Below are positions 1-64,000 of a DNA stretch of 64,000 nucleotides, piece after piece. A program made the translations under genes and the position numbers. The stretch is taken from contig SWDT01000227.1 in assembly GCA_009193035.1 (NCBI GenBank), positions 108,639 through 172,638 on the forward strand, given 5' to 3'. Under the pieces are notes generated by a model. That model made no database searches, was not told where the DNA came from, and was given only the letters and a program-made list of their open reading frames with translations. Source of the stretch: Halicephalobus mephisto (Eukaryota; Nematoda; Chromadorea; Rhabditida; Panagrolaimidae). Numbering within the stretch: position 1 is the stretch's first letter; each line of letters opens with the position of its first letter.

Positions 1-75
1 ATTAAAATTCAACTTTTTCTAAAATTTCAAAATTCTATCAAAATTTAAATTTTTCTAAAATTTCAAAATCCAAAC

Positions 76-2282
76 CTGAAAAGCAGCACTGGCAGCTCTT
101 CTTACATTGACAGATCTATCGAACAAAGCAGTAACAATCAAATTAGATGCCAATTTTTCCAAAAACGGTATCATTAACTTCGGTTCAAAACCTCTAGCAA
201 AAGCCCAACAAATATAACAAGCAGCATCTCTCACATTAATCGCCGTTGCTCTAGCGTTATCTTCAAATATTAGAGCTTTCGAAACAAGATCCATTATAAT
301 TGATAATTTTCCAGGCAAAATACATCCTCTTTGAGATAATTCAGCTACAGCCATCGCTCCACCGTGCCAATCACCTGCAGAAGCTGATATTGTAAAATTA
401 CTGTTTAAAATTTCCGAAATTACTTCATCTGCTTCTTTCTGAGGCAATCTTGCCGAAATTCTTCCTATTCCTTTAGCTGCCGATGACCTTACACCATTTT
501 CTCTGTCTCGAATTCCTGTTAATAAACAATTCAAAATTTTCTGAATAAATACAGTAATTTGGTTATCCAAAACAGGTTCATCTTCTTCGTTTTCTTCTTC
601 TGATGATTTTTTTGATTCTTCTTCAATTCCTGCCAATTTCAAATTTTCTTCAAGAGATCTAACTCCACATCTGTACCTCCAGGAAGCAGGTTTCGGTTTC
701 AAATAAATCAAGGCAATTCTTTGAACAAGTTTCACTGTCTGTAATCTAGCGCCTGTGTTTTCAGAATTCAATTCCATATAATCCTTCAATTCCTCCAGTA
801 TCCTGCTACCGTATTTAGCTAGCTCGTTCCTTTTTCCCTAAAATAACAATTCCTTTATTCCACCTATATATCAAAGCAAAATTGCCAAGCACTATTACCA
901 CATATATTTAACGTACGTGAGGGCTTTTTGGTCCTTTCTCTCCCTCACTATATAAGGGCAGCTAACAATCACCACATAAAAACCATAAATAGCTTTTTCG
1001 CAAGTAGTCTCGAAAGGAATTTCTAGAACTTTTCAAAAACCAAAGTAACCTAAAATTCCTATTTTGTTTCATTATTCGTAACAACTTATGTAAAAAATTC
1101 AAACTAAGTTCTAGTACGAAATAATCTCGAAGGAAATTTCCAGAAACAAAACTAGCCTAAAATTTTCGTCTTGCACGATGGTTATTTCCTAATCTTATGA
1201 TTTCATAATTACTCATATGTTGCAAAAACCATATATGAATTTCTCTGCAAAATGGTTTTGGAATTTCCAAAAACAAAACTAGCCTAAAATTCCAGTTTTC
1301 TATGGTAGCGATTTCGTAATTAATTTTTCAGAACTATTCCTACCTAAATAAATCCAGACCTTTCTCAATTAAAAAATATAAAGTACAAAACCCTCTATTC
1401 ATGCTTAAAAGTTAATTTCCATATATGAAAATCTCCAAAAAACCACAACACTAATTTCTCAAAAAAATTTAAAATTCTTACTTTTTTAAAAATCGCTGAA
1501 ACAAGTTGCAAATCAGAAATTTGAAGACTAAAATCAACTATTATTTCTTGATTTTTCAGTCTTTCCAAACATCCATCAATAACAGGCTCAAGAAGTTCAG
1601 AATTATCCTCGTGTCTAGTCAAAGTTTCGGCCAAAGTCAAACATGCAAATTTTCCAAAATCCTTTCTTAATCCCATTAGACAATTCGTAATTCTCATAGG
1701 ATAGCTTATTTCATCATCATTTGCAAAAGTATGAAAATCAAACGGATTTCTACAAACAATCATGAACCAAACAAGTAACATTTTAATCGCTTCCGATTCC
1801 AATTCACTAAAGTTAGATTTCATCGAATAAGCTTCAAGAAGATTCAGAATCTTAGGCAACAAAAATACTTCATGAGGAAGAAATCTAATAACAGTCTTGT
1901 AGCCTCTCACAGTAGTAACCACCTTCAACAACACCAGCGACAATATAGACTTATGTTTTAAAATTTTTTCTTCATCTTCCGGAATTTCAACATGCGAAAC
2001 CAGAGTCTCAACAAGTTCAATTATAATTTTGTCCAAAAGCGCAGGATCATCATGATAAAGTTCCAGCAAAATCCTAAACCTTGGAATCTAAAATTTTACC
2101 TAAATTTAAAAAACACTCAAAAAACCCACATGAATTCCATCCAGATTCCTGTCGTCCTCCAATTTGAACGATGGTACCCCGTTTGCCAAAGCTAAAATTT
2201 CTTCTCCATGAGCTGGATCCAATTGCAAAGGAGTAATGGCGACAAATACTTCATCTGGTCCAAATTTACTTTTCTTTGACAT
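76..2282 (-). CDS. tbcd-1: Tubulin-folding cofactor D (tubulin-specific chaperone D), 5' part
   Basis: Cofactor D is a HEAT-repeat chaperone that captures beta-tubulin and helps assemble the alpha/beta heterodimer in the cytosol. Three exons are visible on the minus strand: 2282-2130, 2087-1482 and 837-76, all joined in phase 0 (507 residues); the gene continues past the left edge, as the family is about 1200 residues. Diagnostic segments are VRGYKTVIRFLPHEV in exon 2 and, in exon 3, LVQRIALIYLKPKPASWRY, SSAAKGIGRISARLP, DWHGGAMAVAELSQRG and NVRDAACYICWAFARGFEP, all hallmarks of cofactor D. The start ATG at 2282 lies one base after a TTTTAG acceptor, which suits trans-splicing. It sits 135 bp downstream of the uba-2 stop on the same strand, so it is probably the second gene of an operon. 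Intron 2 (1481-838) is AT-rich with no other gene. The symbol is by family, not by proven orthology. Confidence 0.93.
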
Positions 2283-2283
2283 T

Positions 2284-2295
2284 CTAAAACACACA
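2284..2295 (-). promoter_or_regulatory. Probable SL trans-splice acceptor of the cofactor D gene
   Basis: On the minus strand a T-rich tract ending in TTTTAG is followed after one base by the start ATG at 2282. No upstream coding exon is needed and the preceding gene ends at 2418. This is the arrangement of a downstream operon gene in nematodes. Confidence 0.6.
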
Positions 2296-2417
2296 ATACA
2301 AAAATTATATACAATAACACCAAGTATAAAAGCCAAATTTCAATGGCTAATCTACATAACAAAGATATCGTAATTGCAAATGTTCAAACATCGGGAAATA
2401 AGAAATAATCACAAGAC

Positions 2418-4264
2418 TCAAACTTCAATACGAGATCGTTTTGTGTCCACGACTTCTTCGCTTGACTGCAAAGCCCTCTTCCTAGTCTTCAAATCCACAT
2501 CCATCGATTCTTCTGGATCTCTTCCAGGAGCCTTGATTTCATATTGTTGTTCGTCAAACTCAGAATTATGATGAATAACAATATTGAAAGAGAAATCTTG
2601 AATAACATCTTCGCATTTGAGAAGACTGCCGTTCTTGATTCCAACGTTCCCAACAGTGAGCTCTGAATTGACATCTTCATCGGCAGAAATGTAAATCTTA
2701 AAATCAACGACGTCAGAAACGTCAGGCTCGACAACGCTTAGTCCTTTCTTTAGAACTTGGTTGTTGAAAGTTGTCAATTTCATCAAGTCAGCATTCAAAA
2801 AGACTTGGACAGGCTTATTGTCACCAGAACAGACAAAGCAGTTGGGATTTGGGGGATTAGCAGCACTAGAAGAAACCAATCGTCCAGCAATGGTTTTATT
2901 AGACGTGTACACGGTCCTAAGATCCGTTATTTTCCCGCTTCTGAGCATCCGGATAGCTTCGACAACAACCATTCCAGCGACCATAGCATTTGTGGTTGCA
3001 ATTGCAGGGATGATATTACCAGCCATAGCTGAAAAGACTGATTTAGAAGCTTCAAACAACTCAAAAAACCTACATTTTATTTCGAAAATTGATTTCATCG
3101 GGATATGGAATATATGAGCTCGAATATTGGCCACGGCAGCAACAAAGTTCATAGCAACCTCGTCGTCCTTGTCCCAGAAAAGAACATTGCCGTCTTTCTC
3201 GGCGTCTTTGAACCTTCTTCCGAGGGCTTGCACCGTTCCACTGAACATTCCTTCCCAGGTCTGCACAGGATAGATTTTATTGACATCATTCGCTCCGGCG
3301 GCTGAGTTTCCTTCCCAAGTCATGGGGACAGGGTGACGACGGTCTTTCCACAGACTTTCCAAAGTCAGAAGATAGAGGATGTCCTTCTGGAAGAGCTTGT
3401 TGAAGATCGACTCGGGGTCGTAGTTGGATTCAGCCGCAATCACTCTGACGGACTTGCCTAATGTGGACCCGGAAGACCCATTGGCCGTCCCGTTTTCGGC
3501 TTTCCCGTTGGTTCCGTTACTTTCGACTGTTCGAGCTTCGTTTTCGGATATCCTCGATTCATCGGGCGAAACTTCGTCGTCTGCATCCGCTTCGCCAAAT
3601 AACTGATTAAAAGCCGCTTTGGCCCAGACGACGCAATGAATATGTTCAGAAGGCGTATTCCGAATCGTGCATCCAGGGAAAGTTGTTTGTTTTGGTTTCT
3701 CCAAGCACTCAAAGCACTCCGTTTTTCCCTTTATAATTGGAAACACATTGCCCTTGTACCCAGCAGATCCACTCTCGAACAACGGAACATCAGCATTCAG
3801 ACAGAGACGGTTGACGTGGGCTCGAGCAGTCAAGTTGTCCAATGCGTTGAACACCAGTGTGAATTTCTTGAAGAAATCAATGTCGTATTTATCGCTGAAA
3901 CAGTAATTTAAGGGAATTGATGTGACTGAAATCCTTACCTGATGATAGACCCATGGTCAAATGTGATGTCGATTTCAGGATTCATAGATTTCACGGCCGC
4001 AGACGCAACTTCCGCCTTGGACTTCCCGACATGTTCCTTTCTGAATAAAAATTGACGGTTCAAGTTGCTAATGTCAATCGTATCCAAATCAATCTAGGGA
4101 ATGTATATTATTACTTAAAAAGGCTGAAATCAACTTACAACATGGATCTTGGTAAATCCAGAAAGAACCAAGTTTTTCAACAATTCGCACCCAATGCCGC
4201 CGGCTCCCACCACGAGAATCGGCTGTTTGAGTGATGCAACGAAAGCTGCGTCCTTCCAAGTCAT
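2418..4264 (-). CDS. uba-2: SUMO-activating enzyme subunit 2 (UBA2/SAE2)
   Basis: Catalytic subunit of the heterodimeric SUMO E1: it adenylates SUMO, forms a thioester with it and passes it to UBC9, mainly in the nucleus. Exons on the minus strand are 4264-4139, 4093-3939, 3894-3074 and 3028-2418, giving 570 residues, close to the usual 580-640. Visible are the ATP-binding [11 protein letters not shown] (residues 21-31), [14 protein letters not shown], zinc-binding CFEC and CFVC pairs, the thioester cysteine near residue 169 in [29 protein letters not shown], and a C-terminal ubiquitin-like domain followed by a basic KRSRIEV tail. The last intron (3073-3029) is only 45 nt, is a multiple of three and has no in-frame stop; it is called an intron because removing it restores the conserved EIKSMAGN junction. 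The ATG follows directly on TTATTCCAG, a probable SL acceptor. It is probably the first gene of an operon with cofactor D. Confidence 0.96.
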
Positions 4265-4276
4265 CTGGAATAACAA
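4265..4276 (-). promoter_or_regulatory. Probable SL acceptor of uba-2
   Basis: Reading the minus strand, TTATTCCAG abuts the ATG at 4264 with no spacer. There is no room for a 5' UTR from a nearby cis exon, so trans-splicing is the simplest reading. Confidence 0.55.
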
Positions 4277-4860
4277 AGATTACAAGAAATATTCGAGATA
4301 AAAACGGAATTTAAAAACACGTCCAAATAATGAAATCAGTGAATTCAAAAAGAAACCGAAAGCGAAAACGGGCTCCCGGCACGAAAGTCAGGCGCACTTT
4401 TTGTAGTTTTGGCGGGAGTTCTCACTCTTTCTCTTTCTGCCGTCTTTGAACAGTTGCGCGCCTTTATTTCGTTTTTCCATATTTTTTGTTATTTAATTTC
4501 CATATTTTACCCACTACCGTCCTCATCACGTCCAATCCGTCGGGAACTGCGGTATCTCGCTTTCTCGACCTCAGAGCACTGAGATTTTATATGAAACACC
4601 CATATTTCGCAATTTTCGGCGGGAGTTTTCGTTCTTCCATATTTAACTAGTTTCGCGCTTTTATTTCCCTGCTTTTATATCACTCGATCCTCATATTTCA
4701 TATATCGCGTCCAATCTTCCGATAACTACATCATACCCCTTTCTCGGCTTTTCCTGATTCCATAGTACTCGAATTTGTATGGAAAGCTCGTATTTCGTGA
4801 TTTTGGCGGGAATTTCCTTCACAAGACTAAATCATTTCGTAATTTTGTTTCAGTTCAGAC
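4277..4860. promoter_or_regulatory. Bidirectional promoter of uba-2 and cks-1 with three E2F-like sites
   Basis: About 600 bp separates the divergent starts of uba-2 and cks-1. Three plus-strand sites match the E2F/DP consensus TTTSGCGGGAA closely: TTTTGGCGGGAG (4407-4418), TTTTCGGCGGGAG (4613-4625) and TTTTGGCGGGAA (4801-4812). Each lies in a longer degenerate direct repeat: the blocks around 4500-4625 and 4690-4812 share a CGTCCAATC element, a TTTCTCG element and a TATTTCG-N3-TTTTSGCGGG end at about 189 bp spacing. The first site is followed by a GCGCGCCTTTATTTC module that recurs after the second. Sites and repeats are seen directly; E2F control is inferred from motif and gene function. 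A T-rich acceptor ending at CAG 4851-4853 marks the probable SL site of cks-1. Confidence 0.6.
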
Positions 4861-4871
4861 AACAACTCAAA

Positions 4872-5194
4872 ATGAGTGAGGACGAATTTTACTACTCCGA
4901 CAAGTATGAAGACGACACCTACGAATACAGGTATGATTGACTTTATTGGCCCCATGCGGTTTACTTGGTTTTAGACATGTTCACATTCCCAAGGACATTG
5001 CGAAGAACGTTCCGAAGAACCGATTGATGTCCGAGACAGAATGGCGTAACTTGGGAATTCAGCAGAGTGTCGGATGGCAGCACTACATGATCCATGGTCC
5101 TGAACGTCATATCCTCCTGTTCAGGCGTCCCAAGCCTGGTGCTCAGAAACATGGAAAGTCGGTGACATCTAATGAAGTCGGAGTGCGTGGCTAA
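4872..5194 (+). CDS. cks-1: Cyclin-dependent kinase regulatory subunit CKS1
   Basis: Small adaptor that binds CDK1/CDK2 and docks phosphorylated partners, acting in cell-cycle transitions. Two exons, 4872-4930 and 4975-5194, separated by a 44-nt intron that splits an Arg codon; the product is 92 residues. The sequence [16 protein letters not shown], the phosphate-pocket [18 protein letters not shown], the [12 protein letters not shown] segment, [17 protein letters not shown] and the strand-exchange hinge HGPERH (family HxPEPH; the second proline of the hinge is Arg here) identify the family. The C-terminal 20 residues after RRPKPG are lineage-specific. Upstream is a TTTTGTTTCAG acceptor 18 nt before the ATG, and the E2F-like sites. 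A polyadenylation signal AATAAA lies at 5404-5409, with the next gene's acceptor about 94 bp further on. Confidence 0.96.
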
Positions 5195-5507
5195 ATGCCT
5201 AGCTCATGCTTTAATTCTCCGGGAACGATTTCTGATGTAGTTTTGTATGGCAGTGACTGGTTCTCCTGCTTCTATGCAGCATTTGCAAAGCTTATTATTT
5301 GTTGATCCGTTTGCAAGGTGTAAATTTTGTTTTTATTGACTTTTTTAGATTACCCATATTCCATGACTCTTGCACATAACGAGTCTCATCTGTGTTCATT
5401 ATCAATAAACTCTATTGAGAGCTTGTCATGTACTTTACACGTTGGAATACGTTTTGCTATTTGCTCGGATTTTTGGTTTTGTGATTCGATGGTTGTCTTT
5501 TAGGAAA
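5195..5507 (+). promoter_or_regulatory. Intercistronic region: cks-1 3' UTR, poly(A) signal and SL2-type acceptor
   Basis: The 3' UTR of cks-1 ends near AATAAA (5404-5409). After about 94 bp comes GTTGTCTTTTAG (ending 5503), four bases before the ATG of the next gene. Roughly 100 bp between poly(A) signal and trans-splice site is the classic spacing of nematode operons. No ORF or RNA gene was seen here. Confidence 0.65.
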
Positions 5508-7424
5508 ATGGGTAAACAACTTACTGCTGAACTATTAAATGATAAGGTTTGTAACTTTGCGTGCCTTCGTATCAAAAGTGCTTTTTAGATCGTTACGCTT
5601 AGAAAAGTTGTTAAGATAGCTGAACGTAATCTCGTTGAAAAGATTGACAAAAATCTAAAAACAACCAAAGATGTGACCGACGCTAAAAGAGTTAGAAGAG
5701 CCGGTAGAATGAAGGAAGAACGGGCCTTCATCACGGAAAAGAAGGTCGATGCTGATGAGGTTGCGAAGTTTGCTCTTCTGAACACAAAGTCATTGGTAGA
5801 ATTGAATATTCAACCAAATACAAATGTTCGTGATAGGGTGTTGTATAAGCTTGCTACGGAGAAGGTTTTACTCAACGCAATTGATAAGATTCGAGAGGAT
5901 TATCCTAACTGGTCCAAGGAAATTCCATTCCATCTTCAGCGTCTTGGTAAACGCTCTCATGCTGAAAAGACGAGTGAGTTGGAAGACACTCTTGCAGCAA
6001 TTGGCAAGAAGAAAGCATCTGCTGATGATGGGCCAGCTGCGAAAAGAACCAAAGTTGTTGAACCGGAATCTGATGAAGAGGAGGAAAGTGAAGATGAGGA
6101 TATTGAGGTTGATGAAGCTGAGGATGAAGAAGCTGAAGACGAGGAAGATGAAGCTGAGGGGGAGGACGAAGATGAGGATGAAGAGGAGGTTGCTCCGCAT
6201 GATGATAGTGCTCAGGTAGATTCTGATGCAGATGATCAAGAGGAACTTCCATATGCTCAACGCTTTGCGAAGGTTCAAAAGAAGAAGTTGGTCCCTGCTG
6301 AAGAGTAAGGTTTTACGTTTGATAATGCTGTATTTTTCGTTATTTGTAGTTCTGGTGACAAAAATACAAAGAGCAAGCCTGCTCTTGGACTCATCGACGA
6401 TATGGCTGAGGAGGAGGATATGGATGAGGATATGTTTGAAGACGCCATGTTCGGAGCTGAAGATGCAAGTGATGAAGATGAACTCGCAGAAGCAGAAGAT
6501 GACGAATCTGTTGAGTCAATGGAAGTTGATGAATTGGTCGAGAAGAAAAAGCCTATCGTTACGAAACCAGTGAAAGCGGTAGATACTCAAAAAGGAAAAA
6601 ATGTTCCCGCTAAAGGTGCAAAAGGTACCAAGAATGACTCAACTGCTTTTGTTAAGAAAGTCAAGTTGGATGATTTAGTGCGCGCTCAAGAAAAAATCCC
6701 AACGAAGAAAAAGGGTGGAAATACTCAAGATGCTAAAATGACGTCTGCACCACCAAAGGGTGAGAGGAAAGTCAAGAAATTCCTCGCCAAGGATAGTGAT
6801 GAGTCTGAAGAATCTGAAGAAGAACTCGCGATAGAGAAAAAACCCGTGCAAAAGAAGGGATTCTGGAAGGGCAAAGTTTCTGATGATGAAAGTGAAGAAG
6901 ACGAAGCTTCTGGTAAGAATCAAGAAAGTAGAGTGGACCGGAAAGGTGGTCGGAATGATTTCGAAAGAAACCGAGGACGCGGTGGATTCAACCAAGGTCG
7001 TGGAAGAGGTGGAGATAACAATCGAGGAAACTTCCGAGGACGCGGACGAGGTGGAGACAACTATAGAGGAAACTTCCGAGGACGTGGAAGTGGTGGAGAC
7101 AACTATAGAGGAAACTTCCGAGGACGTGGAGATCAAAGAGGAGGCTTCCGAGGACGTGGAAGCGGTGGAGATCATCACAGAGGAGGCTTCCGAGGACGTG
7201 GAGGCGACTCTGGTGGATTCCGCGGTCGTGGTGGAGGATTTCGTGGACATGGCGGATCTCCTGGAAGAGGAGGCGGAGGAAACAGAGGCAGAGGTAATCA
7301 GCAGCGTGGTGGTAGGTTCAATGCCAACGAAGAGAAGGTTCATCCTAGTTGGGCCGCGAGGCAGCAGCAGAAGGCTGGTCAAGGCGGCACCCCCCAAGGT
7401 AAAAGAATTGTCTTTGATGATTAG
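5508..7424 (+). CDS. BUD22/SRFBP1-family nucleolar protein with acidic and RGG tracts
   Basis: BUD22-type proteins act in pre-40S ribosome maturation in the nucleolus; the animal member is SRFBP1. Exons are 5508-5546, 5589-6304 and 6350-7424, giving 609 residues with continuous phase (introns of 42 and 45 nt). The N-terminal 150 residues are helical and basic (IVTLRKVVKIAERNL, DAKRVRRAGRMKEER, NVRDRVLYKLATEK), like the BUD22 N-terminus. Two acidic tracts follow (about 165-215 and 265-310), a lysine-rich middle, then an RGG/RGRG/FRGRG repeat region encoded by 6960-7310, and the family-typical C-terminal box HPSWAARQQQK...GKRIVFDD. The RGG array is typical of nucleolar RNA-binding proteins and is longer than in SRFBP1. 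Probably the second gene of the cks-1 operon. Convergent with the zinc-finger gene, which ends 200 bp downstream. Confidence 0.85.
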
Positions 7425-7625
7425 GTTATCTGTCTATTTGTTGTTGATTTTATGAAAATTTATTTGGAAAACTAAATTTTTGAAATTGCAAAATTTGACA
7501 GTGCGAGTTGAAAGACTCCATCTGAAGTCGAAAGAATTCTTTGAAAGAACATGGTTAGAAATCTGGCTCTGCTTTGTACAGCTTTCGAAGGAAGTGAATA
7601 CTTGAGAAGAGGAACTGAAAGACGC

Positions 7626-10600
7626 CTAGAGTTCGGCAGCCACGACGGTCGGAGACTTCTGCTCCTGTGCCAAGGCCACTTGACACGACTGGCTGCTTCT
7701 TAGTGGAATCGTCGGTAGTAGGCCCATTCTGAGCTTCTCGACGACTTCCTGAAGCTGAGGATCCCCCACATGGCGACTTTCAAAGTGTTCGATGAAATCA
7801 GCAAGTTCATGGCAGACGAATGAACACTTTGAGCATGAATATTTCTGTCGTTTTTCTGACAAGAGATCCTGAAATTGGTTCGTAGTAATAAATTGGAAGA
7901 AGAATTCACTTACAGTTTCGACAATACCATTGACAGCAACAAGATTTAGGGTTTGGTTTGTGGCAGGAAGATCCATGTGGTGGGTGTTTTCATGATAAGT
8001 GACGACATCTCGAGTATTGGCAGAGTAATTGCAGTAACGGCAAGTGAAGACGTTGTTTCTGTTCCCGTGGAATTCTTGGTGATTCATCAAGGCCACAATT
8101 GTATCACTACGGAAAGAACATTGGGTGCAGTAGTTCTGGAAAAGCAAAAACTAGTAATTTTCCGAAATTTGAAATTTTCAAAAATATTCCAAAAACAGGG
8201 CGAGTTGATTTCACAGATATTATCATTGTTTTGATTACTATTCGTTGCACTAAAATGCAAAAAAATAAAAAATTTTGCAGAATTAGTTCAACGCGAATTC
8301 TTAGAATTTTATAGAAGTTTCCAGAATTTAGGTAAAGGAAAACAGCGCGCGAGTGACAAAAGTGCGAGTCAATCTCGACAGCAAATCGCGGAATTTGCCA
8401 CTTTTTCCCATTTTAACAAGTCGCTCGTTCTCTGTGCGGAAATCCGAAAACAACAAAGATTCATATATCAATTTTTATAATTACATTGTTTTAAATAAAA
8501 ATTGATATATGAAAAAGCTTACCCATTTTCTTTCAATCTTTTTTCTAGCAAGGATTTTAGATTTTCTGCCATCCTTGTCATCGTTTGCAGCTCTTTTCAT
8601 TTGAGTCATTAATCGTTGTTGAAAATGTTGAACATGTTCCATTCTATGTTGCAAAAATCTATCTTGAAATGCAGTTCTGAAAGCACATTGTTGGCATTTG
8701 AATACATTTGTTGCATTAGCAGGAAGAGTTTCTCTTTCATGAAGACTTCCATTTCTTCTTCTTTGAGCAAGTTTTTTCCTCATTGTTGCTAGCATGGATT
8801 CTGGAAGTTGAGGAGCATGAACATTCATGTGAGAATACAAGGCATCAATATTGAAACAATTAAAACTACACATGGCACATTTTTGAGGACGATCACCTTC
8901 GTGCATTCTTGTGTGAAATTTCAGCATTTTGGAATCCAAACAAGTAAATGGACATTGTTTACATTCGTGAATTTTCTCATCATCGTCAATTTCGTTAGAA
9001 TTTCCAGAAGACGAAGTAGAAATTTGTCGTTTTCTTTTCGGTCTAATCGCGGCAGGAATAGGTGGAAGATAAATTTGAATGTTGTTTTTATATGGACCCG
9101 ATGACGTCACAGGTGATCTCGTTAACAATTGTCTTTTAAGTGGACTTAATTTTTTATTTCTCGTAATTGGTCCAGAAGCAGGAGAAGCCGTATTATTCCT
9201 ATTTCCCTGAGGAATTGGAGAAGCTCCAGACCAATCCATATCCATTTCAAAATCCTGTGCCAAAGCGATCCCAGGAACACTCGACGTTGTGCTTCTTTCT
9301 TCACTTTTATCTTTCTCACTCGACGACGATCCTTCTGGAGTTCTCGGTCCAGTTACTGTAGACGAAATATCCGTCGTCGTTGCAGAACAACTTTCAACAC
9401 TTGCTTGTTTATTTGTTTCCAATACAGTATTCGGTACAACATTACCTGCAACAATTCCATGAAGTGCCATATGATCCGTAAAACTTTGAATTGATCCAAC
9501 ACCAAATTTGCATATTTCACAATTAAACCTCCCAACTTTCTTATGTTTCTGAACATGATGCCATTGCTTCCCATACGAGTCCGCTCTATAGGGACAAGCA
9601 CTGCAGAACCATCCCCCTTCCGGAGCCGGTTCGTTCTGATGACTATCTATATGTTTCGGAAGAATATCGTCTCTATCCGTCGAAAACGAACATTTTGGAC
9701 ATTTATATTTCGCCGATTTCAAGTGATGTTTACTATGTTGATTCAACGTCGACGGATATCCAGCTTCAAAAGGACAATGAGCACATCTGTAGACCATCGA
9801 TCCATTAGATTTCATTATTTTCTTTCCAAGAACATTTTCTCTAACATCATTCCAAATTTTTTTGATTATTATTTCTTTAGGTAAAAAATCTGATTCTTTA
9901 TCTTTTTCTGGGAGTTTTTGAACCATAGGTTGATCTGGAGTCGGAGCAGTACTATCAGCAGCAATATGTCCCATTTCTTGTTCGTGTAACGCAGTGTGCG
10001 TTTTCAGAGCATTTAATCTCATTGTAGAATACGTACAATAAGGACATCTGAAGGTTCCTCTATCACTGTGCATTTTCTGATGAGCCTTCATGTCACACCC
10101 GTGTTTACTCCGGTAAGGACAATGAGGACAACGTAAACTCGCTTCCTGAAATTTCTTATTTTTAATTTTACTATTTTTAAAGTCTTCGAAAATAAAAAAC
10201 TTAAAAATTTGGAAATTTCCGAAACATTTAAGAATCTAGTAAAAAATCCCGGAATCTTTCAACGTTCAGTGAAATTTTTATAAAATTCTCTAATTTAGCA
10301 GACAATTCTAAAAACTAGAATCTTTCAAAATCTTAAGGACATTGAAAAAGTGATAAAAATTTCGAAATCATCTAAAATCAAAAATCCTAAAATTTCTAGA
10401 AAGTTCTCAAAATTCGTTCCGGGACAATTTCGTAACAAAAATTAATTTCTGGTTTTTATAATTAGAATTTCCGGAGATTTCTGAAATTACAAAAATCGAA
10501 AATTATCTAAAACTTTACAAAAAGTTTCAAAATAGTCCAAAAAATTTTTAATTTTCTAAAAAATTCACAATTTTACAATAAAAAATATTTCTTATTTTTA

Positions 10601-13600
10601 TAATTTGATTTTGTAAAAATTTCCGAACATTTTTAGGATTTTTCAAAATTAAAAAAATCGAAATTATTTAAAATCAAAAATTCTAAAATTTCTTAAAATT
10701 AATTTCAGGATAATTTTACAATAAAAAATATTTCTTATTTTTATAATTTGATTTTGTAAAAATTTCCGAACATTTTTAGGATTTTTCAAAATTAAAAAAA
10801 TCGAAATTATTTAAAATCAAAAATTCTAAAATTTCTTAAAATTAATTTCAGGATAATTTTACAACAAAAAATATTTTTTATTTTGTAATTCAATTTTGTA
10901 AAAATTTCCGGACTTTTTTTAGAATTTTTTGAAATTTTATAAAAATTTTCAAAATCACCTGAAATTAAATATCCTAAAATTTCCAGAATATTATGAAATT
11001 TCTGTCAATATAATTTCGTAACAAAAGTAATTTTTAATTTTTTTACAAAAGTATGATTAGACTTCGTTTTGCTGACGCCACAAAAAACAAAAAGAAAACT
11101 ATTGCAGCTGGACAGAGAAGCCAACAAAGACGCCCCGCACCAGGTTCTGGACCGGGACTGATTGTCCGACAACCCGATCGACGCACACGTGCTAATCAAA
11201 ATAATCAACCCAAAGTCAATAGTTTTCTATCTGAAAGGAAATGAAGGACAAATTTCTCGACAAATATGGCTTTGGAGAGAATTTTTGAGATCGGAAGTTG
11301 ATAACATTGCAATATTAAATGATAAATATTAAATTAATAAAAAACTAACCATTTTTTTCGCTGGAGAACTTGTTCTAGATAATCTTTCTCCATCTTCCTT
11401 GTTTGGGAAAACAGTCCCATCAATCTCCTCTTTCACTTTGATATTTCCATGAAGCTCGTTGTGCTTCGTCAGTGATCGCGGAGTCTTGCAAGAATAGGTG
11501 CATTGAGAACACTGAAAAACAGAAATAATTAAATAAAAACAAAGAAATATAAAAATATAAAAACAAAAAAATTAAAAAAATTAAAAAATTTTGATATAAA
11601 AATCCAAAAAATTTCCCGAGACGAATTTTCAAAACTAGATAATTTTAGATAATTTTCGATTTTTGTAATTTCGGAAATCTCCGGAAATTCTAGTTATAAA
11701 AACCAGAAATTAATTTTTGTTACGAAATTGTCCCGGAACGAATTTTGAGAACTTTCTAGAAATTTTAGGATTTTTGATTTTAGATAATTTCGAAATTTTT
11801 ATCATTTTTTCAATGTCCTTAAGATTTTGAAAGATTCTAGAATTTTTTGCAGGATTCCGAAGAACTTCAAAACCTCATAGATCCTGGGGAAATGTGGGAA
11901 GTTTTGTGGAATTTTAACGTCATATATGGAAAAATGAAAGTCGTCCTTACCTGAAGCTCCGCCTTGATTTTGTGTTTATTCTCGTGAGTGCTAAGTTTGG
12001 CCTGAGTAGTGGCTTTATAGGGACATAATTGGCAGCTAAAAGCCCCAATACCTCCAGCGACGAGTTCGCCGATCATCGATTGAGGTCCTAGAGCCGCTAC
12101 ATGTCTGATCAAATCCGACGGATCTTTATTCTCGGTTCTTAGGCGATTAAGACTAAAACTATAAATAAAAAAAAATCGATATATGAAACTTACAATTCAG
12201 GTCTTCCGAGTCTTTCTTGAACCATTTCGACGCAGTTCGGACGCTGTGATCGACGATTTGGATAATGCTTCAGAGTCACGTGGACCAGATACTGCCCGAT
12301 TGTCCCGAATTTCCTTCCGCAATGATTGCAGAATTTTCTTGGAGAAACAAATCTTTTGTCCTTGTTTACATCGTCTAGGATTGTCTGGATATGACTCCCA
12401 ACCTGAAGTGAAAAATTATTTATATTAAAATAATTGTAAAATCGGAAAATCACAACATAAAAAATAAAAGTGAATTTTACTACGAAATTTTCTCAACAAG
12501 AATTTTGAGAAATTTCTACACAGATGTCGGAGATAATTTATAATTGAAGTTAATCAAGTCTGCCTGATTGCGCTCAGTTACAAATGATTATGGAGCATCT
12601 GCGTAGTTTCCAAAACCTTGAAGAAAATCGCGTCGGGACTGTTTTGTGAAAAAGTTCATATATGACTTTTACGATACACGACTGATTTAGAAATTACACA
12701 AGATTACGAAATAACTACAGTCCAAAACTATACTTCCACAAGTGCTGCGAATCACTCGTAACTGAGTCCGCTTCATTGTGGTCAGTTCTGATTTCCAGCG
12801 CTTGTGTACATTGATAGTTTTATTCGATTTTTGAAAGTTAAAAAAGTTTACATGAGATTTTTAGAAATTTTTAAGGATTCTAGAAGCTTCTAAGATGTTC
12901 TAAAATATACCTAGTTTTGAAGCAATTATGGAAAATCCCAAAAATTTTATAATTCCACGAGATTCTGGAAAATTAGAAATTTCCATAAAACTTTCGACGA
13001 TTTCAAAAACTTCTGAGATTCTGAAGGATTCCAGAAATTTTTATGATTCTGAAGAATTTTCACAAGACTTCTGAAGCTTCTAGAAGATTTCCAAAAATTC
13101 CGGAATTTTCGAATTAGATTCTAGAAGTTTTTTTTTGAGATTCTGAAGGATTCCAAAATTCCTTAAAATTCTAGATTTCTTCGAAAACCGCAGAATCTTC
13201 GAATTGGATTCTAGAAGATTCTCAAGTTTTACGAAATCCTACTTTTTCGTAGAATTTTTAATTTTCGCAAAATCGAACAGAGCAAATAAACAAAAAAAAC
13301 AACTAGTCTCGTTCCCTCAGAAAAAGCTGGACAAACCTTGTCAGTCCGACGTCTCCTTAGACTTGAATTGCGGCTTTTTCGGTGTTTTTTCTGGTGACGT
13401 TCAAATCGGTTCTGTTGACGCGTTTTGAAGCCGCATTTTTTACAAAATAAAACAGGCTTTTCTGGCGGAAAGTTGAATTTGATAAAGTTTATTTTTAAAG
13501 GTTCGACATCCGGATCCATGGTTGAAACATATGAAATTTCTGAAGACTTGGGAAGATCCATCGACTTCGGTCCGTGAATCGATATATGATTAAGTAGGAA

Positions 13601-16263
13601 ATCCCTCGACGAAGCCCTGAAATCAGTTCATTTGGACCGTTATTCCACAAAAGTGCATTTTTTTTCGGTTTAGTGTTTTTGGAAGAAGAACAAAATCCAA
13701 TAAAACTATCAATGTACACAAGCGCTGGAAATCAGAACTGACCACAATGAAGCGGACTCAGTTACGAGTGATTCGCAGCACTTGTGGAAGTATAGTTTTG
13801 GACTGTAGTTATTTCGTAATCTTGTATAATTTCTAAATCAGTCGTGTGTCGTAAAAGTCATATATGAACTTTTTCACAAAAGTCCCGACGCGATTTTCTT
13901 CAAGGTTTTGGAAACTACGCAGATCTTTCACCATTATAACCACAGCTGTCAATTTTCGAATTGAACTTCGAATTCAAACCGAAAATCTAAGATTCGAAAA
14001 TCGACAGCTTTGGTTGTAACTGAGTGTAATCAAGCAGGCTCCATTGCGTTCAATAAGTGATTCGCGGCACCTGCGAAACGAAACCCATGATTTGACGAAG
14101 ACGTCTCAGCATGGATTTCTGAATTTTTAAAATTATTCTAAAACAATAATTGACTTCGACAACGATTTCTTTGACTTGCCATTTTTTCCACTTCATCAAA
14201 GTTCTGGAATTTTTCGGAAATTTTGATTCAGAAATACTTCAGAAAAGTTTCTTTGAGGTTTTTGAAGGCTTGAGAATTTTTTAAAAAAATCACAGAAGAA
14301 TCCAGAAGCTTCCATAGAATTCTAGAGTAATTTCAGAGGATTAGTTGAGATTCTGAGAAATTTCAGAAGCTTATTTGAGATTCTGGAAGAATCCTCAGAA
14401 GTTTATTCGAAGTTCCAAAGAGCTCCAGAAGCTTCTATAGGATTCCGAAGAGCTCCAGAAGCTTCTATAGGATTCTGAAGAGCTCCAGAAGCTTCTATCA
14501 AATTCTAGAAGAGCTTCAGAAACCTTTTTAAAATTCTGGAAGAACTCTAGAGGCCTTTATGAAGTCTCAGAAGAACTTCAGAAATTTATTTGAGATTCTG
14601 GAAGAGCTTCAGAAACTTCTATCAAGTCCCAGAAGAACTTCAGAAGCTTTCGTAAGATTCTAAATAATTCCAAAATTCTGCAACTTTAAAAGTTTCCACA
14701 AGATTCAGAAAACCCCCGGAAATTTCTGATTTGAAATGTCAGAACATGTCACTAGATTTCGACAGGTTATATAGAACCCGACTTCGGTTCTAGCCTGATA
14801 AAAATCATTCTCTAGTTTAATTGGCCCTTATCTGTCTTCAAAAGGTCCATCAATCAAAAATTTTCAACAATGGACTTACCGGAAAGAACATAGAGAACAT
14901 TGAAATCCGCAAGACCGAAAATGCCCCAATTTATGGGGGATTAATCTGGCAAATGTGTGAGTTTTGAACGGACACCAAGGACATGGAAAACTTCTTTTTG
15001 GTTTTTTTCCGTTATTTTTTAACATTCCATCAGATGAAAACGATGATTTTTTGTGATCAATTGATTTTCTTTTTCTCGTAGGAGTATGTTGTCCATGGAC
15101 TTTTTTGTGTTGTCGCATTGTTTTCCGATTTGTGCAAGAAAAATCGCAATTATGGCAAGGAAAAGTTTTATTTGCTCCATGTAGCTTCAGATGATTCGTC
15201 AATCCTACTCTGGATTCGAATTGGGCAGGACAACGGGGACAAGGAAACTCGTCCGAATACTGTAACTGTTAAAAATAAAAATTAAAAAAAGAAAATAAAT
15301 TTAAAAAAATAAATTAAAAAAATAAAATTAAAATAAAAATTAAAAATTAAAATTAAAATTAAAAAAATAAAATAAATTTAAAAAAATAAATTATTAAAAA
15401 AATAAAATAAATTTAAAAAAATAAAAATTAAAAAAATAAAATAAATTTTTAAAAATAAATTATTAAAAAAATAAAATAAATTTAAAAAAATAAATTATTA
15501 AAAATAAAAATTAAAAAAAGAAAAAATTAAAAAATAAATTATTAAAAAAATTCAATAATTTAAAAAAAATAAAGTAAATTTAAAAATAAAATTTTTTAAA
15601 AATAAAAAATAGATTATTTTCTAAATAATGGAAATTAATTTCTTTAATAATATAAAAATAAAATTTTTTATTAAAAATTGTTTTAAAATAAATCTTTAGA
15701 ACCTATTGAAAAGTTCAAAAATCTTTAATTTTTAAATTTTCTAAATTTTTAAATATTCGAAAATTTTTCATTTTGAAACTTTCGAAATAATTATTATTTA
15801 AAATCAAGAAAATTCTACTTACTCTGATTCCCGAAGGATCGGTGCACTCGACTCCGGCAGGAGTGACGTCGGAATCGTAGTCACTATCCAGGGAGTAGCT
15901 GAAGTCGTTGTAGACAGGGGCTTTCCTTTTCCGCTTCCCCAGACCCCCGACCACTAGGGATCGTTTCTGATTTTCCATCACGGATTCTTCAACAGGAGAA
16001 GATTCAGATTCTTCCAAATCCAAAACTACAGTTTCTTCTTGTTTTATCGGAAGATTCGGAACAATTACGACTTCGGAAACTTGAGCAATTGCAGGAGTTA
16101 CAGATGGAGAAATTCTTGTTAAATTAGGACTTGAGGCTGCTTGAACTACAGTAAGATGCTGAAGGGCAGGAGACCGGCTTCTTCCGTGGTGGATGGCAGC
16201 TACATCCAAATGAAATTTATTCCTTTTCGAACGCCTCAGAGCGTTGTCCGGATCTTCGGACAT
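7626..16263 (-). CDS. Large multi-C2H2 zinc-finger protein (about 20 fingers, REST/SPR-like)
   Basis: Predicted nuclear DNA-binding regulator. Nine exons on the minus strand join with continuous phase: 16263-15823, 15259-14880, 13616-13337, 12402-12194, 12152-11951, 11511-11350, 10145-8523, 8135-7914, 7868-7626 (1253 residues). Fingers run from FPCPRCPAQF in exon 2 to YSCSKCSFVC in exon 9; most have the short CxxC(P/S)(F/Y) knuckle typical of REST-like proteins. Finger 4 is split across exons 2/3, which supports that junction. Exon 1 (147 residues) has an acidic ESESSPVEES stretch, a basic GLGKRKRKAP patch and no finger. A Ser/Pro-rich spacer with KRKRQ lies in exon 7. The exon 2 acceptor has an alternative 6 nt upstream. 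The last intron (7913-7869) is 45 nt, in frame and stop-free. Size and finger number resemble nematode SPR-4-type REST-like proteins, but orthology is only a suggestion. An acceptor TTGTTCTAG precedes the ATG by four bases. Confidence 0.85.
10313..10515 (+). repeat. Inverted repeat pair 1, left arm (intron 6 of the zinc-finger gene)
   Basis: About 200 bp whose reverse complement occurs at 11635-11846. Matching cores include AATCTTAAGGACATTGAAAA against its complement near 11803-11826, and CGTTCCGGGACAATTTCGTA against 11731-11752. The arms enclose zinc-finger exon 6 (11511-11350). Confidence 0.8.
10571..10990. repeat. Tandem repeat, about 143 bp unit, 2.7 copies
   Basis: Units begin with TTTTACAATAAAAAATATTT near 10571 and 10713 and, diverged, near 10856. 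Copies 1 and 2 are almost identical. Located in intron 6 of the zinc-finger gene; noncoding. Confidence 0.8.
11053..11244 (+). other. Coding-like basic ORF inside an intron, unassigned
   Basis: A 63-residue frame on the strand opposite the zinc-finger gene, markedly richer in GC than the surrounding intron. It is basic and Q/R/N-rich (RSQQRRPAPGSGPG, RQPDRRTRANQNNQ). No signal peptide, domain or family was recognised, and no acceptor or promoter was obvious. It may be a small nested gene, part of a decayed transposon, or chance. The opposite strand has a TTTCCTTTCAG acceptor at its 3' edge but a poor frame. Confidence 0.25.
11635..11846 (-). repeat. Inverted repeat pair 1, right arm (intron 5 of the zinc-finger gene)
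   Basis: Reverse complement of 10313-10515 over about 200 bp with few mismatches. In the pre-mRNA the two arms can pair and loop out exon 6, a 162-nt in-frame exon encoding one finger. Confidence 0.8.
12598..12824 (+). repeat. Inverted repeat pair 2, left arm (intron 3 of the zinc-finger gene)
   Basis: About 227 bp, almost perfectly complementary to 13699-13924 (one extra G near 12640 and a few mismatches). Begins CTGCGTAGTTTCC and ends GATAGTTTTATT. Encloses exon 3 with its partner. Confidence 0.9.
13699..13924 (-). repeat. Inverted repeat pair 2, right arm (intron 2 of the zinc-finger gene)
   Basis: Begins AATAAAACTATCAATGTACA and ends GGAAACTACGCAGAT, the reverse complement of the left arm. 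Weaker homology to sequence left of the other arm resumes at 14014-14045 (GTAACTGAGTGTAATCAAGC), interrupted by the small palindrome at 13943-14012. Looks like a foldback-type element split by its spacer. Confidence 0.9.
13943..14012. repeat. Small palindrome nested in the foldback arm
   Basis: GCTGTCAATTTTCGAA (13945-13960) is answered by TTCGAAAATCGACAGC (13993-14008), enclosing about 32 bp. It interrupts the homology between the two arms of inverted repeat pair 2, so it was probably inserted later. Confidence 0.7.
14130..14700. repeat. Degenerate tandem repeat, about 30 bp unit
   Basis: Repeated GAAGAGCTCCAGAAGCTTCT blocks with ATAGGATTC-type spacers, clearest at 14410-14520, degenerating on both sides. 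Intron 2 of the zinc-finger gene. Confidence 0.75.
15262..15700. repeat. Low-complexity A/T tract in intron 1 of the zinc-finger gene
   Basis: Runs of AAAAAATAAA/TTAAAAA motifs with almost no G or C. Nothing else is visible. Confidence 0.9.
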
Positions 16264-18814
16264 GGATCTAGAACAATTGATTTTAAATTTGGAAAAATGC
16301 AAATTTTAAAAAAATCGAAAAAAAATAAAAATTCCAACATTTCGAAAATCCTACAGAAAGAAATCAGACATCTGGCAGGATCTCAGGAAGGAAATCTCAT
16401 GGAACATAAGGACATGGAAATCCCGCCAAATCCGATTTCGTCGAATTCGGTAAGGATGATGAATTGTAAATTTTTAAAAATTCCATAGATTTATAAGTAA
16501 GGTACTTTGTAAAATCCAATAAGGAAATCTCGCTAAAGGCAACAAAAAATAAATCCCGCGGAATCTTGTAAGAAACTCCACCCAACCTAATAAAAGAAAA
16601 CATTTTGGGATCTTGTGGAGATTACAGCTTACCAAACCCGTTAGGATGAAATCCCGTCAAAAACAGTAAAAGACGATGTACTACAAAATCCAATGAGGAG
16701 GGAATATTGTGGAATCGTATGTGGAAGAAATCTCATCTAACCCGATAGAGGAAATATTACAGAATCCATAGGTAAAAAATCTGACTAATTTGTAGAGGAT
16801 GATATGGTATTCAACTTGATAGGGATGCAACTTTGCCAAATACAGTAGGAGGGGATATTGTGGAAGAAATCTCATCTAACTCGATAAAGATGAAATATTA
16901 CAGAATCCATAGGTAAAAAATCTGAGCAATTTGTGGAGGATGATATGGTATTCAACTTGATAGGGATGAAAATTTGCCAAATACAGTAGGAGGGGATATT
17001 GTGGAAGAAATCTCATCTAACTCGATAAAGACGGAATATTACAGAATCTATAAATAAAAACTCCCTAATCCGTGAGGAATGATGTTATCCACATTCATGG
17101 GATGCAACTTTGCCAAATACAATGAGGATATCTCAAGGAATTCGACGAAAAGTAAATCCCGCGGAATTTTAAACGAGAAATTTCACCTCATTCTATAAAG
17201 GATAAAATATTGTGGAATATTACAGGGATGATATGTTATCCAACTTGTTGGGGACACAATTTCGCCAAATCCGGTGGGGGAGGAAATCTCGCGCAATCCA
17301 ATAGGGAGGAAATCAACACGTCTGCTCGCCGGTGGCGACGCGACGCACGCGATCGATCGATCACCTCTTTCTGCATTCTTCTTTAATTTGTTTTGTGTGC
17401 TTCTGGAGCAGCTTCCCGAGACATCTCGATCCATCCAGAATCAACATCCGGCCAAGGGAAATTCCAAAAAATCGTATAAAACAAGAAATTGATCATAGTT
17501 CACGAACTGCCACTTTTTTCTATTTTTAATTTTTTGGTTTTTTTTCAAAGGGAAATATTTAGAAAAGTATATAAATGAAGAGATTAAGATTAAGTGGGAT
17601 TAAAAATATTAAAATTACAGCTGATTGGAGGAAGAATAACCAAAACGCAACAAAAAACAATAATATACAAAGACAAGAGAGAGGAACTTCAAGCAACGAA
17701 GCAGTCACGGGTGGGGCGGACGGACGGACCTAGACTGCGCTCCGGACCCACTGTGCGTCCCCCCACGATCGATATTGAGTCAGCCTCACAGCTGTGCAGC
17801 GGCTGAACTTTTAGTCCTTTCAAATAAAGTGAATGTATGTCTTTCAGGTCTCCCAGAAAACGGGGATCGAATCGGGACAAATATAACCACTTTGATCAAA
17901 ATCCCTTAAAAAACAACTGTTTTAAATACATAAAGTAATTTATCGATTTTATTTGTAATTTAGTTTAAAATACAACAGCTGAGTTCCATCTATATTGACC
18001 ATTGTTGATTCTTTCGATGACGACTAACCAGATCCGCCCCCCACGGGGAACGAGGCGCACCAGACGGACGAAAGCGGGGGCTTAGAGTTGGCTCGGGACC
18101 AAGTCTAGTCGCTCGAAACGGCCAAAGAGGGAATTCCATCGACTGTTTAAAAAACCAAACTCCCCGATCAAACTATATCGAAATTAAACAAAAATTTCAA
18201 AGAATTTTAACAAATAAAAATTTAGAAAATATATAAGTTTAAAAATATATATCAAATTTAAACTTTATATATGAAAGTTATAAAATATGAAATTTTCGAA
18301 AATTTCAGAAATATATATTAAATTTTTAAAAACTGAATTACCTTCCAGAAAATCCTTAAAAATTAGAATTTCTTAGAATTCGATGTAAATTTTCAAAGAT
18401 TTTCGAAAATTTTCGAAAATTTCAGAAATATGTATTAAATTTTTAAAAATTCGATTATATTCTTCAAAATTTTGAAAATTTGAGAAATATTTATAAAATA
18501 CTTAAAAATTCGATTATATTCTGGAAAATTCGAAAATTTGAGAAATATGTATAAAATTCTTAAAAATTCGATTATATTCTGGAAAATTCGAAAATTTGAG
18601 AAATATATATTAAATTTTTAAAAATTCGATTATATTCTGGAAAATCCGAAAATTTCCAAAATTCTCAATTTTTTCAGAAGCATTTACTAGATTCCGGAAG
18701 ACTTCAGAATCCTCTACGAAATTTTTAACTACTTTAAAAATTTACTATTGTACTAATTTTAAAAATAAAAATTCCGTTTATTTTCGAATTAAAAACACTA
18801 CTGCTCCACGGTGT
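16264..18814. other. Intergenic: zinc-finger gene upstream region and hydrolase 3' flank
   Basis: No supported gene. A tandem repeat occupies 16690-17120. Three patches of unusually high GC stand out: 17310-17470 (with two GATCGATC motifs), 17700-17815 and 18030-18140. They may be promoter or noncoding first-exon material of the zinc-finger gene; no convincing ORF, tRNA or rRNA was found in them. AATAAA on the minus strand at 18782-18777, 33 bp past the hydrolase stop, is its likely poly(A) signal. 18200-18720 is AT-rich with short diverged repeats (AAAATTTGAGAAATAT). Confidence 0.6.
16690..17120. repeat. Tandem repeat, about 140 bp unit, 3 copies
   Basis: GAAATCTCATCTAAC recurs near 16727, 16866 and 17007. 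Units share GATGATATGGTATTCAACTT and GCCAAATACAGTAGGAGGGG. Relatives of the TTACAGAATCC element continue to about 17240. Confidence 0.8.
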
Positions 18815-20868
18815 CTAATGTTCGTGACAAGGGTCTCCGTTGCTTCCTGGTTTCGTCTTCTGTCCGATGTCTTCTTCGTTGTCGACGGTTTCTGAGATTT
18901 CCTGGACGATCTCGTTGAATTCCTCCGTGGCGTCGGCGTAGACATGATGACCAGCGGCTTGGATGACTCTGACATCGACGAAACTGTCTGATCTCTCTGA
19001 TTGGACTTCGAATCCAGGTCCAGCGTCGATCCAAGACCTAGAACCGTAGATAAACGTCACGGGCACCCTGGAATCAAGAGCTCCAATCCTTCTAAGCATA
19101 GGTCTCCTGGCGAAGGCGAAATTCTTCGTCATGCTCTTGAAAGCCAGTTCTCCCGTCGGTCTTCTGGCATTTATCTGGTAAATGTACTCATAAACAGCAT
19201 CAGGATTCTCGTTCAGGTACCGTCTCCCAAGATCAGGCCGAAATTTCTTAACAACCCCAGGACCTGAAATTCACCGTAACTAGATTCTCAATCCACAACT
19301 ATCAAAATTATTAATTTTTAAAATTTTCTACTTTTTAAACTATTTCGAAATCAATCTAAATTATTAATTTTCAGAATTCTCCAATTTTTAAAGTTAAACT
19401 ATTTCAAAATCAATCAAAATTATTAATTTTTAAAATTTTCTATTTTTTAAACTATTTCGAAATCGATTAAAAATTATTAATTTTCAGAATTCTCCAATTT
19501 TTAAAGTTAAACTATTTCGAAATTGTTAATTTTTAAATTATTTCGAAATTGATTTTCATCGAAAAATTTAATAATTGTCTTACCGTATGGTCCGGCGATT
19601 CTCAAAGTCCCTAAGGGGTTGAAGTAGGAGGCGATTCTGCTGATGGTCTTCACCCAGAGGGGGATCTTCATCTGTCTTTCGTAGTTGTCTGGTTTCTCAG
19701 GGAATCCCCAAGGATCGACGAGGACCAGATGCCGGACTCTACTTGGGTGTTCCAAAGCGTAAGAACTGGCCAAATAACCCCCGAATGAATGTCCTACAAG
19801 CACCATTTTTTCAATATTCATCGATTTTCGCCAGTCCTCGATGGATTGAACGTATTCCAATTCCGCCAAAGTCGCGTCTTCGTTGAATTTCGGTCTGCTA
19901 CTTCTTCCAAATCCTAAAAAACAAAAAATCCATATATCATCAAGCCGCAATTTTACCCAAAACACTCACCTAAAAGATCTACGGCGTGAACCGGTCTCTT
20001 CGCGGCCATAGAATCCAGATTCGCGGCCCACATGCCGACTCCAGCCCCGAACCCGTGGAGCAACACGAACGGGGTCTTGTTTTCGGGCACTTCTTCTGAT
20101 CTAACGGATATCGTATATACATTAGAGTTCCACAATCTGATCTGGAGGAACCGAGAGATGACTTTTGAAGTTACTCGAGAAAGTAAAGTTTTTTCTGCTT
20201 TATCCAATTTATTCTGATCAAACCGATCCCATCCAATCAAAGAACTGAAAATAATTATATTTTTACATATAAAAAGCTTCTTTACATTTCCATATATAAA
20301 AATAATAACTTTCTTAAGTTTTTATATAAAAAAAGATTTTTTAATTTCCATATATGAAAGTTGTTTCCTTGATATAAAAGTTTACTTTTGTAAGTTTCCA
20401 TATATGAAAATTACTTTTCCGGGTTTCATATATACAAAAACAATTTTTTAAAATCTACATATATGAAAATTACTTCTAAGGGAATTTTTTTATATAAAAA
20501 CTTATTTTTTTAGGTTTCTATTTATAGAAATAATAATTTTCTCAAGTTTTCATATATGAAAAAACAATTTTTTATATAGAAATTTATTTTTTTAGGTTTT
20601 CATATATGGAAGTAATAACTTTCTTAAGTTTTCATATATGAAAAAACAATTTTTTATATAAAAACTTATTTTTTTTAGGTTTTCATATATGGAAATAATA
20701 ACTTTCTTAAGTTTTCATATATGAAAAAACTCACAGCCATCTGGATCCAGTTCCTGTTTCTTGAAGAGCGATTTCTTTTTCGACTTGTTCTTCAATTTTC
20801 TGCCTTAGTTCTTCGTTAGCCGGACCTGGATTCTGGGGATCCATCGCCAAAGATTCAGAAGCTGTCAT
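18815..20868 (-). CDS. ABHD4/ABHD5-family alpha/beta hydrolase
   Basis: Family members act on lipids: ABHD4 hydrolyses N-acyl phospholipids, while ABHD5/CGI-58 is a lipid-droplet co-activator of triglyceride lipase. Exons on the minus strand are 20868-20735, 20244-19970, 19913-19584 and 19263-18815 (395 residues). Visible are the oxyanion-side [12 protein letters not shown], the nucleophile elbow GHSFGGY with Ser near 179, the family signature [10 protein letters not shown], and the acyltransferase-like HX4D motif HHVYAD near 352-357. The intact nucleophile Ser resembles ABHD4 and differs from vertebrate ABHD5, where it is Asn, so this is probably an active hydrolase. A CAG acceptor two bases before the ATG could be an SL site, or could join a distant 5' exon (a donor on this strand exists at 24145). 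Nematodes carry several paralogues, so no symbol is given. Confidence 0.93.
20260..20730. repeat. Cluster of TTTCATATATGAAA palindromes in the first intron of the hydrolase gene
   Basis: At least eight CATATATG-centred near-palindromes flanked by AAA/TTT occur at 30-80 bp spacing, with interleaved TTTTTATATAAAAACTTA and AATAATAACTTTCTTAAG blocks. The last units are near-identical tandem copies of about 80 bp. Confidence 0.8.
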
Positions 20869-21249
20869 AACTGAAACCGTACTGTCGAAGAAATCCAAAA
20901 AAAAATTTACATCGAAAATCGGGTTTTATAAAAACAAAAATATTAATTTTTAACGATTTTTAGGACAATATACGGTCGATTGAGTTAGGTTTTTTAAATA
21001 TTAATTATTTATTATTTTACGTGGAAAAATAAATAATTAATTTTCGATATTTTTCGAAAAAAATTGACTTACAAAAAAACAATCGCGAAAAAGATTTATT
21101 TCTGACGATTTTTAGCATCTATATAGTCCATCAAGCTTGATTTTCCTAAATTTTCATTGTCTAAGATTTCATATAAAAATAAATTACATTTTTTTTCGTA
21201 CATCAACTCGATTGAAAAATTTCAAAAATTACAAAAAAAATAATTTTCA

Positions 21250-21800
21250 ACGTCATACACAGTTAATTATAATGAATTTTCCTCAAATTTAAGTATTTGG
21301 GGTTTTATATGAAAAATGAACGATTTTTATAAATTTCAATATATCAACTCGATCAAAAATAAAAAAAACAAAAATTTGAAAAAATTTATTTTTGATTATT
21401 TTTCACGTGATATATATTCGACTATATTTGAATGTTTTTATTTTTTGATTATTTAGAGTTTTACATAAAAAATGAACGATTTTTATAAATTTCGATATAT
21501 CAACTCGATCAAAAATAAAAAAACAAAAAATAATTTTAAAAAATTTATTTTTGATTACTTTTCACGTTACATATACTCAAATATATTTGAATGTTTTTAT
21601 TTTTTGATTATTTAGAGTTTTACATAAAAAATGAACGATTTTTATAAATTTCGATATATCAACTCGATCAAAAATAAAAAAAACAAAAATTTGAAAAAAT
21701 TTATTTTTGATTATTTTTCACGTAATATATATTCAACTATGTTTGAATGTTTTTATTTTTTGATTATTTAGGGTTTTATATGAAAAATAAAAATTTTCGT
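21250..21800. repeat. Tandem repeat, about 158 bp unit, 3 copies
   Basis: AATGAACGATTTTTATAAAT recurs near 21316, 21472 and 21631, followed each time by ATATATCAACTCGATCAAAA and later TTGAATGTTTTTATTTTTTG. A partial fourth unit continues to about 21790. Confidence 0.85.
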
Positions 21801-23309
21801 CGAATGATTTTATAACAGGTTTATTGTCATCCAGAAAAAACAAATTCCCTAAAAATTATTTTTTATTTCAAGGATCTCTAGTTCCGTTCTGTCCCCTTTT
21901 TGTTCAGCCGTGATCAAAATTTAGAGAAATAACAAATTGCGCAACCAATAAAATTTTCCTTTGAGTTTTGACCTCCATATAAGCCGAATAAACGCGAACA
22001 AACAGAATTTCCTGACCAATCTTTCATATTCAAATGAATCACAAATTGGTAAAGCAAACATTTAACGAAAAAAAAGTAATAAATATTAATCAATATAAGT
22101 GAAAAAATTTATCCTAATGGATAGGGCAGATTTGGAAAAACAAACTACAATTTTCATAGTTCTTCTCGTTCTCGAAAAAAATGGAAAATCTGTCAAGCGA
22201 CATTTCAACTAGGAGAATTTCAAAAACAAATCTGACTTAGTTCCGACAAAAGAAAAAAATTCCGTTCAAGAGCCGTCGAACGAACTTCTTTTTTTTCAAT
22301 TTTCAAAGTTTTAAAATTTTTAATTTTTTAATTTTAAAATTTTTTTAGTTTTTAATTTTTTTAAATTTTTAAATTTTTAAATTTTTTAAAAATTTTCTAA
22401 TAAAATAATTTTATTTTTCTTTATTTTTTAAATATAATTGTTTTAATTTCTGTTATATTTAAAAATAGAAAAATCGACAAAAACGAAATAAAAAATTATT
22501 TGAGTGATCCTGAACGGAACTTGGATTTTTTGTTAGAAATGAAATAAAACTGATATTTCAATTTAAATGCATAAGTGTTAATTTTAAATTACTAAAATCG
22601 AAAATCCTAAATTCCGTTCGGGAGTCGTCAAACAAAATTTTTTATTATTTTTAATTTAAAAAAATCGATAAAATTATTTTTTATTTAAAAAAATCGATAA
22701 AATTATTTTTTATTTTTTATTTAAAAAAAATTAAACTTATTTTTTAAAATTTTTAATTTAAAAAAAAATCAATAAAATTAAAATTATTTTCTAAAAATTT
22801 TTATTTAAAAAAAATCAATAAAATTAAAATTATTTTTAATTTAAAAAAATCGATAAAATTATTTTTTTATTTTTAGTTTTAAAAAAAATTAAAATTATTT
22901 TTTATTTAAAAAAAAATAAAATTATTTTTTAAAATTTTTTACATAATTAATTAAACTTTCATTGAAACAAAAAAAGTTTTGTTTAAAAAAACAAAAAATT
23001 TCGATTTATTGGTCTCGAGTGGAAAAATTCATTTAATTAAAAATTTAACGAAATTTATATTTTTATTTTAAAAAACGAAAAAAATGATGATAAAGGCTTT
23101 CTTTTATTTGATTTTTTGTGTCCTGGTTTTTATTCAGTGAACATTTGAAGCACAAAAAAGTAAAAAAACAAAAGGGACACACGAAAGACACGGCGACTTT
23201 AGACAAAGTGAGAAAAGTGTTACTTTTTTAATCCCTCTGATGTCAAATGAGAAAATATGATAAATATTTGGTTTATTACATCGTTTAAGAAAATTATCCT
23301 AAAAAACAA

Positions 23310-24130
23310 TGATTCAATTTTATTAAAGTTAATGGTCAAAGTTCAAAGTCAAAGTTGATCGTCAAAGTTCAAAGTCAAAGTTCAAAGTCAAAGTTCAAAG
23401 TCAGAATTCAAAGTCAAAGTTGACCATCTGAGTTCAAAGTCAGAATTCAAAGTCAAAGTTGACTGTCAGATTTCGAAGTTAAAATTGATTTTCAAAGTTT
23501 AAAGTCAAAGTCAAAGTTGATTATGAAAGTTCAAAATTCAAAGTTAAAGTTAATGGTCAAAATTTGAATCGAAATTTAAACTTTTCGAATTGAAACACAA
23601 AATTAGTTTTTGATTCGAAAAATCTAAATCACAAGTTCTATCAATTAAGGTAAGATAGATTTTTGACATTGAAAAATTCGTAAATATTGTTTTAATGTAA
23701 AAAATTCAAATTTCGAATTTTAAAAATCAACTTTGACTTTGATCTTTGAAAATCAACTTTAAATTCTAATTTTGAAGATTAATTTTGACTTTGAAAATCA
23801 ACTTTGACTTTAAACTTTGAAGATCAATTTTGACTTTGATCTTTGAAAATTAACTTTGACTTTAAACTTTGAAGATCAACTTTAAATTCTAATTTTGAAA
23901 ATCAACTTTGACTTTAAACTTCGAAAATCAACTTTAAATTCTAATTTTGAAGATAAACTTTGACTTTGATCTTTGAAAACCAACTTTAAATTCTAATTTT
24001 GAAGATCAACTTTGAAGATCAATTTTGACTTTGAACTTTGAAAATTAACTTTAAATTCGAATTTTGATGGTCAACTTTGATTACCAACTTTGACTTCGAA
24101 CTTTGAAGATCAACTTTGATAAAAAATCAC
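23310..24130. repeat. Foldback element built of GTCAAAGTT subrepeats, copy A
   Basis: The left part (23330-23560) is rich in TCAAAGTTCAAAGTCAAAGT; the right part (23720-24125) is rich in its complement ACTTTGACTTTGAACTTTGA. A core of about 150 bp separates them. A shorter relative with a homologous core lies at 54045-54382. Confidence 0.85.
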
Positions 24131-24253
24131 AAAAGTATAACTTACAGTGAACCTCGAAGATGTTGAAGGTTTTTGTAGAAATAAAAAAAACTTTTCTTCA
24201 GAAATTTCCAGAGTAGTCCAATTTAAAATAGAGCAAATTTTTAAATAAAAATT

Positions 24254-24640
24254 TTGAATATCTTTGAATCATTTCTAGAATCTGTGTTCGGAAAATTTAC
24301 ATATAAAAATTGCTTTTTCAGGACTTTGGACGTTTTACTGTTGTGTCTTCTGAAGTACCAAAGAAGCGAATCAGAATTTCGGAACTTGATTGATTATCTG
24401 CTTTCCAAATCCAGAAGCGGATCAACGGACCTCTTTCGGTATTCAGCGATCTTGATGCAGCGAAAAAACTGGACGTCATACGGTACAACCCCGGGACCCG
24501 AAGCCGATGGTTACCGTACTGCTAAGACCTAAAGCAAGAAAACCGCAAATGATGGACAAACAACTGAAGGAATTCCTTTACCACAAAACTACAGAGCTGG
24601 TGACTTAAGATTACAATAGGATCTAACCTACCAACTCTAG
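24254..24640 (+). other. Balanced-composition segment with coding-like frames, unassigned
   Basis: Base composition rises sharply from the AT-rich surroundings. One frame (24254-24532) reads 92 residues, and an overlapping frame from about 24509 reads LLRPKARKPQMMDKQ and on to LVT. Neither has a recognisable domain or splice context. It may be a decayed transposon coding fragment. Confidence 0.25.
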
Positions 24641-24763
24641 CACAAATCGGTTAAAAACAGCAGTAGATCCACAAACAGATAAGAAAATGAAGTGGATTAG
24701 ATCCATACAAAAGTGGATATATGGTATGCAATGCATCAATGCATTAAAACGGCTCAGATCTAT

Positions 24764-25250
24764 CACGTATATTATACTTCAATATATTGATACATGAAAT
24801 ATAATATCGGTATATTGTATTCAGTGTATCGATACATGAAGTATGATATCATTGTATTGTATTCGATATATAGATACATTAAAACGATTCTGATGTATCA
24901 CGTATATTGTATTCAAGGTATCGATACATGAAGTACAATATCAATATATTGTATTCGATATATAGATATATGAAGTATAATATCAGTATATTATGTTTAA
25001 TATATCGATACATGAAGTATGATATCGGTACATTATATTTAATATGTAGATATATGAAGTATGATATTAGTATATTATGTTTAATATATCGATATATAAA
25101 GTATAATATCATTGTATTGTATTCGATATATAGATAGATTAAAATAGCTCCGATGTATCACGTATATTATATTCAAGGTATCAATGTATGAAGTACAATA
25201 TCAATATATTGTATTCAATATATCGGTACATTAACATAATATATTTGACA
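24764..25250. repeat. Satellite-like array of TATCGATACATGAAGTATAA units
   Basis: Units of about 60 bp combine a TATCGATACATGAAGTA(C/T)AATAT core with TATTGTATTCGATATATAG; a longer period with GATGTATCACGTATAT recurs near 24760, 24893 and 25155. Both strands contain long repetitive frames that are artefacts of the repeat. Confidence 0.85.
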
Positions 25251-25429
25251 CATCAAAATTGCTTTAATGTACTCTTTTTTGAGCGTGCATACAACAAGAC
25301 GGGAAATTCCCTTCTGAAACCTCTAGGATTATCCCGATTCTGGGTTTTCGTCAACTATTACTATTTTTGAAGAGTATTTCGAAATCAAAAATCATATTTT
25401 TAAATTTATGTTTAGATTTTTATATATGA

Positions 25430-25830
25430 AACTTAAAATTTTTACTATATTTCATTTTCAAAATTTGTTCTAAAGTATTTATGGAAAAAATCCGACTTTA
25501 AGCTTATGAAATGTACAATTGAAGTGCTTTTTTAAATCTTGAATTAAACTCAGAGGCATAGTTGATTTCATATATGAATTTTGAAATTTCAAGATTTTAT
25601 ATCTTTGAAAGGTATCTTTTTTCAGTATTTATGGAAGAAATCTGACTTTAAGCTGACGAAACTTACAATTGAAGTGCTTTTTTAAATCTTGAATTAAGCC
25701 CTGAGGCATAGTTGATTTCATATATGAATTTTGAAATTTCAAGATTTTGTATCTTTGAAAGGTATCTTTTTGCAGTATTTACGGAAGAAATCCGACTTTA
25801 AGCTGAGGAAACTCACAGAAGTGTCTGTTT
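25430..25830. repeat. Tandem repeat, about 150 bp unit, 2.5 copies
   Basis: GACTTTAAGCT recurs near 25493, 25652 and 25797, each followed by AAGTGCTTTTTTAAATCTTG (or a diverged form) and TTGATTTCATATATGAATTT. Confidence 0.85.
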
Positions 25831-27302
25831 TTTAAACTTAGAACACCTTTGAAAATAAACACGATACATGGTAAATTAGTAAGTCATTCATTCTTATGGG
25901 AAAATTTGCAAAGTCTCCACCGATCCCTTTCAAGTGCCTTAGGGCATTAATTGCTCATTTGTGAAATGCTTAACTTGAATCCTACGTGAGAACCGTTTCC
26001 ATGAGAGACAAATTGGTATTGCCGTCGGCACTTGCACAGACTAATTCCAACTTTTGGCTTTTTTTATTTTTTAATTTTTTATGGAAAAACTCCAAGTATA
26101 CTGTAATATAATAATTTTTCCAAATTTCTAAATTTCTTCGATTTTTTATTTTTTACATTTTTTAAAACTTTTTTTTATTTTTTTAAAATTAAGTATACTG
26201 TAGCGCAGTATAGTGGCATTTTTGATTTTTAAAATTTAAAAATTTTTAAAATTAAAGTTTTTAAATTTTTTACTTTTTAAAATTTTTACTTTTTAAATTT
26301 TTAAAATTTTTTTACTTTTTAAATTTTTTAATCTTTTTATTTTTTTATTTTTTTATTTTTTTACTTTTTTAAATTTTTAAATTTTTTTGTTTTTTTTGTT
26401 TTTATTTTTTTACTTTTTTTTGTTTTTTTTTAAATTTTGGGATACTGTAGTGTGGTGATATTTTTGGATTTTTGGAATTGATTAAATGGAATGATATCTC
26501 GACTAAAAATCGTTTTGGTCAAGGTCATTTTTTTAAATTAATTTTTTTCCGGAATCGATTTCCAAGGAAAACAGTACCAGAGAGGCCTTGGCACCTCCGG
26601 GGGAGGCGATCCATGAAGGGGCGGATCCAATCGCATTCAGAGCGCGACTGATTTCTTGAGAAACCGATCCTTGATTTATTTTTTGTCTAATGGAAGCCGA
26701 TGGACATCCGTAATCTTTCAGGCGTAAATTCGGTCTCCATTAGATGTGTCCATTATGCAATTCCTGATTTTTCGTTTTCTCCATTTTTTACGTTACCCAA
26801 TTTTTTTAAATTACAATTCTTTAAAATTTTTCAAAATTCTAGAACCTTCCAAAATTTAAAACTTTAAAATTTTTAAAATATTTTAGAATTTTATCGAAAA
26901 TTTTCGAACTTTCTAAAATCTTCAAAAAATTCTAGAATTTAAAAAAAATTAAAATCTTCAAAAATTATAGAATTTAAAAAAAATTTAAAATTTTTTGAAA
27001 AATTAGAATTTTTAGAAAAATTTAGAATCTTAGAAATTTTAGAATTTTTAGAAAAATTTAAAATCTTTTGAAAAATTAGAATTTTTGAAAAATTTTAGAA
27101 TTTTATAAACAATTCTGAAATTTTCTAAAATTTTTCTAGAACTTAATGGAAAATTCCGAAACTTCTTAAAAACCCCTGAAATCTTCCAGAATACTGTAGA
27201 AATTTTCACTTTTTTTAGAATTTTTCGAAATTAAAAAAATTGAAATAAGAAATTTCGAAAAATTTTTACTTTTAAAAAATAATTAAAAATGAAATTTCAG
27301 AA

Positions 27303-30300
27303 ATGGTCTCGCTTGGATTGTTGGCGATTTTGTCGTTGAGTTCGTTTGTTTCTTGTTCGGTTATCCACCTGGATGAGGAGCTTTGTTCCTTCAAATCCCC
27401 CGGGTACTCCCTCCAATGGGCCTACGAACCTCACAGTAGAAATGTCGTCTTCATCCTGAAGCAAAAAAATAATAAAACAAATTTTTGGACAGGAGTCGGC
27501 TTCGGGGATCGTAAAAAGGTAAATTTTATTTTTAAAAATTATTAAATTACAACTGTTCTCAGAAATATTTATGTTTTTTAAGATTTCTATGATCAAAGTT
27601 CTTTGGTCGAGGATAATCATAGCTACACAAAAAGAAACATAACTTTAGGTTCAATATTAAATAAAAATCGTCATTATTACTTGTAATTTTCGTCGCAAAT
27701 ACCAAGTATTCACGGAAAATGTGACAATATATATAAATTTGTCACATTTCGTAATTGTTACTGATCTAAAAGTTACTTTGTGTAAAGTCGGAAATTTATC
27801 AGCAAAAAGTTGATTCTTTTTTAATTAATTATAATATACAAAAAAAACATAACTTTAGGTTCAATATTAAATATAAATCGTTATTATTATTTGTAATTTT
27901 CGTCGCAAATACCAAATATTCACGGAAAATGTGACAATATATATAAATTTGTCACATTTCGTAATTGTTACTGATCTAAAAGTTACTTTGTGTAAAGTCG
28001 GAAATTTATCAGCAAAAAGTTGATTCTTTTTTAATTAATTATAATATACAAAAAGAAACATAATTTTAGGTTCACTATCAAATATAAATCGTTATTATTA
28101 CTTGTAATTTTCGTCACAAATACCAAATATATGTGAAAAATGTGACGATTGTTACTAATCCAAAAGTTACTTTTTTGTGTGTGAATATCCATTTTTATTA
28201 AAACTTGAATTTTTCGTTTTCAAACAAAATTAAAAAATTAAAAAATTTTTATTTAAATTAATAGTCCAAATTCGAATTTCGTTTAAAAACAAAAAATTAA
28301 TTTAATTAACTTTTTTAAATTAATTTATATAATTTTTTAAAACAAAAAATTAAATCCTGATCATTAATGTTGATAAAACGAAGAACAGGGATCTGTGGGG
28401 ATTAAGAGGATTTTTTAAGTCAATTAGATGTTAGAAACTTGTTCATTTTCCGCTTTTTGCTTTTCAAAAAGACAGGTCTGGAGACAACTACGGACCGTCA
28501 AAATTAATTCTAAAAAAACAAATTTTTTAAAATCAAAAAAAATAAATTTGTTTAAAATAAAAAAAACAAATTTTTTAAAATCAAAAAAATTATTTTTTAA
28601 AATCAAAAAAATTATTTTTTAAAATCATAAAAAATAAATTTTTAAAGATAAAAAAAAACAAATTTTTTAAAATCAAAAAAAATAAATTTTTTTAAAATCA
28701 TAAAAAATAATTTTTTAAATTAAAAAAAATAAATTTTTAAAAATCTAAAAAATAATTTTTTTAAAATCAAAAACTCAAACTAATTTGTACTTTGTAACCT
28801 GCAAATGGATTAGTCAGATTCTACCGTATACTTTTAAAGGACAATTTTCGAAAATAAGGAAATTCAATAAAAGTACGGAATTTCGTAATTACACTTTAAA
28901 ATTCGTCAAAAAATTTTTGAAACAAACTAGAATTAATTTTGTAATTTATCAAATATCTATTCTGAATTCATTATTAAATTTTAATAAACAATTTCAAAAA
29001 TAAAAATTTAAAAATTTCTTTCAAAAATAATTTTTGATTTAATATATAATAAATTTCATAATTTATCAAATATCTATTTTGAATTTATTACTAATTTTAA
29101 TAAATAATTTCGAAAAATAATTTTTGATTTAATAATTTTTTAATAGACAATTTTAAAAAAAAGAGAATTAAAATTCTTTAGATTTTTTAAAAATTTCGAA
29201 TAAATTTAAAATTAGTTAAAAATATTTTAATTTATAAAAATTTTTAAATTACAAATTAAAAAAAATTAAAGTTAATTAAAAATATTTTTAATTTTTTTTA
29301 AATTTAAATTTTTATAAATTTAAAATTAGTTAAAAATATTTTAATTTTTGGTTTTTTTAAATTTAAAATTAATTAAAAATATTTTTGATTTTTTTTAAAT
29401 TTAAATTTTTATAAACTTAAAATTAATTAAAAGTATTTTTAATTTTTGGTTTTTTTTAATTTAAAATTAATTAAAAGTATTTTTAATTTTTGGTTTTTAT
29501 AGGAATTTGTGGATTTTATCGGTATTTTTCTGAAAAATGGACAGATCGGAATTGCGGACACGTACATCGATCCTTCTGAAGGCTCCCTCGTTCCGGACAA
29601 ATTCACAAATGTTCAAAGTATTGCTTTCGACTACAGTAATGGGACTTTGACGGCTAAATTTGCGAGATCGATAGACAATCCGGACGAAGAACACGATCAT
29701 TCTTTGACCGGATGTCAGATTCTGAATTTCGCCGTCAACGGTGGCTCCATTTCTCGAGTCGGGATTTCTCCGGATTTCGATGAAATATCAGAAAGGAAAA
29801 TCTGCAATATTGACGAAAATTGTCTTGTTGATTTGAAGAATTCTGGAGAATCCCAAAATAAATCAATTAAAAAAAAAGAAAATCCAGAATTTTTACATTC
29901 CGTCGACATCAGCGGCACCGGTGATCCTTGTAGTTTTGCCGGAGTCGGGTATACTGTAAACTGGACCTACAACCCTGAAACCGAACAAGTGGACTTCACG
30001 ATGAAACATCCAGTAAAATCCGGAAAATGGTGGAGTGCCGTCGGCATCGGAGACACAATGGCAGTAAGTTTTTTAAATCCAAAAAAATTTAAAAAATAAA
30101 ATAAAAAAAATAAAATTTTAAAAAATAAAATAAAAGAAATTAAATTTTAAAAAATAAAATCAAACAAAAATTTAAATTTAATTTAAAAAAAATTAAATTT
30201 TTCAAAAAAATTAATTTCATAAAAAATTAATTTTCAAAAAAATTAATTTAAAAAAAAAATTAATTTTAAAAATTTAGTTTTAAAAAAAAATTAACTTTAA

Positions 30301-33300
30301 AAATTTAATTTTTAAAGAAAATTAATTTTAAAAATTTAGTTTTAAAAAATTAATTTTTTAGGATATGGATATTGCGATCATGTTTATCTCTAGTGGACGG
30401 CCGAAGAGGATTAGGGATTACTTCTCGAGTAGCTACGGAGTTCCAGAAGAGGATGAGCAAAACGACTGGATTCTGAGTCGACAAAGGACGAAATCCGTCG
30501 ATGGGATGATCGAATTGGGATTTTCTAGGAAACTAGAAACCGACGACAAAGACAAAGTAAATTTTTTCGATTGTTTCACAGATATCTAAATATTCAAATT
30601 TTTTATTTCTTTTTAATTTTTAATTTTTATTTTAAAATTTCAAATTTTTTCTGCTTTTCAAATTTTTTTTATTTTTTAAATTTCAAATTTTTTGTTTTTT
30701 ATTTTAAAATTTTTTTATTTTTTAAAATTTTTGAATTTTAAAATTTTTTGTTTTTTTTTTATTTTAAAATTTTTTTATTTTTAAAATTTTTGAATTAGTT
30801 AGTGGATCTCGGAAGGAAAATAACTGAGATTACAGGATCGATCACTGGACGGATGTGTGTTGTTCCAATTTGCCGCGAATGGAGGTCGATATGGAACCGG
30901 ATTTGCCGTGAGGAAACACGAGGAATGGCCGGATCTCTACAAAGCGTGTGATTTGAAGACACATTGTCTCGTAAAAGAAACGGAAAAAAGACAAAAACCC
31001 GAGGTTGGGGACAGTTTGGACGAAGACGCCGAAGAAGTTCCTGTTCAAGAAAAAAATAAAGGAAAAAAGAAAAAAAATAAAAATAAAAATAAAAAACCAA
31101 AAACGACAATGACTCCTGAAGAGACCACGATGCCTGTGGCGATGGACCAGGTCTCTGGAGATACGACCACGGCCGGATTCGGATTCGCGGGTCTGTTCGG
31201 AGGCAGCCAGATTGGAGAAGTCACAACTTTGAATCCCGCTCCAGAAGCCCCGACGTCAGCTGCAGAACAAGTCCTCGGATCTTCAGCCGTCACCAATGCC
31301 GAAGGAGCTCCAGATTCCGGATTCGAAACGACTTTATCCATAAGCCTTCCTACTGGGCTGTCTTCCGAAGCAGGTGACTTAATTCTTCCAACTGCTACTT
31401 CTGAATCTAGTCCAGGTGCTTCAGAATCAACAACCATCGCTTTTGATTCTGGCTTTATCGCTTTAGAAGGAGCAACTGCTGCTTCCACGCTCAATCCTTC
31501 AGAATCAACAACAACTGCTTCAGAATCTAGTCCAGGTGCTTCTGATTCTAGTCCAGGTGCTTCTGAATCAACAACACCTACTTCTGATTCTAGTCCAACT
31601 GCTTCAGAATCAACAGCAACTGCTTCTGATTCTAGTCCAGGTGCTTCAGAAACTACAAATATTGCTTTTGATTCTAATTTGAGGGCTTCAGAAGCAACGA
31701 CTATCGCTCCTGAAACTGCGTCCGAAGCTGCAACAACGCCCCCTTGGACGATGCCTCCTGATTTTGTCCCGATGATCAATGGAGAACTGAATACTTCTAA
31801 CATCGGAGCTGAGGATTTGATAACAGCTCCTGAAAGCTCTGAAGTTACGAAATCTCCAGAATCTACAGTAACCGGAACTGTAGTGGAAGGGACGTCTCCA
31901 ATTGGTCTTCAACATAACGTTCCGGAAGAAACTTCAGGAGCTTCGGACAGCCTCCAGAATTCGCATTTGCTTCTTCCTGGAGCTCCTGAAGTGTCAGAAT
32001 CCACAACAGAAGCCTCTCAGACGATCATCATTTCTGGAGGAGATTCGACTTCTGTGGAGGTCTCCGGAAGCGCTGAATCACCCACAGGAACCCCCACGGA
32101 AACCTCGGGAGAAGTCACAGCCTTCAGTGGACAAGTGACGTCTTCAGAATCCGCGGGTGTTGTTGTCAACGGAGGCGATTCTGTCGAAAACTTGGAAACG
32201 GCGACGATGGGGACTTCTGGAAGCACTATGGAAATTATGCTTTTCACTTTAGGAGGACACGGTTCTGAAGTGACAACTGCGGCTTCTGAATCCATGGAAT
32301 CTGGAGCTTCTGTAAGTTCTGAAGCAGGTACAGACGTGGATACAGAATCCGCGACTACAGCACTTCCATCCGGGACAGATGTCGTCGGTTTGGAGACTAC
32401 TGTAGCTCCGGGAAGCGAAGGCACAACTGGAGCGGCTTCTGGAGAAGACACACTCGGCGGCATCTTCGGAATCGAGCCTTCTGGAAACAACACAAGCACT
32501 CAGGAAGTTTCTGCAACATCTGCCGGTGATGTGGAGATTCCCCTTGGATTCACTCCTTCTAGCGGGGCTTCTGAAGGGGTTCCCGAAACGACAACAGACT
32601 CATCTTTGGGAAATATTATCGGAGGATTCACTTTCAGCGGATCTGGTTCAAATGAAGCCACAACAGTGAATCCTTCAGAATCCACAGGAGTAAATCCTTC
32701 TGAAGCCACAACTGCCGACTCTTCCTTTGGTGGATTCACCCTCTCCGGAACTGGAATCCCGCATATCGTCGAAGCCACTTCTGGAGAACTTACGGTGTCT
32801 TCTGGAGAAACAACCGTTACTGAAGCCGCGGTTTCTGGAGAAGGAACTACAGTAGCTCCTGGATCTGTCGGAACAACTACAAGTTTCTTCGGGAACCTCT
32901 TCGGAGGACTTGGATTCGGGGATTCTGGATCCACTTCTGGAGCGGGAAGCGTCCTCTCGACGACCCTTCCTGACGGGATTCAGCCTGAGGCAACTTCATC
33001 TGCAGCCGCTTCTGGAGAAGTCTCCACCACCAGTTCTGCCAATTTTGGTTCTACAGTATCCAGTGGAGCTTCTGAAGGTTCTTCAATCGGCACTGCTGGA
33101 ACCTCCGGAACTACGCTGGATTCGGCCGAAGGAACAACTGGAGCTCCGGAATCTGCCTCAAACGAGGTGGAAGGCTCAGGACAAGACCAAACTACTTTGT
33201 CCTGGAGTACCGACCCCCACACTACCCCTATGCCCGGACCCCTTGGAAACCAGAACATCACCAGTGAATTCGGTCCAGGGGCCTTTGGAGATCCTTCTCA

Positions 33301-33975
33301 AGGCTGTGGAGCAGATCATGAGGACTTTTCCCTTTGTGCTGGGTACTTCCAGGATTATCTACAAAGAGTCAAAGAATGGGCCGACAAAAACGAAGAACTT
33401 TTGGAAAATCAATATGAAAAAGTCAGTTTTATTTTGACTACAGTAATCCGATTTTGAATACATTAATTTTATCTCAGTTACGGTAGCCTAATTCTGATTA
33501 CACTAATTTTATCTCAGCTACAGTAACTTTGACTTTAGTTACAGTAATTTTGGCGTTTATTACAGTAACTTCAATTTTGGTTACAGTAATTTTCATTAAA
33601 CTACAGTAATTTTCATTGAATTACAGTGATTTCAATTTTGGTTACAGTAACTTCAATTTTAGTTACAATAATTTTCATTGAATTACAGTAACTTTAACTT
33701 TTGGTTACAGTAATTTCAATTTTAGTTACAGTAATTTTTATTAAACTACAGTAATTTTCATTGAATTACAGTAACTTCAATTTTGGTTACAGTAACTTCA
33801 ATTTTAGTTACATTAATTTTTATTAAACTACAGTAACTTTGATTTTAGTAATGTTTAGTTACAGTAATTTTGATTAATTTTTTAGGCTTGTACCTTGTTG
33901 AAGAGCGTCAAAAATGTCCCTTCGCTCTGCTGCAGAGTCTACTACGACACCTGCAACGGCCACATCCAGTTCTGA
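27303..33975 (+). CDS. Secreted two-DOMON protein with a long mucin-like region
   Basis: Five exons, 27303-27518, 29503-30063, 30362-30556, 30836-33421 and 33886-33975, all joined in phase 0 (1215 residues). A signal peptide (MVSLGLLAILSLSSFVSCS) is followed by two DOMON domains, about 24-160 and 205-345, beginning with the parallel CSFKSPGYSLQWAYEP and CSFAGVGYTVNWTYNP; DOMON folds bind heme or sugar. A Lys/Asn-rich linker follows, then about 700 residues rich in Ser, Thr, Glu and Gly with ASES/ASDSSPGAS-type repeats (31390-31700 densest), expected to be heavily O-glycosylated. The C-terminus has clustered cysteines (GCGADHEDFSLCAGYF, SLCCRVYYDTCNG) like a small extracellular module. No transmembrane segment is seen. 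An extracellular or cuticle/glycocalyx role is inferred. An ATTTCAG acceptor two bases before the ATG suggests trans-splicing. Poly(A) signals lie at about 34017 and 34060. Confidence 0.82.
27625..28182. repeat. MITE array in the first DOMON intron, three units of about 211 bp
   Basis: Each unit has a roughly 159 bp body with terminal inverted repeats (ACACAAAAAGAAACATAACT ... AGTTACTTTGTGT) and a linker of about 52 bp (AAAGTCGGAAATTTATCAGC ...). Starts are near 27625, 27837 and 28048. The same body and linker occur at 40823-41199. Confidence 0.88.
33440..33880. repeat. TTACAGTAA minisatellite in the last DOMON intron
   Basis: About 20 occurrences of (G/A)TTACAGTAA(T/C)TT at 20-30 bp spacing, alternating with TTCAATTTTGG or TTCATTGAA. 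Confidence 0.85.
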
Positions 33976-35121
33976 TTCTTTCAAAATTTTTAATAATTCT
34001 CGATACTCATTTTTTTAATAAAATTTGATTTCATGACTTTATAATTACTTTCTAATTCAAAATAAATAAATTTTTACAATTTTGTAAAATTTAAAAAATT
34101 ATTTTTTATAAATTTTAAAATTTAAAAAAAATTTTTGAAAGTTAATAAAAAAAAAGTAAACAAAATCATGAACTTCTTAAAAATTTTGGATTTTATTTGA
34201 ATAAGAAAAATAAACAATTTTCGACTGAAGGTCGTTCGATTTTTCCGTGGTCGATTTTATTTCGGAATTTTTTAACTTTTTAGAAAATTCTAACATTAGA
34301 GATTTTAAAATTTTTGGAAATTTTATAAAAATTTTAGGAATCCAATGGAGAATTCTGAAATTTTTGAAAATTTTAGAAATTTCTGAAGTTCAATGGAGGA
34401 TTCTGGAATTTTTGAAAATTTTAGAAATTTCTGAAGTTCAATGGAGAATTTTGAAATTTTTGAAAATTTTAGGAATCCAATGGAGGATTCTGAAAATTTT
34501 TGGAAATTTTAGAAATTTCTGAAGTTCAATGGAGGATTCTGGAATTTTTTGAAAGTTTTAGAAACTTCTGAAATTCTATAATTTTTGGAAATTTAAAAAT
34601 TTTTTGGAGATTTTAGAATTTTTAGAAATTTTAAAATTTCCAAAAATCAAATAGGAGATTTCGGAATTTTCTAAAAAGTTCCACAAATTCGTGCCGAAAC
34701 AATTTTATAAGAAAATTTATTTTTAAATTTTTTTTATTAAAAAATTTATTTTTAAAATATTTTTTATTAAAAAATTTATCGATTTTCGTGACTCAATAGT
34801 GTTCTCCTGAAATCAATATTTAACTTTCCTGGATATAAGCAATGATTCATCCAGAAAGCTTAAGTCAATTTTGATATATTTCGAAATTTTTGTCCTCAAA
34901 AAAACACTCACGTGGAGGCGAGAGAGGACTTTTTCCGGTCAGAGCTATTTCGAAATTTTTCGAACAAGACCCGAGCCTCTCTCGCCCTGTCTGCCTAGCT
35001 ACGTCGGCCAGTTTTTCCGTCTTGTCAGAGGCCTTGGTGAAAAAACATTCACAAGTTGTCTCTTGGACAGTCAAACCATTTTTGAGAAATTTTTATTGAA
35101 TTTTGGGATTTCATAGATCCA
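33976..35121. other. Intergenic, 3' flank of DOMON gene and upstream of four-TM gene
   Basis: 34240-34580 is a degenerate tandem of TTTTGAAAATTTTAGAAATT and GAAGTTCAATGGAG blocks (about 55 bp). 34910-35090 is a GC-richer patch with a run of ACACTCACGTGGAGGCGAGA and GCCTAGCTACGTCGGCCAG; it could be the promoter of the next gene. No RNA gene seen. Confidence 0.6.
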
Positions 35122-36445
35122 ATGAAGCCTCAACCGCTGATCCCCCCAGAATACCCCCCTCCTGCTTATCCAGGAACCCTTCCGCCGACTCCGAAAAAAA
35201 GAAAAATCTGCTGTAGTTTCGTCGACGCCAGAGTGAGTTTTTATAAAAACAAAAATTATTTAAAAAAATAATTTATAAAAATTAAAATCATTAAAAAAAT
35301 TAAAATTATTTATAAAAATTAAAATCATTAAAAAAATAAAAAATTTATAAAAATTAAAATTTCAGATAATTTTAAATTAAATTTTTGGAGATTCTGGAAG
35401 TTTCAGAAGTTTTAAAAGAATTCTGAGAACTTTGAAAAACATGAAATTTTTCAAAATTTTATAAAATTTCTGAAATTCCAAAAAATACTGAAAAATTTCC
35501 GAAAATTCTAACAGATTCTGAAGTGATAGTACTTTGTATGAGATTCTGGAAGTTTCGAAACCTTCCAAAGAATTCCGAAAAAAAATTTTCGAAAAATATT
35601 AAAAATTCAAAAAATTTTAAAAAATGATTAGCAATTTTTGAGGGATTCTGAAAAACTTCTGAAGCCTCCATAAGATTCTCTAGAAGCTTCAGAATCCTTC
35701 GTCAAATTTCGGAATTTTTCACAAACTTCAAAATTCTAAAATTTCGAAATTTTCTATTAAATTCAAAACATTCCAAAATATTTTATAAAATTTTAATTAT
35801 TTTCAAAATTATTAATTATTCTAAAATTAAAATTATTTTTAAAATTAAAATTTTAAAATTATTTGTAAAATTAAAATTTTCAATTATTTTTAAAATTTTA
35901 ATTATTTTCGAAATTTAAATTTTTTAATAATTTTCAAAATTTTTAATTTTTAATTTTTAATTATTTTAAAAATTTTCAGAAAGCAGCATTTATTTTAAGT
36001 TTAGTTGGGATCGCTTTTTCGTTCATTTTCTTCTTTATTTTATTTTTCGAAGCGATCATCTTCGTCGTCGTTTGTCTCCTTTCAGCTTATGGCTATTACA
36101 ACAAAAATGCATTCCTATATTTGCCCCATCTTTGTTTTTTATTTTTGAACGATGTACTTCTGATCGGATTTACTGCATGTTCAATTGCTTCTATTTTCCT
36201 TCCAGAATTCAGCAGTGCTTATATTCCTTATTTGCCAGATTTCCTTAAAGAATGTAAGTTTTTTAAAAATTAAATTATTTAAATTTAAATTTCCAGGGTA
36301 TCGTTATTTCGCCATTGGAGTCGTTATTTTCGTGGCTTCGATAACTGTTTTCACTTTTTGGTTAACGGAAATCTACTACAAAGCTTTCAAAGCCACTCGA
36401 GATCTCCAAAAACATCAACAAAACATAGCTTCTTTGAATGTTTAA
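35122..36445 (+). CDS. Small four-TM membrane protein (LAPTM/DUF7027-like), nematode
   Basis: Exons 35122-35232, 35980-36253 and 36297-36445 give 177 residues with continuous phase. The N-terminus is cytosolic and proline-rich with PPEYPPPAY, a WW-domain-type PPxY context, followed by KKRKICC, a juxtamembrane Cys pair like that of LAPTM proteins. Four hydrophobic helices follow (about 39-60, 62-80, 90-112 and 128-150), with YLPDFLKEW before the last. The C-terminus is a short charged tail. The topology and CC motif recall lysosomal LAPTM-type proteins; this is a weak structural resemblance, and the real function is unknown. The start follows a TTTCATAG acceptor by five bases. Confidence 0.75.
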
Positions 36446-36469
36446 AAGATGAACAACGACCAATCCATT

Positions 36470-36960
36470 TGAAAAATCACATCACGTAATTTCCACTCAA
36501 GACCAACCGGAAAATCTTTAAAAACATTCCTTCCAAAGTCTCGAGTGGAAATCACATATTGATATTTTCCACCCAGGACCCTTGAAAATTCTTCAAGGTC
36601 TCGAGTGAAAATTACTTTATATCTTTTCCATCCAGGACCACGAAAAGTGTTTTTCTGGGAAATTCTTCACCTAATCCCAAGTGGAAAAGACTGATTTTCA
36701 TTCAAGACTACGAAAAAACATTATTTTTAAATTTTCATTTAGCTTTGAGTGAAAAACAAACACATGATTCTTTGTAGTTTCCGTTTAAGACTACGAAGAA
36801 ATTTTAAGATTTCTCACCTAGTCCTCAGTACAAATTATATAAAACCCAGTATTTATTTTTCCCTTCAAGCCCAAATTCAAAATCTTTAAAAAAATACCTC
36901 TACTATGGTCCTGAGTGGAAATCATATAAATAACTTTTCATACCTGTCGGTTGGTGTTCA
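36470..36960. repeat. Diverged tandem repeat, about 70-75 bp unit
   Basis: (T)CGAGTGGAAATCA alternates with TTTTCCACCCAGGACC-type blocks; about six diverged units. It may lie in the 3' UTR of the four-TM gene (AATAAA near 37004). Confidence 0.65.
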
Positions 36961-37929
36961 TGTTTTAAAAAACCCAGAAACTAAAAGTCAAAGAATAAAT
37001 CAATCATTGTTCATTTAGAGATCGAAAGTTAAAATCCTTACATAACAAGAAAAAAATCACCAAGTAAAAAAAGTCGATCTCACCACTAGCAATGCTTGAC
37101 TCATTCTACGACCACGAGGTTTCTGGTTTTAACGATTGTTCCTTGTTTATCTCAACAGTGTACAAATATGACTCATGTAACAAATCCGTCCCTCGCCTGA
37201 TCTCGAGGATTTTTTAAATTTGTGTCTATTCATTTCCCACTACTGGTTATCGAATGCTTATTTATTAATCACCAGCGCTGTGATCGCTAGGTTTTAAACT
37301 ATATTAATAAAGTTCACCGTAATTGTAATCACAAAACCAACCAGACTCCAAGCTTTCTTTCGTGTCAGTTTCTAGAATCCAGAGGAAGCTTTTTGGACTT
37401 TTCAGAATTCTGTAGAAATTTTAAAAACCCAAACAAACACTGCTAATTTTACCGTAACTAGTTTCTTTCTTAGAATTACAGAACACATCGACGTTGACTC
37501 TACAGTGAATTTCGAAAATTTGTTATTTCTTAATATTCCGGTTTCTTCGTCAGCTTTTAGTTCAAATGTTATGAAATAACTTCATTTCATCATAAAAACC
37601 CTTAAGTCCTCAAATCGAGGCACTTTTTGAACCAACTTTAGCGTCACTACAGTAAGGCTGTTTTGAATTTACGCGACTTGAAAATTCGTCAGTTTTGATT
37701 CTAATCTAAATAAACCCACTCAGTTCAACAACAATATCAAACAAACAAATTTTTTCAATTTCAGAATTCTAAAATATAAAAACCGGACAGTTTGAAGATT
37801 GATCTTTACTGTAATTTCCATAGATTTAATCTATTTCTAACTTCGAGAAGTCTTCATCAACGCTTTTCCAAAAATTACTTTTTGGCCGATTTGTGTTGGA
37901 AATTTCGTTAAGAACTTTGGTAAGAGTTA

Positions 37930-38480
37930 AATTGTAGATAGGGAAAACTAGGAATATTTAGTACCAATGTATATAAAGAACCATGATAAACAATAGAACT
38001 CAACAGCTGTTTTTTGACTACAATAGCGCGACTAATTGATACATAGGATTTTAGTTCTGGATTCACGTAAGATAGGGAAATGCTAAAGTAGTTTAATATA
38101 TCAACGACGTGTGGAAAAAAATAAAGAAAATCAGCACAACTCTCAGCTACAATAGGAATTAATACGTAGGGTTCATCCTCCTAAGACCACGTAAAAGATA
38201 GGGAGATATTAGGAATGTTTGAGATATGAACAATACGTAAAAAAGGAAAATAAAAAAGTACAGAAATTAACACAGCTAACATAGCTGTTTTCGGCTACAG
38301 TAGGGATTAGTTAACACGTAGGGTTCATCGTCCTAGGACCACATAAAAAGTAGGGAAATATTAGGAATACTTGATATATGAACAACACGCAAAAAAGGGA
38401 AACAAAAAAACACGGAGATTAGTACGATTAACACACAGCGGTTTTTAGCTACAGTATCGCAGGCAACTAATTCGCAGGAT
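37930..38480. repeat. Diverged tandem repeat, 120-155 bp unit, about 4 copies
   Basis: TAGGGAAATATTAGGAAT-like blocks recur near 37938, 38078, 38200 and 38351, each followed by a GATATATGAACAA block and later AGCTACAGTA and ACGTAGGGTTCATC. Confidence 0.75.
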
Positions 38481-38496
38481 TTTTCGTTCCGGGACC

Positions 38497-38658
38497 ATGG
38501 GTTTCGATTTGACTGCGTTTTGGCGTCGACTCCTCCACATCAACAAAGATCTTCGTCAATTTAGGATTCTCATATTTTTGGATATATCTGTGAATTCTTA
38601 TTTTATTTTTTATAATGAATTGCCCGTGGGTGTGAGGAAGTCAAGATTATCTAGATAG
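38497..38658 (+). other. 53-residue ORF or possible first exon, unsupported
   Basis: An ATG-initiated frame with balanced composition in AT-rich surroundings: MGFDLTAFWRRLLHINKDL then a hydrophobic RILIFLDISVNSYFIFY. Two possible donors (GTGGGT, GTGAGG) lie near its end but no downstream exon in phase was found. CCAAT-like elements follow at 38705-38745. Confidence 0.2.
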
Positions 38659-40503
38659 CTTTTTTTAAAGTGAAATGCTTACGAAAGACCTCGACTCGTT
38701 CGCCGATTGGTCGTTAGGTGGAACTAACTCCGACCAATAGGTGAATTTTCACCGACAGCCCGCCTACCTATCTTTACAATTGTTACAGCGGAAAATCTAG
38801 ATTTAAAGAAAAAGTGATTTTATCTTCTGTATATCCGCTTTTAGATTTGAAAAGCAGATACTTGATTTGTAATTTTTAATTTTAAATATTTTAGAAAAAG
38901 TAACTTTAGAAAGTATAAAATCTCGAAAATTTTCGAATATAAATTTTAAATTTTTAAACAACTTTTGAAAATTATTTTTTTAAAAATGATTAAAATTAAT
39001 TTTTTTAAAATTTAATTTCGAATTAAAAAATATTTTACATACAATTTTCAAATCTTTAATGTCGAATTTTGTAAATATCTTAGAAAAATAATTCTTAAAA
39101 ATAAAAAATTTAAAAAATTCAAATTTTAGAAAATTGTTTTTAAAATTAAAATTCCTGATTTAAAATTATTTAAAAAAGTAATTTATTAATTTTTTTTATT
39201 CCCGGAATTAAAACGGTCTTTAAACCCTAATGAAATGGACGTGTTTTTATATGTAAAAAATTCAAATTTTAGAAAATTATTTTTAAAATTAAAATTCCTG
39301 ATTTAAAATTATTTAAAAAAGTAATTTATTAATTTCTTTATTCCCGGAATTAAAACGGTGTCTAAATCTTAAAAAAATAGACGTGTTTTTATATATGAAA
39401 TCAATTGTGCCTCAGGGCTTTGTTTCGAATTCGGAAAACAAGTACCTTATTCGTAACTGTTATGACGTTGATGTCGTGAATCATTTTCCAAATATTTCGA
39501 ATGAAACTGTTCTTGGAAACACGTAAACTTTAAAGAGTGTAACTTGCGTAAATTCCCAAATGCGGATTCTGAAGGTCATTCGTAATTTTCCACAACATCT
39601 GATAAAATTTTTTTTCGAAAAACAAGTTACAATTGACCTTAAAGTCCGGTTGGTCTTTAAACCTTGAAAATTCATGTTTGATTATATTTTTAAATTAATT
39701 TTAAAATAATTTTTATTTTTTAAAATTAATTTTAAAAATAATTTTTACTTTTCAATTAACTTAAAAATAATTTTTACTTTTAAAATTAATTTAAAAGTAA
39801 TTTTTACTTTTTAATTAAATTTTAAAAATAATTTTTATTTTTTAAAATTAATTTTAAAAATAATTTTTATTTTTTAAAATTAATTTTAAAAATAATTTTT
39901 ACTTTTCAATTAACTTAAAAATAATTTTTACTTTTAAAATTAATTTAAAAGTAATTTTTACTTTTTAATTAAATTTTAAAAATAATTTTTACTTTTTTAA
40001 ATTAATTTAAAAATAATTTTTACTTTTTAATTAAATTTAGAAATAATTTTTATTTTTAAAATTAATTTAAAATAACTTTTACTTTTAAAATTAAATTTTA
40101 AAATAATTTTTATTTTTTATAAATATTTCGAAAATTTTAAAATTGTGATTTTTTCAAAATTGGCAGGTCTTGAAGGTCATTTTTAATTTTTTTATTGATA
40201 AACATTTTTTTGAAAAACAAGTTGCAATTGACCTTAAAGTCAGGGTTGTTACCATGCCCTGAGGGCCAGTTCCACAAGTATCTCTGAATTTAATTCTAAA
40301 TTTAAAAATACTTCAAATTTAAAAATATTTTTAAATTTAAATTTTCCAAAAATATTTTTCATATATAAATTTTCCAAATCTAGATTCTGAAGGTCATTCA
40401 AAAACTCCACAATGTGACTTTTGATTGATAAACATTCTTTCGAAAAAACAATTACAATTAATCTAACTTCAGGGTTGGATCGGTCTTCATGTTCTGTGCT
40501 GCC

Positions 40504-40710
40504 TATTATCAAAATCGAAACTCCAAGTTCAAAATCGAAATTCTAATTTTTCGTGTTAAAACACGGTTCATAAGTCATATATGATTCGAGAAATCCAGAT
40601 ATCCAATTTTATCAACTTAAATGAAAGAATATTTTACAGTAAGAAAATTCACAGATGTGTCTTAACACGAGAAATTAGAATTTTGATTTTGAATTCGAAG
40701 TTTCGATTTT
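40504..40710. mobile_element. MITE with about 60 bp terminal inverted repeats and TA flanks
   Basis: Left end TTATCAAAATCGAAACT (from about 40506) and right end AGTTTCGATTTTGATAA (to about 40708) are complementary, the similarity extending through TTCTAATTTTTCGTGTTAA. The dinucleotide TA abuts both ends, consistent with a Tc1/mariner-type target duplication. It has no coding capacity. Confidence 0.8.
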
Positions 40711-40822
40711 GATAATATACAATATTGAAGACAACCTGGCTGTTCTTTTTACATATGTTCGTCTTGGGCCGGTTCCAATCGAGACTTACTCAGATGACCC
40801 AGACGAGGACCGTAGAGCATAC

Positions 40823-41441
40823 ACACAAAAAGTAACTTTCAATTCTGTAACAATTGCGAAATGTGACAAATTTATAACAATCGTCACATTTTTCACATAT
40901 ATTTGGTATTTGTGACGAAAATTACAAGTAATAATGACGATTTATATTTAATATTGAACCTAAAATTGTGTTTCTTTTTGTATATTATAATTAATTAAAA
41001 AAGAGTTAACTTTTTGCTGATTAATTTCCAACTTTACACAAAAAAGTAATTTTCGACTCGATAACAATTGCGAAATGTGACAAAAGTGTAACATAATCGT
41101 TACATTTTTCGTGAATATTTGGTATTTGCGACGAAAATGTAACATAATAGTGACAATTTGTACTTAATATTGAACCTAAAGTTACACTTTTTGTGTGCTG
41201 ATACAGTTAATCTGAGATGTCTAAACTCAGTAGAAGCGATCCTAAGCTAGTTACTCGGTGTTCAATTTTTTTGTTTTATATACAAAAAGTGTAACTTTAG
41301 GTTCAATATCAAATATAAATCGTCACTATTATTTGTAATTTTCGTCACAAATACCAAATATTCACGAAAAATGTGACGATTGTTATAAATTTGTCACATT
41401 TCGTAATTGTTACAAAATTGAAAGTTATGTTTTTTGCGTGT
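40823..41441. repeat. Three MITE bodies of the ACACAAAAAGTAACTT family
   Basis: Bodies at about 40823-40985, 41035-41199 and 41279-41441. The first two are joined by the same roughly 50 bp linker as in the DOMON intron array, in opposite orientation to it; the third is inverted relative to the second. Shared core: ATTTTTCxxxxATATTTGGTATTTGxGACGAAAAT. Confidence 0.88.
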
Positions 41442-42026
41442 AACTACGACTATAGGATAACCGTGACTTAAAAACGCTAGATAACCACTGGATGTGAACA
41501 ATACGAAATTAACTATATTTATTAACTTATTTTTGACTTAGAAAATAATCAGTAAAAATTAAAATTTCAAACTAAAAAAAATAAATAATTTTAAATTTAA
41601 AAAAAATAAATAATTTTAAATTAAAAAAAATAAATAATTTTAAATTTAAAAAAAATTAAAAGAAAATAAATAATTTTAAATTTAAAAATAAAAATCCCAA
41701 AGGTCATTTATAAATAGTTTAAAACGTGATTTTTGATTTAAAAATATTTTTTTCAAAAACTAGTTATAATCTGGTCCTAAAATTGGTCTTTATGTCCTGA
41801 AGGAGAATTATTTTTCTTTTTTCACACCGAATTGACTGTAGACTTGTTTTTGAATAAAAAATACTCAATCAGTAAATTTTGAAATTTTAATTTTAAGTTT
41901 AGAAAAATATTTCCGAAAATACAGTAATAAAAATAAAAAACTAAATTTTTCTAAATATAGATTTTTAAAATTAAATTTTTTAAGAATATGTTTTTTAAAA
42001 AACATAAATTTTAAAAGTTATTTTTG

Positions 42027-42688
42027 TTACATCAATGTGTTAACTAGTCGTTGCGTCAGTAGGCCGGAGTGCGCGGTCCCGAAGGGAAATACCCTACGTG
42101 CTAGACAGTGGGCATACTGTCTACACGATAGACTGAGTGTTGACTAGTGAACTAATATATAGTTATTGTGTTAAATCTTTGCTATATCGGTGTGTTAACT
42201 GCCTGTTGTGTAAGCCTAAGCCAGGGTGAGCTGTCTCGAAGAGAAATCTCCACGTACTTGATAGTGGACATACTGTTTACATGATGAACTCTGTTGAATA
42301 GTTAATATATATTTGTGATTGTGCTTAATCTTTGTTATATCGGTGTGTTAACTACCTATTGTGTAAGCCTAAGCCAGGGTGAACTGTCTCGAAGGGAAAT
42401 ACCCTACATACTTAATAGTGGACATACTGTCTGGATGGCAAACTAAGTACTGAGTAGTTAATATATACATAGTTATTCTGTTAAGTCTGTTATATTTGCA
42501 TATTAACTGCCTATTGTATAAGCCTAAACCAGGTCTCGAAGGGAAACCTCTATGTACTTGATAGTAGACATACTGTTTGAATGACAAACTAATTACTGAG
42601 TAGTTAATATATGGTTGTTTTACTCAATCTTATTGTTGTTTCGGTAAATAAAAAACTTTCATACATCTGACGCAACCACACCGATGTA
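42027..42688. mobile_element. TIR element filled with about 153 bp tandem repeats
   Basis: Left end TTACATCAATGTGTTAAC...GTTGCGTCAG and the reverse complement of the right end TTACATCGGTGTGGTTGCGTCAG match as terminal inverted repeats. Inside are four tandem units starting near 42036, 42191, 42343 and 42498, sharing GTCTCGAAGGGAAATACCCTAC-like, GATAGTGGACATACTGTTTA-like and GTTAATATATA blocks. No ORF of note. Confidence 0.75.
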
Positions 42689-44652
42689 AAAGATCTAGCA
42701 ATATTTAAATTTTAAAAAATATAAATTTCAAAAAAATATAAATTTTAAAAAAATATAAATTTAAAAAAAAATAAATTTTTAGAAAATATAAATTTAAAAA
42801 AAAAATAAATTTTAAAAAAATATAAATTTAAAAAATATAAATTTTTAAAAAATATAAATTTAAAAAATATAAATTTTTAAAAAATATAAATTTTAAAAAT
42901 TTCCGAATACCCTTAAATGTGACTTTTTCAAAGTATTTTTGAAAAATTATTTTTAATTTAATTCTAAATTGATCTTTATGTTTTGAAACGGAACTATTTA
43001 TTTTTTGTATAAAATTAATTACGAATTTATTTTTGGATAAAAATACTTATTTATTAAATATTAAAAATTCAATGTTAAATTTGTATAATAAATATCTCCA
43101 AAAATAAAATAATAAAAATTTCAAAAACTACAAAATTTACAAATTTAATATTTAACTTTTAAAAAAAATTTTAAAAATTAAAATATTTTAAAAAATTAAA
43201 AAAAAATAAATTTTCAAAGTTAAATATTTTTAAAAAATTTAAATTTTAAAAAGTAATTTTTTTAAAAAATAAATTTTAAAAATTAAATTTAAAAAAATTT
43301 AAATAAAATTTTAAACTTTGTAAATACTCTAAAATATAATTTTTTATTTAAATTTTTTTTGGATTTTTTTGAATTTTTAATTTTTTCAAAATTGGTTATA
43401 ATCCGGTCTTAGAGTTGGCTTCAGAATCCCTAAAGGAGACTTTTGTCTTGTTTATTAATGACAGCAATTGTGATAAACTGGCCAAATGTCAAATAAAATT
43501 TATTTTTTTTTATTCTTTTTTTTCTTTCAATGAAAATAAAAACTTTTTGAAGGTCATTGACTATCCAATGAAGCGAATATTACAGTATTTTTTATTTTTT
43601 AAAATAAAATTTTTAATGATTTTAAAAAAAATAAAATTTTTAAAAATTAAAAAAAAATAAAATTTTTAATAATTTTAAAAAAATTTAATTTTTCATAATT
43701 TAAAAAAAATAAAATTTTTAATAATTTTAAAAAAATAAAATTTTTCATAATTTAAAAAAAATAAAATTTTTAATAATTTTAAAAAAATAAAATTTTTCAT
43801 AATTTAAAAAAAATTTAATTTTTAATTTTTTCAAAAATTTTAATTTTTGATTTTTTAAAAAATTTTTTTAAATAATTAATTTTTAAATTATCTATGAATT
43901 TAAGCAAAATTTCGTTTATGTAACATCGAGCGTAATTTTTTCGCCAAATGAAGGAAATTATGAAAAAATTGTTTTTGTCCCAGAAGGGTCCGGGTCGGGA
44001 AGAAACGATTGGTCTTTGTCCTTGGTTGATAAAACAAAGAGGCGTTTTTTGACACAAGGCCAGGTGGACTTCATTTGGACTTTCTTTTTCACAAAAATTC
44101 CGTAATTTTTCTAGAATCTCCCAAAATCCAGAAAAATTCTAAAAAATTCGAAAATTTCTAAAAAATTCGAAAATTTTCAAAAAATTCTAAAATTAAAAAA
44201 ATTTTCCAACTTTTTAGAATTTTTTAAGAATTTTAGAAGTTTCCAGAATTCAGAACGAAATTTTGAAATTCTGGAATTTTGAGATTTTATAAATTTTTGA
44301 ATTTTTAGAAAATTTTCGAAAATCTTCTAGAATCCGGATGAGGCTTCTGGAATCTCCGAAAATGCCCCCAGCGGAAGGCTACAGTATCCTTGAAAATCTC
44401 AAACTTTTTCGAAATTTTATAAATTTAAAAATTTTAAAAATTTTCAACATGGTTTTTTTTAAAAATTTATTTCGAAATAATTTCAAAAAAGTTTCATCTT
44501 TTAAAATCGGAACTTATTGGAAATTTCCGTAATTAAAAAAAAATAAAATTTTGAAATTTCCGTAATTTAAAAAAAAAATAAAATTTTGAAATTTCGTGTT
44601 AAAAAATTTCGCGATAAAATTAAATTTTAAATAATTTAAATTTTTTTCAGTT

Positions 44653-44916
44653 ATGACTCAACACGTCAGAATCTTGATTTTCTTAATTCTGATTACGGTA
44701 ATTTGGGATTTGGCCGATGGAGAAGTCCTCTGTGGTCCGAAACTGGCCACTCGCGTCGAATTCGTGAACTTCATCTGTCCATTCTGGAGAACTCTTTATC
44801 CGATTTCGAAATTTTCCTCGATCAAAAAATCCCAAAAATCATTTTCACCATCTGACTGCTGCACATCAGGTTGCGAAATCGAGCATCTCCTCGACCATTA
44901 CTGTAACCCAAAGTAA
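44653..44916 (+). CDS. Insulin-like peptide precursor with widened Cys loops
   Basis: Single exon, 87 residues. A signal peptide (about 1-23, ending ADG) precedes a B-chain-like segment VLCGPKLATR...FIC and an A-chain-like segment DCCTSGCEIEHLLDHYC. The six cysteines (27, 42, 69, 70, 74, 84) follow insulin order, C...C and CCx3C...C. However, the B-chain spacing is 14 residues instead of the usual 10-12, and the A-chain spacing is 9 instead of 8. The connecting segment is short and basic (SSIKKSQKS). Insulin-like ligands are secreted and signal through the DAF-2-type receptor in nematodes. A TTTTTTTCAG acceptor lies two bases before the ATG. Assignment rests on the Cys pattern, length and signal peptide; a non-insulin cysteine peptide is possible. 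Confidence 0.65.
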   Translation: MTQHVRILIFLILITVIWDLADGEVLCGPKLATRVEFVNFICPFWRTLYPISKFSSIKKSQKSFSPSDCCTSGCEIEHLLDHYCNPK

Positions 44917-45384
44917 CAAACCCCATACGAAACTACAGTAAGCCATTCCAACATAATACCAAAGACCAAAGAGCTTATTTCTCTTCTGTTATTCAACATG
45001 ACCGGTTATTTCCGTCAATCAAAGTTATTTACCTTCCTTCCTTGTGATATAATTGGCCTTCAACTTTCGAAGATAACAAACGGATAAATCGATTAAATTC
45101 AAATTTCCAAAAAAACAAAAAAAAACAAAAAAATCAAAAATTAAAAAAATTAAAAATGATAATGCTTATCTGTGTCTAGTTTGGCGTCATCAAAAAACTT
45201 ATTTTTCAAAATAAAAACGTTTAAAAAGTACTTCATCTGTACTGTGGTAAATTTCATCATGAAATATCAAAAATAATGAATCAATAAAATTTTATTTTTA
45301 GCAAATTATTCCTTCAAAGTCTATAAAACAATCGACATTAAGGTCAAAGTCAAAGTTTTCGGAACAATTAGATAAACTAATCTA

Positions 45385-45712
45385 ATCGAATATTGCGTGC
45401 AAACTGCATATTTTATTTTTATTTTCATCAAGATGCCAGAACGTTGCGCACAAACTGCAGATTTTATTTTTATTTTGATTTTAACCTCCACCTAGCTGCC
45501 AGAACCTTGCGCGCAAACTGCATATTTTATTTTGATTTTAATTTTAACCTCCACCTAGCTGCCAGAACCTTGCACGCAAACTACAGATTTAATTTTAATT
45601 TCCACCTAGCTGCCAGAACGTTGCACGCAAACTGCAGATTTTATTTTGATTTTAATTTCCACTTAATTGCCAGAACATCGCGCGTAAATCGGGAATTTTT
45701 ACTTTTACTTCA
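45385..45712 (+). repeat. Tandem repeat, 60-70 bp unit, 5 copies
   Basis: Units share TTGCGCGCAAACTGCA(T/G)ATT, TTATTTTGATTTTAATTT and CCACCTAGCTGCCAGAAC. A long frame through the array is an artefact of the unit length. Inverted relatives occur at 47755-47915. Confidence 0.88.
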
Positions 45713-46148
45713 ATGCTGATTTATTAATAAACTCTGACGTAAGAAGATAGGAATTCACAACAAATGTTGTACTTTTAATATTTTCAATCCTATTGAGACT
45801 ACGATATTTTATGAAATTAATACTTTATAAAAGTCCGACTAACTTCGCCTCAGAAATTGTATTCACGTGAGCAATAAACAACTTCCTGGAGACGGAGGTT
45901 GATCTCTCATATTTTTATATTTTTAATCCTCCATTTGTGCCTCCACTCACCGGAGCCGTCCGACTTTAATGGGTTTCTTATTTTTATCAAATTGCTTTTC
46001 AAGGAATTTCGTTGTAAAACTCCCGTTTCCCCCTTTGTCGTTAAAGATTAGCGGTTCTGGGGATTTTCGAGAAGTCCTTAATTAATGTCGTTGGGGATTC
46101 GGATGATGTGTTTTCAACGGCACTACGTGGTAATTATTTCTATTTTCC

Positions 46149-46216
46149 TGCTCAGAAGGACTCGATCCTCCGCATTTGTGATTTGTAGTCTAGTTCCCCA
46201 ACCACTGAACCATCCC
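46149..46216 (-). other. Degenerate tRNA-like (tRNA-derived) sequence
   Basis: On the minus strand a perfect 4-bp D stem GTTC/GAAC encloses AGTGGTTGGG (46210-46193), and a 5-bp T stem GGAGG/CCTTC encloses the 7-nt loop ATCGAGT (46171-46155), with A- and B-box-like sequences at tRNA spacing (21 nt between arms). The anticodon stem and acceptor stem do not pair, so it is not a functional tRNA. It is a tRNA pseudogene or the head of a SINE. Confidence 0.5.
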
Positions 46217-47754
46217 AAATTCCGACAGCGCTCTTTTTTTAATTGACATACGTTCTCAAAAAATTCAAAAAATAACTTCCTTCTTTGATTTCTTCGATTT
46301 CCAAAGACCAAAATATGGAAAATAATCTTTGATAAGTTCTCGATTTGTGTCGTCAAGGAATGTTCGTCCACGTGAATACCACACTTCCTAAAAATTGAGG
46401 TTTGATTCTTGGTAATTCTGAAGTTTTTCGACTACCTCAAGATCCCAACTGGAAAAAACACCTAAGGATACTGTAATTGCGTCATCTTTAGAGTCCTGTC
46501 AAAAACGTTTTTTTCGCATTTTTGAAAACTGATGGAATTTCCGCTTACGTCAAAAATCAAAAAAATTAATTTTCTCGATCAATCAATTTTTTTTTTGGCA
46601 TTTTGCCATTTTTAAAAATAAATTTTTTCTTTTGAATTTGTTAGAATAGCGATTATCCAAATTGAGATTACTGAAATAAAAGAAAAATTTACTCATTGAA
46701 AAAGTAAACAAAATTGTTGCCTCTGGCCGTGGATTGTGGAACGAGGAACTAATCCGGTACACAGGGGCCACTTCTCAGAACCGCCCTCGGAAATTTTATT
46801 GTTTTACAAAATCCCCGAAATTCTGCAGGGAATCCCTACAAGACCCAATTAAAGTGATTAAATACAAACGCCGAAACTACAATATCCTTCAAAAACTGTA
46901 AACAAGTTTTTACAACGTTGTTGTTATTCAACAATTCCAAAAATATAAATAATTTATTTCCAATTAATACCGAATGCATTGGACAATTTTTATTTTCACT
47001 GTTTTCTCGAAGTAAATGAATCAAAAATTAAAACAAATTTTGTTGTTTTTTCCACGTCATAATTTTATAATTAAAAACATTTTAAAAATTCCAAAAATTA
47101 AAAATTCAAATAATTAAAAAATTCTAAAAATTCCAAAAATTCAAATAATTTTGAAAATTAAAAATTTTAAAATTCAAATAATTTTGAAAATTTTAAAAAT
47201 TAAAAATTCGAATAATTTAAAAATTTTTTAAATTCGAATAATTGAAAATTTTTTAAATTCGAATAATTTTAAAAAAAAGTATTTAAAAAAACAAAAAATT
47301 CTTTTTTCGAAAATTATCCAATAAATTTCATTTTTTTTAACATAAAAATTTAAAATTATTTTTTAGAGATTTCATATAAATCATAATATACGTAAAAATT
47401 TAAATTTAATAAAATTTTTTTTCTAAATTTTTAGATTTTAAAAATTTTCTATCAAATTATATATTTTTCAAAAATTAAAAATTAAAAAATTTTTAAATAA
47501 AAAAATCGAAAATTTTAATTTTTTTAATTTAAAAAAATAATAAAATTTTTTGCAAAAGTTATTTTTCGTTAATTTTTATATTTTTATTATTTTATTATGT
47601 TGTGTACAATTTTACATATATTAATACAAAAATCAGTTGAAAAACAACATCGAGTTTTAATTATAATTAAAAATAATTTCCAAACAACTTATTAAAAAAA
47701 TATTTATAAAATTATCCAATGTCGAAATTTATACAAAGATTGATATTAAAATTA

Positions 47755-47915
47755 ATTCTGCAGGTTGCACGCAATATTCTGACAGATAGGTAGATATTAA
47801 AATCGAAATTAAATCTGCAGGTTGCACGCAATATTATGGCAGATAGGCAGATAGGTAGATATTAAAATCGAAATTAACTCTGCAGGTTGCGCGCAACATT
47901 CTGGCAGATCAATTG
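47755..47915 (-). repeat. Inverted relatives of the 45385-45712 repeat
   Basis: About 2.5 units containing CTGCAGGTTGC(A/G)CGCAA and GATAGGTAGATATTAAAATC, the reverse complement of the TTGCGCGCAAACTGCAG / CCACCTAGCTGCC unit. Together with the first cluster they form an inverted pair about 2 kb apart. Confidence 0.75.
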
Positions 47916-48467
47916 AAATTTTTACATTTAAATTTTATAAAAATTTCGAAATCAAAATCAAAGTCCGCAATTTGCTTAATTTTTGCAAAATTTTAAAAAA
48001 TTATTTAAAAATTTTTTATAAAATTTAAAAAAATTCAACTTTAAAAATAAAAATTATTTTTAAAATTTTATTTTTATTTTCCCTGATGAAATATTTTTTT
48101 AATTTCAGAATTTGAAAAAAAAATAAATATTAACCATTTGTACTTTTGATATTTCATTTATTTTTACGAAAAAGTATGTCAGTTGAAAAAATTTTAATTT
48201 GTAAACAACTTTATTGAAAATTTTAAAATTACAGTATTTGCAAGTCCGGCATTTTTCACGTGATTGGCACTTTTATTTTTGACATTTTTCAACAATTTCA
48301 AAATTCGAACAAATTATTAAAAATAATTTTATTTAAAAAATTCGTTTTTTGGCAAAAAAAACAAAAATCCTAAAAAACTAAGATACTGTAGAATGCCCGG
48401 GTGTCGCCATCGGCTGGGGAATAGATGATTTAGAAATAATTTTAGAATTAATTTTTTTAGATTAAAT

Positions 48468-48821
48468 TTAATTCGAACAACATATATTTTGGAAATCACT
48501 GTAGACACAGCCATAAATGCAGCACTCCAAAGGGTCCTTGACCTCCTTGACTTCTTTGATCTTTTTGACCTCTTTGATCTTTTTGACCTCCTTGACCTCC
48601 TTGACCTCCTTGACCTCCTTGACTTCTTTGATCTTCTTGATTTCTACAGTAGAACAGTCAGTTTCCAAACAGATTCTCCTCATGGTCTTCAGAAGTTTGT
48701 GTCCACAGATGGTGATTGGCCTCTCGCCTGAGGGATTTCCAGAAGCCGAAATAATAAAACAGAAAATTATCAAAAAATAAAACAAATTCGATGACATTGA
48801 GAAATTCATGAATCTGGACAT
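48468..48821 (-). CDS. Insulin-like peptide precursor with a KEV-repeat C-peptide
   Basis: Single minus-strand exon, up to 117 residues. A signal peptide (FYFLIIFCFIISASG) precedes a B chain ITICGHKLLKTMRRIC-LETDC with the canonical Cx11C and one extra Cys, and an A chain ECCIYGCVYSDFQNICC with CCx3Cx8C plus one extra Cys. Eight mature cysteines fit the nematode insulin class with a fourth disulfide. The connecting peptide is a tandem of KEV/KKI triplets (about 9-bp DNA repeats, 48535-48640), highly charged and repetitive. A TATAAATA box lies only 19 nt before the first ATG, so translation may start at Met5 or Met9; alternatively TGTTTAG ten bases upstream is an SL acceptor. The frame on the other strand (FDLFDLL repeats) is a shadow. 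Confidence 0.85.
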   Translation of the reverse strand: MSRFMNFSMSSNLFYFLIIFCFIISASGNPSGERPITICGHKLLKTMRRICLETDCSTVEIKKIKEVKEVKEVKEVKEVKKIKEVKKIKEVKEVKDPLECCIYGCVYSDFQNICCSN

Positions 48822-48839
48822 TTCTTTGAAGCTAAACAG

Positions 48840-48847
48840 TATTTATA
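48840..48847 (-). promoter_or_regulatory. TATA box of the KEV-repeat insulin-like gene
   Basis: TATAAATA on the minus strand, 19 nt upstream of the first ATG. With usual TATA-to-start spacing, transcription would begin near or just after that ATG, favouring a downstream Met. Confidence 0.45.
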
Positions 48848-51291
48848 CTTTTGAATTTTGTGCCTTATGAAGTCCGCTCCGCCTCTCGGGTGAAACTATA
48901 GCCTCAGGGCAAACGGAAAAAACAATGTAAAACCGCTTATTTCTGGCCGCAAATACCTTTCGGATTATCCATTGTTTTAATTATTTGAAACTATAAAAAG
49001 CACAGTTAATCTGCAAAGACGGACAATAGGGGGGATTACTGTAGGATGAAAATAGGACTTCTAAAATATCCGATATTTAAAAAACAAAAAAAATTTAAAA
49101 AAATAATTTAAACAGATTTTTGATTTCGAAAAACAGATTCAGAATCCATAATCTAATTTTACCGAACATTTTCAAAAAAGATAATCCAGAAAATCCGTAA
49201 ATCCCGGTATTTACTTTTTTCACATTTGGCATCATTTTTTCGGAAAATTAATTTCACAGCTGTAATCAGGATAAAAAGGACATGCAATATTAAAGAAGAA
49301 TTAAAAATGACAAAAATTAAAATAAAAAATGCGTGGTTTTAATGTTGAAGGTCGAAAATCCGGAAGCAGATGTGTAATTTTATTTTTTCACTTTTTCTGG
49401 ACTTTGTTTCGGAAAATTAATCAAATATTTGTAATCGACATAAAAAATATATTTAATTATGAAAATTAATCATATAAATGGATAAATTAAAATATGAAAA
49501 GAATGTTTCAAAAATAGAAGATCGAAGATATCCAAATAAGTAATTAAATCCTTGTTTTTCGGTTTTTTATTAATTCTTCCAAAAAAAATTATTTAATAGA
49601 TTTAAGCAGCAGAAATAGGAGATTTAATTATGGAAAAGAACTATATAAATGGATAAATTAAAATATGAAAAGAATGTTTCAAAAATAGAAGATTGAAGAT
49701 ATTCAAATAAGTAATTAAATCCTTGTTTTTCAATTTTTTATTAATTCTTCCAAAAAAAATTATTTAATAGGTTTGAACAACAAAAATAGGAGATTTGATT
49801 ATGGAAAAAAATTATATAAATGGATAAATTAAAATATGAAAAAACGCTTCGAAAATAGAAGATCGAACATCCGTGACTACGTAATAACGTTCTTGTTTTT
49901 CATTTTTCCGATTAGTATTTCAAAACACTGATTTATTAAGTATAGTCAACGGAAATAGTAAATTTGATTATGAAAAGTAACTATACAAACTAATAAAATT
50001 AAAGTAGAAAACGAACGCTTCAAAAATTTGTGATCGAAGATCTGTAACTACGTAAGCAAGTTGTTGTTTTTCGATTTTCTGATTTCTCTTTCAAAAAAAT
50101 AATTCAATAGCTTTGAACAACAAGAATAGTAGATTTGATTACGAAAAAGAAATATACAAATTGATAAAATTAAAATATAAAAAGAATGTTTCAAAAATAG
50201 AAGATCGAACATCCATGACTACGTAATAAAGTTCTTGTTTTTCATTTTTCTGATTTTTCTTTCAAAAAAATAATTTAACATATTTTAAAACAAGAATAGT
50301 AGATTTTATTACGGAAAAGAAATATACAAATTGATAAAATTAAAATATAAAAAGAACGCTTCAAAAATAGAAGATCGAACATCCATGACTACGTAATAAA
50401 TTTCTTATTTTTCATTTTTCTGATTTCTTTTCAAAAAAATAATTTAACATATTTAAACAACAAGAATAGTAGATTTTATTATGGAAAAAAATTACATAAA
50501 TTGATAAAGTTAAAATATGAAAAAATGCTTCGAAAATAGAAGATCGAACATCCGTGATTACGTAATAAATTTCTTATTTTTCATTTTTCTGATTTTTTTT
50601 TCAAAAATTGATTTAATAAATATAATCAGCAAGAAAATTACATCTAATTTCAAAAACAATTAATAAAAATTAATGGAATTTGAACTAAAAAATTCAAAAA
50701 TAAACTAAAATTTTTCTGATTTTCGATATATAAAATTTTCTTTCATTTTTTTTCAGAAAATGTTTAATAAAAAAAATCCAATTTTGAATAAACTTCCTCC
50801 AACTTATGAAATTAAGTATATTTTACAAATTTTAAACAAAATTATTTTGTGCAAAATTAAATCCAAATTTTTTTCGTAAATAAGTGAATTTATAAAATTA
50901 AATGTTCAAACACCAAAGATTGACGAAATTAAATAAGTTTTTAAAACCCAATTTTCTGAAAATAATTAATATTGCAAAAAATTCGATTTAAAAAAATTAA
51001 TTTATTATAAAAATTAATTTTAAAAAAATAACTTATTAAAAAAATTCGATTTAAAAAAATTAATTTATTATAAAAATTAATTTAAAAAAAAAAATAACTT
51101 ATTAAAAAAATTAATTTAAAAAAAATAACTTATTAAAAAAATTCGATTTAAAAAAATTAATTTATTAAAAAAATTCGATTTAAAAAAATAATTTATTAAA
51201 AAAATTAATTTATTAAAATCCGGACATATTCAGTCGGTTAATTGTTCAAATGTAGTCCTTTAATCCGGCTTAAATTTTCCACATCCTTATT
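48848..51291. other. Intergenic, mostly tandem array and AT low complexity
   Basis: 48850-49020 is a balanced patch likely to be the promoter of the insulin-like gene. 49290-50640 is a tandem array (listed). 50641-51230 is AT-rich, with short repeats of AAAAAAATTCGATTTAAAAA. No gene seen. Confidence 0.7.
49440..50640. repeat. Tandem array of about 170 bp AT-rich monomers, 7-8 copies
   Basis: CAAAAATAGAAGATCGAA-type boxes recur near 49508, 49680, 49850, 50025, 50195, 50365 and 50533. Each is followed by GTAATxAAxTxCTTGTTTTTC and then AATAG(T/G)AGATTT and ATATAAA(T)TGGATAAA blocks. The first weakly related unit starts near 49280. Monomers are 80-95% alike. Confidence 0.88.
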
Positions 51292-52940
51292 TTACAGCAC
51301 AGAATCGACTTCGTTTTCTGAATTTTCTTTCTGGAATTCTTCAACAATTTTCGAAATTTTAAATTTGTCTTTTTCTGTGAGAAAAAAAATCGAAATTTTG
51401 TTTAAAATTGATTTTTCTGAAAATTTTTGAATTAAATTTTCTATTCTGTCGATCCGGAGCTCTGGAAGAAGCACAAGCAAAGCCGTTTCGTCATCTAGTT
51501 CATCGACGATTTTTAAATATAAATTTTTTTTCCATTGAATAAAATTTTGAATAAAAATAAAAAATAAAGTCCAAATTGTGACGTGGTAAAAAAGTACAAA
51601 AACAGCCGTTGGAGTCTTCCGTGACGGAATCCTGCAATTAACCGGCCTTTCCAGCTCGGGATTCAGAAGTAAACAATCGACTTACCGAAAATTAATAAAA
51701 ATCCAAAAAAAATCCAAAAATGATGGAAAAACAAAAATATTCGATTCTGAATTAATCCAAAAAAGTACAAAAATTAAAAAAATAAAAATAATCGAAAAAT
51801 ATCTTTTTGATTTGACAGAAAATTTGATGAACAAAGTAGCCAATTGCCACAGGGCATAATAGTACAGAAATACACAAGGAAACCAAATGAAAACTACCAG
51901 GAATCTTCCAGAAGGACTCAAGGAAGTTTCTGAGAATCCTAAAATCAGAAAATTAAAAAAAACTAATTTTTAAAAATTTGAGATTTTTAAAATTAAAAAA
52001 AATTTTAAAAAAACTAATTTTTAAAAATTTAAGATTTTTAAAATTAAAAAAAACTACTTTTTGTTCAATTTTAAAAATATTAAATTTTCTAAAATTATTT
52101 TTTTTTAAATTTAAAGAAAAACTACTTTTTAAAAAATTTAAGATTTTTTAAACTAAAAAAACTACTTTTAAAAAATTTCTAATTTTAAATTTGCATTAAA
52201 TTTTCGAAATTTAAAGAAAAATTATTTTTAAAATTTAAAATTTAAAAAATTTAAAATCCGAAATTTCAAAGTTGAAGATGATTTTATTAAATTCTGAAAG
52301 TTTTGTAAATTTTTAAAGATATTAGAATCTTGTGTAAAATTCCGGAAAAATTCAACAATTGTCCGGAATTTTCGGATTTGTTCTGGAAATTTTTGCGGAA
52401 TTCTGACAAAAAGTAAAAAACACAAAATTACCCGGAACATTGCCTAAGGCGTTGGAAATGAAAACGAATGCCAACCAGCTGGAACCGGTGGAATTGAAAA
52501 CTGGAATTTTTTTTGTTATTTTTTGTTTTTCGAACCATTTAAGTAATTCGACTACAGTATCGTTCCATTTTTGACTATCATGATCCTAAAAAATTTCGGA
52601 TTTATTTTATTTAAAAAAAGTGACTTACAGTAATCTTGTTTAACTTCCAGAAAGCACTTAGGAACTGTTTTTGGATTTTCTTACTTTCCTGGAGGTGTCC
52701 GGGGAGGGGCTCAGGGTGGCCCTCGAGGGACACCAGGGTCATCGAGGCCAGGATCCAAAAAATCACAAAAGTCAAAAATAATTGAAATAAATTTAAATTT
52801 TTTTTTTTAAAAAAACAATTTCGAACAAAATTTTTGAAATTTTGAAATCGAACATTCGGAGTCCTGGTCCACGTGGAAGTAGAAATGTAACTTTCCTCGA
52901 TGTAGTTCCAATCCTGATTATCCACTCTAGAAACGATCAT
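51292..52940 (-). CDS. Multi-pass membrane protein of unknown family (about five TM)
   Basis: Exons on the minus strand are 52940-52629, 52585-52432, 51938-51686 and 51631-51292, giving 352 residues in continuous phase. A cytosolic-looking N-terminus with a basic FFKKKNLN is followed by TM1 (LFLTFVIFWILASMTLVSL), a hydrophilic loop with an NSTGS glycosylation site, then four more hydrophobic segments (FLVVFIWFPCVFLYYYALW, YFSIIFIFLIFVLFWI, FVFPSFLDFFWIFI, AVFVLFYHVTIWTLFFIFI) and a charged C-terminal tail of about 85 residues rich in Lys and Glu. No family was recognised. Splice sites are good (GTAAGT, GTAATT; TTTTAG, TTGCAG), and phase continuity over three introns makes a real gene likely. 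Confidence 0.7.
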
Positions 52941-53179
52941 TGAAGAAGATTATCCAAAACTGACGGCTATCGGCTAGTCCATTAGCCAACTACACATGTT
53001 TCGGGAACAATGGAAGGACAACTGCTCGGTCAAAAGAAACATTAATCACCGATCAAGGTGGCTCTTCTCTTTGGACTTTTACTTCGACAAAAGTGTTCTT
53101 TTCAAGAAACTAAAAACGATTTTTAGTTTGGCTTCCTCAATTTCTGCAAAATCCGGAGTACAACATGTAGTCGAAGGAC

Positions 53180-53660
53180 GAATAAACATCATTCGTGGCG
53201 GGACCAATGGCTTCCGTTTGGGGGTTTTTAGTTTTCATAGTGAAAAAATACATGAAGCACTGGTCCTGACACGAATACTGAGTTTCCTCTTCAATTGCAG
53301 ACCTGGTTACTGTATGTTAAAAAGTAATTAATTTCATATTAAAAAAATAAACATCATTCGTGGCGGGACCAATGGCTTCCGTTTGGGGGTTTTTAGTTTT
53401 CATGATGAAAAAACATAGGCCAAATATTGGTCCTGACACGAATACAGAGTTTCCTCTTCAACTGCAGACTTGGTTACTGTATGTTAAAAAGTAATTAATT
53501 TCATATTAAAAAAATAAACATCATTCGCGACGGGACCATTTTTTGGAATTTGAAAATTTTAATTTTCATTGTCGATGATGTTTCAAATATTGGTCCTGAC
53601 GCGAATTTTCTCTTTAATTATAAGCTTGATTACTGTAGATTTAAAAATAACTAGCCTTGT
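53180..53660 (+). repeat. Tandem repeat, about 167 bp unit, 3 copies
   Basis: AATAAACATCATTCGTGGCG recurs near 53180, 53347 and, diverged, 53514, with GGTTTTTAGTTTTCAT, GGTCCTGACACGAATAC and TTACTGTATGTTAAAAAGTA blocks. Copies 1 and 2 are about 95% identical; copy 3 is degraded. Confidence 0.88.
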
Positions 53661-54044
53661 AATTAAGAATAAACAAATAACGTTCGCATAAAGACCAGCA
53701 ATTTTCTGTTCGAAAATTTTTGGTTTTCTTTTTCTAAGAAAATATTTCAAATTTTAATTTTTGTTGTGAAATTATCCCAAAACGAATCTCTAAAACTTGT
53801 TAGAAACCAAAGTAGCCTAAGGAAAAATTTTGGTTTTATATAAATTATTTCATAATTTTACGAAATTTCGCAATCAATGATTTTGAATTACACTCTGCTT
53901 GGACAGATCTAGAATCTTCTAGATTGGGGTCATATGGATACATAACCCCCTACCTTCAAGAGTTAAGTATTATATGTGAAAATGCTAATAAATATTCAAA
54001 AACCATAGTACTAAAAGGATCTTTCAAAACCAATGTTCTATTTT

Positions 54045-54382
54045 ACTAAAGTTGATTTTCAAAGTTCAAAGTCAAAGTTAATCTTTAAAGTTCGAAATCA
54101 AAATTAATCTTCAAAATTCAAAGTCAAAGTTGGAAATCGGAATTTAGATTTTTCGCACTAGGACACAAAGTCAGTTTTTGACTCAAAAAATTCAGATATC
54201 AGGTTTTATTTAGATAAAACTGATTTTTGAAACTGAAAAATTCATAAATATTGTTTTAGTATGGAAAATTCAAATTTCGATATTGAATTTTGAATTTTGA
54301 AGATCAACTTTGACTTTGAATTTTGACTATTAACTTTGATGTCAAATTCTGATGGTCAACTTTAATCTTTAACTTTGGTGAT
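54045..54382. repeat. Foldback element of GTCAAAGTT subrepeats, copy B
   Basis: AAAGTTCAAAGTCAAAGTTA at the left and its complement GATCAACTTTGACTTTGAAT at the right, around a core that matches the core of copy A (GAAAAATTCxTAAATATTGTTTTA, AAAATTCAAATTTCGA). Short arms. Confidence 0.8.
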
Positions 54383-54449
54383 ATGAAACCCATATTTCTG
54401 TGGTTGTATTTAGCGCAACGGATTCCGAATTTATTCTGAATTCGATGAT

Positions 54450-56090
54450 TCACGGAATACAAGCGGTCAAATTGAAGAAATTGAAACGGAAGAAGTTTTT
54501 GAAACTACTAGTGATGTCACTCCAGAGCTTGGTGTCGTTGTTGTTGAAGACGATGTAGGTCCGACACCAGATGGTACGACATCTCTTCCTTGTCATGAAC
54601 TGATCGATTTTCGTGTAGGTCCTTCTCCAGGTACTCGCATCGGTCATTCCTTTCTTTAAACAGGCCTTCTGGACTCGGAGCAGTTGATGCCCAACAGGAA
54701 AGAGATTGTTACTCAATACAGTAGAAAGAATTTCAATTGGAATTTCGTAATTGGGGTACTTGCTCACGAAATCAGCCGCAGCACTTGAAACTTGCAGCTT
54801 CTGGAAGGAAGATATGGCGTTCATCACTGAATTCGCCAAAACTAAACGGATTTTTAATTTTACTATCATATTATTATAATAATTATAATTATAAATTTTT
54901 ATGAAATTACTTCAATAAAAATTTCAAGGTGTTATGGAAAAGTTTTGAATTTAGGTAAAAATAAAAAAAAAGTGAGTTGATTTCAGATAGGGTTGAAATT
55001 TGACCGGGCAGATTGAAAAAACGGGCAAGTTGCCCGTCAAATTACACCAGTTATCATTTAACATTAAAGAATCGTAATTTTAGATTGCTTAATTTACCAC
55101 TTTTACCATTATTGTAAAGTTCTCTCTCTGCGTGCGAATTCAAAAACTACAAATTGCTAATGAATTTGTTCCGGTTTTCAAAGTTTTAGAATTACTGTGG
55201 ATTAAATAGGAATAGACAGTACATGAAAATTGATCGATTTCAAAAGGATTTAGCGGATTTGTCCTTTTTATTACCCTCATTTACTCTATAGGGGAATTCC
55301 AAATCATATTATTGGAAAATTCGAAAAAAAAACTTTACGAATTTTTAGAAACTTTGAAAATATTTTAAAAAAATTAAGTTTAGCATCGAATTGCAATATT
55401 TATCACTTTCCACTATTGAAAACTCTCCCTTTGTGCAAGAATTCCTAAAAAATTATAACATTTTAAAAATTTCTAGAATTTCGCAAGAAATTTTAGAATT
55501 TAGGTAAAAGAGCGCGAGAATGACAAAGAGCGAGTTAACGGCAGCGCGAGTCGATGGCAGTGCGAGTCGATGGCAGTGCGAGTTGATAACAGTGCGAGTC
55601 GATGGCAGTGCGAGTTAACAGCAGCGCGAGTCGATGTTAGTCGCCAGATTTACCACTTTTTCCATTATTACAAATTTCTCTCTCTGCGCGGGAATTCAAA
55701 AAATCACAACATTTTAAAATTTTTTTTGAAATCGTCTCAGCAGGAATTTCCAGAAAACTTAAAATTTAGGTAAAAAGAGAACGAGTTGATTACAGTAACG
55801 ATTTATCACTTTTTGTGCAGGAGTTCAGAAATTATATATTATTTTATATTTAATAACATTTATTATTTGAAAAAGTTACCTGAGGCCACCTCGTCCGAAG
55901 TCATGTTTTCTCTCACCTCGGGCTCGACTCCGTCGAAAACTTTCCTGTAAGTCGCTTGATCGAGGTATCCTGAGAGCCATCGTTGAAATTTGCCGACGAT
56001 CTTGTCTCTGATTTCAGAATTTCCTCCGTTTCCTATTCCATCAGCAATCTGAAGGATAAACAAAAAAAATAAAATCAAATAAAGTTTCAT
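54450..56090 (-). CDS. Secreted protein of unknown family, 200 residues
   Basis: Two minus-strand exons, 56090-55880 and 54841-54450, joined through a split Val codon. A clear signal peptide (MKLYLILFFLFILQIADG) is followed by an alpha-helical-looking region (RDKIVGKFQRWLSGYLDQA, AISSFQKLQVSSAAADFVSK), a QKACLKKG segment and a C-terminal part with Cys in KRCRTIWC and TACIP, giving an even number of cysteines. There is an NMTS glycosylation site. No domain was recognised. Good donor (GTAACT) and TTTAG acceptor, continuous phase and the signal peptide support it. The intron (55879-54842) holds dispersed repeats and a 16-bp minisatellite. Confidence 0.65.
54900..55860. repeat. Tandemly arranged copies of a dispersed repeat with a 16 bp minisatellite
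   Basis: A block containing TTTACCACTTTTxCCATTAT and TCTCTCTxTGCGxGxGAATTC recurs near 55085, 55395, 55650 and 55805. At 55505-55640 the unit GCGAGTCGATGGCAGT is repeated about seven times. A relative of the same element, with GTGCGAGTCAATCTCGACAG, lies in the zinc-finger gene intron at 8325-8440. Confidence 0.75.
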
Positions 56091-56390
56091 TCAAAATAAA
56101 ATTATTAAAAAATTTATTTTTGTGAATTTTCGATTCCGATCAAGGGGGATTTTTTGAATCCTAATTATCCACATTTAATCCGATGACGAATTTTAAAAGT
56201 AATTTGAGTGAATTTGGGATCAACAGGGTTCAAAATTCGAGATTACAGAGATTAATCCAAAAATCGATGGAAATTTTAAAATAACTTTTAAATATTAATT
56301 TATTTTTAAAAATAATGGACTTTAAGATGTTTTAAAAGTCAAATTTCTAGGTACTATATTCATTGCAAGAAAAAGTGGATCGAAAAAGTT

Positions 56391-56800
56391 CTTTTTTTAG
56401 AAAATTACTGTAACTTTTTCGTGGTAGGAATTTTAGAGATTACTGTAACTTTCTCGTGGTAGGACTTTCGAATGTTACTGTAACTTTTTTGTGGTAGGAA
56501 TTTTAGAGATTACTGTGACTTTTTCGTGATGAGACTTTCGGAGACTACTGTAACTTTTCGTGGTAGGAATTTTAGAGGTTACTGTAACTTTTTCATAGTA
56601 GAACCTTCGGAGGTTACTGTAATTTTTCGTGATGAGACTTTCGGAGATTACTGTAACTTTTTCATGGTAGAACCTTCGGAGATTACTGTAATTTTTCGTG
56701 ATGAGACTTTTAGAGATTACTGTAACTTTTTCATGGTAGGATCTTCGGAGACTACTGTAACTTTTCGTGATGAAACTTTCGGAGGTTACTGTATTATTGA
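56391..56800 (+). repeat. Minisatellite of TTACTGTAACTTTTTCGTGG units
   Basis: About ten units of 33-60 bp alternating (G/C)GAGATTACTGTAACTTTTTC and GTGATGAGACTTTCGGAG. It carries the same TTACTGTAA word, in complement, as the DOMON intron minisatellite. Confidence 0.85.
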
Positions 56801-57776
56801 ATTTTAAGTAATTTCAGAGATTATCGTCCACCAAATTAGGAAATTAACAAATCATTCATTTTCGAAAAAAATTCATTTTTAAAGCATACTGTAGAAAATA
56901 AAAACTTGTTTAAAGAAATTATTTTATACGAAAATTTTGCTGTTCATTTTTTAAATTTCATGTTTCAAAAATCAAATTTTTTCGAAATAATTTTTGTTTT
57001 TAATTAAATTTTAAAAATTCTGATGTTTGAAAATTGTTGGACAGTCGTGGGGCTTCTGGTCCACGTAGAGGTGAGAAACAAGCAAAAATTGATTTACTGG
57101 GCCCGGAAGCTGAAGATACAACTCAACTCCAACAACAATTGCGCAATTCTCAACTTCCTGTCCACGTAGTCGTGAGGGTTGTACAACATTCACCCCCTTT
57201 ATTTCGCAATATTTCTCATTTTATATTTTTTTATAATTAAATGAACTTAATATCTCAATTAAGTAAGAAGGAATTAATTTAGAGAGAATTTCGAAATCAA
57301 AAAGGAGAAAAAATGGGGGGAATAAATGTCGTTGAGGAGCTCCAAGACATTCACCCCCCTTTATTTCGCAATATTTATCTCATTTTATATTTTTTTATAA
57401 TTAAATCAATTCAATATCTCAATTAAGTAAGAAGAAATTAATTTAGAAAGAATTTCGAAATCAAAAAGAGAAAAAAGGAGAAAAACAGAAAGCAATTACC
57501 GTACAACCAGTCGTGAGTCCTTGGTAGGCCCTCAGGCTATTTCGTTTTGGGACCGACGCTCTGTGGATTTTTACTCAAATGTATGAGTATATGATCCAAC
57601 AAAAATAAAATTTAAAATTGTAAAAAAATCAAAAATATGACGAAATTCAACATTAATTTTCGAAATTTTCCAGTTAAGAAATGATGTAAAATTTACGTAT
57701 TTCTTGATTTTTTAGTGAAATTTGAAAACTGATCGAAAAACTTCGGAAATTGAAGTGACTAAAATTGTATTTTTAC

Positions 57777-57959
57777 AGTAAGGCTTCCGGGGATGACGTA
57801 GGGATCGGATGTGGATACAAAGTCCGCTTCTGGCCGCAACGAAGCCATCTGCACCGGAGTTGTCCCCTGGAGGACAAATCCGGCCCTCTGGGAGACCCGA
57901 TTGTTGCTAAAAACGGTGAATAGAAGACCTTCAAGATAATCTAAGAGAATATATAACAT
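57777..57959 (-). CDS. Possible first exon of a divergent minus-strand gene
   Basis: A 61-codon frame starting at an ATG four bases after a TTGTCCAG acceptor, with composition like coding DNA (RAGFVLQGTTPVQMASLRP, DFVSTSDPYVIPG) and ending in a phase-0 donor GTAAAA. The next acceptor on this strand (about 57561) leads to a stop after seven codons, so no satisfactory continuation was found. It may be a genuine short gene, a broken one, or the remains of a duplicated exon. Its start is only 34 bp from the cyclase ATG. Confidence 0.3.
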
Positions 57960-57992
57960 TTATCTGGACAATTGTCAGATTCATTTTTCGAA

Positions 57993-60900
57993 ATGAATAC
58001 GGTAGTTTTTTCAATTTTTTGTTTTATTTATTTTTCGACTACTGTAGAACCTGTGAATATCATCAACGTGGGGATTCTGATCCCGAGTGATGCCGATCCC
58101 ACCCTCCATCGGGACTGCGGGATGTACAACTCCCTCGGGGCCATCCCCCTGGCCATAGATCGCATCGTCGAAGAACAACTGCTCGATAATTTCAATTTTA
58201 GGTAACTTTCAATTTCACTATTATTTAAAAAAATAAAAATTAAATTTCACTATTATTTAAAAAATAAAAATTAAATTTTAATATTATTAAAAAATTAAAA
58301 TTTAGTTTTAATATTATTAAAAAAAAATAAAACTTTAATTTCACTATTATTTAAAAAATTAAATTAAATTTTACTATTATTAAAAAAATTAAATTAAATT
58401 TCACTATTATTTAAAAAATAAAAATAAAATTTTAATATTATTTAAAAAAATAAAATTAAATTTCACTATTATTAAAAAAATAAAAATAAAATTTTAATAT
58501 TATTAAAAAAAATAAAAATTTTACTTTAATATTATTTAAAAAAAATTAAAACTTAATACTATTTAAAAAATTGAAAATTTAATTTTACAATTACGTTTGA
58601 AAAAAAATTTTGAACTTTTCAAATTTATGTAAATTAGAAATTTTTATTTTTAGTTTTATTTAAAAAATTGATAAATTTGGATTAAGATAATATTTTGTAA
58701 ATTTTATGTTGGAAATTGTTTTTTACTACAGTATGATTTTGTTATTTTTAGTTTCAAAATTTTCAATGACGAATGCGACGAAGCCTTTGCCGGAGGGTAT
58801 GCTGCCAATCTGTTCGAGGAGAAGACAGACGTCATCTTCGGTCCTGTCTGTAACGCTGGTTAGGATTTTTTTAATTTAAAATTTAAAATTTTTATTTTTT
58901 TTTTTTATTTTAAATTTAAATTTTTTATTTTTTATTTTAAATTTTTTATTTTTAGCTGCGATGATGGTGGGATCTCTTGGGAAATTCTACAACAGACCGG
59001 TGATGACTTGGGGTTTGGTTAACTCCTTCCAGTTGACGGATTTCGATAAGTACCCGACTGTTTCGACCGTCGTGGGGACCTCCAGAGCCCTCGGGCAAAC
59101 CCTCTTGGAAGTGATGAAACAGTACAATTGGAAACGATTCGCGTTACTGTACGCCACAAACGACCCGAGGAACCGCTGCAGCTACATCAGGAACGACATT
59201 GAAGCCGTTGTGAACGCCGACCCTGACATCTTCATCAGTTTCCAGAGGGCCATTGACACTACTACTCTTGAGAATTTGAAAAATGTCTTGACTACAGTAT
59301 CCACGAGGGCCAGAAGTAAGTGTGTTTGCCCTACCTCTACACAGTAATCAATTGCAGTAATCGTGAGCTGCTACGAGTTCGACGTGGACAGGAGGACTCA
59401 TCTCCTGGCTCTCAACGACCTCCAGATGAACACCGACGACTACGTCAACATCTTCGTCGAGTTGAGGGGTCTCGGCTTCGGCACCAGGTTCACCGCTGGC
59501 ACGGAATACGGTAACGTCCAGTAGTTTCGCGAACGAGGAGTTGTTTTTCGGGAAGCCACCAAGCCCCTCGAAGCTGGAGAACCCACCTCTAATCCTCGTG
59601 GAGACTGTTCTGAAGTTGCGCTTTCAGATGCCGTCTCGGGGACGGTCCCGATCTGGGTCCTCGGAGCCAGATACGAAGCCGACGGGAGGGACGCCGACGC
59701 CAAGGACGGGGCCAGGAACACCTTCTTCGTCGACTTCCAGACTGCCCTGGGCTCCGACAGCAGGGCCTTCGCCGGGGACGTGATGACCAGGGCTCAGTCC
59801 TGGCCGTTCCACTGCGGGGACTGCTCCGACACCCGCTTCGAGGCCTCCACCTACGCCAAGTACCTCCACGACTCCTTCTACCTCTACGCCCTGGGTCTGA
59901 ACAGAACCCTGGCTTCGGGGAACGACACCGGGGCACTCGCCAGAGGGGCGGAGATAGTGCTGAACACCCGGGGGAGCTTCAAGGGGGCCAGCGGGGTCGT
60001 GGCCATCGGCGTGAACGGCAGCAGAGACGCCACCTTCTTCCTCACGGGGTTGAGGGCGGACTTCAGGAGCCAGGTCTTCCTGACCATCGCCTTCGACGAC
60101 GGCGTCCCGACGGTGTATCCGAACTACTCGGATCCAGCGGCCACGGTATGGGAGATGAGGGGCGGCAAGGCGCCTTCCGACGTCCCTCTCTGTGGCTTCC
60201 AAGGGAACACTTGTCCTGTCAACTTCTGGGAGGCCTACTCTCCATACGTCTTCACTGCCATCGGTATCGTCATATTGCTGATGACTGGGGTTACCGTCTA
60301 CAGCCTCTAGTAAGTTCACCGCTCTTGGCCTTTACTGTACTCCTACGCAATTCGCTGGAAACTCTTCGAATTATCTCAGATCGAAGTATTTTGAAAATCG
60401 AGACCAGAAAAGTCCGGAATACTGTTCATTTTTAATTTTTATAATCATATGATTAAAGTTAATTTCTCTCTGTTTGCAGCTACAGACGAGAACAGATGGA
60501 GAAGCTGAATCGACTCTGGAAGGTGTCCTTCGTCGAGCTGGACAGACCCCAGAGGAGCAGGAGTGGATTCCACAGTGAACGGTCCCTGCAGTCGAAACAC
60601 TCAACTTCCACGAAGATGACCTTGGAGAGCATGTCGGAATCCAAGAACTACAGTTACTTTTACTTTCGACACGAGCCTGTGGTGGCGAGGAAATTCCAAA
60701 CAAAAGCTGTCCTCAACGACAAAGATTACGAAGAGCTCCGAAAGGTTTCTTTTCTAAAAATGTTTATGAAATGAACTAAAGGGCTTTAGATGACTCAGTT
60801 GGATGCTGACCTCGGATCCAGCGACCACGGTATGGGAGATGAGGGGCGGCAAGGCGCCTTCCGACGTCCCTCTCTGTGGCTTCCAAGGGAGCACTTGTCC

Positions 60901-63177
60901 TGTCAACTTCTGGGAGGCTTACACTGGATACATTGTCGGCGCCATCGTCATCGTCGTGCTGCTCATCGTTGCAGTTGCCGTTTATGCTCTCTAGTAAGTC
61001 CACACAACGTTTATCTGCACCAAAACCCCCAGAACCAAGTGCGCAATTTCGACACTGATGTCTGTAAATTCAGCATTTATTTTCCACTTTAAACAAATGT
61101 AGTCATGACAGTGACTTTCCTCTATTTGCAGCTACAGACGAGAACAGATGGAGAAGCTGAATCGACTCTGGAAGGTGTCCTTCGTCGAGCTGGACAGACC
61201 CCAGAGGAACAGGAGTGGATTCCACAGTGAACGGTCCCTGCAGTCGAAACACTCAACTTCCACGAAGATGACCTTGGAGAGTATGTCGGAATCCAAGAAC
61301 TACAGTTACTTTTACTTTCGACACGAGCCTGTGGCGGCGAGAAAGTTCCAAACAAAAGCTGTCCTCAACGACAAAGATTACGAAGAACTCCGAAAGGTTT
61401 CTTTTCTAAAAATGTTTATGAAATGAACTAAAGGGCTTTAGATGACTCAGTTGGATGCTGACAACTGCAACCGCTTCATTGGGTTGTGTCTTGATGGCCC
61501 CCAGGTCTTCACCATTTGGAAATACTGTAGTCGGGGATCATTGAAAGACGTCATTGCTAAAGGTTCTTACAACATGGACGCCTTCTTCGTCCTCTCCATC
61601 ATGAGGGACATCTCCGACGGCCTGAATTACATCCACTCCCAGAGCTTTCTTGAATTCCATGGCCGTCTGACCTCGAGGAACTGTGTAGTTGACGACAGAT
61701 GGATGGTCAAGTTGAGTGACTTCGGATGTAACAAATTCTATGCCAATGAGAAGAAGAGAGCCACTGGTATGAATTACATATAATTGAGGAACACACAGTT
61801 CTTTTAGATTACCTGTGGATGGCCCCCGAGCTCATAAGAGATGTCTTTTCTGTGGGAACCAGAGCCGGGGATGTCTACAGTTTCGCCGTCATCTCCAGCG
61901 AAGTCCTCACCGGAAAGCCCCCCTTCGACTACGAAAACCGACCGACCGGCGTTGATGGCAAGTTCAAATTCATTATTCCAAAAAGTATCCTTTGAATATT
62001 TCCAGAGTTACTGTACCTGATCAAGAAAGGAGGAGCAGTTCCGGTGAGACCAAGTCTGAATGATGTCGACATTCCTGATCTGAATCCAGCTGTCCTCCAT
62101 CTGATCCGGGACTGCTGGCAGGAGGACTCCGGAAGTAGACCAACCATCGCCCAAGTGAAGACGCTGATGAAATCAATGAGCGGGAAGAACCAGAATCTGA
62201 TGGACCACATCTTCAGCATGGTCGAGAGATATGCGGAGACCCTGGCCGAGGAGATAGCCGAGAGAACGAAGGAACTCGTGGAAGAGAAGAAGAGAAGCGA
62301 CGTCCTGCTCTACCGAATGCTCCCGAAGTCTGTTTTGTTAGTTAATAAATTCAGTAATGATCATTTCAGACAAGTGGCTGACAGCCTGAAGGTGGGCAGA
62401 TCCGTGGAGCCCGAGAACTTCGAGAGTGTGACTGTGTTTTTCTCCGATGTAGTCCAGTTCACTACTCTCGCCAGCAAATGCAGTCCTCTCCAAGTCGTCA
62501 GTCTGCTCAACGACCTGTACTCCTTGTTCGATGGGTACATCGAGTCCTACGATGTCTACAAGGTGGAGACCATCGGAGACGGCTACATGTGTGTCTCCGG
62601 TCTGCCCCACAGAAACGGAAACGGACACGCCAAGGAGATCGCCAATCTGGCTCTGGTCCTGGTGGAAGCAATCAAGTCCTTCAGAATCCCCCATTTGCCC
62701 TCTGAAAGAGTCAACATCAGAATCGGGGCCCACACCGGACCTTGTACCGCCGGGGTTGTGGGATTGACGATGCCGAGATATTGTCTCTTCGGAGACACGG
62801 TCAACACGGCCAGCAGAATGGAGAGCAACGGCAAACGTATGTCTTTAGTGTCGGTTTCCTAATTGATAACATTGGTATTTACAGCCGGAAAGATCCAGAT
62901 CTCGCCGGAGTTGAACAATCTTCTACACCTGTTGGGAGGGTTCATGACCGAGCCCAGAGGGGAGGTGATCATCAAAGGCAAAGGCGTGATGGAGACCTTC
63001 TGGCTGCTCTGCAGCACGGACACCAGCTTCCCTAGCGTCAGAAGCGCAGCTGCAGAAGACTATATGGACGGGATATGTTCGGAAAGAGCTGACGAGACCC
63101 GAGTGAAGAACACAAACTCGATGTATGAGGATTTCTTGAAGAACAAAGTCCACAATCACACACAAGAAAAAACGTAA
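57993..63177 (+). CDS. Receptor-type guanylyl cyclase (nematode gcy family)
   Basis: Single-pass receptor making cGMP, typically in sensory neurons. Exons: 57993-58201, 58752-58858, 58956-59315, 59358-59510, 59628-60309, 60480-60744, 61442-61766, 61808-61957, 62006-62327, 62370-62836, 62885-63177; continuous phase, 1110 residues. Signal peptide, ANF-receptor-like ectodomain (to about 480), TM YVFTAIGIVILLMTGVTVYSL, kinase-homology domain (RFIGLCLDGPQV, KYCSRGSLKDV; the catalytic HRD Asp is lost in GRLTSRNC, so a pseudokinase), coiled coil (AETLAEEIAERTKELVEEKK) and cyclase domain with FFSDVVQFT, KVETIGDGYM (Glu for guanine) and MPRYCLFGDTVNTASRMES (Cys for guanine). Intron 8 is GC-AG; intron 9 is a 42-nt stop-free intron. 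Exon 6 has a near-identical second copy (61132-61396) that fits the same phases. The last five codons and stop come from a MITE. The ectodomain exons are much richer in GC than the rest of the window. Which nematode gcy it matches is not decidable here. Confidence 0.93.
60811..61441 (+). pseudogene. Second copy of the cyclase TM and juxtamembrane exons
   Basis: The block 60128-60810 is repeated in tandem as 60811-61462, starting at CTCGGATCCAGCG. It brings a second version of the end of exon 5 with a different helix (YIVGAIVIVVLLIVAVAVYAL), a diverged intron, and exon 6' (61132-61396), which differs from exon 6 by two residues. The TM2 part starts mid-exon with no acceptor of its own, and the only upstream acceptor (ATGACTCAG at 60790) leads out of its frame. 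As written it cannot replace TM1, although exon 6' could be spliced directly from exon 5. It is a recent partial duplication, an alternative-exon system in the making, or an assembly join. Confidence 0.7.
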
Positions 63178-63314
63178 CTTTCGTCCCAATAACAAATGTA
63201 AATCATCATTGTTTTTTACAAATGTCAAATATTCATGAAAAATGTGACGATTTTGTTTATTTTCGTTAAGTTTCCCAATTGCGACGGAACCAAAAGTTAC
63301 GCTTTTTTGTATGT
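63160..63314. mobile_element. MITE copy at the 3' end of the cyclase gene
   Basis: Same family as at 27625 and 40823: left end ACACAAGAAAAAACGTAACTT, right end AAAAGTTACGCTTTTTTGTATGT, with the internal CAAATATTCATGAAAAATGTGACGAT core in about 155 bp. Its first 18 bases are read as the last five codons and stop of the cyclase. Confidence 0.85.
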
Positions 63315-63352
63315 ACATCTTTGACTTTTTTAAACTAAACAAAATTTAATTT

Positions 63353-64000
63353 AGAGGGTCTCGGCTTCGGCACCAGGTTCACCGCTGCACGGAATACGGT
63401 AACGTCCAGTAGTTTCGCGAACGAGGAAGTTGTTTTCGGAAGCCACCAAGCCCCTCGAAGCTGGAGAACCCACCTCTAATCCTCGTGGAGACTGTTCTGA
63501 AGTTGCGCTTTCAGATGCCGTCTCCGGGACGGTCCCGATCTGTTGGTCAAACGGAAGCGATACGGGAGCGAGGGACGCCCGCAAGACGGGGCCAAAGGCA
63601 CCTTCTTTCGTCGACTTCCAGGCTGCCCTGGGCTCCGACAGCGAGCCTTCGCCGGGGACGTGATGACCAGGGCTCAGTCCTGGCCGTTCCACTGCGGGGA
63701 CTGCTCCGACACCCGCTTCGAGGCCTCCACCTACGCCAAGTACCTCCACGACTCCTTCTACCTCTACGCCCTGGGTCTGAACAGAACCCTGGCTTCGGGG
63801 AACGACACCGGGCACTCGCCAGAGGGGCGGAGATAGTGCTGAACACCCGGGGGAGCTCAGGGGGCCAGCGGGGTCGTGGCCATCGGCGTGAACGGCAGCA
63901 GAGACGCCACCTTCTTCCTCACGGGGTTGAGGGCGGACTTCAGGAGCCAGGTCTCCTGACCATCGCCTTCACGACGCCGTTCGACGGTGTATCCGAACTA
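63353..64000 (+). pseudogene. Degenerate extra copy of the cyclase exon 4 end, intron 4 and exon 5
   Basis: From GGGTCTCGGCTTCGGCACC onward this repeats 59467-60125 at about 95% identity, but with more than ten small deletions or substitutions that shift the frame. Examples: GCTGGCACGG becomes GCTGCACGG, ACCGGGGCACTC becomes ACCGGGCACTC, GGTCTTCCTG becomes GGTCTCCTG, and a scrambled stretch lies at 63540-63600. It runs to the window edge. It is either a decayed tandem paralogue or poorly polished sequence at a contig end. Confidence 0.8.

What the first reader, a model, noticed from the sequence alone, without database searches (positions are those of the whole stretch)
12598..13924. Zinc-finger exon 3 sits inside a near-perfect 226 bp inverted repeat
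Arms 13699-13924 (upstream intron) and 12598-12824 (downstream intron) are almost fully complementary and enclose one exon of 280 nt. Complementary repeats in flanking introns are the known driver of back-splicing, so a circular RNA of exon 3 is predicted. The duplex is also a substrate for ADAR editing or Dicer. Because 280 is not a multiple of three, skipping exon 3 would shift the frame and remove the downstream fingers, so the hairpin could switch the protein on and off.
Basis: partly seen in the sequence, partly recalled or inferred. Interest (0 to 1): 0.8.

Follow-up and report, generated by a model that had tools for sequence, protein, structure and literature searches.

The report
Two zinc-finger exons bracketed by hairpins
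In one worm gene, two separate coding exons each sit between near-perfect mirror-image intron sequences that should fold the RNA into long hairpins; in worms such pairs are known to help make RNA circles and skip exons, so this is a good but not fundamentally new test case.

Summary
Inverted arms 12597-12831 and 13692-13924 match at 230 of 235 positions and flank a 280-nt coding exon of a nematode multi-C2H2 zinc-finger gene (9 coding exons, 1255 aa, minus strand). In 262.6 kb scanned, only these two inverted pairs have arms >=150 nt, >=95% identity and a gap <=2 kb.

The arms do not look like two recent insertions of a young element: their best-scoring other matches are 77% over 163 nt and 82% over about 80 nt. 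Of 15 local clusters of the first arm's family, 14 are same-orientation; only this one is inverted. Identity in pair 1 falls from 98% to 78% in a short co-linear flank, which suggests gene conversion.

Best reading: nematode-type reverse complementary matches that fold the pre-mRNA, promote some back-splicing and skipping of exons 3 and 6, and attract ADAR editing. No RNA evidence was available. An on/off switch through exon 3 is unsupported; exon 6 is the likelier isoform exon. New member of a known kind.

The parts
7626..16263 (-). coding span of a 1255-aa multi-C2H2 zinc-finger gene, 9 coding exons: 16263-15823, 15265-14880, 13616-13337, 12402-12194, 12152-11951, 11511-11350, 10145-8523, 8135-7914, 7868-7626
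   Evidence: open frame with AG/GT splice sites; last exons placed by tblastn of the metagenome homologue P0024; zf-C2H2 Pfam hits on an earlier 1121-aa model; nematode homologues
13692..13924 (-). upstream arm of inverted repeat 1, in intron 2; its near end lies 75 nt before exon 3
   Evidence: 230/235 complementary to 12597-12831
12597..12831 (-). downstream arm of inverted repeat 1, in intron 3; its near end lies 505 nt after exon 3
13337..13616 (-). exon 3, 280 nt, donor GTTTGT; carries most of finger 4 after its cysteines, and finger 5
   Evidence: homology
12543..12583 (-). outer, diverged continuation of the downstream arm (32/41 identical to 14014-14054)
   Evidence: directly precedes a block copy in an array on contig C55 (positions)
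14014..14054 (-). outer, diverged continuation of the upstream arm
13934..14019 (.). small palindrome (28-nt stems, 89% complementary, 30 nt between) between the 98% block and the diverged continuation, in the upstream arm only
   Evidence: pair I8; 78% match over part of it elsewhere in the genome, C260
11643..11847 (-). upstream arm of inverted repeat 2, in intron 5
   Evidence: 97% over 205 nt with 10310-10512
10310..10512 (-). downstream arm of inverted repeat 2, in intron 6, beside an array of related units
11350..11511 (-). exon 6, 162 nt, frame-neutral, one C2H2 finger, donor GTTAGT
10569..10936 (-). tandem array, period 143, 2.6 copies, related to the arms of inverted repeat 2
   Evidence: 73-76% matches of the arm to C163:119283-119408, 119426-119515 and 119577-119683, i.e. 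window 10645-11045

Best explanation
Each of two coding exons (3 and 6) of this zinc-finger gene is bracketed by intronic reverse complementary matches (235 and 205 nt, 98% and 97%). Shown: the sequence pairs, their place in the introns, and that pair 1 is the only inverted cluster among those found of its repeat family. Inferred: in the pre-mRNA each pair folds into a long hairpin that brings the exon's own donor and acceptor together. This gives low to moderate levels of single-exon circular RNA and of skipped linear RNA (truncated for exon 3, one finger shorter for exon 6), and makes the intron duplexes targets of ADAR and possibly Dicer. The arms of pair 1 look like two older inverted repeat copies of which 235 bp was recently homogenised by gene conversion (inferred from a short flank). 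For pair 2, conversion and a recent inverted duplication cannot be told apart. A selected regulatory role is not needed to explain any of this.
For: Arm identities and places, far above resampled controls. Each arm pairs with its partner in the fold of intron-exon-intron (231 of 235 and 197 of 203 bases), and shuffling one arm, three trials each, weakens the predicted fold by about 287-290 and 192-200 kcal/mol. Among all intron pairs, the two highest complementarity scores are introns 2/3 and 5/6 (487 and 449; next 399 within intron 6 and 295 between introns 1 and 6). Introns 2, 3 and 6 are long (1263, 934, 1204 nt) against a mean of 473 in the likely species (PMC6872716 passages); C. elegans circRNA introns are also longer than average and RCM-rich. 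The two bracketed exons are the only two of eight with donors other than GTAAG (Fisher p 0.036; noticed after the fact). ADAR and Dicer domains are encoded. Gene conversion: block 230/235 versus outer 32/41, Fisher p 1.8e-5; the outer segment directly precedes a block copy on contig C55.
Against: No RNA reads could be examined. Intron 2 may be spliced before the downstream arm is transcribed (785 nt lie between the exon 3 acceptor and that arm). Intronic inverted repeats are common in worms: about 25% of expressed C. elegans genes have one in an intron over 1 kb (PMC4282642 passage), so most need do nothing. No relative's intron DNA could be examined. Intron 6 is also strongly complementary to itself (399), which would compete. 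Intron 5 (439 nt) is shorter than the species mean. The fold control used mononucleotide shuffles, three per locus. The conversion argument rests on 41 flanking nt that the aligner selected; a genome search with the upstream arm's outer flank (13925-14100) found only itself and C260, not the other arm or the C55 array, and the downstream arm's outer flank has only 3 matches besides itself, against 56 beyond the two arms for the block.
Confidence: 0.6

Rival explanations
1. Neutral intronic repeats: two local inverted copies of repeat units, homogenised by chance conversion or recently duplicated, removed with the introns and without effect on splicing.
For: The arms belong to repeat families with at least 58 and 52 matches in the genome, the arms themselves included; this gene's introns hold many other repeats; intronic inverted repeats are common in C. 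elegans.
Against: Complementary matches in both introns around a circularised exon are the configuration shown by deletion in C. elegans to drive circles and skipping, even with matches of 7 and 13 nt.
Confidence: 0.27
2. Selected regulatory device: hairpins kept alive by gene conversion, tuning full-length versus shortened zinc-finger protein, with exon 6 as the in-frame isoform exon.
For: Two pairs in one gene and no other of that class in the 262.6 kb scanned; exon 6 is frame-neutral; non-GTAAG donors on exactly the bracketed exons.
Against: No conservation data; exon 3 skipping is destructive; conversion needs no selection; the donor pattern was noticed after the fact.
Confidence: 0.08
3. 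Assembly artefact in a heterozygous genome: one arm was misplaced or inverted during assembly.
For: The likely source assembly used Illumina contigs scaffolded with PacBio reads (PMC6872716 passages), and the species is heterozygous at 1.15% (PMC12354626 abstract).
Against: The arms differ from each other by substitutions and a gap and have different flanks, and the gene model is intact across both loci. Two separate pairs would both have to be wrong.
Confidence: 0.05

Closest known systems
Reverse complementary matches flanking circRNA exons in C. elegans (zip-2, Y20F4.4, arl-13, glr-2 and others; PMC8330042, abstract and sections 7-8)
   Same: Complementary stretches in both introns flanking the exon(s), long introns, pairing across the exon.
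   Different: Here the arms are 205-235 nt and near-perfect (zip-2 has 7 and 13 nt), two single exons of one gene are bracketed separately, and there is no RNA evidence.
Intronic dsRNA edited by ADAR in C. elegans (PMC4282642, passages)
   Same: Long intramolecular intron dsRNA expected to be promiscuously edited; an ADAR domain is encoded in this genome.
   Different: The passages I saw count inverted repeats within introns over 1 kb; here the arms lie in two different introns across an exon, and editing is untested.
Inverted repeat modules homogenised by gene conversion (C. elegans hsp16-1/hsp16-48 modules, reviewed in PMC3966223, passages)
   Same: Close inverted copies, near-identical inside a tract with diverged flanks.
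   Different: Non-coding intronic repeat units about 235 bp long, with a coding exon between them; conversion here is inferred from one short flank.

Membership tests
RCM-flanked circRNA-producing exon | reverse complementary sequence in both flanking introns | tested here: met
   230/235 (pair 1) and 97% over 205 nt (pair 2)
RCM-flanked circRNA-producing exon | flanking introns longer than average | tested here: met
   three of four flanking introns: 1263/934 nt around exon 3 and 1204 nt after exon 6 against a 473-nt mean in the likely species; intron 5, 439 nt, is below the mean
RCM-flanked circRNA-producing exon | back-spliced junction reads resistant to RNase R | not testable with these tools
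   no RNA reads on hand
RCM-flanked circRNA-producing exon | loss of the circle when one arm is deleted | not testable with these tools
   needs a bench experiment
ADAR-edited intronic dsRNA | long intramolecular duplex predicted | tested here: met
ADAR-edited intronic dsRNA | ADAR encoded in the genome | tested here: met
   PF02137 over cut-off, two stretches on contig C318; 0 of the tool's 14 control genomes
ADAR-edited intronic dsRNA | A-to-G clusters in RNA reads | not testable with these tools
   no reads on hand
foldback or MITE-type element with inverted arms | the inverted arrangement recurs at other genomic copies | tested here: not met
   of 15 clusters of pair 1 family matches within 2 kb, 14 are same-orientation and only this locus is inverted; one further opposite-orientation pair lies 5.9 kb apart on C77. 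Not tested in this way for pair 2
gene-converted inverted repeat | high identity ends abruptly inside homologous sequence | tested here: inconclusive
   pair 1 fits: 230/235 versus 32/41 outside, but on one side and 41 selected nt only, and one search did not link the upstream flank to the family; pair 2 has low-complexity flanks

The most novel reading that the evidence does not exclude
One transcription-factor-like gene carries two neighbouring, non-overlapping hairpin brackets, each kept near-perfect by gene conversion in an asexual lineage. Together they set the ratio of full-length protein, a form lacking one finger (exon 6 skipped) and circular RNAs of exons 3 and 6. The 162-nt exon 6 circle would have no stop in its native frame.
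Probability: 0.08. Interest if true: 0.65.

Novelty: new member of a known kind. Interest (0 to 1): 0.35.

Why it matters
Two matched natural cases in one gene, one frame-breaking and one frame-neutral, with long near-perfect arms, would let one ask how intron pairing divides a transcript between normal splicing, skipping and circles. They could also show whether gene conversion keeps such hairpins alive in asexual animals.

Tried and rejected
Foldback or MITE origin of pair 1: rejected, because other clusters of the family are same-orientation. Two recent independent insertions of a young element: judged unlikely, because the best-scoring other copies are 77% over 163 nt (pair 1) and 82% over 74-82 nt (pair 2); shorter matches reach 85% over 87 nt and 89% over 52 nt. 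Known structured RNA family in the arms or introns: no Rfam match at gathering score in 7000-17500. First gene model: the last exon (8431-8369) was wrong; homologue P0024 places exons 8 and 9 at 8135-7914 and 7868-7626, so the 1121-aa protein used for searches has a wrong last 20 residues and lacks the true C-terminus. One search's heading names introns 3 and 4; in the final numbering they are introns 2 and 3. Literature: a search for Halicephalobus with circular RNA listed one paper, on heat sensing in land plants (listing only).

Full report
Where this is. The window is the end of contig C163 of a 59.9-Mb genome in 331 contigs. The strongest named hits of the gene's protein are nematode proteins, led by Panagrellus redivivus at 46% identity over 74% of the query; weaker hits include mollusc, insect and vertebrate zinc-finger proteins. 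A metagenome protein matches exon 7 at 92%. The longest contig I saw, C55, has 2,546,343 bases. The published Halicephalobus mephisto assembly has a longest scaffold of 2,546 kb, 61.4 Mb in 880 scaffolds, GC 32.1% and a mean intron of 473 bp (PMC6872716, passages). I infer that the genome is H. mephisto, a parthenogenetic worm (PMC12354626 abstract); the size and contig number differ, as they would if short scaffolds were left out, and no tool names the species. It has matches to the ADAR deaminase domain (two stretches on C318) and the Dicer dimerisation domain (one on C19), with none in the tool's 14 control genomes.

The gene. On the minus strand there are nine coding exons, 16263 to 7626, encoding 1255 aa. 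Seventeen C2H2 motifs were counted by pattern in the first, 1121-aa model; I count three more by eye in the corrected last exons. The last two exons were placed by homologue P0024, which corrected my first model. Exon 3 (13616-13337) is 280 nt and exon 6 (11511-11350) is 162 nt. Leaving out exon 3 gives 284 aa; leaving out exon 6 gives 1201 aa in frame, one finger fewer.

The two inverted pairs. Pair 1: 12597-12831 with 13692-13924, 230/235, in introns 3 and 2. Pair 2: 10310-10512 with 11643-11847, 97% over 205 nt, in introns 6 and 5. Local alignment scores are 487 and 449.5, against maxima of 168.5 and 179 in 100 resampled pairs each. Among all intron pairs of the gene these are the two strongest complementary matches; intron 6 with itself follows at 399 and introns 1 and 6 at 295. 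Predicted folds of intron-exon-intron pair 231 of 235 and 197 of 203 arm bases with the partner arm. Shuffling the upstream arm, three trials each, changes the predicted energy from -941.5 to between -652 and -655, and from -570.0 to between -370 and -378 kcal/mol.

How rare. In 262.6 kb (the whole of contig C163, 172.6 kb, and nine other 10-kb stretches) I listed inverted pairs of at least 60 nt, 88% identity and gap up to 6 kb: six pairs, all on C163. Only pairs 1 and 2 combine at least 150 nt, at least 95% and a gap of at most 2 kb; the others are 437 nt at 93.6% (gap 5469), 189 nt at 92.1% (gap 5060), 168 nt at 88.1% (gap 292) and 115 nt at 98.3% (gap 4860).

Origin of pair 1. The first arm has 58 matches in the genome, the two arms included, and this is a lower bound (40 of 68 candidates were scored). 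The best-scoring other match is 77% over 163 nt; shorter ones reach 82% over 119 nt and 85% over 87 nt. The 58 fall into 39 clusters, 15 with more than one member; 14 of the 15 are all in one orientation, and only this locus is mixed. One further opposite-orientation pair, on C77, lies 5.9 kb apart. So the inverted layout is not a general property of the family. Outside the 98% block, on the side away from the exon, the arms continue with 32/41 identity (E 2e-5; Fisher p 1.8e-5 against 230/235). A small palindrome lies between block and continuation in the upstream arm only. On contig C55 the downstream arm's outer segment runs directly into a block copy (positions), and by eye L007 carries both in the same order, so the outer segment belongs to at least some units. 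This fits two old inverted copies whose inner 235 bp was recently copied from one to the other. It is not proof. The 41 nt were selected by the aligner, the outer segment has only 3 other genomic matches, and a search with the upstream arm's outer flank found only itself and part of the palindrome on C260.

Origin of pair 2. For the second arm there are 52 matches, the two arms included. The best-scoring other one is 82% over 74 bp of target; a shorter one is 89% over 52 nt, and related units in intron 6 match at 73-76%. Its flanks are too simple in sequence to tell conversion from recent inverted duplication. In C. elegans, conversion between close inverted copies and into introns has been reported (PMC3966223, passages).

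What it probably does. In C. elegans, removing one intronic reverse complementary match made circRNAs undetectable or very low in six of six chosen genes, and reduced skipped transcripts in Y20F4.4, arl-13 and zip-2, the last with matches of only 7 and 13 nt (PMC8330042, sections 7 and 8). By analogy, exons 3 and 6 here are good candidates for single-exon circles and skipping; this is inference. The donors of exactly these two exons are GTTTGT and GTTAGT, while the other six introns begin GTAAG (p 0.036, noticed after the fact). Against it: about 25% of expressed C. elegans genes carry an inverted repeat in an intron over 1 kb (PMC4282642, passage), so presence alone says little; intron 6 has strong self-complementarity that would compete; and no RNA was examined.

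Verdict. Observation confirmed and extended; interpretation partly supported; a new member of a known kind, with two matched cases in one gene as its special interest.

Noticed in passing
11030-11245: GC-richer stretch inside AT-rich intron 6, with translated fragments that by eye resemble those near 17600-17800 and 18000-18240 in the ORF list; possibly a dispersed repeat.
   Followed up: no
8462-8511: Intron 7 holds a short inverted pair, 16-nt arms at 8496-8511 and 8462-8477, seen by eye in the sequence.
   Followed up: no
6300-7430: Plus-strand coding-looking stretch with repeated units just beyond the 3' end of the gene (convergent neighbour), seen by eye.
   Followed up: no
59467-64000: Large direct repeats near the contig end (63356-64000 with 59467-60126, 93.5%; 60811-61462 with 60127-60810, 83%).
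   Followed up: no
27614-28154 and 40820-41442: A repeat family with copies in both orientations about 13 kb apart (85-88%), including an 88% inverted pair with a 292-nt gap at 40820-41442.
   Followed up: no
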